33,000 nt of DNA from Oscillospiraceae bacterium (lineage in GTDB: Bacteria > Bacillota > Clostridia > Oscillospirales > Oscillospiraceae): positions 1 through 33,000 of the forward strand of contig JAFSCD010000005.1 in NCBI GenBank assembly GCA_017436955.1, in the 5' to 3' direction. Position numbers and translations under genes: made by a program. How positions within the stretch are numbered: position 1 is the first letter of the stretch; each line of letters starts with the position of its first letter. Shown piece after piece: positions 1 through 33,000 of the stretch. The notes beneath the pieces were generated by a model that was not told where the DNA came from, made no database searches, and saw only the letters and a program-made list of their open reading frames with translations.

Positions 1-784
1 CACAGCTTTGGTGTAGACCACGTTACCGGCGTTGTCCTTAATGCGGCAGCGGTAGTAGTTGCCGTTGTGGCTGGTCTTGCCGGTGAAGGTGAAGGTGGCG
101 CTGGTGGCCTTGCTGGAGGTGCAGTTCTTCCAGGTCTTGCCATCGGAAGAGCTCTGCCACTGATAGGTCTTGCCTGCGCCGGTTGCCTTGACGGTAAACT
201 TGACCGTATCACCTGCTTCTACCTTCTGGGTCTTGGGCTGGGTCGTTACACCCAGGACGTACAGCCGGACGGTATCGGTATAGACCACGTTGCCCTTGGA
301 ATCGGTGATCTTGCAGCGGTAATAGTTGCTGCTGTGGCTGGTCTTGGAGGTGAAGGTAAAGGTGGCGCTGGTCGCGGAGCTGCTGGAGCAGTTCTTCCAG
401 GTCTTGCCGTCAGCAGAGCTCTGCCACTGATAGGTCTTGCCTGCGCCGGTGGCCTTTACGGTATACTTGACCTTCTCGCCCACAGCGACCTTCTGGGTCT
501 TGGGCTGGGTCGTTACACCCAGGACGTACAGCCGGACAGCATCCGTGTATACCACGTTATCTTCCGCATCGGTAATGACGCAGCGGTAGTAGTTGCTGCT
601 GTGGCTGGTCTTGGTGGTGAAGGTGAAGGTAGCGCTGGTAGCGGAGCTGGAGGTGCAGTTCTTCCAGGTCTTGCCATCCTTGGAGCTCTGCCACTGATAG
701 GTCAGCCCGGTGCCGGTGGCTTCTACGGTGAAGGTAGCCTTGGTGCCGACCTTCTTATATGCCTTGCTGGGCTGCTTGGTGATC
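1..784 (-). repeat. Three tandem Ig-like domain repeats, 267-bp period
   Basis: Units lie at about 518-784, 251-517 and 1-250 (the last cut by the edge). Each encodes about 89 residues with the core YQWQSS.DGKTWKNC and a later YYRC, so the two cysteines can form the usual Ig disulfide. The same 30-base stretch recurs at 241 and 508, which gives the period. The units are very alike at DNA level, suggesting recent duplication. They sit at the C-terminal side of the left giant protein and may act as a stalk or binding array. Confidence 0.85.
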
Positions 785-3700
785 TCGGGAGCCTTGACGG
801 GAGCTTCCGTGGGCTCCTCCGTGGGTTCCTCGGTGGGTGTGGTAGGATCGGTGGGCGTTTCGGGCTCCACTCTGCTGGTGTCCCGATACAGCTCAAATTC
901 GCCGAAGGTGACACTGCTGCCGCCTGCAACGGAGTCCGCCCAGACGTAGATACCCTTTACGTTGTAGGTCTGTTCAAAGGTCCACTCCAGAGGCGCTGTT
1001 TTAATGCCCCAGTTGGGAGTAAAGGTCTGCGTCACCTGGGTGCCGTCCTGCAGCTCCAGAATGATGGTAACGGAGGTCATTGTGTAATTGCCGACACCAC
1101 CGTAGTACAGCTTTATTCTGTCAGCCGCAACTGCAGAGCCGTGGGCTCGGGTCAGGTCCACATAGAAGTCTCCTCTTTCGCCGGGAGATACGGTGTAGGA
1201 GATATCATTGGAGTAGTCACCGTCCACAAAATTCTCCAGATCTCTCCAATCGGGATAGGAGGTAGACCACCAGCTCTGATTTGCGTAGCTTACATTTGCG
1301 TTGTAATTACTGCAGGTACCGACCACGCAGCCACTTAAGCTGATCTTCTCCATAGGATCCACGGTGGGATCAGTGGGAGCTACGGTGGGATCGGTGGGTG
1401 CCACGGTGGGAGCTGCGGTGGGAGCCGGACCGGGTAAGGTGGGCGTGGTGGGAACGGTGGGATCCACAGTGGGAGGCAGCGGAATTCCCTGGGTGTCTTC
1501 TCCAACGATCACCCGGACGAGCCATTCCTTTGCGGTGCTGCCGGAGCCGGTAAGGGTATAAGCAATAGGCTCAGCAAAGTCCTGCGCAGCGCCGCTGTTG
1601 GGCGTGACGGTCCAGCCATCCTCCGCCACATACTGCAGAGACAGGGCGGAAAGGTCGGTATCTTCCGGTACGACGATGGTGGCGACCCGGTTGATATCGT
1701 CGTAGTAGGTGCGACCGATCTGGCCGGAGACGCGAACATCGTACCAGCCTCTTTCTTCGACAATGTATCTTGCGCAGTCGGAGTTGGTCCAGTATTCCTG
1801 CGAAATATTGTGACGCAGCCAGAAGCCCTTGTCCTCGCCGTTTTTGACGCTCTCGTCCAGCAGACCGGCTTCATAGGCAATAGACAGCGCCGCAGCGTTG
1901 CTGGACAGACTCTCAAAGGAAATGTTGTCCTTGGTGCTGTTGCCGACATTCACATAGTAGCCGCGTGTATCCAGCTTGGCGTTGTGGTAGTTGTCGTGGG
2001 TCTTGTTGTTGTGGATGGAATCGAACCAGATCTGCAGCCAGGACTGCGCCTCGGTATCGATAACATTGTGATGGATCTCCAGATGGGCACTGCCTTCATC
2101 CAGATAGATGGCGTTTTCCGTCTTGCTGGCGGTGGTGCCGGAATCGTGGATGTAGTTGTATGCGATCTCGGAATCCCTCTGTTCAGCCAGGGTGTAGATC
2201 GCACCGCCGTCATAATTGGTCTTACATACGTTGTGGATGTAGTTGTAGGTGATCCTGTTGTTGCCAACGGCGGAGTTGTTGGCTTCCGCGCTCCAGCCCC
2301 AGCCCAGGCTGATGCCGGTATAGGGGGTGTAGGAAACTTCGTTATGGTCGATCACAACGCCGTTGGTGTATCCGGCAAAGATACCGACAGAATCGTACAT
2401 ATCAATACCGATACGGGTCACGAAGTTGTTCTGAATGGTGGCGTTTGTGACCAACTGCCAATCTCTGAAGCCTGCCTGGGCAACGATCTCGCCGATCACG
2501 ATGCCGTTGTAGGAGATGTCGCAGACCAGGGAGTTGATAACCTTACAGCCATCGGAAATGACAACGCCGTCACTCTTGATACGGATACCGGCAGTACCCA
2601 TATTGCGGATCTGGCAGCCGTCAAAGACCACGTTCACACAGCCGGACAGCTCGATACCGCCGGGCACCTGGGTCCAGGTGTTGTTCAGCAGGTAGCAGTT
2701 TGCCTGCTCATCCACATACTGATTCTCGCTGGGGAAGGTGAAGGTAGTGTGGGAGAAGGTGATACCCTCGAAGGTAATGTTGCTGGCGTATTCCATATCG
2801 ATAACGTGCTCTGTTACGGGAAGATAGGCTTTCACATCATCCATATTGTCCTGCGCCATATAGTAGATCTTGCTTTCGTTGCGGTCAATGTACCATTCAC
2901 CGGGGGTGTCGATAAACATATAGTCATTGGACAGCCAGGTGGGCATCAGAGGCGTTCCCGACAGGGTTGCCATACCGTCATCCACATAAAGCTCGGTGCC
3001 GTCCAGAGAAGCACCGACGATGTGCTGGATTCTGTGATACCACAGGTACAGACTGTGCATTTCCACATGCTCGGCATTCTTCAGGTAGGAGAAGTTGTAT
3101 CTTGCGTCAGAGGTAATGCTGAGACCGGCGTTGCTCGTGTGCTCGATAAAGCCGTCAACCGCGCGGTTGGGATTAAAGTCGGAGGAGTAGCTGCTGGAAG
3201 CGGTGGCGCCCTTGGCGTCGTAAGTGATCACGCCGCTGGCGCTTTCACCCTGGGAAACGATATCGGTTGCGATGGGGTTGCCGGGATCGTGGATGTTCAG
3301 AAGTGTCAGCTCGCTGATGTGCAAATAAGTGACGGTGGAGCTTCTCCATTCGTCTCTGGGGATATTGCTCATAGGCGTTACCAGGGTAGCCACCAGACGC
3401 ACCTTGTACACTTCCGTTGTCGGGAAGGTGAAGGTCATCACATTTTTGATCGTCCAATCCTGCTCGACACCTTCTGCAACGGTGGTCCAGTTGTCGCGGT
3501 CGGCAGAGGTGGTGACCTGGAGAACGAAATCGTAAGGCGCGCAGAAGCCGTCATCCCGGACAGCCAGCTCGATGGTGTTGATCACAGAGGGCTTGCCGTT
3601 TTTCGTGGTGTTCAGCACCAGAGTGGGAATATTGGGACCGTAAGGCGGCATCCACTGATACTGCTGACCGTAGGTCGCGCCGTAGTTTTCATAGTTGCCG

Positions 3701-6099
3701 TCAAAGATCTTGGCGCCGGTGCCGTCGTTGTATTCAACCAGGGTCACAAGGTCAGCGCCGCGGTAGTAGCCGAATTCGATAATATCATCGGCGGTCAAGG
3801 CTACCTTATCGTGTACGACGGTCTCGGACTCAATGGTCTCGTCCACCTCGTAGGTGACCTTTTCGACGGTGTACAGCGTAAATTCGTTCAGGCAGAAGTC
3901 GGTGGTGTAGTTTGCGGGGTTGGCGCTGATGGCGGACTCGGGATAGGTGCCGTCCTCCTCAGTCAGATTGTAGACCAGGATACGGGCGGCGGTGATGGTA
4001 ACCTCGTCAAACTTGTAGCGCTGGGCGTAGTGGGCATCGGGCTGGGTCTTGTCGACCCACTGGGGATCGTCCTCGGCAGCGACGGTCTTCCATACACCGC
4101 CGGCGAGGACCTGGATCTCGTAATTCAGCGGCGCGGACCAGATGTCGGGGTCGATGGCCACTTCAATGGCGCCGATCGCAGTGGCTTTGTTCAGCTGAAG
4201 CAGGAAGGCAGGAACCTTGCTGCCGCCCCACTGCACCAGCTCGTTGTAGGTGAACTGACCGGTGTAGCCGTAGGAGCGCTGACCGTCAATGATGCACTCC
4301 GCTTCGCCGGAGGCTTTTTCATAGTCAATGAAGCTGCCGCTCACATCGGTATAGTAGCCAAGACGGGGCGTCAGACCGGATGTGGGAAGCGCGTTGTACA
4401 GGTTCTTGACGGCATAGCTGGGACCGTCGTCCTCGGCCAGAATTCCGGTAACGGTAGAAGGAACGATGTCCAGCTCGTCCAGCTGCAGGCTGTACTCGCC
4501 GTCGCCCAGCAGCATCAGGGGCTGCAGCTTGACGTACTGTGCCTTGTAGCCCTTGGGCAGCACCAGAAGCTGTGCGCCGCCGGTGGGTGTCTGAATGTCG
4601 GGCAGCTCCATCAGGGTGTGATAGGTCACACCGTCGGTGGAGACCTGAACACGGGCAGCCTTCATATAGCCGGCAACTTTACCGTCGGTGTAGGTGGGGT
4701 ACAGACGAATGCCGCCCACGTCCTGAACAGAGCCCAGGTCGACGATGAATTCTCCCTGATAGACAGAGGAGGACTGGACGCCGCTGTTGAAGCCACCGGA
4801 AAAGCCGTTGTCCATCAAAGCGCTTACGTCGGAGCCGTCGCCGGTTATGCTGCCGCCAAGCTCGGCAGGCGCATGCACCTTCAACTCGCCGACGGTAACG
4901 GCAGCGCCGCTGATGACACGCAGTTGGGTAGCGGCAACGGGATTGATGGCAAAAGTATTATCCTGCTTCCAGGTATAGCCGGTCTTGCTGTAGACCGTAT
5001 TCCAGGTGGTACCGTCGGTGGTCACCTGGATCTGAATGTCGCCTACGGTGTCGATCGCGGCGGCATCGGCGGTCATAACAACAGCGCCAACGGCGACAGC
5101 ATCGCCGAGGGTGACGGTATAGGGATCGCCGACGGTCAGATCAATATTGGTTGCGGTGGTAAGGGTGTTCGTCAGATCCACGTGCTGCACGACGCCAAGA
5201 TTGACAGCCTTTGTGGTGTTGCTGAAGCCAACCTGAACCTCCGCAAACGCCAGAGAATACTTGGAAGAATCGGGGTTGCCCAGCTTGGTTGCCTCGATCT
5301 TAACGTAGCGGGCATCGGTGGTGGAGAAGTAGAATGCCACACCGCCCAGAGCATCGGGAGCGGTAAAGCCGGTTTCGGCGGCCTGGGTCTTCCAGGTGCT
5401 GCCGTCGGAGGAGGTCTGAATGGTAAAGTCCTCCGGGAAACCAACGGCTTTGCGCGTGGTGGAAGATACAGTGCCATAGCCGTACAGCGTAACACTGGTC
5501 ACCAGCTTGGCTTCGCCCAGATCCACGGTCAGATACTGGGTGGTATTTGCAGAGGAGAACTCGGCGGACTGGTAGCCGTAGGAGGAGAAGGTCTCCAGCT
5601 CCGTAGGCGTCAGCTCCATAGCAGCCACGGGCTGGGGCTCGCCGTTGACGTAGAACTGGCGGGTCAGCTTGGCGTTCTTGGGGATGTCCGCAACGTAAAT
5701 GTTGTGCGCGGCATCGTGCAGCGTCCAGCTGTCCAGCTTTACGCCGCCGGAGATCAGAGCGGTCTCACCGGATGCGGCCCGGTATGTAATGGTGTGACCG
5801 TTCTTGCCGGATTCGGCTTCGCCGAAGGTAATGGACTGGGTCGCGTCGTATGTGCCACCCTTCAGGATGACAACGACATCACCGTCAGCACTCAATTCGG
5901 CAGCCTTTTTCTTGGCAGCCTGGAGGGTCTTGAAGGCTGTTTGCTCTGTGCTACCGTCATTGAAATCATCGCCGTTGACGGGGTCGATCCACAGATCGGC
6001 GTCTGCTTCCGTAGCGCTTGCGACGGTGATGGCTGGCATAACCGACAGCACCATACACAGCACCAAAAGAAGAGAAATGATTCTGGTGATCTTTTTCAT
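1..6099 (-). CDS. Giant secreted beta-helix protein with discoidin-like and Ig-like domains (3' end outside window)
   Basis: The frame is open from the ATG at 6099 to the left edge (about 2,033 residues) with no stop. AGGAGG lies 7 nt upstream of the ATG. The N-terminus (MKKITRIISLLLVLCMVLS) is a signal peptide with likely cleavage near residues 28-30. It is followed by DLWIDPVNGDDFNDGS and a TYRAASGETALISGG stretch, typical of right-handed beta-helix enzymes. Residues about 150-1050 hold several galactose-binding/discoidin-like modules (ARYVKIEA and AQYVKLQP strands). The beta-helix rungs resume at about 1,060-1,420 (NITFEGITFSHT, TNYDGGAIYTL, NAIYLDEGSA). Then come a Pro/Thr linker (about 1,540-1,580), another discoidin-like domain, a second linker and three 89-residue Ig-like repeats. 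The start resembles GH141-type glycosidases, but substrate and enzyme class cannot be told from sequence alone; a purely binding role is possible. It is a paralogue of the gene at 26070, in the opposite orientation. Confidence 0.9.
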   Translation of the reverse strand, partial: MKKITRIISLLLVLCMVLSVMPAITVASATEADADLWIDPVNGDDFNDGSTEQTAFKTLQAAKKKAAELSADGDVVVILKGGTYDATQSITFGEAESGKNGHTITYRAASGETALISGGVKLDSWTLHDAAHNIYVADIPKNAKLTRQFYVNGEPQPVAAMELTPTELETFSSYGYQSAEFSSANTTQYLTVDLGEAKLVTSVTLYGYGTVSSTTRKAVGFPEDFTIQTSSDGSTWKTQAAETGFTAPDALGGVAFYFSTTDARYVKIEATKLGNPDSSKYSLAFAEVQVGFSNTTKAVNLGVVQHVDLTNTLTTATNIDLTVGDPYTVTLGDAVAVGAVVMTADAAAIDTVGDIQIQVTTDGTTWNTVYSKTGYTWKQDNTFAINPVAATQLRVISGAAVTVGELKVHAPAELGGSITGDGSDVSALMDNGFSGGFNSGVQSSSVYQGEFIVDLGSVQDVGGIRLYPTYTDGKVAGYMKAARVQVSTDGVTYHTLMELPDIQTPTGGAQLLVLPKGYKAQYVKLQPLMLLGDGEYSLQLDELDIVPSTVTGILAEDDGPSYAVKNLYNALPTSGLTPRLGYYTDVSGSFIDYEKASGEAECIIDGQRSYGYTGQFTYNELVQWGGSKVPAFLLQLNKATAIGAIEVAIDPDIWSAPLNYEIQVLAGGVWKTVAAEDDPQWVDKTQPDAHYAQRYKFDEVTITAARILVYNLTEEDGTYPESAISANPANYTTDFCLNEFTLYTVEKVTYEVDETIESETVVHDKVALTADDIIEFGYYRGADLVTLVEYNDGTGAKIFDGNYENYGATYGQQYQWMPPYGPNIPTLVLNTTKNGKPSVINTIELAVRDDGFCAPYDFVLQVTTSADRDNWTTVAEGVEQDWTIKNVMTFTFPTTEVYKVRLVATLVTPMSNIPRDEWRSSTVTYLHISELTLLNIHDPGNPIATDIVSQGESASGVITYDAKGATASSSYSSDFNPNRAVDGFIEHTSNAGLSITSDARYNFSYLKNAEHVEMHSLYLWYHRIQHIVGASLDGTELYVDDGMATLSGTPLMPTWLSNDYMFIDTPGEWYIDRNESKIYYMAQDNMDDVKAYLPVTEHVIDMEYASNITFEGITFSHTTFTFPSENQYVDEQANCYLLNNTWTQVPGGIELSGCVNVVFDGCQIRNMGTAGIRIKSDGVVISDGCKVINSLVCDISYNGIVIGEIVAQAGFRDWQLVTNATIQNNFVTRIGIDMYDSVGIFAGYTNGVVIDHNEVSYTPYTGISLGWGWSAEANNSAVGNNRITYNYIHNVCKTNYDGGAIYTLAEQRDSEIAYNYIHDSGTTASKTENAIYLDEGSAHLEIHHNVIDTEAQSWLQIWFDSIHNNKTHDNYHNAKLDTRGYYVNVGNSTKDNISFESLSSNAAALSIAYEAGLLDESVKNGEDKGFWLRHNISQEYWTNSDCARYIVEERGWYDVRVSGQIGRTYYDDINRVATIVVPEDTDLSALSLQYVAEDGWTVTPNSGAAQDFAEPIAYTLTGSGSTAKEWLVRVIVGEDTQGIPLPPTVDPTVPTTPTLPGPAPTAAPTVAPTDPTVAPTDPTVDPMEKISLSGCVVGTCSNYNANVSYANQSWWSTSYPDWRDLENFVDGDYSNDISYTVSPGERGDFYVDLTRAHGSAVAADRIKLYYGGVGNYTMTSVTIILELQDGTQVTQTFTPNWGIKTAPLEWTFEQTYNVKGIYVWADSVAGGSSVTFGEFELYRDTSRVEPETPTDPTTPTEEPTEEPTEAPVKAPEITKQPSKAYKKVGTKATFTVEATGTGLTYQWQSSKDGKTWKNCTSSSATSATFTFTTKTSHSSNYYRCVITDAEDNVVYTDAVRLYVLGVTTQPKTQKVAVGEKVKYTVKATGAGKTYQWQSSADGKTWKNCSSSSATSATFTFTSKTSHSSNYYRCKITDSKGNVVYTDTVRLYVLGVTTQPKTQKVEAGDTVKFTVKATGAGKTYQWQSSSDGKTWKNCTSSKATSATFTFTGKTSHNGNYYRCRIKDNAGNVVYTKAV

Positions 6100-6279
6100 A
6101 GGGTGTCCTCCTCGTTATAATTATTCGGGAAATTCCCAAATGTACAATACACATTGTAAATATATCACAAAAATTTGGAAATTGGAATAGGAAATTTGAA
6201 AATTTTGCATAATTTTTCCAAAAAAAGGATATAGATCGGAGTCGCCCTGCGTGGCATCCCTGTCCCTGCTGACAAAATC

Positions 6280-6316
6280 AAAAAGACAGCCAGCCGAAAG
6301 GCTGACTGTCTTTTTT
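6280..6316 (-). terminator. Rho-independent terminator beside the tRNA-like repeat
   Basis: Arms 6280-6295 and 6300-6315 pair as a 15-bp stem with one C/A mismatch around a GAAA loop, with A and T runs at the two ends. It directly follows the partial tRNA copy (minus sense), just as the other terminator follows the real tRNA. It could work on either strand. Confidence 0.8.
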
Positions 6317-6344
6317 GGTTGCGGAGGCAGGACTCGAACCTACG
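6314..6344 (-). repeat. Partial copy of the tRNA-fMet 3' end (31-bp direct repeat)
   Basis: It is identical over 31 bp to 6534-6564, the T-arm, acceptor 3' strand and CCA of the initiator tRNA. The match stops at 6345, where the anticodon half should begin, so this is not a functional tRNA. The two copies are 220 bp apart in the same orientation, as attachment-site duplications in tRNA 3' ends often are. Confidence 0.85.
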
Positions 6345-6500
6345 CCCTGTTGCGGTGCCCGATAAAATCTTCGGGCTTGCGCTTTTCCTCGATTTTATCG
6401 ACCGCTGCCACTCGCTCGCCTTCCTTTTTCCGCCACCGGCGGCGGTCGGCTCGCTCCCCTCCGGGAACCCGGAGGTCGGCTGGAATCGTTCTTCATAACT
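6345..6500. other. Structured GC-rich non-coding element between tRNA 3'-end repeats
   Basis: No credible coding sequence is present. There are three nested or adjacent palindromes. A perfect 10-bp stem joins 6360-6369 with 6391-6400. A CCGCC/GGCGG hairpin lies near 6431-6443. An 8-bp stem joins 6458-6465 with 6468-6475 (CCTCCGGG/CCCGGAGG). The open frame crossing it runs through the tRNA and is spurious. It may be a small non-autonomous repeat or insertion attached to the tRNA gene. Family is unknown. Confidence 0.6.
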
Positions 6501-6536
6501 AAAGAAAACACCACCCAAACGGGTGGTGTTTTCTTT
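6501..6536 (-). terminator. Terminator of the initiator tRNA gene
   Basis: A perfect 16-bp stem (6501-6516 with 6521-6536) closes an AAAC loop, with T-rich ends. It begins at the CCA of the tRNA on the minus strand, so it ends the tRNA transcript. Confidence 0.9.
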
Positions 6537-6564
6537 GGTTGCGGAGGCAGGACTCGAACCTACG
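6534..6564 (-). repeat. 31-bp direct repeat copy within the tRNA-fMet 3' end
   Basis: This is the genuine tRNA copy of the 31-bp sequence repeated at 6314-6344. It covers the T-arm, acceptor 3' strand and CCA. Confidence 0.85.
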
Positions 6565-6611
6565 ACCTCCGGGTTATGAGCCCGACGAGCTTCCAACTGC
6601 TCTACTCCGCG
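6536..6611 (-). tRNA. Initiator tRNA-fMet (CAT anticodon)
   Basis: The minus strand folds as a 76-nt tRNA including encoded CCA (6538-6536). The acceptor arm is CGCGGAG against CTCCGCA, so position 1 is C facing A72. That mismatch is the hallmark of bacterial initiator tRNA. The anticodon loop is CTCATAA and the stem has three consecutive G-C pairs, the other initiator feature. The T-arm has GGTTCGAGTCC. It has its own promoter upstream and a strong terminator immediately downstream. Confidence 0.95.
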
Positions 6612-6641
6612 ATATGGGTGCGCTCACTTGAGTGCCTGCAT

Positions 6642-6670
6642 ATTGTAGCACGCCGCGAGGCATTTGTCAA
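6642..6670 (-). promoter_or_regulatory. Promoter of the tRNA-fMet gene
   Basis: Read on the minus strand: TTGACA at 6670-6665, a 17-bp spacer, and TACAAT at 6647-6642. The tRNA 5' end lies about 30 bp downstream. This is a near-consensus sigma-A site, as expected for a stable RNA gene. Confidence 0.85.
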
Positions 6671-6729
6671 CCCCTATTGTATCCGCTTTTTGGCGTTCTA
6701 TTCAGATCGTGGGCATTCTCCGGGGGTTT

Positions 6730-6758
6730 TTGCATTTTTTGATATTTCGTGCTATAAT
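6730..6758 (+). promoter_or_regulatory. Promoter of the sigma factor-serpin operon
   Basis: TTGCAT at 6730-6735, a 17-bp spacer and a perfect TATAAT at 6753-6758. It lies about 75 bp before the sigma factor ATG. The form is that of the housekeeping sigma factor, so basal expression does not need the ECF sigma itself. No second promoter is obvious. Confidence 0.75.
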
Positions 6759-6831
6759 CATTACACATTTCCCGGTTTTTCCTGACTATATAGGTGAAGG
6801 GCCTTTCAAAACGGCAGAGAGGGGGAGAGAG

Positions 6832-7407
6832 ATGGAACTTCAAACAGTAGCATTATCGCTGGACGATGAAAAGATCATTGCGCTCTATTGGGCGCGGGAT
6901 GAAAAAGCCATTACGGAAACGGACAAAAAGTACAGAAACTATCTGTTTTGTGTGGCGCGAAACATTCTGCAGGCGCAGCCGGATTGCGAGGAATGCCTGA
7001 ATGATACCTATCTTGCCGCCTGGAATGGGATGCCGCCTGCGATGCCGAGAGTACTGAAGGCGTTTTTGTCCACGATCGCCCGACGCATCGCCATCAACCG
7101 CTATCACAAAAATCAGCGTCACAGCGAAATGACGGTGGCGCTGAGCGAACTGGAGGATATTTTGTCGGACAGCGAGGACATAAGCGCGCAGCTGGATGCC
7201 CGGGAGCTGGGCAGCGCGATCAGCGCTTTTCTGCGTGAGCTGCCCCAGCGCCGGCGGTTTGTGTTCATCAGCCGCTACTATATGGCAGAGCCGATTGACA
7301 CCATCGCAAAGCATTTGGGATTAAGCCGTTCTATGGTGAACAAGGAGCTGGCGGCTGTCCGCAAAGACCTGAAGGAAAAACTGGAAAGTGAGGGATATGC
7401 CTTATGA
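6832..7407 (+). CDS. ECF-type RNA polymerase sigma factor
   Basis: 191 residues starting MELQTVALSL. The ATG at 6832 follows a GGGGGAGAGAG ribosome site; an upstream in-frame ATG at 6664 lies before the promoter and is rejected. Region 2 spans about residues 13-85 (DCEECLNDTYLAAWNGMPP and a helix ending in IARRIAINRYHKNQR). Region 4 spans about 130-185 (LPQRRRFVFISRYY, then the helix-turn-helix DTIAKHLGLSRSMVNKEL). Sigma-1 and sigma-3 regions are absent, as in ECF factors. Its stop overlaps the next start (ATGA at 7404-7407), which implies coupled translation with a membrane serpin, the likely cognate regulator. The target promoters are unknown. Confidence 0.92.
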   Translation: MELQTVALSLDDEKIIALYWARDEKAITETDKKYRNYLFCVARNILQAQPDCEECLNDTYLAAWNGMPPAMPRVLKAFLSTIARRIAINRYHKNQRHSEMTVALSELEDILSDSEDISAQLDARELGSAISAFLRELPQRRRFVFISRYYMAEPIDTIAKHLGLSRSMVNKELAAVRKDLKEKLESEGYAL

Positions 7408-9080
7408 AACCGCAAGATTGGAACGAAGGTCTGAACCATCTGGATCAGGACCTTGTGGAAGAATATATCGAACTGAAAGATAAGAAAAGAAAGCCCAAAA
7501 GACCCTTTTGGATGGCGACCGTGGCGGCAGCGCTGGTGGTGACCATCGGGTTGGGAATGCTGGCAGGAAACGGCATATTGCCCTCCAACCCGCCCAGCCT
7601 GGAGACGCTTCCGGCAACAGAGCCGTCAACCCCCACAACCGCCGCACCCACGCAACCCGTCGTGACCAATCCGGCTACGATTGCGCCCACAAGACCTGTT
7701 GTGACCAATCCGGCTACGATTGCGCCCACGCAACCCGTCGTGACCAATCCGGCTACGTTTGCGCCTACGCAACCCGTCGTGACCAATCCGCCGACTACAC
7801 CGCCCCAGGAGCCGGTGATCGTACCGCTGAACAACCTGGTGTATGAGCCGGTGTATCCGCAGATGATGAAATATCCCAGCGCAAAGGACTACAACACCAA
7901 TTCCGTTGGCTTTTACAAAGCAGTGGAAGTATGGAAACAAGACCGCCGGAATCAGTATCTGCAGCCCGATGGCTACGCAGACAGCCTGACGGATTATTTT
8001 CAAAAAAGCACCCAGCAATTCCTGCAGGGCGACGGCAATCAGGTCTATTCGCCGCTGAACGTATATATGGCGATGGCGATGGTGGCGGAAACCGCAGATG
8101 GTAATTCCCGGCAGCAGATTTTGGATCTGTTTGGATTGGAGACCATCGAGCAGCTTCGGGAGCAGGTAAACAACCTTTGGAACGCCCATTATTGCGATGA
8201 TGGCGTCACTTCTACGCTGCTTGCCAACTCGCTGTGGTTGGATGATTCCTATTCCTACAATCAGGAAACGGCGCAGCTTTTGGCGAATCGGTATTACGCC
8301 TCCACCTTCAACGGTGATCTGGGTACAGATGCGATGAACCAGCAGCTGCGAAGCTGGCTGAATGAGAACACCGGCGGCATGCTGACCGAGCAGGCGAATA
8401 ATATTTCTTTGCCCAAAAATACCGTGTTTTCCCTGGCATCCTCCGTCTATTTCACCGCCTCCTGGGACAGCAAATTCGGCGAGAAGAATACAAAGGATGC
8501 GCTGTTCCATGCTGCGGATGCGGACAGAAAAGTTCCGTTTATGAACAAAAAACTGATGAATTATACCTATTTTTGGGGTGAAAATTTCGGCGCTGTGGAG
8601 CTGGCGCTGACCGGCAACAACAGTATGTGGCTGATCCTGCCGGATGAAGGCTATACTGTTGCAGATGTTCTGGCAAGCGACGAGTATCTGCAAATGACCC
8701 TGAATTCTGAAGCCTGGGAAAATCAGAAGAAGCTGGATATCAACCTGAGCGTTCCCAAATTTGATGTTGTGGAGCAGCAGGATCTGGTTTCCGGGCTGAA
8801 AGCCATGGGTGTGACGGATGTGTTTGATTCGAGCACTGCGGACTTTGATATTGTGACAGACGAAACGCCCGTGTGGGTGGACGAGATCAACCACGCTGCC
8901 CGGGTAGTCATTGACGAGGATGGCTGCAAGGGCGCAGCCTTTACGGTTATAGTATATGCCGGTATGGCACCTCCGCCGGATGTGGACGAGATCGACTTTG
9001 TTCTGGACAGACCCTTCGCGTTTATCGTCAGCAGCCAGGATAATCTGCCCCTCTTTGCCGGTGTCGTGAACGAGCCGTAA
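7404..9080 (+). CDS. Membrane-anchored serpin with anti-sigma-like N-terminus
   Basis: 558 residues. Residues 1-34 are a charged cytoplasmic segment (GLNHLDQDLVEEYIEL) like the short tails of partner proteins encoded next to clostridial ECF sigma factors. Residues about 35-55 are one membrane helix. Residues 60-145 are a Pro/Thr stalk with four 13-residue repeats. About 190-558 is a complete serpin: QVYSPLNVYMAMAMVAE, SLASSVYFTASWDSKF and a C-terminal DRPFAFIV...PLFAGVVN. The reactive loop is near 503-525, with hinge DEDGCKGAAFT. Counting from the hinge Gly as in alpha-1-antitrypsin puts Met521-Ala522 at the scissile bond. Serpins trap serine or cysteine proteases; this one should face outside. 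It overlaps the sigma gene by 4 bp. Whether it inhibits proteases, controls the sigma factor or both is inference. Confidence 0.9.
   Translation: MKPQDWNEGLNHLDQDLVEEYIELKDKKRKPKRPFWMATVAAALVVTIGLGMLAGNGILPSNPPSLETLPATEPSTPTTAAPTQPVVTNPATIAPTRPVVTNPATIAPTQPVVTNPATFAPTQPVVTNPPTTPPQEPVIVPLNNLVYEPVYPQMMKYPSAKDYNTNSVGFYKAVEVWKQDRRNQYLQPDGYADSLTDYFQKSTQQFLQGDGNQVYSPLNVYMAMAMVAETADGNSRQQILDLFGLETIEQLREQVNNLWNAHYCDDGVTSTLLANSLWLDDSYSYNQETAQLLANRYYASTFNGDLGTDAMNQQLRSWLNENTGGMLTEQANNISLPKNTVFSLASSVYFTASWDSKFGEKNTKDALFHAADADRKVPFMNKKLMNYTYFWGENFGAVELALTGNNSMWLILPDEGYTVADVLASDEYLQMTLNSEAWENQKKLDINLSVPKFDVVEQQDLVSGLKAMGVTDVFDSSTADFDIVTDETPVWVDEINHAARVVIDEDGCKGAAFTVIVYAGMAPPPDVDEIDFVLDRPFAFIVSSQDNLPLFAGVVNEP
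7644..7799 (+). repeat. Four 39-bp in-frame repeats in the serpin stalk
   Basis: Units start at 7644, 7683, 7722 and 7761. Each encodes about APTQPVVTNPATI (13 residues), the last one diverging at its end. The repeats lie between the membrane helix and the serpin, so copy-number change would alter stalk length without a frameshift. Confidence 0.92.
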
Positions 9081-9107
9081 GCAGCATACTGAATAATGTA
9101 TATTTTA

Positions 9108-9143
9108 GTCCCGGATTTCAAAAAGAAATCCGGGACGATTTTT
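9108..9143 (+). terminator. Terminator of the sigma-serpin operon
   Basis: A perfect 12-bp stem, GTCCCGGATTTC (9108-9119) with its complement (9125-9136), loop of A's, then GATTTTTT. It lies 28 bp after the serpin stop and also separates it from the convergent glycosyltransferase remnant. Confidence 0.9.
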
Positions 9144-9152
9144 TGTTGAATT

Positions 9153-9503
9153 TTACCATTTTACGAAAAAACTTTTCTGGGAAATTGGTGCGAAATTGTT
9201 AAAAACTTGTTGCGACGCATAAAACGACGCATTGGGCGTTGAATACTGCACAAGGTCGAATTTCTCCTTGCGGAAAATATCGATCATCCGCAGCATCGCC
9301 TTGATGCCGCCAATATTTACACCGCGCTCCATAGACACCGGAATATAGCGCACGCCTTCCGGCAGCTGATCCTGCAATCTGGGGTCCTCATGGCAGATCA
9401 CCGTGATCTCCCAATCCGTATGCTCCCTGATATACCGGATGGTGGGAAGCACAAACGCCCGGATCGTCAATGGTACGGTTGTAACGAAACAAATCTTCTT
9501 CAT
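9153..9503 (-). pseudogene. GT4-type glycosyltransferase, N-terminal fragment
   Basis: 116 residues from ATG 9503, with GAGG 8 nt upstream. It starts MKKICFVTTVPLTIRAF and continues through HEDPRLQDQLPEGVRYIPV and KFDLVQYSTPNASFYAS, the N-terminal half-domain of a GT-B (family 4) glycosyltransferase. After that the sequence loses family character and ends at 9153. Normal members are about 370-400 residues, and the donor-binding C-terminal domain is missing, so it should be inactive. The start is 3 bp after the stop of the upstream truncated GT2, a former operon partner. Confidence 0.75.
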
Positions 9504-9506
9504 TCT

Positions 9507-10136
9507 CTATTCCTCGCAGATGAAAATACAGAAATTGCGGGGGTAAAAATCAGCTTTTCGAGCCGATCGCATAGTGGTCCTAGTTTGACACTTTATTATA
9601 CCATTTCCTACGATCTTATCTTCGTCGGTATATCCGCCGATCTCTTCCATCACCGCCCGGCGCACCATACAAGGCGCGTGGCAAAAGGGCGTGCCGTGCA
9701 TAAAATCAAATTTGTCGGGATAGGGAACCGCTTTTCCCCTGCCCCACTGTCCTGCCTCATCAAAGTAGACCATAGCCGTACTTACCACAGCAATATCCGG
9801 GTTGCTCCGCAGCGCTTCGATCTCTTTTTCAAATCTTTCCGGCACGGAAATATCATCTCCGTCCATCCGGGCGACGAATTCGCCGGAGGCCTTTGCCAGG
9901 CAGCGGTTCAGCGTATGGTTCAGCCCCATATTCTTTTCATTTTTCAGCAGGATGATCTTCTCCGGGAACTGCTGGCGATAGCTTTCCGCAACGGCATAAG
10001 TGCCGTCTTTGGAGCCGTCATCGCACAAGATCAGCTCCCAGTTGGTATAGGTCTGATCAAATATGGATTCAATCGCCTCCGGCAGCGTGCCGGCGCAATT
10101 GTAAATGCCCATCAGGACAGAAATCTTGCTTTCCAT
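9507..10136 (-). pseudogene. GT2 glycosyltransferase, C-terminally truncated
   Basis: 209 residues from ATG 10136 (AGAGGG 5 nt upstream). Residues 1-170 are a normal GT-A domain: ISVLMGIYNCAGTLPEAIES, LCDDGSKDGT, FVARMDGDD (the metal-binding DxD) and HAPCMVRRAVMEEIGGY. After GGYTDEDKIVGN, where the conserved ED.W acid/base segment should follow, it becomes an unrelated tail. An internal deletion or frameshift near 9590-9612 is likely. Full-length relatives run to about 270-330 residues. Loss of the catalytic-base segment suggests it is inactive. Confidence 0.75.
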
Positions 10137-10146
10137 CGCAACCCTC

Positions 10147-10575
10147 TTACAAGCAATTCATCAGCCGTTTCCGGTCTTCCAGGATGTATTCCTCCAGCTT
10201 GGTCTGCTCAAATTTCTCCAGCGCAAACCGATGGGCTTTTCCGGCAAACCGGGCACGCATATCCGCATCCTCCTGTATCAGCCGCATAGCCTCGTACAGA
10301 GAATCCACATCCTCCGGCTTCGTGACGATGCCCGTTTCATTGGGAAGCATCGCATCGGTAGGACCGGGAATATCGGTAACGATCACGGGAACGCTCATCG
10401 CCTCCGCTTCCACAACGGCGCTGCCAAAACCTTCCCGATGGCTGGGCAGAATGTACACGTCCATAGCAGACAGGTACCGCTCCACCGCATCGGTATAGCC
10501 GCAGAACACAACGCGTGGCTCCTTTTGCGCCCAATCCAGAAGCGCAGGATCCAAAGTTTCGGTTCTTTCCAGATC
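10147..10575 (-). pseudogene. GT4 glycosyltransferase, C-terminal fragment
   Basis: About 141 residues remain, ending at the TAA at 10147. They contain the nucleotide-sugar binding half of a GT-B fold: DVYILPSHREGFGSAVVEAE with the E-x7-E motif, then MSVPVIVTDIPGPTDAM. Family resemblance stops near LERTETLDP at about 10570, where the opposite-strand glycerophosphotransferase begins. The N-terminal acceptor domain and start codon are gone. The frame stays open farther right, but that part is antisense to the next gene. The stop is 10 bp before the start of the truncated GT2, so they once shared an operon. Confidence 0.75.
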
Positions 10576-11577
10576 CCGTACATTGCACTGTATCTGGCGG
10601 AGCATTTTCCCGGAAAGTATGACATCGTTTGGGTGCTGGAAAGGGAAAGACCGATCCCTGCGGACCTGCCTGCCGGGATCCGCATCGTGCGGTATTTCTC
10701 TATGGCGTATCTGAAGGAGATTGCTACGGCAAAGGTCGTGGTATGTAACCACCGCACCGGCGATTATCATTTCTTCCGCAAGCGCAGGGGACAGCTTTAC
10801 ATCCAGACCTGGCACAGTTCTCTGCGGCTGAAAAAGATCGAGGGCGATGTGCCGCAGCTGCCGGAAAGCTATATTGCCGCTGCAAGGCAGGACTCGCAAA
10901 AGATCGATCTGCTGCTGTCCGGCTGCCGGTTCAGTACGGATATCTTCCGCCGGGCGTTTTGGTACGACGGGGAGATCCTGGAAAAGGGAACGCCCCGATG
11001 CGATGGCTTTTTTGGTGACAATGCGGCGGTTAAGGAAAAGGTCTACGCCTATTTCGGCATTCCGAAGGACAAAAAAATGGCGCTGTATGCGCCTACCTTC
11101 CGGGACGACAAAGCGGCATCCTTGTACGGCTTCCAGTCGGAAAAGCTGCAGGAGAGTCTGGGGCAGGATTGGGTCGTTGGTTGCCGTTTGCATCCCAATC
11201 TGAATGCGGAAATTCCCGAGGGCACTGCCATTCCCATGAGCAAATATCCCGATATGCAGGAGCTTTTGAGAGCCTGCGATCTGCTGATCACCGATTATTC
11301 GTCCTCTATGTTCGATATGGCGGTGGCCGGCAAAAAATGCGCGCTGTATGTACCGGACCTGGAGAAATATATGTCCGGCGAGCGGGGACTGTATTTTGAC
11401 TTGACGGAGCTGCCGTTCCCCAAGGCCGGGGATATGGCTGCGCTGTGCGAAGCGGTAACGGATTTTGCCGGGTATGATGACCGCTGCGCGGAATTTTTGA
11501 AAAAGATCGGCAATTATGAGCAGGGAACCGCTGCCCGTGAAGTTGCCCAATGGATCGAAAAGGTGTGTCAGAAATGA
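10573..11577 (+). pseudogene. CDP-glycerol glycerophosphotransferase (TagB/TagF-like), 5'-truncated
   Basis: 334 residues of family sequence: HFPGKYDIVWVLERERP near the start, then the core IQTWHSSLRLKKIEGD, MALYAPTFRDD, VVGCRLHPN and DLLITDYSSSMFDMAVAGK. The conserved HxxxxxK and DYSS motifs are present, so the catalytic body looks sound. These enzymes move glycerol-phosphate from CDP-glycerol onto teichoic-acid-like polymers. The first 20-50 residues, a normal ATG and the ribosome site are missing, because the gene starts at the junction with the opposite-strand GT4 fragment. Weak in-frame starts exist (TTG 10525, GTG 10687, ATG 10702). It may be expressed as a shortened protein, but loss of function is likelier. 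The end overlaps the next gene by ATGA. Confidence 0.7.
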
Positions 11578-12593
11578 TCAAGGTAAGCATTATTGTTCCG
11601 GTACACAACTCGGAAAAATATTTGCATAAGTGCGTGGATTCCCTGACAGCGCAAACGCTGGAAGAAATCGAGATCATTCTGGTGGACGATGCTTCCGCGG
11701 ATGCCAGCCGGGAGCTGATGGCGGATTATGCCGACCGTTATCCTAAAAAGATCCGCTGCCTGTATCTGGACGAGAACATCCGGCAGGGTGGCGCGCGAAA
11801 CCGGGGTATGGACATCGCCCGGGGCGAATACATCGCCTTCGTGGATTCGGATGATTTTGCAGAGCCGGATATGTGCCGGACGCTGTATGAAGCTGCAGCC
11901 GGTGCGGATATGTGCGGCGCGGATTACTGGATCGACCGGGACGGAGCATTGGAAGATGTACGGCTCAATTACGGCGAAGGGAAGGAAATGACACCGGAAA
12001 AGAAGGCGGCATTTCTTTCCGGCTGTGGCTATTTCTGGAGCCGGATCTACCGCCGGGATCTCTTGGAAAAGTATCACCTGCGCTTTCCGGAAAATGTATA
12101 TTACGAGGATGCTTGGTTTAACTTTATGACGGCGCTGTACGCCCAAAGCTGCGTAAAAGCAGCAGGGCAGTATTACCATTACTATCAAAGTCCCGATTCT
12201 ACCGTGCGAAAAAACGGCACCCATCAGTATGAGCGCATCGCCATCCCCAGCCTGATCATCGGCGATTGCAGAGCCAGGGGTATATACATTATAAATAAGG
12301 ATCTCGTTGACTATAAGTACATCAATATGCAGATGAGCAATATCCGCTATATCTGCCTGGAGCGGTTTGACAAGCCGGATAAAAGCCAGCTCCGCAGGAT
12401 CGCGGACGCAATCAGGGCGGAGTGCCCCGACTTTTCCAAATGCAAATACTATAAGAACGCCGATTGGGTGCTGCGTGTCTATCTGCGGCTGAATCTGCTT
12501 TCGCCCACACTTGCTGTATGGGGCAGGAAGCTGGACAGCCTGATCCAACTGGCGGCAATTATGAGAAAGAAACTGAGAGGAAGAAAAGTATGA
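11574..12593 (+). CDS. GT2 family glycosyltransferase
   Basis: 339 residues starting MIKVSIIVPVHNSEKYLHKC. A GT-A domain fills residues 1-about 210: IEIILVDDASADASRE, QGGARNRGMDIARGEYIAFV and the DxD region VDSDDFAEPD. The acceptor side has YYEDAWFNF and a YYHYYQSPDSTVRKN stretch common in EpsJ-like enzymes. It probably adds one sugar to a cell-surface glycan on the cytoplasmic face. It overlaps both neighbours by ATGA (11574-11577 and 12590-12593), so it is coupled to the glycerophosphotransferase and tagD. The gene is intact, but its operon has lost the 5' end. Donor and acceptor are unknown. Confidence 0.88.
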   Translation: MIKVSIIVPVHNSEKYLHKCVDSLTAQTLEEIEIILVDDASADASRELMADYADRYPKKIRCLYLDENIRQGGARNRGMDIARGEYIAFVDSDDFAEPDMCRTLYEAAAGADMCGADYWIDRDGALEDVRLNYGEGKEMTPEKKAAFLSGCGYFWSRIYRRDLLEKYHLRFPENVYYEDAWFNFMTALYAQSCVKAAGQYYHYYQSPDSTVRKNGTHQYERIAIPSLIIGDCRARGIYIINKDLVDYKYINMQMSNIRYICLERFDKPDKSQLRRIADAIRAECPDFSKCKYYKNADWVLRVYLRLNLLSPTLAVWGRKLDSLIQLAAIMRKKLRGRKV

Positions 12594-13009
12594 TCATTGG
12601 CTATACCACCGGTGTATTTGATCTGTTTCATATTGGACACCTGAATATTCTGCGCCGGGCCAAGGAGCAGTGTGACTACCTGATCGTTGGCGTCAGCACC
12701 GACGAGCTGGTGGAGCAGTACAAAAATAAGCGCCCCATCATCAGCTTTGAAGAGCGCTGTGAGATCGTTAAGGCCATCCGCTATGTGGATGAGGTAGTAC
12801 CCCAGACAGACCGGGAAAAATTTGCCGCCTGGGAGAGACTGAAGTTCCACAAGATGTTTGTGGGCGACGACTGGAAAGGCTCTGCCCTGTTCACACAGCT
12901 GGAGGAGCAGTTCAAGCCCCACGGCGTTGAGATCGTATATTTTCCCTACACCAAGGGGACATCTTCCACATTCTTAAAAGAAACGCTGCGAAAATTCAAT
13001 GGGAAATAA
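12590..13009 (+). CDS. tagD: Glycerol-3-phosphate cytidylyltransferase
   Basis: 139 residues starting MIIGYTTGVFDLFHIGHLN, with the nucleotidyltransferase HxGH motif at His14-His17. KRPIISFEERCEIVKAIRYV and the C-terminal YFPYTKGTSSTFLKE (in place of the usual RTxGISTT) match the TagD/GCT family, whose usual length is about 130 residues. The enzyme makes CDP-glycerol from CTP and glycerol-3-phosphate in the cytoplasm. That product is the donor for the glycerophosphotransferase two genes upstream, and possibly for the LicD-family enzyme at 20538. The start overlaps the GT2 stop by ATGA, and a strong terminator follows at once. The exact CDP-alcohol made (glycerol or another) is not certain. 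Confidence 0.88.
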   Translation: MIIGYTTGVFDLFHIGHLNILRRAKEQCDYLIVGVSTDELVEQYKNKRPIISFEERCEIVKAIRYVDEVVPQTDREKFAAWERLKFHKMFVGDDWKGSALFTQLEEQFKPHGVEIVYFPYTKGTSSTFLKETLRKFNGK

Positions 13010-13038
13010 AAAAGAAGCGCCGATGGCGCTTCTTTTTT
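13008..13038. terminator. Bidirectional terminator between tagD and the capsule operon
   Basis: A perfect 14-bp stem (13008-13021 with 13025-13038), loop GAT, with A6 and T6 tracts at its two ends. It overlaps the stop codons of both convergent genes and can end transcription from either side. Confidence 0.93.
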
Positions 13039-14233
13039 ATTCGACGATCTCAAAGAATGTATCCGGGTGAGAGGGGTCAAACTGCTCGTTTGCCCACATT
13101 ACGGTCACCAGATTCTCTGTATCGGACAGATTGATGATGTTGTGCGTGTAGCCGGGCAGCATATGGACGGCTACGATCTTCTCGCCGCTTACTTCAAAAT
13201 TCAGCACTTCATCCGTGCCGATCTTACGCTGCTGGATCAGACCGTGACCGGAAACGACAATGAAAAATTCCCACTTGGTATGGTGCCAGTGCTGACCCTT
13301 GGTGATGCCGGGCTTGGAGATGTTGATGCTGAACTGACCGCATTTTTCGGTTTTCAGCAGCTCGGTAAAGCTGCCCCGGGCATCCACATTCATTTTCAGG
13401 GGGAAGCTGACCTTCTCCTTGGGCAGATAGCTTAAGTAAGTTGCGTACAGCTTTTTGGCGAAGCTGCCGGCAGGGATCTCGGGCATTACCAGCGTATTGG
13501 GCTGTGTTTTGAAGCTGTCCAGCAGATCCACGATCTCGCCCAGAGTTACCTTGTGGGTAATGGGAGCGGCGCAGTATCTGCCGCTGTCACACAGCACGGT
13601 ATCAATGCCGTCAAATTCGCAGCGATGCTCCTTACCCTCCAGTGCGTCCAGCATTTCTTCCACCAGATCGTCAATGTACAGCAGCTCCAGCCGGATGCTG
13701 CGATCGGTGACGGTGATGGGCAGGTCGTTGGCGGTGTTGTTGCAGAAGGTGGCAACGGCGCTGTTATAATTGGGTCTGCACCACTTGCCGAACAGATTGG
13801 GGAAACGGTACACCAGCACCTTGGCACCGGTCTCGGCGCCGTAGGCGAACATCAGCTCCTCACCGGCCTTTTTGCTTCTGCCGTAGTCGCTGTCATAGCG
13901 ACCGATGCAGGTGGCCTGAATGGAGGAGGAGATCATAACGGGGCAGGCGTTGCTGTGCTTTTTCAGCGCATCCAGCAGCGTGGAGGCAAAGCCGAAATTG
14001 CCCTGCATAAACTCCTCGGGATTCTGGGGACGGTTTACGCCGGCAAGATTGAATACGAAATCCGCCTTTGCGCAGTATTCGTCCAAAAGCGCGGGATCGG
14101 TGTCCAGATCGTACTCGTAAATTTCATCAATGGTCAGGGTGCGGGTGCGGTTTTTGCCGTCACGGATGGTTTTCAGGGTCTCAACCAGATTCCGTCCCAC
14201 AAAGCCCTTGGCGCCTGTAATGAGAATGTTCAT
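13037..14233 (-). CDS. capF: UDP-2-acetamido-2,6-dideoxy-L-talose-forming reductase (CapF/FnlB)
   Basis: 398 residues. The N-terminal SDR domain has GAKGFVGRN (residues 7-15), VFNLAGVNRP and YGRSKKAGEE with the Tyr-Lys pair. The C-terminal cupin (about 280-398) has GQHWHHTKWEFFIVVSG, whose histidines bind metal. This two-domain form and length are diagnostic of CapF/FnlB/WbjC. It acts after FnlA, reducing the 4-keto sugar to UDP-L-PneNAc on the route to UDP-L-FucNAc. The start overlaps the uridine kinase stop (ATGA at 14233-14230). It is the last gene of the capsule operon, followed by the 13008-13038 terminator. The 2-epimerase (FnlC/CapG) is not in the window. Confidence 0.92.
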   Translation of the reverse strand: MNILITGAKGFVGRNLVETLKTIRDGKNRTRTLTIDEIYEYDLDTDPALLDEYCAKADFVFNLAGVNRPQNPEEFMQGNFGFASTLLDALKKHSNACPVMISSSIQATCIGRYDSDYGRSKKAGEELMFAYGAETGAKVLVYRFPNLFGKWCRPNYNSAVATFCNNTANDLPITVTDRSIRLELLYIDDLVEEMLDALEGKEHRCEFDGIDTVLCDSGRYCAAPITHKVTLGEIVDLLDSFKTQPNTLVMPEIPAGSFAKKLYATYLSYLPKEKVSFPLKMNVDARGSFTELLKTEKCGQFSINISKPGITKGQHWHHTKWEFFIVVSGHGLIQQRKIGTDEVLNFEVSGEKIVAVHMLPGYTHNIINLSDTENLVTVMWANEQFDPSHPDTFFEIVE

Positions 14234-14850
14234 ACTGCTTCTCCTAAAAGCTGTTGGATTTTATTTTTTACCAGATCGAAGGCGGTGTCGTTCATACCGC
14301 CGTTGATGATGATATCCGCGTAAGCCTTGGTTGGCTCAACGAAGGCGTTGTGCATAGGCTTCACCGTGGCAAGATATTGGCTGATGATGCCGTCCAGATC
14401 TCTGCCGCGCTCCACCATGTCCCGACGCACACGGCGCAAAATGCGCTCATCCGCATCGGTCTCCACATAAATGCGCATATCCATCAGCTCCCGAAGCTGG
14501 GGCTCCACAAAGATCAGAATACCGTCAATGAGGATCACGGGCTTGGCGGCGATCTGCAGGATCTGCTGGCTGCGGTCGTGGGTGGTAAAGTCATACACGG
14601 GGCAGGCGATGTCCTTGCCGGCCTTCAGTTCCTGGATCTGCCGGATCATCAGGTCAAATTCAAAGGCCTCGGGAGAATCGTAATTCTGGAGTCTGCGCTC
14701 CTCCAGGGGCATATCGTGCCGGGCAAGGTAATAGTTATCGCAGCTGACCAGGGCAATATCATCGGGAAACTGCTCTTTCAGCCGCTTGGCAAAGGTAGAT
14801 TTGCCGGAGCCGCTGCCGCCGGCAATTCCGATCACAAATGCGTCTGCCAT
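14230..14850 (-). CDS. udk: Uridine kinase
   Basis: 206 residues starting MADAFVIGIAGGSGSGKSTF, a P-loop with Lys17. CDNYYLARHDMPLEER and NYDSPEAFEFDL are the substrate-lid signatures of uridine/cytidine kinase, and RRVRRDMVERGRD is the LID region. The length matches Udk. It phosphorylates uridine or cytidine to UMP or CMP. It lies between fnlA and fnlB, 1 bp after the fnlA stop and overlapping the capF start by ATGA, so it is co-translated with UDP-sugar enzymes. It may feed the UTP/CTP pool for nucleotide sugars. A longer in-frame start near 14931 would run into fnlA and is rejected. Confidence 0.9.
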   Translation of the reverse strand: MADAFVIGIAGGSGSGKSTFAKRLKEQFPDDIALVSCDNYYLARHDMPLEERRLQNYDSPEAFEFDLMIRQIQELKAGKDIACPVYDFTTHDRSQQILQIAAKPVILIDGILIFVEPQLRELMDMRIYVETDADERILRRVRRDMVERGRDLDGIISQYLATVKPMHNAFVEPTKAYADIIINGGMNDTAFDLVKNKIQQLLGEAV

Positions 14851-14851
14851 A

Positions 14852-15904
14852 TCAGATCTTCCGTCCCATGGCGGCCAGTTCGGCCTGAATGTAGGCAAGG
14901 GACGCGATCTTTGCCTTGGTCTGCTCCACATCCAGCAGCTGGGTGTTGTGGGAGTTGAACTCCGTCAGGGGATTGCGCTCGGCGTCACCCTGGCTGATGT
15001 ACTTATCGTAGTTCAAGCCGCGCTTGTCGCAGGGTACGCGGTAGAAAGCGCCCATATCAATGGCGTTGGCGCACTCCTCGTTGGTCAGCAGGGTCTCGTA
15101 CATCTTTTCGCCGTGGCGGATGCCGATGACCTTGATGTTCTTCTTGTCGCCGCCAAACAGCTCGCAAACAGCTTCAGCCTGGGTCTGGATGGTGCAGGCA
15201 GGTGCCTTCTGTACCAGAATATCGCCGCTCTCGCCGTGCTCAAAGGCAAAGAGCACCAGGTCAACCGCCTCGTCCAGAGACATAATGAAACGGGTCATAG
15301 AGCCGTCGGTGATGGTGATGGGGTTGCCGCTTTTGATCTGCTCGATCCACAGCGGGATCACGGAGCCACGGGAGCACATTACGTTGCCGTAGCGGGTGCA
15401 GCAGATCTTGGTTCTTTCGGGGCTGACGGTTCTGGACTTGGCAACGATGACCTTCTCCATCATCGCCTTGGAGGTACCCATGGCGTTGACGGGGTAGGCG
15501 GCCTTGTCGGTGGAAAGGCAGACCACGTTCCGGACGCCGGCTTCGATAGCGGCGGTCAGCACATTTTCGGTGCCCAGCACATTGGTCTTGACAGCCTCGA
15601 TAGGGAAGAACTCGCAGGAGGGGACCTGCTTGAGCGCGGCGGCGTGGAAAATATAGTCAACGCCGTGCATCGCGTTCTTGACGGAAGCCAGGTCACGGAC
15701 GTCGCCGATATAGAACTTGATCTTATCCGCCACCTCCGGCATTCTTACCTGGAATTCGTGGCGCATATCGTCCTGCTTCTTCTCATCGCGGGAGAAGATG
15801 CGGATCTCGCCGATATCGGTCTGAAGAAACCGGTTCAGCACCGCGTTGCCGAAAGAACCGGTACCACCGGTGATCATCAATGTTTTACCTGTAAATAAAC
15901 CCAT
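14852..15904 (-). CDS. capE: UDP-GlcNAc 4,6-dehydratase/5-epimerase (CapE/FnlA type)
   Basis: 350 residues. TGGTGSFGNAVLNRFL starts at residue 12 (NAD binding). STDKAAYPVNAMGTSKAMME carries the Lys of the SDR active site with Met replacing Tyr, as in the CapE/FlaA1 group. RYGNVMCSRGSVIPLW and FIMSLDEAVDLVLFA follow, and the C-terminal YDKYISQGD part is typical of FnlA/WbjB. It converts UDP-GlcNAc to the 4-keto-6-deoxy L-sugar that CapF then reduces. AGGAG lies before the ATG at 15904. It is followed after 1 bp by udk. PseB-like enzymes are close relatives, but pairing with CapF favours the FnlA role. Confidence 0.9.
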   Translation of the reverse strand: MGLFTGKTLMITGGTGSFGNAVLNRFLQTDIGEIRIFSRDEKKQDDMRHEFQVRMPEVADKIKFYIGDVRDLASVKNAMHGVDYIFHAAALKQVPSCEFFPIEAVKTNVLGTENVLTAAIEAGVRNVVCLSTDKAAYPVNAMGTSKAMMEKVIVAKSRTVSPERTKICCTRYGNVMCSRGSVIPLWIEQIKSGNPITITDGSMTRFIMSLDEAVDLVLFAFEHGESGDILVQKAPACTIQTQAEAVCELFGGDKKNIKVIGIRHGEKMYETLLTNEECANAIDMGAFYRVPCDKRGLNYDKYISQGDAERNPLTEFNSHNTQLLDVEQTKAKIASLAYIQAELAAMGRKI

Positions 15905-15939
15905 AAGTATCGCTCCTGCTCTTTATGTAATATTGTAAA

Positions 15940-17037
15940 TCAATAATTGTCTTCAAAATCCTGAATATCGTAGGTGGCAACGCCTGCTTTCTTTCGCATT
16001 GGCGCCCACAAAAGCCACACAAGCCACAAATAGGGCTCAAAGGATATGAGTGCAAATATCCAGTTCAGCAGATCGGCTTTCCAGCTTTGCCGCTTGTCGA
16101 TCTTAAACTGCTTCCAATCCACGCCGAAGGGGTACAGCTTTTCTGCCTTTACCCGCTTGAGAAAGGCTTTCAGGAACGTTTTGTCCTTGCAGAACATCAG
16201 CATACTGCGCAAGCACGACTGCATAGCACGAACCTGCGCATTGCGCATTCTTGCGTTGGTGTCGGTGCCGTCGTAGTTTTGGAAGGACATCTCCTTCATA
16301 GCGGCGTATTCCTTTGCCAGCTTGTACATACAGCCGCAATGTCGGCTGTAATTTACCTTGTGGGATACGGAGTCGGCTCTTTGGAAGTAATAGTAAACCG
16401 GGGCTTCCGTCATTACCATCCGCCTGCATCTCGCCTTGAACTTTGCAATGAACAAGGTATCATCGGAATAGTAAACATCGGGGCGGAAGCGGATTTTGTA
16501 CTGATCCAGAATGTCCTTGCGGAACCAGTAGAAGCCGGAGCCGGTGGTATAATGGCTGCCAAACATCTGATAGCCGCCGGCAATGTACGAAGGCTTGTAA
16601 GCATCCAGCTGAACATCCGTTTCGCAATATTCATAGACCCGCTTTTCCCGGAAGAGAAGCAGATCGTTGTCGCCGTCCATAACAATATCGCACAGATATT
16701 TCAGGCAGTTCTTCTCAATCCAGTCATCGCCGTCAACAAACCAGACATACCGTCCGGTCGCTTTCTCCAGGCCGGCAGAGCGGGCGAGCACAACGCCGCG
16801 GTTTTCACCGTGGAACACCTTGATGTTGGGGTATCTGCTTTTGTAGCTTTCCAGGATGTCGTAGGTGCCGTCCTTGGAACCGTCGTTGATACAGATGACT
16901 TCATAGCTTGCCGGGTCGATATTCTGATGCATCAAAGAATCCAGACATCTTCCAATGTAATCCTGCAGATTGTATACGGGGATTACGATGGACAAAAGAA
17001 GCCCGGTGGATGTTGCGGCAGAGTCTTTTGTTTCCAT
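15940..17037 (-). CDS. GT2 family glycosyltransferase
   Basis: 365 residues. AGGAGG lies 7 nt before the ATG at 17037. The GT-A domain begins at about residue 13: LLSIVIPVYNLQDYIGRCLD, VICINDGSKDGT and the DxD motif WFVDGDDWIEKN. Acceptor-side motifs are RPDVYYSDDTLF and VYYYFQRADSVSHKVN, like EpsJ-type enzymes. Hydrophobic patches at about 320-345 (WIFALISFEPYLWLVWLLW) suggest membrane association near the C-terminus. It likely adds a sugar to the lipid-linked capsule unit on the cytoplasmic side. It lies between the acyltransferase and capE in the same operon. Sugar specificity is not visible. Confidence 0.88.
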   Translation of the reverse strand: METKDSAATSTGLLLSIVIPVYNLQDYIGRCLDSLMHQNIDPASYEVICINDGSKDGTYDILESYKSRYPNIKVFHGENRGVVLARSAGLEKATGRYVWFVDGDDWIEKNCLKYLCDIVMDGDNDLLLFREKRVYEYCETDVQLDAYKPSYIAGGYQMFGSHYTTGSGFYWFRKDILDQYKIRFRPDVYYSDDTLFIAKFKARCRRMVMTEAPVYYYFQRADSVSHKVNYSRHCGCMYKLAKEYAAMKEMSFQNYDGTDTNARMRNAQVRAMQSCLRSMLMFCKDKTFLKAFLKRVKAEKLYPFGVDWKQFKIDKRQSWKADLLNWIFALISFEPYLWLVWLLWAPMRKKAGVATYDIQDFEDNY

Positions 17038-17071
17038 TCCATTACCTCCTGAATGAATGCGTGTGCGGCGC

Positions 17072-18115
17072 TTACCGATTACCGCTGAAAACCCAGTGCA
17101 GCGGTTTTATATAGCGCAAAATCCATGCCACCGCCACGGAGATGGCAGTAACCGTCAGCCAGCTCACAGCGAAATACAGCAAAGCAGGCAGGGTCAGCCC
17201 GGCGAAAATAAACTTTCCCAGAAAAATGCCCGCTGCCGAATGCACGCCGTAGATAATCATTGTGGAGACCTTCGGCGCAGGGAACACCTTGTCCTGCTGG
17301 CAGAGCCTCACCATCAGCAACAAAAACGCGGCGAACACCAGCGGCACAGCAATTCGGTTGTTGAAGCAGGGAATGAGCCGGTCAAACAGCAGCGATTCCA
17401 GCAGACTTGCCCCAAAGAGTGCTACAATGAGCAGCGCCAGGGGAATCCGCCTGGCAGTTTTCAGCAGCCACGCCTGCACATCGGTGTGCCGGGCAAGCAG
17501 GCAGCCAAGCCAATAGTAGGCAAAGAAGTTCGGCTGGAACAGCGCCCGCTCGTAGCCGCCCAAATCCACGGACAGCTCCCATCCCGGGATTCCTGCGATC
17601 ACCGCTGCCATCAGAAGAACGATGCTGACGGTTGTGTTCTTGAGGGCAAGCGTAAGAGCCGGCGCCAGCAGAATGAATACACACAGCTGGAACATATACC
17701 ACATCGGGAATGCGTACTCGTAAAAAACGATACCCTTCAGGATGCTGAGGATATCCAGCGCTACATTTCCCTGCAGAAAACCGGGGACCAGCAGGGAAAC
17801 CGCCGCATACATCCCGTAGTAAAATGCGGACCAGGCCAAGAACGGCATCAGCACAGAGGTCACGCGCTTCTTCTGCTTTTGCAGCGCATCGCTGACCGTG
17901 TCTACGTTTCGGTAAAACAAATAGCCGGACAGCAGAAAAAAGATGGGAACAGCGGTGGTGCAAATGCCGTGGGTCAGGAAGCTGATGATTCGCGAAGAAA
18001 TCGTATAGGCGTTGCCGTCTACCATATGCATATGGATGGCAACCACCATCAGGGAACAGACCACCGGCACGATATTCAGGAAATTGCTGTTGATGAAAGA
18101 AGTGTTCTTTTTCAT
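17072..18115 (-). CDS. Membrane acyltransferase (acyltransferase 3/OafA-like)
   Basis: 347 residues from ATG 18115, which has AAAGGG 9 nt upstream. An upstream ATG at 18148 lacks a ribosome site and overlaps the previous gene. About ten hydrophobic segments fill the protein. FLNIVPVVCSLMVVAIHMHM contains the conserved early His of this family. AVPIFFLLSGYLFYRNVD is the signature loop, and FPMWYMFQLCVFILL follows. These enzymes move acetyl or other short acyl groups to surface sugars across the membrane. Here the target is probably the capsule polymer. It sits between two glycosyltransferase genes. The acyl donor and site cannot be told. Confidence 0.87.
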   Translation of the reverse strand: MKKNTSFINSNFLNIVPVVCSLMVVAIHMHMVDGNAYTISSRIISFLTHGICTTAVPIFFLLSGYLFYRNVDTVSDALQKQKKRVTSVLMPFLAWSAFYYGMYAAVSLLVPGFLQGNVALDILSILKGIVFYEYAFPMWYMFQLCVFILLAPALTLALKNTTVSIVLLMAAVIAGIPGWELSVDLGGYERALFQPNFFAYYWLGCLLARHTDVQAWLLKTARRIPLALLIVALFGASLLESLLFDRLIPCFNNRIAVPLVFAAFLLLMVRLCQQDKVFPAPKVSTMIIYGVHSAAGIFLGKFIFAGLTLPALLYFAVSWLTVTAISVAVAWILRYIKPLHWVFSGNR

Positions 18116-18128
18116 AATCTTGAGCCCT

Positions 18129-19046
18129 TTATGTACGGTCTGTAACAATTCTGCGGTAGGCTTCGGGGTAGGCTTCCATCAGCTTTTTGAAATCAATTTC
18201 AGAGGCGTTTTCCACCACATTTTGTGTGGCCAGCTGAACCGTCTGCGATTGCGCGACAAGGGAGAAGATTTTGTGGTACTTTCTGGTTTTGATAAAGCGA
18301 ACGCCGTTTTCGGCGGCCATAAACATACACCACATATCGTCGTTTTTCAACGCATACTTGATAATCAGCTCTTTTTTCAGCATATGCTGCGGATATGCGC
18401 CGTAGGGGATGAGATAACCGCCGCCGGTGGAAGGGCAAACGGAGAAAGAAGGCTGCTTACAGGCAACGTCGGAAATGGTATCCCATCTGCCGACATTGTA
18501 TAAATTCGTTTTCTTCTTCGGAAAAGCCTGCGCCCGCTCGCAAACGAGACAGCCCGGGAATTCCCGATGCTTGGCAACAAGCCGCTTGATAGCATCTATA
18601 GGATAGATAATGTCATCGTCAAAGGTGATGACAACTTCGTTTTCCTTTTGTTCCTGGATGCAGTAGAAATATTTTTTGTGGCCGAACAGATTGTCGCACC
18701 ACTTGATTTCCAGACCGTATTTTTCAAGGTCGGTAAGACTTTCGGGGAGCGTATGGTTGGGGAATTGCTCTTCTGCCAGCCAGAGGATAATTCTGTCCGG
18801 CTTGCAGGACTGCTGCATCAATGACTTGATGGCAAGGTGCGCATAGTTAATTCGCGCGGGGAACGAAGTCAAGGAAGCAGTTACGCGAATATCCCGCTTC
18901 TCTTGATTGAGCGGCTGCGCCGGAATCTTACTGCTCCCAATCAGTTTGTTGTCCAGCTTTGAAAAAAACCGGTAGGATACACCGCCAAAATACGGAATCC
19001 GGATTGCTTCCGGAAATTTTAACTTTTCGGTTAATCTGCGGTTCAT
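18129..19046 (-). CDS. Glycosyltransferase with DxD motif (GT-A type)
   Basis: 305 residues from ATG 19046, with AGAGG 8 nt upstream; a TTG two codons earlier is too close to that site. Key stretches are VTASLTSFPARINYAHLAIK, QQSCKPDRIILWLAEEQFP, VVITFDDDIIYPIDAIKRLV (the DxD donor-metal site) and KNDDMWCMFMA. No signal peptide or membrane segment is seen. This pattern recurs in capsule loci of Firmicutes, where the enzyme is annotated only as a glycosyltransferase. It follows the flippase and precedes the acyltransferase in the operon. Linkage and sugar are unknown. Confidence 0.82.
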   Translation of the reverse strand: MNRRLTEKLKFPEAIRIPYFGGVSYRFFSKLDNKLIGSSKIPAQPLNQEKRDIRVTASLTSFPARINYAHLAIKSLMQQSCKPDRIILWLAEEQFPNHTLPESLTDLEKYGLEIKWCDNLFGHKKYFYCIQEQKENEVVITFDDDIIYPIDAIKRLVAKHREFPGCLVCERAQAFPKKKTNLYNVGRWDTISDVACKQPSFSVCPSTGGGYLIPYGAYPQHMLKKELIIKYALKNDDMWCMFMAAENGVRFIKTRKYHKIFSLVAQSQTVQLATQNVVENASEIDFKKLMEAYPEAYRRIVTDRT

Positions 19047-19065
19047 ATTCAAAACCTCTTATCGC

Positions 19066-20523
19066 TTACTTGCTCTTTCCTTTTTTGAGGATGGTGAGGA
19101 TGTAACGCATACTTTCATTTTTTGTCAGTGCGGACAGCAGCACATAGACCGCAACGCCCACAACAACCTGGATTGCCAGCGTTGCAATATTGCCCAAAGG
19201 CAATTGCGCCAGCGGATATACGAAGACAAACATCATTGCCGACAGCAGGAAGGAAGGCAGAATATCCAGCGCTTGCCTGCCTACACCGTAGCCCAGCAGC
19301 TTTTTGTTGGGAATGGCATCAATAATGGCGTTGATAATGGCGCCTGCCAGCATACTCAAGGCGATGGCCATAACACCGAAGGGAATGGAGGCAATCAGCA
19401 GCGCAACGCCGATAACCTTCTTGACAATTTCCAGCTTCAGGGCAATATCGCTTCTGCCCATAGCCTTGATTGCCTGCAGATTGTCAATCTCGATGGGCAT
19501 AAACATAAAGGTGAAACAGATGATCTGCATATAAGGCACGCTCTCCAGCCACTTATCGGTCAGAAGAAGGCTGATCAGCGGCTGTGCCACGGCGGCAAGA
19601 CCTGCCAGCAGCGGCATCAGGATGTATGTGCTGGTCTTGATTGCGCGGCGCAAAATAACCAGCATATCCTCTTTTGAGGTCTGCCGCTTGGAAAGGGCAG
19701 GGAACAGCACGCTTTCAATGGTGCCGCCCACATTGGACTCCACCAGCTGGGGGAAGCTCTGACCTTTGTTATAAAACGCCAGGTCTGCGGAGGTGTAAAA
19801 CTTGCCGATCACCAGGCTGCGCAGGTCATTATACAGCACTTTGATAATGGAAGCGGCAAAAATCTTCCAGCCATAGGAGAACAGCGATTTGAACCGCTCT
19901 ACCGAGAATGCAAAATCAGGACGCCACGGCACTACGAACACAAGTACGACCATAATGGTGACGATGTTCACGCAATACTGCGCAACCAGCGCCCAAACGC
20001 CACAGCCGGCGCAGGCCATCCAGATGCCCACAGCGGCGGACAAAACGGTGGCACAAGCGGAGGAGTACAGCGTTTTCTTGAATTGCATCGTGTGGGAAAT
20101 ATAGGCCTGCTGCACGCTGACAACGGCAGCGGCGATAATCTGAATGCCCATCACACGGATGACCGCAATCAGCAGTTCCCGGTCGTAGGCGGAATAGAAA
20201 TCTGCCAGCAGCGGCGCACCAAAGAACAGCACCGCATACAGGAAAAGGCTCATTCCCAGGCTGAAGAAGAAAACCGTGGAGAAATCCAAATTGTCGGCGT
20301 CCTTTTTCTGTACCAGCGAGGTGGAAAAGCCGCTGACTACCAACTTGTCGCAGATGGAGATAAACACCGACACCAGCGCAATAATACCGTAATCCTCCGG
20401 CAGCAGCAAGCGCGCCAGAATGATGGATACGATAAAATTGACAAGCTGGGTGGAGGTCCGCTCGCAGAATTTCCAAAGCGCGCCGGATATGGTTTTTTTG
20501 CGCAAAGACTGATTGTCGCTCAT
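19066..20523 (-). CDS. Polysaccharide flippase, Wzx-like
   Basis: 485 residues with about 12-14 hydrophobic helices. The N-terminus, TISGALWKFCERTSTQLVNF followed by IILARLLLPEDYGIIALVSV, is the signature of WzxC/RfbX-type MATE/MOP-superfamily exporters. GKFYTSADLAFYNKGQSFPQ and ESVLFPALSKRQ are also typical. It flips undecaprenyl-linked repeat units outward for the Wzy-like polymerase at 22337. AAGGAAG lies before the ATG, 14 bp after the licD stop. Identification of the superfamily is strong; the cargo is inferred from the operon. Confidence 0.92.
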   Translation of the reverse strand: MSDNQSLRKKTISGALWKFCERTSTQLVNFIVSIILARLLLPEDYGIIALVSVFISICDKLVVSGFSTSLVQKKDADNLDFSTVFFFSLGMSLFLYAVLFFGAPLLADFYSAYDRELLIAVIRVMGIQIIAAAVVSVQQAYISHTMQFKKTLYSSACATVLSAAVGIWMACAGCGVWALVAQYCVNIVTIMVVLVFVVPWRPDFAFSVERFKSLFSYGWKIFAASIIKVLYNDLRSLVIGKFYTSADLAFYNKGQSFPQLVESNVGGTIESVLFPALSKRQTSKEDMLVILRRAIKTSTYILMPLLAGLAAVAQPLISLLLTDKWLESVPYMQIICFTFMFMPIEIDNLQAIKAMGRSDIALKLEIVKKVIGVALLIASIPFGVMAIALSMLAGAIINAIIDAIPNKKLLGYGVGRQALDILPSFLLSAMMFVFVYPLAQLPLGNIATLAIQVVVGVAVYVLLSALTKNESMRYILTILKKGKSK

Positions 20524-20537
20524 TGAAACTTACTTCC

Positions 20538-21344
20538 TTACAGTTTGCATTCCACAATGGTGGTGCAGCATTCATAGACCTCCGACTCCGGAGGAAGCTG
20601 CATATAGTCACCGTATCGTTTGGTTAAGAATTCGTGATAATTTTTGGGGATAAAGAAGGTCTTGTCCTCAAAAGGATGCTCAATCAGCTCCTCAAAGGTG
20701 CATCTGGGAATGGGGTAGATGCCGTTGTTGGGATGGGCGACCTTGTAGACATACTTGGTGGGCAGCCACTTAAACATTTTCATAGCGCCGCCACGCATAG
20801 CGTTGATGATACCGTAGGGCAGCCAGGAGAACAGACCGTATATACGGCGCTTGCCTGCCGTGCCGGTGTAGATGCCGCTTTTGACCTTGCCGACGCAGGA
20901 CCAGAACATCGCCAGCTTAACCTGCAGCTTCAAAAAGCAGGGGATGATATTGTCAATGGGGTGCAGGTCGATAAATACGCCGCTGTGCAGATCCGTAAGT
21001 GTTGCCAGCTCCTGCTCCACAAACACGGTGCCGTTTAAGCGCACCTTGCCCCAGCTGTTGGGGTAGCGCTTCTCGGAGCAGTAGTTGCTGAAGAAAATCT
21101 TTTCGTTGGGGTGCTTTTTCATATAGCGCACGAATTTGTCGTAATCCCGGCGGGGCATACACATATCAATATCGTGATCCCAGGGGATGAAGCCGTTGTG
21201 CCGCACCGCGCCGATTACCGAGCCGCCGTAAAGCGAGCATTTGAAGCCCTGCTCCCGGCAGATGCGATCCACTTCCGTGGCAATTTCCAGCATCCGCGCG
21301 TGGCAAATTTCCATATCGTATCCGCAAACTGTATATTTGCTCAT
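20538..21344 (-). CDS. LicD-family phosphotransferase
   Basis: 268 residues from ATG 21344 (AAGGAG 12 nt upstream). An ATG at 21386 would overlap the previous gene by 26 bp and lacks such a site. The nucleotidyltransferase-like core is clear: CSLYGGSVIGAVRHNGFIPW, then DHDIDMCMPRRDYDKF with the metal-binding Asp pair, and later GVFIDLHPIDNI. LicD enzymes transfer phosphocholine, and relatives transfer polyol phosphates, from CDP donors to surface glycans. No choline genes are seen in the window but tagD is, so CDP-glycerol is a possible donor (inference). The gene lies between the HlpA-type glycosyltransferase and the flippase. Confidence 0.9.
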   Translation of the reverse strand: MSKYTVCGYDMEICHARMLEIATEVDRICREQGFKCSLYGGSVIGAVRHNGFIPWDHDIDMCMPRRDYDKFVRYMKKHPNEKIFFSNYCSEKRYPNSWGKVRLNGTVFVEQELATLTDLHSGVFIDLHPIDNIIPCFLKLQVKLAMFWSCVGKVKSGIYTGTAGKRRIYGLFSWLPYGIINAMRGGAMKMFKWLPTKYVYKVAHPNNGIYPIPRCTFEELIEHPFEDKTFFIPKNYHEFLTKRYGDYMQLPPESEVYECCTTIVECKL

Positions 21345-21360
21345 CGTGTGTATGTGCTCC

Positions 21361-22359
21361 TTAATGCTTTTTTCGCTTTCTGCCAATACTTTTCCAAATC
21401 AAATCCGCGTGTCCGTAGAAAAGACACTTGGCATAATAGGTCAGCTTATACTTAATCTGCAGGAAGGGATGACCGAAGCCGCTGATATAGCTTAAGCGGT
21501 CCATATAGTGCATATCGGCAACGATGTGCTGGGGATCCTGCAGGGGGAAGGTAATTTCGTGCCGCTCCATATCGAACATTGCCTGCTGCGCTTTGGGCAG
21601 ACACTCAATATAGGCGTTTGTGTGGGTTGCGTTTTCCGTGGTGCCAATATCCGTAACCATATTCTTTTTCGGGATAATGGCAAGGCGGGAATGCAGCAAC
21701 GCATCAGAGCCGAGAACGGTCTCCCAATAGGGGATACCGGTGTTCTTATGGCGCAGGGCGGTATGATACCAGGACTGTTTGTAATCCTTGCCATAAAGCC
21801 GCTCCAAACAGCGCCAGTTATATTCGTCATCCAAGTGAAGATATTTTTCGTCCCAGCTGTCAGCAACGCGCTTCCAGGTTGCCCAGGCGGTAGAGCCACA
21901 GGGGGCAAAGAAATAATCGCCGGGACAATCCTCGTAGACACCCAAAAGATTCGTGCCACAAATGTGGTTAATCCGGGTGTCATTTTCGTATTTGTCAAGA
22001 AGATACTTGCAGTAGGGATAGAAGCTCTGGGAGGGAATACGGTCATCCTCCAGAATGATGCACTTGTCAACGATGGAGAATGCCCACTTGTGGGAATAGA
22101 AGGTGGAGGGGTCGCAGCCGTAGTTTTGCTCGTTATACATTCTGTAGACGGTGCATTCCCAGTCGATATTTTCCGCAATCTTTCGGCACTTTTCGATATT
22201 CTCCACATCGTCGGGTCTGCCCTCACGCGGGCCATCCTGCCACAGAAGCAGGGTGCTGGGGCGTGCCTCCCGTACGGATTCAAAAACCTTTTCAAAAACA
22301 TCGGGTCTGGCGAAGAAAATCAGCAGTACGGGAACATCAATTTTCCAAGGCTTTGCCAT
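21361..22359 (-). CDS. Glycosyltransferase, HlpA/GNT-I-like GT-A fold
   Basis: 332 residues. Two ATGs lie close together. The one at 22368 directly abuts AAGGAGG, while 22359 has it 9 nt upstream, so 22359 is preferred. VPVLLIFFARPDVFEKVFES, LLLWQDGPREGR and the DxD-like VDKCIILEDDRIPSQSFYPY resemble proteins annotated as hemolytic protein HlpA or nucleotide-diphospho-sugar transferases. CGSTAWATWKR and TENATHTN follow. Despite the HlpA name, a sugar transferase role fits the operon best. It overlaps the polymerase gene by 23 bp. Specificity is unknown. Confidence 0.8.
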   Translation of the reverse strand: MAKPWKIDVPVLLIFFARPDVFEKVFESVREARPSTLLLWQDGPREGRPDDVENIEKCRKIAENIDWECTVYRMYNEQNYGCDPSTFYSHKWAFSIVDKCIILEDDRIPSQSFYPYCKYLLDKYENDTRINHICGTNLLGVYEDCPGDYFFAPCGSTAWATWKRVADSWDEKYLHLDDEYNWRCLERLYGKDYKQSWYHTALRHKNTGIPYWETVLGSDALLHSRLAIIPKKNMVTDIGTTENATHTNAYIECLPKAQQAMFDMERHEITFPLQDPQHIVADMHYMDRLSYISGFGHPFLQIKYKLTYYAKCLFYGHADLIWKSIGRKRKKH

Positions 22360-23569
22360 TTGCAGCATCCTCCTTAAAGATCAGTTCGATGGCGAGCGGC
22401 GCCAGAAACCAGGTGGTCAGACCAAGGGGCAGGGAAGCGTGGATGGGGTTGGTAAGACCCATCAAACCGAACATGGTGGTTACCACGCCGAATTGAGCCT
22501 TGTGTTCACCCAGCTGCTTCTTTGTATGTCTGCTCAAAGAGAAGAACAGACCGTAGAAGGGCAGACCGCCCAAAATGCCGGTGTCGGACAAAACGGTCAG
22601 GAAGGTGGCGTGACCGTCAAAATCCAGCTGCCGGTTGCCGATAAAGGGACTTTGCAGGAAAGCCTTGATGGTGTCGCCGTAAAGTGTCAGACGGCCATTC
22701 AGGTTATAGCCATCGGCACCCTTGCCAACCAAAAAGTCCAGAATCTCACTCAACCGCAGGACAACCTGCTTCGACGGGATAATGCGGATCGCATATTCCA
22801 GAATCTGCGGCAGGAACAGCGAGAGGGCAATGACGCACAAGGCGAAAAGAATCTTATTGAGCGTAGAGCGGATATTCCGGAAAATCTGAAACAGCACGCC
22901 GATAACGGCGATCAGGATCGCCAGGGTGTACTGGGCGTTAACCAGGAAGATAATACCCAGAATGACCGCAACAATGGAAAGCCATCTGGGGATGCCCTTA
23001 AACTGGATCATAATGATGGACATAACGGAGATGATCATCGGAACGGCGTAGACGAAATAATAGCCGGCAAGGTTCATGCTGGAAAGGTCCACATCGCCGC
23101 CCCATTGTTTGATTGCACCCGGGTTCTCGATGAGGTAGATCCAGGTGATAACGATGACGTATACCATCAGCGCAATGCCTGCACCGGTCAAAAGCAGCTT
23201 CTGCTTTCGCGTGGCGGTCTTATGCACCCGGAAGAACAGGAAAGCAGGAAAATACAAAGAAGTGTACTGATACATCTTTGCGGTAAACTGCTTCGTAGTT
23301 CGATTGGCTACATCCTGCGCAATGGTGCGTGTATCGGTCAGCAGGGTGTAAAATAACGCCAAAAGAACGATCAGCACAAGGGATATGGCTACGATGGGAA
23401 GCAGATCCGCATCGATAATCATCATATATGCGCAGTAAACCAAAAGAAGCGCCAGCAGGATTGTTGATCCCAAAGAATATGCCGGCAGCAGATATGCCAC
23501 AAACAAATAGATGATCAACAAGATCTCCCAGAAGGGAAGCTTCTTTCTGCTTAATAATACCAAATCCAT
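22337..23569 (-). CDS. O-antigen ligase/polymerase-like membrane protein (Wzy-like)
   Basis: 410 residues with about ten to twelve hydrophobic helices. A large loop lies at about 260-330, containing NGRLTLYGDTIKAFLQSPFI and then GHATFLTVLSDTGILGG. The Arg of the NGR motif and the H-FL-LSD-G pattern mark the O-antigen ligase/polymerase (Wzy_C) family. It probably joins flipped repeat units outside the membrane. AAGGAG lies about 13 nt before the ATG at 23569. The 3' end overlaps the HlpA-type glycosyltransferase start. Ligase and polymerase roles cannot be split by sequence, but no other polymerase is present. Confidence 0.88.
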   Translation of the reverse strand: MDLVLLSRKKLPFWEILLIIYLFVAYLLPAYSLGSTILLALLLVYCAYMMIIDADLLPIVAISLVLIVLLALFYTLLTDTRTIAQDVANRTTKQFTAKMYQYTSLYFPAFLFFRVHKTATRKQKLLLTGAGIALMVYVIVITWIYLIENPGAIKQWGGDVDLSSMNLAGYYFVYAVPMIISVMSIIMIQFKGIPRWLSIVAVILGIIFLVNAQYTLAILIAVIGVLFQIFRNIRSTLNKILFALCVIALSLFLPQILEYAIRIIPSKQVVLRLSEILDFLVGKGADGYNLNGRLTLYGDTIKAFLQSPFIGNRQLDFDGHATFLTVLSDTGILGGLPFYGLFFSLSRHTKKQLGEHKAQFGVVTTMFGLMGLTNPIHASLPLGLTTWFLAPLAIELIFKEDAANGKALEN

Positions 23570-23590
23570 AAATGATAAAAAACTCCTTGT

Positions 23591-25681
23591 TTAGTGCACG
23601 GGGGTAGCTTTCTTGGCTGCTTGATTGACCTGCGCCATCTGCTGGTTGTAGGCTTCGCCCTTGTCTTCCGAGCCGTGCTGACCGGCAGGATGGTAGGTGG
23701 GTACCACGGAGGACACCAGGGTGCGGATCTCCTCATCCTGTCCGTCGTAAGCGGCGCGCATCAGCAGCAGCATTTGCTGCAGGAATTCGTCGGTCTCGAA
23801 GGGGATGGGGCTGCCGATGTGGATCAGATGATTCGGCGTGGTGCGCATACCTTCCTCGCTCATCAGCTTTTCCTCGTAAAGCTTTTCGCCGGGACGCAGA
23901 CCCGTATAGGCGATCTTGATGTCCACATCCGGCTTCAGACCGGAAAGACGGATCAGATTCCGCGCCAGGGTGTCGATCTTAACGGGGGAGCCCATATCCA
24001 GCACGAAGATCTCGCCGCCGTCGGCATAGGTACCGGCCTGCAGCACCAAAGACGCTGCCTCGGGAATGGTCATAAAGTAGCGGATAATGTCGGGGTGGGT
24101 AACGGTAACGGGACCGCCCTTGGCGATCTGCTCCTTGAATCTGGGGATAACGGAGCCGTTGCTGCCCAGAACGTTGCCAAAGCGAACAGCAACGAAATCT
24201 GTATCGGGTGCGGAACCGGATTGGGTCATACCCAGCAGATTGTCACCTCTGTCCTCGGCGTGGGTGAAGAGGGGAGCCAGGTCACCGGCCTTGCCGTCCC
24301 GGATCTTTCTGTCAAAGGACTGGATGATCATTTCGCAAAGCCGCTTGGACGCGCCCATAATATTGGTGGGATTCACGGCCTTGTCGGTGGAGATCAGCAC
24401 GAAGCGCTTGCAGCCGTGGATCATAGCGGCATAAGCGGTCTTGTACGTGCCGATGGCGTTGTTCTTGATGGACTCGCATGGGCTGTCCTCCATCAGGGGG
24501 ACGTGCTTGTGAGCTGCGGCGTGGTAGACCACGTCCGGCTTATACTTGGCAAAGACCTGATTGATGCGGCGGCTGTCACGGACAGAGCCGATCAGGACTT
24601 CCAGATTCAGGTTGGGATACTTGTCCTTCAGCTCCAGACCGATGGCGTGGGCGTTATTTTCGTAAATATCAAACACGATCAGCTGCCTGGGGCTGTGCTT
24701 GGCGATCTGCCGGCACAGCTCGCTGCCGATAGAGCCGCCGCCACCGGTGACCAGAATGGTCTTGCCGGTGATGAACTGATAGATCTCCTCCATATTGACC
24801 TGAACGGGCTCACGACCCAGCAGGTCCTCCACGGCCACGTCCTTCATGGCGCTGGCGGTGACGCTGCCTTTGACCAGCTCATACACGCCGGGCAGGATCT
24901 TCAGCTCGCAGCCGGTTTCCTTGCAGATGTCCAGAATGTCCCGGCGGGCCGCTGCGTGGGCGCTGGGGATCGCCAGGAAGATCTTTTCGATCTTGTACTT
25001 TTCCACGTTCAGCAGGATGTCATCTCTGCCGCCGACGATGGGAACACCGTCGATGTAGCGACCCCACTTATTGCTGTTGTCGTCGATGATGCAGTACACG
25101 CGGTCGCTGACCTTGTTGGTCTCGTGCAGGTCACGCAGGATCATCTGACCGGCAGAACCGGCACCGATGAGCATAACACGGCTGGTAACGGCGCTGGGCA
25201 TTGTCTTTGCCCGCTTGCTGCGCTCCAGCAGGATGAAACGGTAGCCGAAACGGACGGACAGGGTAAGCAGGAACTGAATGGCAATGCCCAGAATGTAGTA
25301 TGTAATGGGCATTCTGATAAACATCAGTGTAATACCGGCAGTATGCACCAGCATCAGAACCAAGGAGCTGACAGCAAGCCGCTCCAGCTCGATATAGCTG
25401 GCAAAGCGCCACATACTCTGATACAAATGGGCTCTCCAGAATACAAAAATGCTGACGGCAGCATAGATGGGGGCGAATTTCAGCCAGGCCATCAGGTATT
25501 CCGGCGTGATGGCGGAGAATTGGCAGTCAAACCGAAGCCAGAGCGCCAAAAAATAAGAGCCGGTGACCACGATCAGGTCATATATGACCAGAAAAACGGC
25601 GATCAAATGCCAGTGCTCCAAAAACCGTGCGGCTTTTTTCCCTGCTGCTTTTGGGGTGGCGGATGTATGCTTTTTCATCAT
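23591..25681 (-). CDS. Membrane nucleotide-sugar 4,6-dehydratase (CapD/PglF-like)
   Basis: 696 residues. Four hydrophobic helices lie at about 24-140. A first Rossmann domain has VMLIGAGSAGQMILRDLHE, and an SDR domain from about 308 has ILVTGGGGSIGSELCRQIAK. STDKAVNPTNIMGASKRLCE has Met in place of the catalytic Tyr, as in PglF/FlaA1. RFGNVLGSNGSVIPRFKEQ follows. An insert of about 30 residues (LAPLFTHAEDRGDNLLGM region) precedes that motif relative to shorter homologues. It likely makes UDP-4-keto-6-deoxy-GlcNAc. No matching aminotransferase is in the window. It is the first gene of the operon; ATG 25681 has AGGAG 6 nt upstream, and a second ATG follows it. Confidence 0.92.
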   Translation of the reverse strand: MMKKHTSATPKAAGKKAARFLEHWHLIAVFLVIYDLIVVTGSYFLALWLRFDCQFSAITPEYLMAWLKFAPIYAAVSIFVFWRAHLYQSMWRFASYIELERLAVSSLVLMLVHTAGITLMFIRMPITYYILGIAIQFLLTLSVRFGYRFILLERSKRAKTMPSAVTSRVMLIGAGSAGQMILRDLHETNKVSDRVYCIIDDNSNKWGRYIDGVPIVGGRDDILLNVEKYKIEKIFLAIPSAHAAARRDILDICKETGCELKILPGVYELVKGSVTASAMKDVAVEDLLGREPVQVNMEEIYQFITGKTILVTGGGGSIGSELCRQIAKHSPRQLIVFDIYENNAHAIGLELKDKYPNLNLEVLIGSVRDSRRINQVFAKYKPDVVYHAAAHKHVPLMEDSPCESIKNNAIGTYKTAYAAMIHGCKRFVLISTDKAVNPTNIMGASKRLCEMIIQSFDRKIRDGKAGDLAPLFTHAEDRGDNLLGMTQSGSAPDTDFVAVRFGNVLGSNGSVIPRFKEQIAKGGPVTVTHPDIIRYFMTIPEAASLVLQAGTYADGGEIFVLDMGSPVKIDTLARNLIRLSGLKPDVDIKIAYTGLRPGEKLYEEKLMSEEGMRTTPNHLIHIGSPIPFETDEFLQQMLLLMRAAYDGQDEEIRTLVSSVVPTYHPAGQHGSEDKGEAYNQQMAQVNQAAKKATPVH

Positions 25682-25715
25682 TCGTCTCTCCTGCTTCCGT
25701 AGAATTTTAGGATTA

Positions 25716-25731
25716 CTGCGCGAGGGCGCAG
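25716..25731 (-). promoter_or_regulatory. Small hairpin in the capsule operon leader
   Basis: CTGCGC/GCGCAG forms a 6-bp stem with a 4-base loop in the roughly 67-nt leader between promoter and first gene. It is not followed by a T run, so it is not a terminator. A leader element for an antiterminator is possible but unproven. Confidence 0.35.
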
Positions 25732-25755
25732 ATATGGATTATAGTTATCATACGT

Positions 25756-25784
25756 ACTATAACACATTATTAAATATATTTCAA
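25756..25784 (-). promoter_or_regulatory. Promoter of the capsule operon
   Basis: Minus strand: TTGAAA at 25784-25779, a 17-bp spacer, TATAGT at 25761-25756. A second TATAAT-like box lies just downstream without a spaced -35. No further promoter as good was seen in the short gaps of the operon, so all eleven genes probably share this one. Confidence 0.75.
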
Positions 25785-25977
25785 TTGCATTTTTGCAAAT
25801 CCTGCGCGTAAAATACAAAATCTGCGGCGATTTTTCTGTCGAAACCGGTCGCGTGCAAAAACGGCAGAAGAAAAAAAACGGATCGCGGCAGGAAAACGCG
25901 TTGGTTGCCCGTAAGGGGAGAATTAACAGGATAGTTGAATTTTGTAAAGATTGTGGTCAAAAAACTAAAAAAACAGC

Positions 25978-26007
25978 TTGTAATCCGCTGCTTGTTTGTG
26001 CTATACT
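25978..26007 (+). promoter_or_regulatory. Probable promoter of the right giant beta-helix gene
   Basis: TTGTAA at 25978-25983, an 18-bp spacer, and TATACT at 26002-26007, about 62 bp before the ATG at 26070. The 390-bp gap between the divergent genes otherwise shows no gene; 25800-25970 holds nothing recognisable. Confidence 0.55.
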
Positions 26008-26069
26008 TACTATGTATCAAAGTATACTCGGGGGTCTGCCCTCGGGCAATATGTTAAGGAGGATACCAC

Positions 26070-29000
26070 ATGAAGAAGTTCAAGAGACTCATCTCGCTTC
26101 TGCTGGTCCTGTGCATGGTTCTGTCGATCGCTCCGGCAATTACCATCGCAAGAGCTGCAGATACAGATGCAGACCTGTGGGTCGATCCCGTCAACGGTAA
26201 CGATGCCAACGACGGTACCACAGAAGCAACTGCACTGAAGACCATTCAGGCCGCCAAGACCAAGGCAGCGGAACTGAGTGCTTCCGGCGACGTTGTCGTC
26301 ATCCTGAAGGAAGGCACTTATGACGCTACCGAGACCATCGTATTCGGTGCGTCCGATTCCGGTCAGAACGGCAATACCATTACATACCGTGCCGCTTCCG
26401 GCGAGACCGCCCTTATTTCCGGCGGTGAGGAACTGGACGGCTGGACTCTGTATGATCCCAATCATAATATTTATGTTGCGGACATCCCCGAGGGTGCAGA
26501 GCTGATCCGTCAGTTCTACGTCAACGGTGAGCCTCAGCCCATGGCTTCTATGGAGCTGACCCCCACCGATCTGTATACCTTCAACTCCACCGGCTACAGA
26601 TCCGGCATTATCTCCAGCGCAGACAGCACCCAGTATCTGACTGTCGATCTGGGCGAGGGCAAGCTGGTTTCCAGCGTTACCCTGTATGGTGATTACGAGG
26701 CTTCTGCCACCACCGGCAAGGCAATGGGCTTCCCCAAGGATTTCACCATCCAGACCTCTCCCGATGGCTATACCTGGACTACCCAGGTTACCGAGACTGA
26801 CTATTCCGCACCCAGCGCGCTGGGCGGCGTAGAGTTCAGCTTCGACAGCACGGCTGCCCGTTACATCAAGATCGAGGCCACCGAGCTGGGTAACCCCGGC
26901 CAGAACACCCAGACCGGCGCTACCCAGTACCGTCTGGCCTTTGCTGAAGTGCAGGTCGGCTTCACCTCCAAGGCAAATTCTGTCAATACCGGCGTTGCGC
27001 AGCATCTGGATATGGACAGCCCTCTGGCTTCCGCCAGCGATGTTGCCATGACACTCAACACGCCTTATACGCTGACCGTGGGCAGCACCGCTGTTCCTGT
27101 TGGCGGCGTTATCGTGACGGCTACCACTGCTGTTGCCGGCACGGAGGACAACATTAAGATCCAAGTTACCACCGACGGCTCCAACTGGCAGACCGTTTAC
27201 GCCAAGGATGGCTACACCTGGAAGAAGAGCAATTACTTTGCTTTCAACACCACCGGTGCGACCAAGGTGCGGATCATCAATGCTGCAGAGGTCACTCTGA
27301 GCACCATTACCGTACACGCACCTGCCAAGATCAGCGGCACCGTTACTGCCAGCGGCAGCAACACCTCCGCGCTGAACGACGGCAAGGTGGTCAGCGGCTT
27401 TAACAGCGGCAGCCAGACCTCCGCTCTGTACGAGGATGAGATCGTCATCAACCTGGGCTCTACCCAGGCTGTTGGCGGCGTGCGTCTGTACCCCACCTAC
27501 AACGGCACCGAGCCCACCGGCTATATGAGCGCAGCCCGGATCCTGATCTCCACCGACGGTGTTACCTATCATACCGCTCTGGAGGTGCCCAGCATCCAGA
27601 CTCCCACCGGCGGCGCACAGCTGCTGGTGTTCCCCAGAGGCTACAACGCCCAGTACATCAAGATCCAGCCCCTGCTGCTGACCGAGCGCTTTGACGGCAC
27701 TTACAGCCTGCAGCTGGATGAGATCGAGGTCGTTCCCTCCAAGATCGAGGCTATCGACATCGAGGACGATGTTCCCAATATCGTCACCAAGAAGATCTAC
27801 GAAAACATCTCCTGGAGCGGCGCAACGCCCACTCTGGGTTACTACGCAGATGTCAACGACATGAGCGCCAACGTCGCTCCCACCTACTACGCAACCGAAG
27901 AAGAAACCGTCGAGGGCGAAGAGGCGGACTGCATCATCAGAGGCACCGAGGGTTCCCGTGGCTGGTCCGGCCTGTTCTACTACAGCGAGCTGGTAAACTA
28001 CGGCGGCACCAAGGTTCCCGCATTCTACGTCACTCTGGCTTCTGAAGCTACCTTCAACACCATTGACCTGGTGCTGGACAACGATATCTGGGGCGGTCCT
28101 ATGGACTACGCTATCCAGGCATACAACGGCACCGAGTGGGTCGAGCTCGTAAGAGAGACCGCTCCCGGCTGGACCGCAAGATCGAACTACTCTGCCCACT
28201 TTGAGTTCAGCGAGATCACTGCGACCGCAGTTCGCGTTCTGGCTTACGATCTGGCAGATATGGAAGGTAATGCACTGGCTGACGGTGCAGATACCACCAC
28301 TACCCAGACCCGTTTCGTTCTGGACGAACTGACTCTGTCCATGATGAGCGAGATCACCTACGAGGAGCAGCCCGATCTGGACGCAGATACCGTTGAGTAC
28401 GACAAGTTTTCTCTGTCCAGCAGCTATGTTGCAAACTTCGGTTATTACAACAGCAGCGAGCTGAGTGCTTACACCGCCTTCAACACCGGCAGCATCTCCA
28501 GCCTGTTTGACGGCAACTACGATACCTACGGCAGCACCAGCGCCTTCCAGTATCAGTGGATTCCTCCTTACGGCAGCCTGCATCCCATGCTGCTGATTAA
28601 CACCGTAAAGAGCGGCAAGCCTGCTACCATCAACGCCATTGAGCTGGCTGTCCGCGAAGACGGTCACAACGCGCCCTACGATTTCGAGATTCAGGTCACC
28701 ACCTCTGCCAACAGCAACAACTGGATCACCGTTGCCAAGGGCGAGGAGAAGACCTGGCTGACCGACAACACCGCGCTGTATACCTTCCCCGAAATGGATG
28801 TATACAAGGTGCGTCTGGTTGCTACCCTGACAACTCCCAACAGCAACATTTCCGAGGAACTGTGGGTAGAATCTGCACTGACTTATCTGCAGATCGCCGA
28901 GTTCACTCTGTATAACATCAACGACCCCACCAACCCCACTGCTGCAGACCTGGTTACCCAGGGCAGCGGCTCCACCGGCAGCGTGACCTATGATGCCAAG

Positions 29001-32000
29001 GGCGCAGCGGCCTCTTCCGACAACTCCTCTACTCAGTACAAGGCTCTGCGTGCGATCGACGGCTTCATCGAGCCTCTGGACAACGCCGGTTTGTTTGCAA
29101 ATTATGATACCAAGTACTACTTCTCCTACCTGAAGAACCCCGAGAATGTGGAAATGCACTCTCTGTATCTGTGGTATCACAGAATCCAGCACTTCTCCAG
29201 TGCGTCTCTGGACGGTACCGAGCTGTATACGGTAGACGGTCTGGGTGCGATCAGCGGTGAGATCATTATGCCTACTTGGCTGTCCAACGACTATCTGTTC
29301 CTGGACTGCCCCGGCGAATGGTACATCGACCGCAACGAAGGCAAGATCTACTATATGGCTGACGGCACGATGGACGACAAGACCGCCATCCTGCCCGTTA
29401 CCGACAAGATCATCGATATGGAATATGCTTCCAATATCACCTTCGAGGGAATCACCTTCTCCCACACCTCCTGGACCTATCCCAGCACCAACGAGTACCG
29501 CGACCAGCAGGCCAACGGCTATCTGGTTGGCGATTCCTGGACACAGGTTCCCGCAGGTATCGATCTGACCGGCTGTACCGATGTCGTCTTTGACGGCGTT
29601 CAGATCCGCAATATGGGCACTGCCGGTATCCGTATCAAGTCTGACGGCACTGTCATTTCTGACGGCTGTAAGATCATCAACTCTCTGGTTTGTGACATCT
29701 CCTACAGCGGTATCGTGATCGGCGAGATCGTTGCTCACCATGGCTACAGAGACTGGCAGCTGGTTAAGAACGCTACCGTTCAGAACAACTTTGTTACCCG
29801 TATCGGTATCGATATGTTCGACTCCGTCGGCATCTTTGTTGCATATACCAACGGCGCAGTGATCGACCACAACGAAGTTGCTTACACTCCCTATTCCGGC
29901 ATCAGCCTTGGCTGGGGCTGGGATCAGGAAGAAGAGCTTGCCACCAATGCTCTGACCCAGGTTGGCAACAACCAGGTTACCAACAACTTTGTCCACGATG
30001 TATGTAGAACCAACTACGACGGCGGCGCTATCTACACCCTGGGCTGGCAGGAAGGCTCTGTCATTTCCGGCAACTACATCTACAACTCCGGCAGCAGTGC
30101 CACCAAGACAGAAAATGCTATCTACCTGGATGAAGGTTCTGCTTATATGCAGGTTACCGGTAACGTGATCGACTCTGCCGCACAGTCTTGGCTGCAGATC
30201 TACTTCAGCAACATTCACGACAACACCGTGACTGGTAACTACTATCGCTCTGGTCTGAGCACCCGTGGCGCTTTTGTCAACATTGGCAACACCACCAGCG
30301 GCAACACCTCTTTCTCCAGCCTGGCAAGCAATGCTTCTGCAAAGGCAATTGCTGATGCAGCAGGCGTGACCGACAACGCCTTCAAGGCTGCTGAGGATAA
30401 GGGCTTTGTCCGTCAGCACAACATTGCCCTGGAATTCTGGGGCTCCACTGACGGCGCAAGATATACTACCGATTGTCCGGGCTGGTACAATGTCCGTATC
30501 AGCGGTCAGATTGGCAGAACTTACTACAACAATATCGACAATATCGCAACCATCGTAATGCCCGAGGGCACCGATCTGTCCTCCCTGACCCTGCAGTACT
30601 CCAATTATTCCGATTGGAGCACCAGCCCCGCCAGCGGCACGACCGATGACTTCACGGATCCCGTTACTTACACCGTTACCGACGGCTCCAGCACCAAGAC
30701 CTGGACCGTCAACGTCATTGAGGATACTCCCATTGAGGAAGAGGAAGCACCTCCCGTCAACGATGATCCCACTGTTGATACCCTGCCCACCGAGGCTCCC
30801 ACCGAGCCCGTGGATCCCGATGCACCCGTTCTGACGCAGCTGAATATTTCCGGCACCGTTGTCGGCTGCTGCTCTACCGACTCTGCATCCCAGAGCGATC
30901 CTTCCAAGCTGTCCTGGTACTCCAGCCAGAATACCAGCTGGCGCGATCTGGGCATCTTCGTCGACCAGGATACCTACAATCAGGTCAACTGGGGTGTCAG
31001 CCCCAACGAAAGAGCTGACGTCTATTTGGATCTGTCCGACACCGCTGAGGGCTACACCTCTGCCGATGTGCTGAAGCTGTACAGCGGTGGTATGGTGGCA
31101 GTTCCCGAGGTTACCGTGATCCTGTTCCTGGCTGACGGATCTACCGTGGAGCAGACCTTTACCACCAACTGGTCCGTGGGCAACGCAGGCGACGAGTACG
31201 TAGAGTACGCCTTCGACGAGACCTATAACCTGACAGGCTTGTATGTATGGCAATCCCAGAACACCTACGCCTCCATCGGCGAAATCGAGCTGTGGGCATA
31301 CACCACCGGCGGCTCTGTAACTCCCGACACGCCCACCGATTTCACCCCCGCAGAGGGCGACTATCTGGAGCGCATCCCCGAGTCCTCCCTGACTCCCTAT
31401 GTTGGCGACTTGGTTGACGGCGAACTGACCAACCAGGATCCCGGCGAAGCTGCTTACCTGACCAACCTGGACGTTGGTTCTGCCGGCTGGATCGGCTCTG
31501 CAAGCACCACCGGACAGCAGGCTGCTGTCATCGAGCTGGGCAGTGTCAAGAAGATCGGCGCAGTTGAGCTGATTGCAAGAAATGCTGACAAGCTGACCGG
31601 CTTTGAGCTGCAGGTCAAGCTGTCTGACGGCACCTGGAGCTCCATCGGCACCTACAGCGGTATGTTCAGCGGCACTTGCACCGAGGTGATCACCTTCCCC
31701 GCTGTGCAGGCTTCTGCGATCCGGATTCTGTGTAATTCCTGGAGCAGCAACCGTCCCATGCTGCAGGAGATCTGCGTCTACGAGGTAAAGACCGGCACGA
31801 TCCTGGAGAAGCTTTCTCCCACCAGTGCTTCTACCTCCAGCAGCCCCCTGACTTCTGCTTCCAGCTCTGACAATATCATCGACGGCGACCGCGGCAACTG
31901 GAACAGTGCTTACTTCCAGACTACCGCTATTCCCACTACCATCACCTTCAATATCAAGAAGGACGGTGTGGCAAGCAACGTTGCCAGAATGATCCTGTAC

Positions 32001-33000
32001 GCGTACAGCCCCAGCAACTACTCCGCCGGCGAGATCGTGCTGGAGCTGCAGGTTGACGGCGAGTGGATCGAGGTTTACGCGGGCGCTGCTTACTCCAGCT
32101 CCTCCACCGATACCTTCGTTCTGGACTTCGATCAGGATTACTTCGCAACCGCAGCCCGCCTGACTGTCAATTCCTATGTCGCATCGAACCTGATCATCCC
32201 CGAGGTTGAGTTCTACGGCTATGTCTCTGCGGAAGCTGCAGAAGATGTCCAGCTGGATGCTCCCACCAACCTGACCGTCACCGACGTTACCGACAGCAGC
32301 ATCACCGTTACCGCTGACAGCGTTACCGGCGGCACCCTGAAGTTCCGCCTGCTGGATTCCGACGGCGTTGCATTGACCGAGTGGCAGACCAGCGGCACCT
32401 TCACCGGCCTGGATCGCTACACCAAGTACACCGTCGAGGCAATGTACTTTGGCAACACCGGCTATCTGGATTCCATCTCCACCACTGTTGACCAGAGAAC
32501 GGAGAGAACCCAGCTGCCCGGCGTTACCGGCTTCAGTGTTGTATCCGTTACCGCTGATTCCATCACCGTTACCGGCGATACCATCGAAGGCGGTACCCTG
32601 CAGTTCCGTATCGACGGCGGCAGCTGGACCACCGGCAACACCTTCACCGGTCTGTCCGAGAACACCAGCTACACCATCGAAGCAAGATACAACAGAAAGA
32701 ACACCAGCTATCTGGCAACTGTTGCTGCTGACTATGTCAGTGTTACCGTGACCACCAAGGAGAATGTCACCGTGGTCGTGGGCGCAAGCTACAGCATCCA
32801 CCTGGTTGAGCCCTGGGCACTGCGTACCTACATCAATTTCGCAACCACCACAACCAGCGATCCCACTCCCGTGGAGATCGCCCTGAATACCTTCATGGAC
32901 TATGGCGCATACGCCATTGTTGGCGATAAGTTTGAAGGCACCACCGCTGAAGACCTGATGGCTGATCCCGATGCAGTGAAGTACACCTCTGCATCCGGCG
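26070..33000 (+). CDS. Giant secreted beta-helix protein with discoidin-like and FnIII-like domains (3' end outside window)
   Basis: The frame is open from ATG 26070 to the right edge (2,310 residues), with AAGGAGG 7 nt upstream. A signal peptide (MKKFKRLISLLLVLCMVLS) ends near IARA at residue 29. DLWVDPVNGNDANDGT and TYRAASGETALISGG open a right-handed beta-helix. Residues about 180-950 carry discoidin-like modules (ARYIKIEA, AQYIKIQP). Rungs resume at about 1,060-1,410 (NITFEGITFSHTSW, TNYDGGAIYTLG, NAIYLDEGSA). A Pro/Thr linker near 1,560-1,590 follows, then three discoidin-like domains (about 1,590-2,050), two FnIII-like repeats (about 2,060-2,230) and an unrecognised segment with EPWALRTYINF. 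The start resembles GH141-type glycosidases; activity is unproven. It is a paralogue of the gene ending at 6099, with a different C-terminal module set. Confidence 0.92.
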   Translation, partial: MKKFKRLISLLLVLCMVLSIAPAITIARAADTDADLWVDPVNGNDANDGTTEATALKTIQAAKTKAAELSASGDVVVILKEGTYDATETIVFGASDSGQNGNTITYRAASGETALISGGEELDGWTLYDPNHNIYVADIPEGAELIRQFYVNGEPQPMASMELTPTDLYTFNSTGYRSGIISSADSTQYLTVDLGEGKLVSSVTLYGDYEASATTGKAMGFPKDFTIQTSPDGYTWTTQVTETDYSAPSALGGVEFSFDSTAARYIKIEATELGNPGQNTQTGATQYRLAFAEVQVGFTSKANSVNTGVAQHLDMDSPLASASDVAMTLNTPYTLTVGSTAVPVGGVIVTATTAVAGTEDNIKIQVTTDGSNWQTVYAKDGYTWKKSNYFAFNTTGATKVRIINAAEVTLSTITVHAPAKISGTVTASGSNTSALNDGKVVSGFNSGSQTSALYEDEIVINLGSTQAVGGVRLYPTYNGTEPTGYMSAARILISTDGVTYHTALEVPSIQTPTGGAQLLVFPRGYNAQYIKIQPLLLTERFDGTYSLQLDEIEVVPSKIEAIDIEDDVPNIVTKKIYENISWSGATPTLGYYADVNDMSANVAPTYYATEEETVEGEEADCIIRGTEGSRGWSGLFYYSELVNYGGTKVPAFYVTLASEATFNTIDLVLDNDIWGGPMDYAIQAYNGTEWVELVRETAPGWTARSNYSAHFEFSEITATAVRVLAYDLADMEGNALADGADTTTTQTRFVLDELTLSMMSEITYEEQPDLDADTVEYDKFSLSSSYVANFGYYNSSELSAYTAFNTGSISSLFDGNYDTYGSTSAFQYQWIPPYGSLHPMLLINTVKSGKPATINAIELAVREDGHNAPYDFEIQVTTSANSNNWITVAKGEEKTWLTDNTALYTFPEMDVYKVRLVATLTTPNSNISEELWVESALTYLQIAEFTLYNINDPTNPTAADLVTQGSGSTGSVTYDAKGAAASSDNSSTQYKALRAIDGFIEPLDNAGLFANYDTKYYFSYLKNPENVEMHSLYLWYHRIQHFSSASLDGTELYTVDGLGAISGEIIMPTWLSNDYLFLDCPGEWYIDRNEGKIYYMADGTMDDKTAILPVTDKIIDMEYASNITFEGITFSHTSWTYPSTNEYRDQQANGYLVGDSWTQVPAGIDLTGCTDVVFDGVQIRNMGTAGIRIKSDGTVISDGCKIINSLVCDISYSGIVIGEIVAHHGYRDWQLVKNATVQNNFVTRIGIDMFDSVGIFVAYTNGAVIDHNEVAYTPYSGISLGWGWDQEEELATNALTQVGNNQVTNNFVHDVCRTNYDGGAIYTLGWQEGSVISGNYIYNSGSSATKTENAIYLDEGSAYMQVTGNVIDSAAQSWLQIYFSNIHDNTVTGNYYRSGLSTRGAFVNIGNTTSGNTSFSSLASNASAKAIADAAGVTDNAFKAAEDKGFVRQHNIALEFWGSTDGARYTTDCPGWYNVRISGQIGRTYYNNIDNIATIVMPEGTDLSSLTLQYSNYSDWSTSPASGTTDDFTDPVTYTVTDGSSTKTWTVNVIEDTPIEEEEAPPVNDDPTVDTLPTEAPTEPVDPDAPVLTQLNISGTVVGCCSTDSASQSDPSKLSWYSSQNTSWRDLGIFVDQDTYNQVNWGVSPNERADVYLDLSDTAEGYTSADVLKLYSGGMVAVPEVTVILFLADGSTVEQTFTTNWSVGNAGDEYVEYAFDETYNLTGLYVWQSQNTYASIGEIELWAYTTGGSVTPDTPTDFTPAEGDYLERIPESSLTPYVGDLVDGELTNQDPGEAAYLTNLDVGSAGWIGSASTTGQQAAVIELGSVKKIGAVELIARNADKLTGFELQVKLSDGTWSSIGTYSGMFSGTCTEVITFPAVQASAIRILCNSWSSNRPMLQEICVYEVKTGTILEKLSPTSASTSSSPLTSASSSDNIIDGDRGNWNSAYFQTTAIPTTITFNIKKDGVASNVARMILYAYSPSNYSAGEIVLELQVDGEWIEVYAGAAYSSSSTDTFVLDFDQDYFATAARLTVNSYVASNLIIPEVEFYGYVSAEAAEDVQLDAPTNLTVTDVTDSSITVTADSVTGGTLKFRLLDSDGVALTEWQTSGTFTGLDRYTKYTVEAMYFGNTGYLDSISTTVDQRTERTQLPGVTGFSVVSVTADSITVTGDTIEGGTLQFRIDGGSWTTGNTFTGLSENTSYTIEARYNRKNTSYLATVAADYVSVTVTTKENVTVVVGASYSIHLVEPWALRTYINFATTTTSDPTPVEIALNTFMDYGAYAIVGDKFEGTTAEDLMADPDAVKYTSASG

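What the first reader, a model, noticed from the sequence alone, without database searches (positions are those of the whole stretch)
6730..9143. ECF sigma factor co-translated with a membrane-anchored serpin: possible protease-sensing switch
Seen: promoter, sigma gene, ATGA overlap, then a protein with a 34-residue charged cytoplasmic tail, one membrane helix, a repeat stalk, a full serpin and a terminator. Known: clostridial ECF sigmas often sit next to one-pass partners with similar tails, and serpins change shape irreversibly when cleaved. Inference: the serpin may be the sensor domain of an anti-sigma factor, so attack by a host or rival protease would release the sigma. The long flexible stalk argues against direct mechanical coupling; the serpin could instead be simple cargo for defence.
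Basis: partly seen in the sequence, partly recalled or inferred. Interest (0 to 1): 0.78.

Follow-up and report, generated by a model that had tools for sequence, protein, structure and literature searches.

The report
Serpin-headed anti-sigma switch
A gut-type bacterium makes a gene-switching protein (an ECF sigma factor) together with a membrane partner whose outer part is a serpin, a trap for protein-cutting enzymes, and the pattern across relatives suggests that the trap senses attack by such enzymes and turns the switch on.

Summary
Confirmed: ECF sigma gene 6832-7407, ATGA overlap, then a 558-residue tail-TM-stalk-serpin protein (7404-9080) and a terminator. The architecture recurs: in 50 of the 80 loci kept by a capped genome scan, an overlapping ECF gene precedes a serpin. 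The tail belongs to the sigma, not the serpin: over 53 serpin fusions tail and sigma distances correlate (r 0.55), serpin and sigma do not once the tail is held constant (partial r -0.02, p 0.6); within genomes the cognate sigma/tail match wins in 11 of 12 comparisons, though the membrane helix also wins 10 of 12. Of 69 loci taken by sigma similarity, 10 have a serpin, the others different ectodomains. A second ECF family with another tail carries the same serpin subfamily. A conserved ECF-type promoter element precedes the operon and occurs once without mismatch in this 82% complete genome. The inhibitory hinge is largely kept. Best reading: the serpin is sensor and trap domain of an autoregulated anti-sigma factor, working like RsiV with lysozyme. 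Binding, protease sensing and release are inferred. Library searches listed no report of such a pairing. New variant of a known kind.

The parts
   Evidence: 10 of 12 matches, but 3 sites found and 2.3 expected by chance in the region
6760..6801 (+). ECF-type promoter element: weak -35-like ATTACA (6760-6765, placed by the spacing seen in L101), -10-like TGACTA (6783-6788) and conserved downstream TATAGGTGAAGGG
   Evidence: leave-one-out score 24.3; no match in 100 shuffles of the window; only 0-mismatch site in the held genome
6832..7407 (+). ECF sigma factor, 191 aa (sigma2 + sigma4)
7404..7505 (+). cytoplasmic tail, residues 1-34, the putative anti-sigma segment; family pattern E-D-L-x-[DE]-A-[LI]-G ... 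V-D-D-[DE]-L-[VI]-x-x-A, then a K/R cluster and W (the window departs at some of these positions); starts inside the sigma stop (ATGA)
7506..7568 (+). single transmembrane helix with AA motif (WMATVAAALVVTIGLG), about residues 35-55
   Evidence: hydropathy 2.06; AA in the TM of 121 of 121 sigmaA partners
7569..7847 (+). stalk, residues 56-148, with a 39-base repeat (7647-7790); unusually long here
7848..8018 (+). N-terminal extension of the serpin (YPQMMKYP...), residues 149-205, conserved in fused and in lipoprotein relatives
8019..9077 (+). serpin domain, residues 206-558; the stop codon ends at 9080
8916..8966 (+). serpin hinge and reactive loop from P17 Glu505 to predicted P1 Met521 (alpha-1-antitrypsin register, recalled)
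9108..9146 (+). intrinsic terminator
   Evidence: 12 pairs, then a T run

Best explanation
The operon encodes an ECF sigma factor and its one-pass anti-sigma factor, whose outer domain is a working serpin. Inside the cell the short tail holds the sigma. The spent anti-sigma is then cut outside the membrane (site 1), in the membrane by an M50 protease, and cleared by a Clp protease, which frees the sigma. The sigma transcribes its own operon, so more serpin is made: a trap that reports and replaces its own consumption. Shown: the anatomy, the coupling of tail and sigma in evolution, the swapping of ectodomains, the presence of this serpin in two ECF families, the conserved promoter element, a largely kept inhibitory hinge. 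Inferred: tail-sigma binding, protease as signal, proteolytic release, autoregulation.
For: (1) Recurrence: 51 of 86 serpin ORFs in the 80 loci have an overlapping ECF gene upstream (42 sigmaA, 9 sigmaB); of all 135 sigma-partner pairs gathered, 114 overlap by exactly 4 bases. (2) Tail goes with sigma, not serpin: Mantel r 0.55 sigma-tail, 0.16 sigma-serpin, partial sigma-serpin given tail -0.02 (p 0.60), partial sigma-tail given serpin 0.54 (p 0.001), n = 53; cognate pairing better than swapped in 11 of 12 same-genome comparisons from 10 genomes. (3) Modular ectodomains: of 69 loci taken by sigma similarity 10 have a serpin partner (5 of 29; 5 of 40) and the other 59 a tail-TM partner with another ectodomain; the label serpin/other needs 16 changes on the sigma tree, at least 7 on starred branches. 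(4) A second ECF family with a different tail carries the serpin in the 11 closest of the 30 loci fetched. (5) Promoter element: 55 of 77 sigmaA upstream regions reach a leave-one-out score of 10 against 2.1% of shuffles; 5 of 72 serpin genes without an overlapping ECF do; one 0-mismatch site in the genome. (6) Hinge of fused sigmaA serpins: P10 Ala 48 of 48, P8 Thr 48 of 48, P12 Ala 46 of 48, as in the 43 readable serpins without an overlapping ECF (43 of 43 each). (7) AA in the TM of 121 of 121 sigmaA partners against about 87 expected by shuffling within the helix, reminiscent of the XAA motifs of RsgI helices, read by ClpXP; an M50 protease in the genome. (8) Precedent: RsiV is at once anti-sigma, lysozyme receptor and lysozyme inhibitor.
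Against: No binding, inhibition or induction data. Being parts of neighbouring genes may give part of the tail/sigma signal: in the same-genome test the membrane helix also goes better with its own sigma in 10 of 12 comparisons, though with mostly smaller margins; over all pairs its correlation with sigma is only 0.09. The window has a degenerate -35, P12 Gly instead of Ala and the longest stalk measured. The promoter element partly overlaps the ribosome-binding region in operons with short leaders, which inflates its score. The AxA signal-peptidase-like motif between TM and serpin (33 of 47 sigmaA, 10 of 10 sigmaB) is also in 19 of 34 lipobox relatives, so it does not discriminate. The AA motif sits in alanine-rich helices of related sequences, and the control (lipoprotein signal helices, 28 of 57) also exceeds its own shuffle expectation of 16.7. 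The genome is 82% complete, so other promoter targets may be missing.
Confidence: 0.6

Rival explanations
1. Serpin as displayed cargo: the tail is an anti-sigma that responds to another cue (envelope damage, activity of a site-1 protease), and the serpin is only the product to be displayed on the surface for defence.
For: The same serpin subfamily is also carried by lipoprotein anchors without an overlapping sigma (lipobox in 27 by a strict, 30 by a loose pattern of 35 such ORFs), with the same type of reactive loop; the operon seems autoregulated, so the serpin is an output as well.
Against: In this sigma family the ectodomain position is held by many different domains behind the same kind of tail, as expected for sensors; cargo would need no fusion to the anti-sigma, and two ECF families show the same fusion.
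Confidence: 0.25
2. Serpin as guard (fuse): the intact serpin inhibits the cell's own site-1 protease in cis and keeps the anti-sigma intact; once outside proteases have exhausted the serpin, the site-1 protease cuts and the sigma is freed.
For: Hinge and loop are conserved as in an active inhibitor, with small residues at the predicted P1 (A, S, G or T in 43 of 48 fused sigmaA serpins), compatible with one conserved protease target; the stalk is short in most relatives measured.
Against: Serpins without an overlapping sigma have the same type of loop, so the loop is not special to the fused form; no site-1 protease was looked for or identified.
Confidence: 0.1
3. The overlap is ordinary operon packing and the tail is a membrane-insertion segment with no role in sigma control.
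For: Tight gene overlaps are common in bacteria (recalled); the tail has no Pfam or NCBIfam match above cut-off (six other tails, Pfam only); the membrane helix, too, goes with its sigma in 10 of 12 same-genome comparisons.
Against: The tail pattern is shared by partners with different ectodomains and its divergence follows the sigma; the lipobox relatives listed lack it.
Confidence: 0.05

Closest known systems
SigV/RsiV of Bacillus subtilis (lysozyme receptor anti-sigma)
   Same: ECF sigma with a one-pass anti-sigma whose outer domain binds and inhibits a host defence enzyme; the operon is amplified by its own sigma (PMC5014341, passages seen)
   Different: The ectodomain is not a serpin, and binding to lysozyme is not the covalent trapping of serpins (recalled); the sigmaA tail here is of another type. 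The sigmaB-type tail looks RsiV-like (recalled, not tested).
SigI/RsgI of Clostridium thermocellum
   Same: Family of sigma/anti-sigma pairs with swapped sensor ectodomains; RseP and ClpXP steps, XAA motifs in most TM helices (PMC12203970, abstract and sections 3 and 11 read)
   Different: SigI is placed in a group of its own, not ECF; RsgI sensors are carbohydrate-binding, hydrolase, peptidase-like or unknown domains; the window protein has no Pfam match to an RsgI domain
Class II anti-sigma factors such as CnrY
   Same: A short anti-sigma segment; CnrY wraps two helices round the ECF sigma CnrH (PMC7406223, passages seen)
   Different: No sequence link tested; CnrY has no serpin ectodomain (recalled)
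Siropins of Eubacterium siraeum and PinA of Clostridium thermocellum
   Same: Inhibitory serpins of Clostridia; [quoted passage not shown] PinA inhibits subtilisin-like proteases (as cited in PMC12484212, passages seen)
   Different: Described as inhibitors; the siropin paper has no occurrence of 'sigma factor' or 'transmembrane' in its main text. Their sequences were not compared with the window here.

Membership tests
ECF sigma factor | sigma2 and sigma4 domains, ECF superfamily model above cut-off | tested here: met
   Sigma70_r2 30.6 bits (cut-off 24), Sigma70_r4_2 34.2 (25.7), TIGR02937 66 (42.9)
Serpin | near-complete PF00079 domain | tested here: met
   E 2e-64, profile 18-370 of 370
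Inhibitory serpin | hinge with E at P17, G at P15, small residues at P12-P10, loop of the right length (positions recalled) | tested here: met
   EDGCKGAAFT in the window; P12 is Gly where 46 of 48 fused sigmaA serpins have Ala; loop stretch one residue longer than the commonest length
Inhibitory serpin | covalent trapping of a protease | not testable with these tools
   needs purified protein
Class I anti-sigma factor | cytoplasmic anti-sigma domain of about 50 aa or more (threshold used in PMC7406223) | tested here: not met
   tail of 34 residues; median 38 in 116 pairs, counting 3 helix residues; no match to an anti-sigma Pfam model
Class II anti-sigma factor | short two-helix segment that binds an ECF sigma | tested here: inconclusive
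   length fits and divergence follows the sigma; helices and binding not tested, structure prediction switched off
RsiV family | RsiV-type lysozyme-binding ectodomain | tested here: not met
   the only Pfam match above cut-off is Serpin
RsgI family | RsgI N-terminal domain and SigI partner | tested here: not met
   no RsgI match; the sigma is of ECF type
Autoregulated ECF operon | own-sigma promoter upstream | tested here: inconclusive
   conserved element in 55 of 77 regions; dependence on the sigma not testable here

The most novel reading that the evidence does not exclude
The serpin's one-shot suicide reaction is itself the transmembrane signal: each trapped protease spends one anti-sigma molecule and so orders its replacement, a self-counting, self-refilling protease shield, built with two different ECF sigma/tail systems in Clostridia of the gut.
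Probability: 0.4. Interest if true: 0.9.

Novelty: new variant of a known kind. Interest (0 to 1): 0.76.

Why it matters
A serpin as receptor domain of a bacterial transcription switch would give the serpin shape change a signalling role, explain how some gut bacteria might match the supply of inhibitor to protease attack, and offer a ready-made protease-responsive reporter. [quoted passage not shown] in the subfamily sampled here more than half of the sampled members look instead like parts of sensors. It also points to a large family of small sigma/tail modules with many unassigned ectodomains.

Tried and rejected
Residue-level coevolution of sigma and tail was not attempted with 116 pairs; distance-based tests were used instead. 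The AxA (signal-peptidase-like) motif as a mark of site 1 was dropped as evidence because lipobox relatives have it too. The two further hits of the promoter motif in the genome (3 mismatches each) were not taken as targets: one lies inside a long open frame on its strand, the other has no listed frame of 60 or more codons starting close downstream, and the reversed control pattern gives 9 hits; they were not followed further. Chance gene packing was rejected. A regulon beyond the own operon was looked for by this motif only and not found in an 82% complete genome. Four of the 33 serpin ORFs in the loci have an ECF gene some 0.6-1.1 kb upstream, not overlapping, which has its own other partner.

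5 of 121 sigmaA pairs were left out because under 150 residues of the sigma were held. 77 of 121 sigmaA upstream regions were used for the promoter work, because the others were too short (most of L181-L220 were fetched with about 100 bases upstream) or had no suitable sigma start. Repeated rows were removed; one fused and one other serpin had no readable hinge. In the serpin tree (quick method, with long-branch warnings) the label 'lipo' means only 'no overlapping ECF'; at least 4 of those rows show no lipobox. Flanks of 1.5 kb in the loci cut off some neighbours (one tailed serpin of L057 is counted as having no ECF for that reason). The sets overlap in species. Two of the 11 sigmaB-serpin pairs do not overlap (3 and 15 bases apart), and one of them has a short partner frame.
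Full report
What is there. Named relatives of the serpin are Oscillospiraceae, Lachnospiraceae and other Clostridia, many from animal guts by their titles. At 6832-7407 is an ECF sigma gene. Its stop overlaps by four bases the start of a 558-residue protein (7404-9080): a 34-residue charged tail, one membrane helix, a repeat stalk, a conserved extension and a complete serpin, followed by a terminator. It is the only serpin found in the genome.

How common it is. Serpins occur in 215 of 400 genomes drawn from the family. The 30 loci best by Pfam score (33 serpin ORFs) have no overlapping ECF gene (0 of 33). Most of the other 35 carry a lipobox (27 by a strict pattern, 30 by a loose one). So one serpin subfamily is held at the surface in two ways: as a lipoprotein, or as the outer part of a sigma partner. 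On the serpin tree the states sigmaA, sigmaB and neither need 17 changes; starred branches force at least 5 for sigmaA but only 1 for sigmaB, so a single origin of the sigmaB form is not ruled out (quick method).

The sigma family. The listed relatives of the window's sigma (here sigmaA) are 38-48% identical and very numerous. Their downstream partners mostly start in the sigma stop and nearly all share the tail pattern and helix, while the ectodomain differs. One search held 121 sigmaA pairs, 55 with a serpin (many fetched for their serpin) and 66 with something else. Of the 69 loci taken by sigma similarity 10 have a serpin (5 of 29; 5 of 40). The window's genome has a second sigmaA with a non-serpin partner. 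On the sigma tree serpin and other partners need 16 changes, at least 7 on starred branches.

In 53 serpin fusions the tail distance follows the sigma distance (r 0.55), the serpin distance hardly does (0.16); given the tail the serpin adds nothing (partial r -0.02, p 0.60), while tail given serpin stays at 0.54 (p 0.001). To take the organism out, sigma and tail were matched within genomes that hold two or more pairs: the cognate match is better in 11 of 12 comparisons from 10 genomes, the window's own included. The same test with the membrane helix in place of the tail gives 10 of 12, with mostly smaller margins, so lying together in one gene pair explains part of this; over all 116 pairs the helix correlates with sigma at only 0.09, the tail at 0.45. 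This shows that tail and sigma evolve as one unit. It does not show binding.

A second ECF system. Nine ORFs of the named collection and one's loci have the serpin behind a different ECF sigma (sigmaB, 158 residues; 83 bits to the SigW model against 29 for the window's sigma, both below cut-off) with a different tail. Of 30 loci fetched from 300 genomes by similarity to one such sigma, the 11 nearest all have a serpin partner and the other 19 other ectodomains. Two ECF systems thus carry the same serpin subfamily. For a cargo protein this would be a coincidence; for a useful sensor it is expected.

Promoter. The regions before sigmaA genes share an element: a TGTAA(C/G)-like -35, 16-17 bases, a CGTCTA-like -10, then TATAGGTGAAAGG. 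By leave-one-out scoring 55 of 77 regions reach 10, against 2.1% of shuffles; serpin genes without an overlapping ECF reach it in 5 of 72. The window's copy is at 6783-6801, with a weak -35. With up to three mismatches the held genome has two other matches, both unconvincing, and the reversed control pattern nine. Control of the own operon is the simplest reading. Part of the element may be a ribosome-binding signal in short leaders.

Can the serpin react? In the 48 readable fused sigmaA serpins P10 is Ala and P8 Thr in all, P12 Ala in 46; the 43 readable ones without an overlapping ECF have the same (43 of 43 each). The loop is nearly constant in length with small residues at the predicted P1. 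The window has Met at P1 in the alpha-1-antitrypsin register (recalled) and Gly at P12. The stalk has 18-30 residues in 32 of 47, so direct coupling is not excluded; the window is the extreme at 102. A conserved extension (YPEM...YP...W) lies between stalk and serpin core; from recall, such an extension controls the native state of the bacterial serpin tengpin, which makes it a candidate link.

How it may work. RsiV of Bacillus subtilis is a close functional model: it inhibits its sigma, binds lysozyme, inhibits lysozyme, and on binding becomes a substrate of signal peptidase, then of RasP (PMC5014341, passages). RsgI proteins show the same modular logic, with RseP and ClpXP steps and XAA motifs in most helices (PMC12203970). 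The partner helices here contain AA in 121 of 121 cases against about 87 by shuffling; lipoprotein signal helices have it in 28 of 57 against 16.7 by shuffling, so the excess is not unique to partners, though only there is it universal. The genome has an M50 protease. I therefore propose that protease attack on the serpin frees the sigma, which refills the operon's product. [quoted passage not shown] thermocellum subtilisin-like enzymes (as cited in PMC12484212).

Novelty. Full-text searches for serpin with anti-sigma (13 papers, 12 listed) and serpin with extracytoplasmic function (4 papers) and looser term sets (some searches listed only part of their hits) gave no paper whose listing describes such a pairing. 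The library lacks most subscription papers, and supplements were not read. A serpin phylogeny notes membrane-anchored prokaryotic serpins but has no 'sigma factor' in its main text (PMC8233489, passages); a review of bacterial serpins has no 'sigma' (PMC6718151, passages). I rate the system a new variant of a known kind: an anti-sigma factor with a new class of sensor.

Noticed in passing
L111, L124, L128, L134, L140, L141, L157, L173, L180, L065, L226-L236: A second ECF sigma/tail family with serpin ectodomains; the 11 nearest of 30 loci fetched for one such sigma are serpin-linked, the other 19 carry different ectodomains.
   Followed up: partly
L072-L100 and L181-L220: A large ECF family with several members in many genomes, whose partners share one kind of short tail (no Pfam match in the 6 scanned) and carry many different ectodomains that were not assigned here.
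   Followed up: partly
L011, L031, L040, L049, L126 (upstream of serpin genes): Some serpin genes without an overlapping ECF have sites that look like ECF promoters (GGAAC or GCAAC, then 16-17 bases, CGTCT), hinting at control by an unlinked ECF sigma.
   Followed up: no
L159 5815-8724: Two tail-TM-serpin genes in tandem behind one sigma gene, the second with nearly the same tail.
   Followed up: no
G000:C9:208955-209107 (L007): A second sigmaA gene of the window's genome, with a 418-residue non-serpin tail-TM partner.
   Followed up: partly
window 6345-6460: Stretch near the tRNA-Met gene (6536-6611, minus) of which pieces recur at about 79-88% identity elsewhere in the genome and in relatives; possibly an interspersed repeat.
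   Followed up: no
window 13037-25681, minus strand; 1-6099, minus strand: Surface polysaccharide genes (epimerase-like proteins, a glycosyltransferase, a polysaccharide export-like protein; one of six frames scanned had no Pfam match) beside the operon; on the other side an open frame of over 2000 residues with F5/8 type C domains (only 3001-6099 was scanned).
   Followed up: partly
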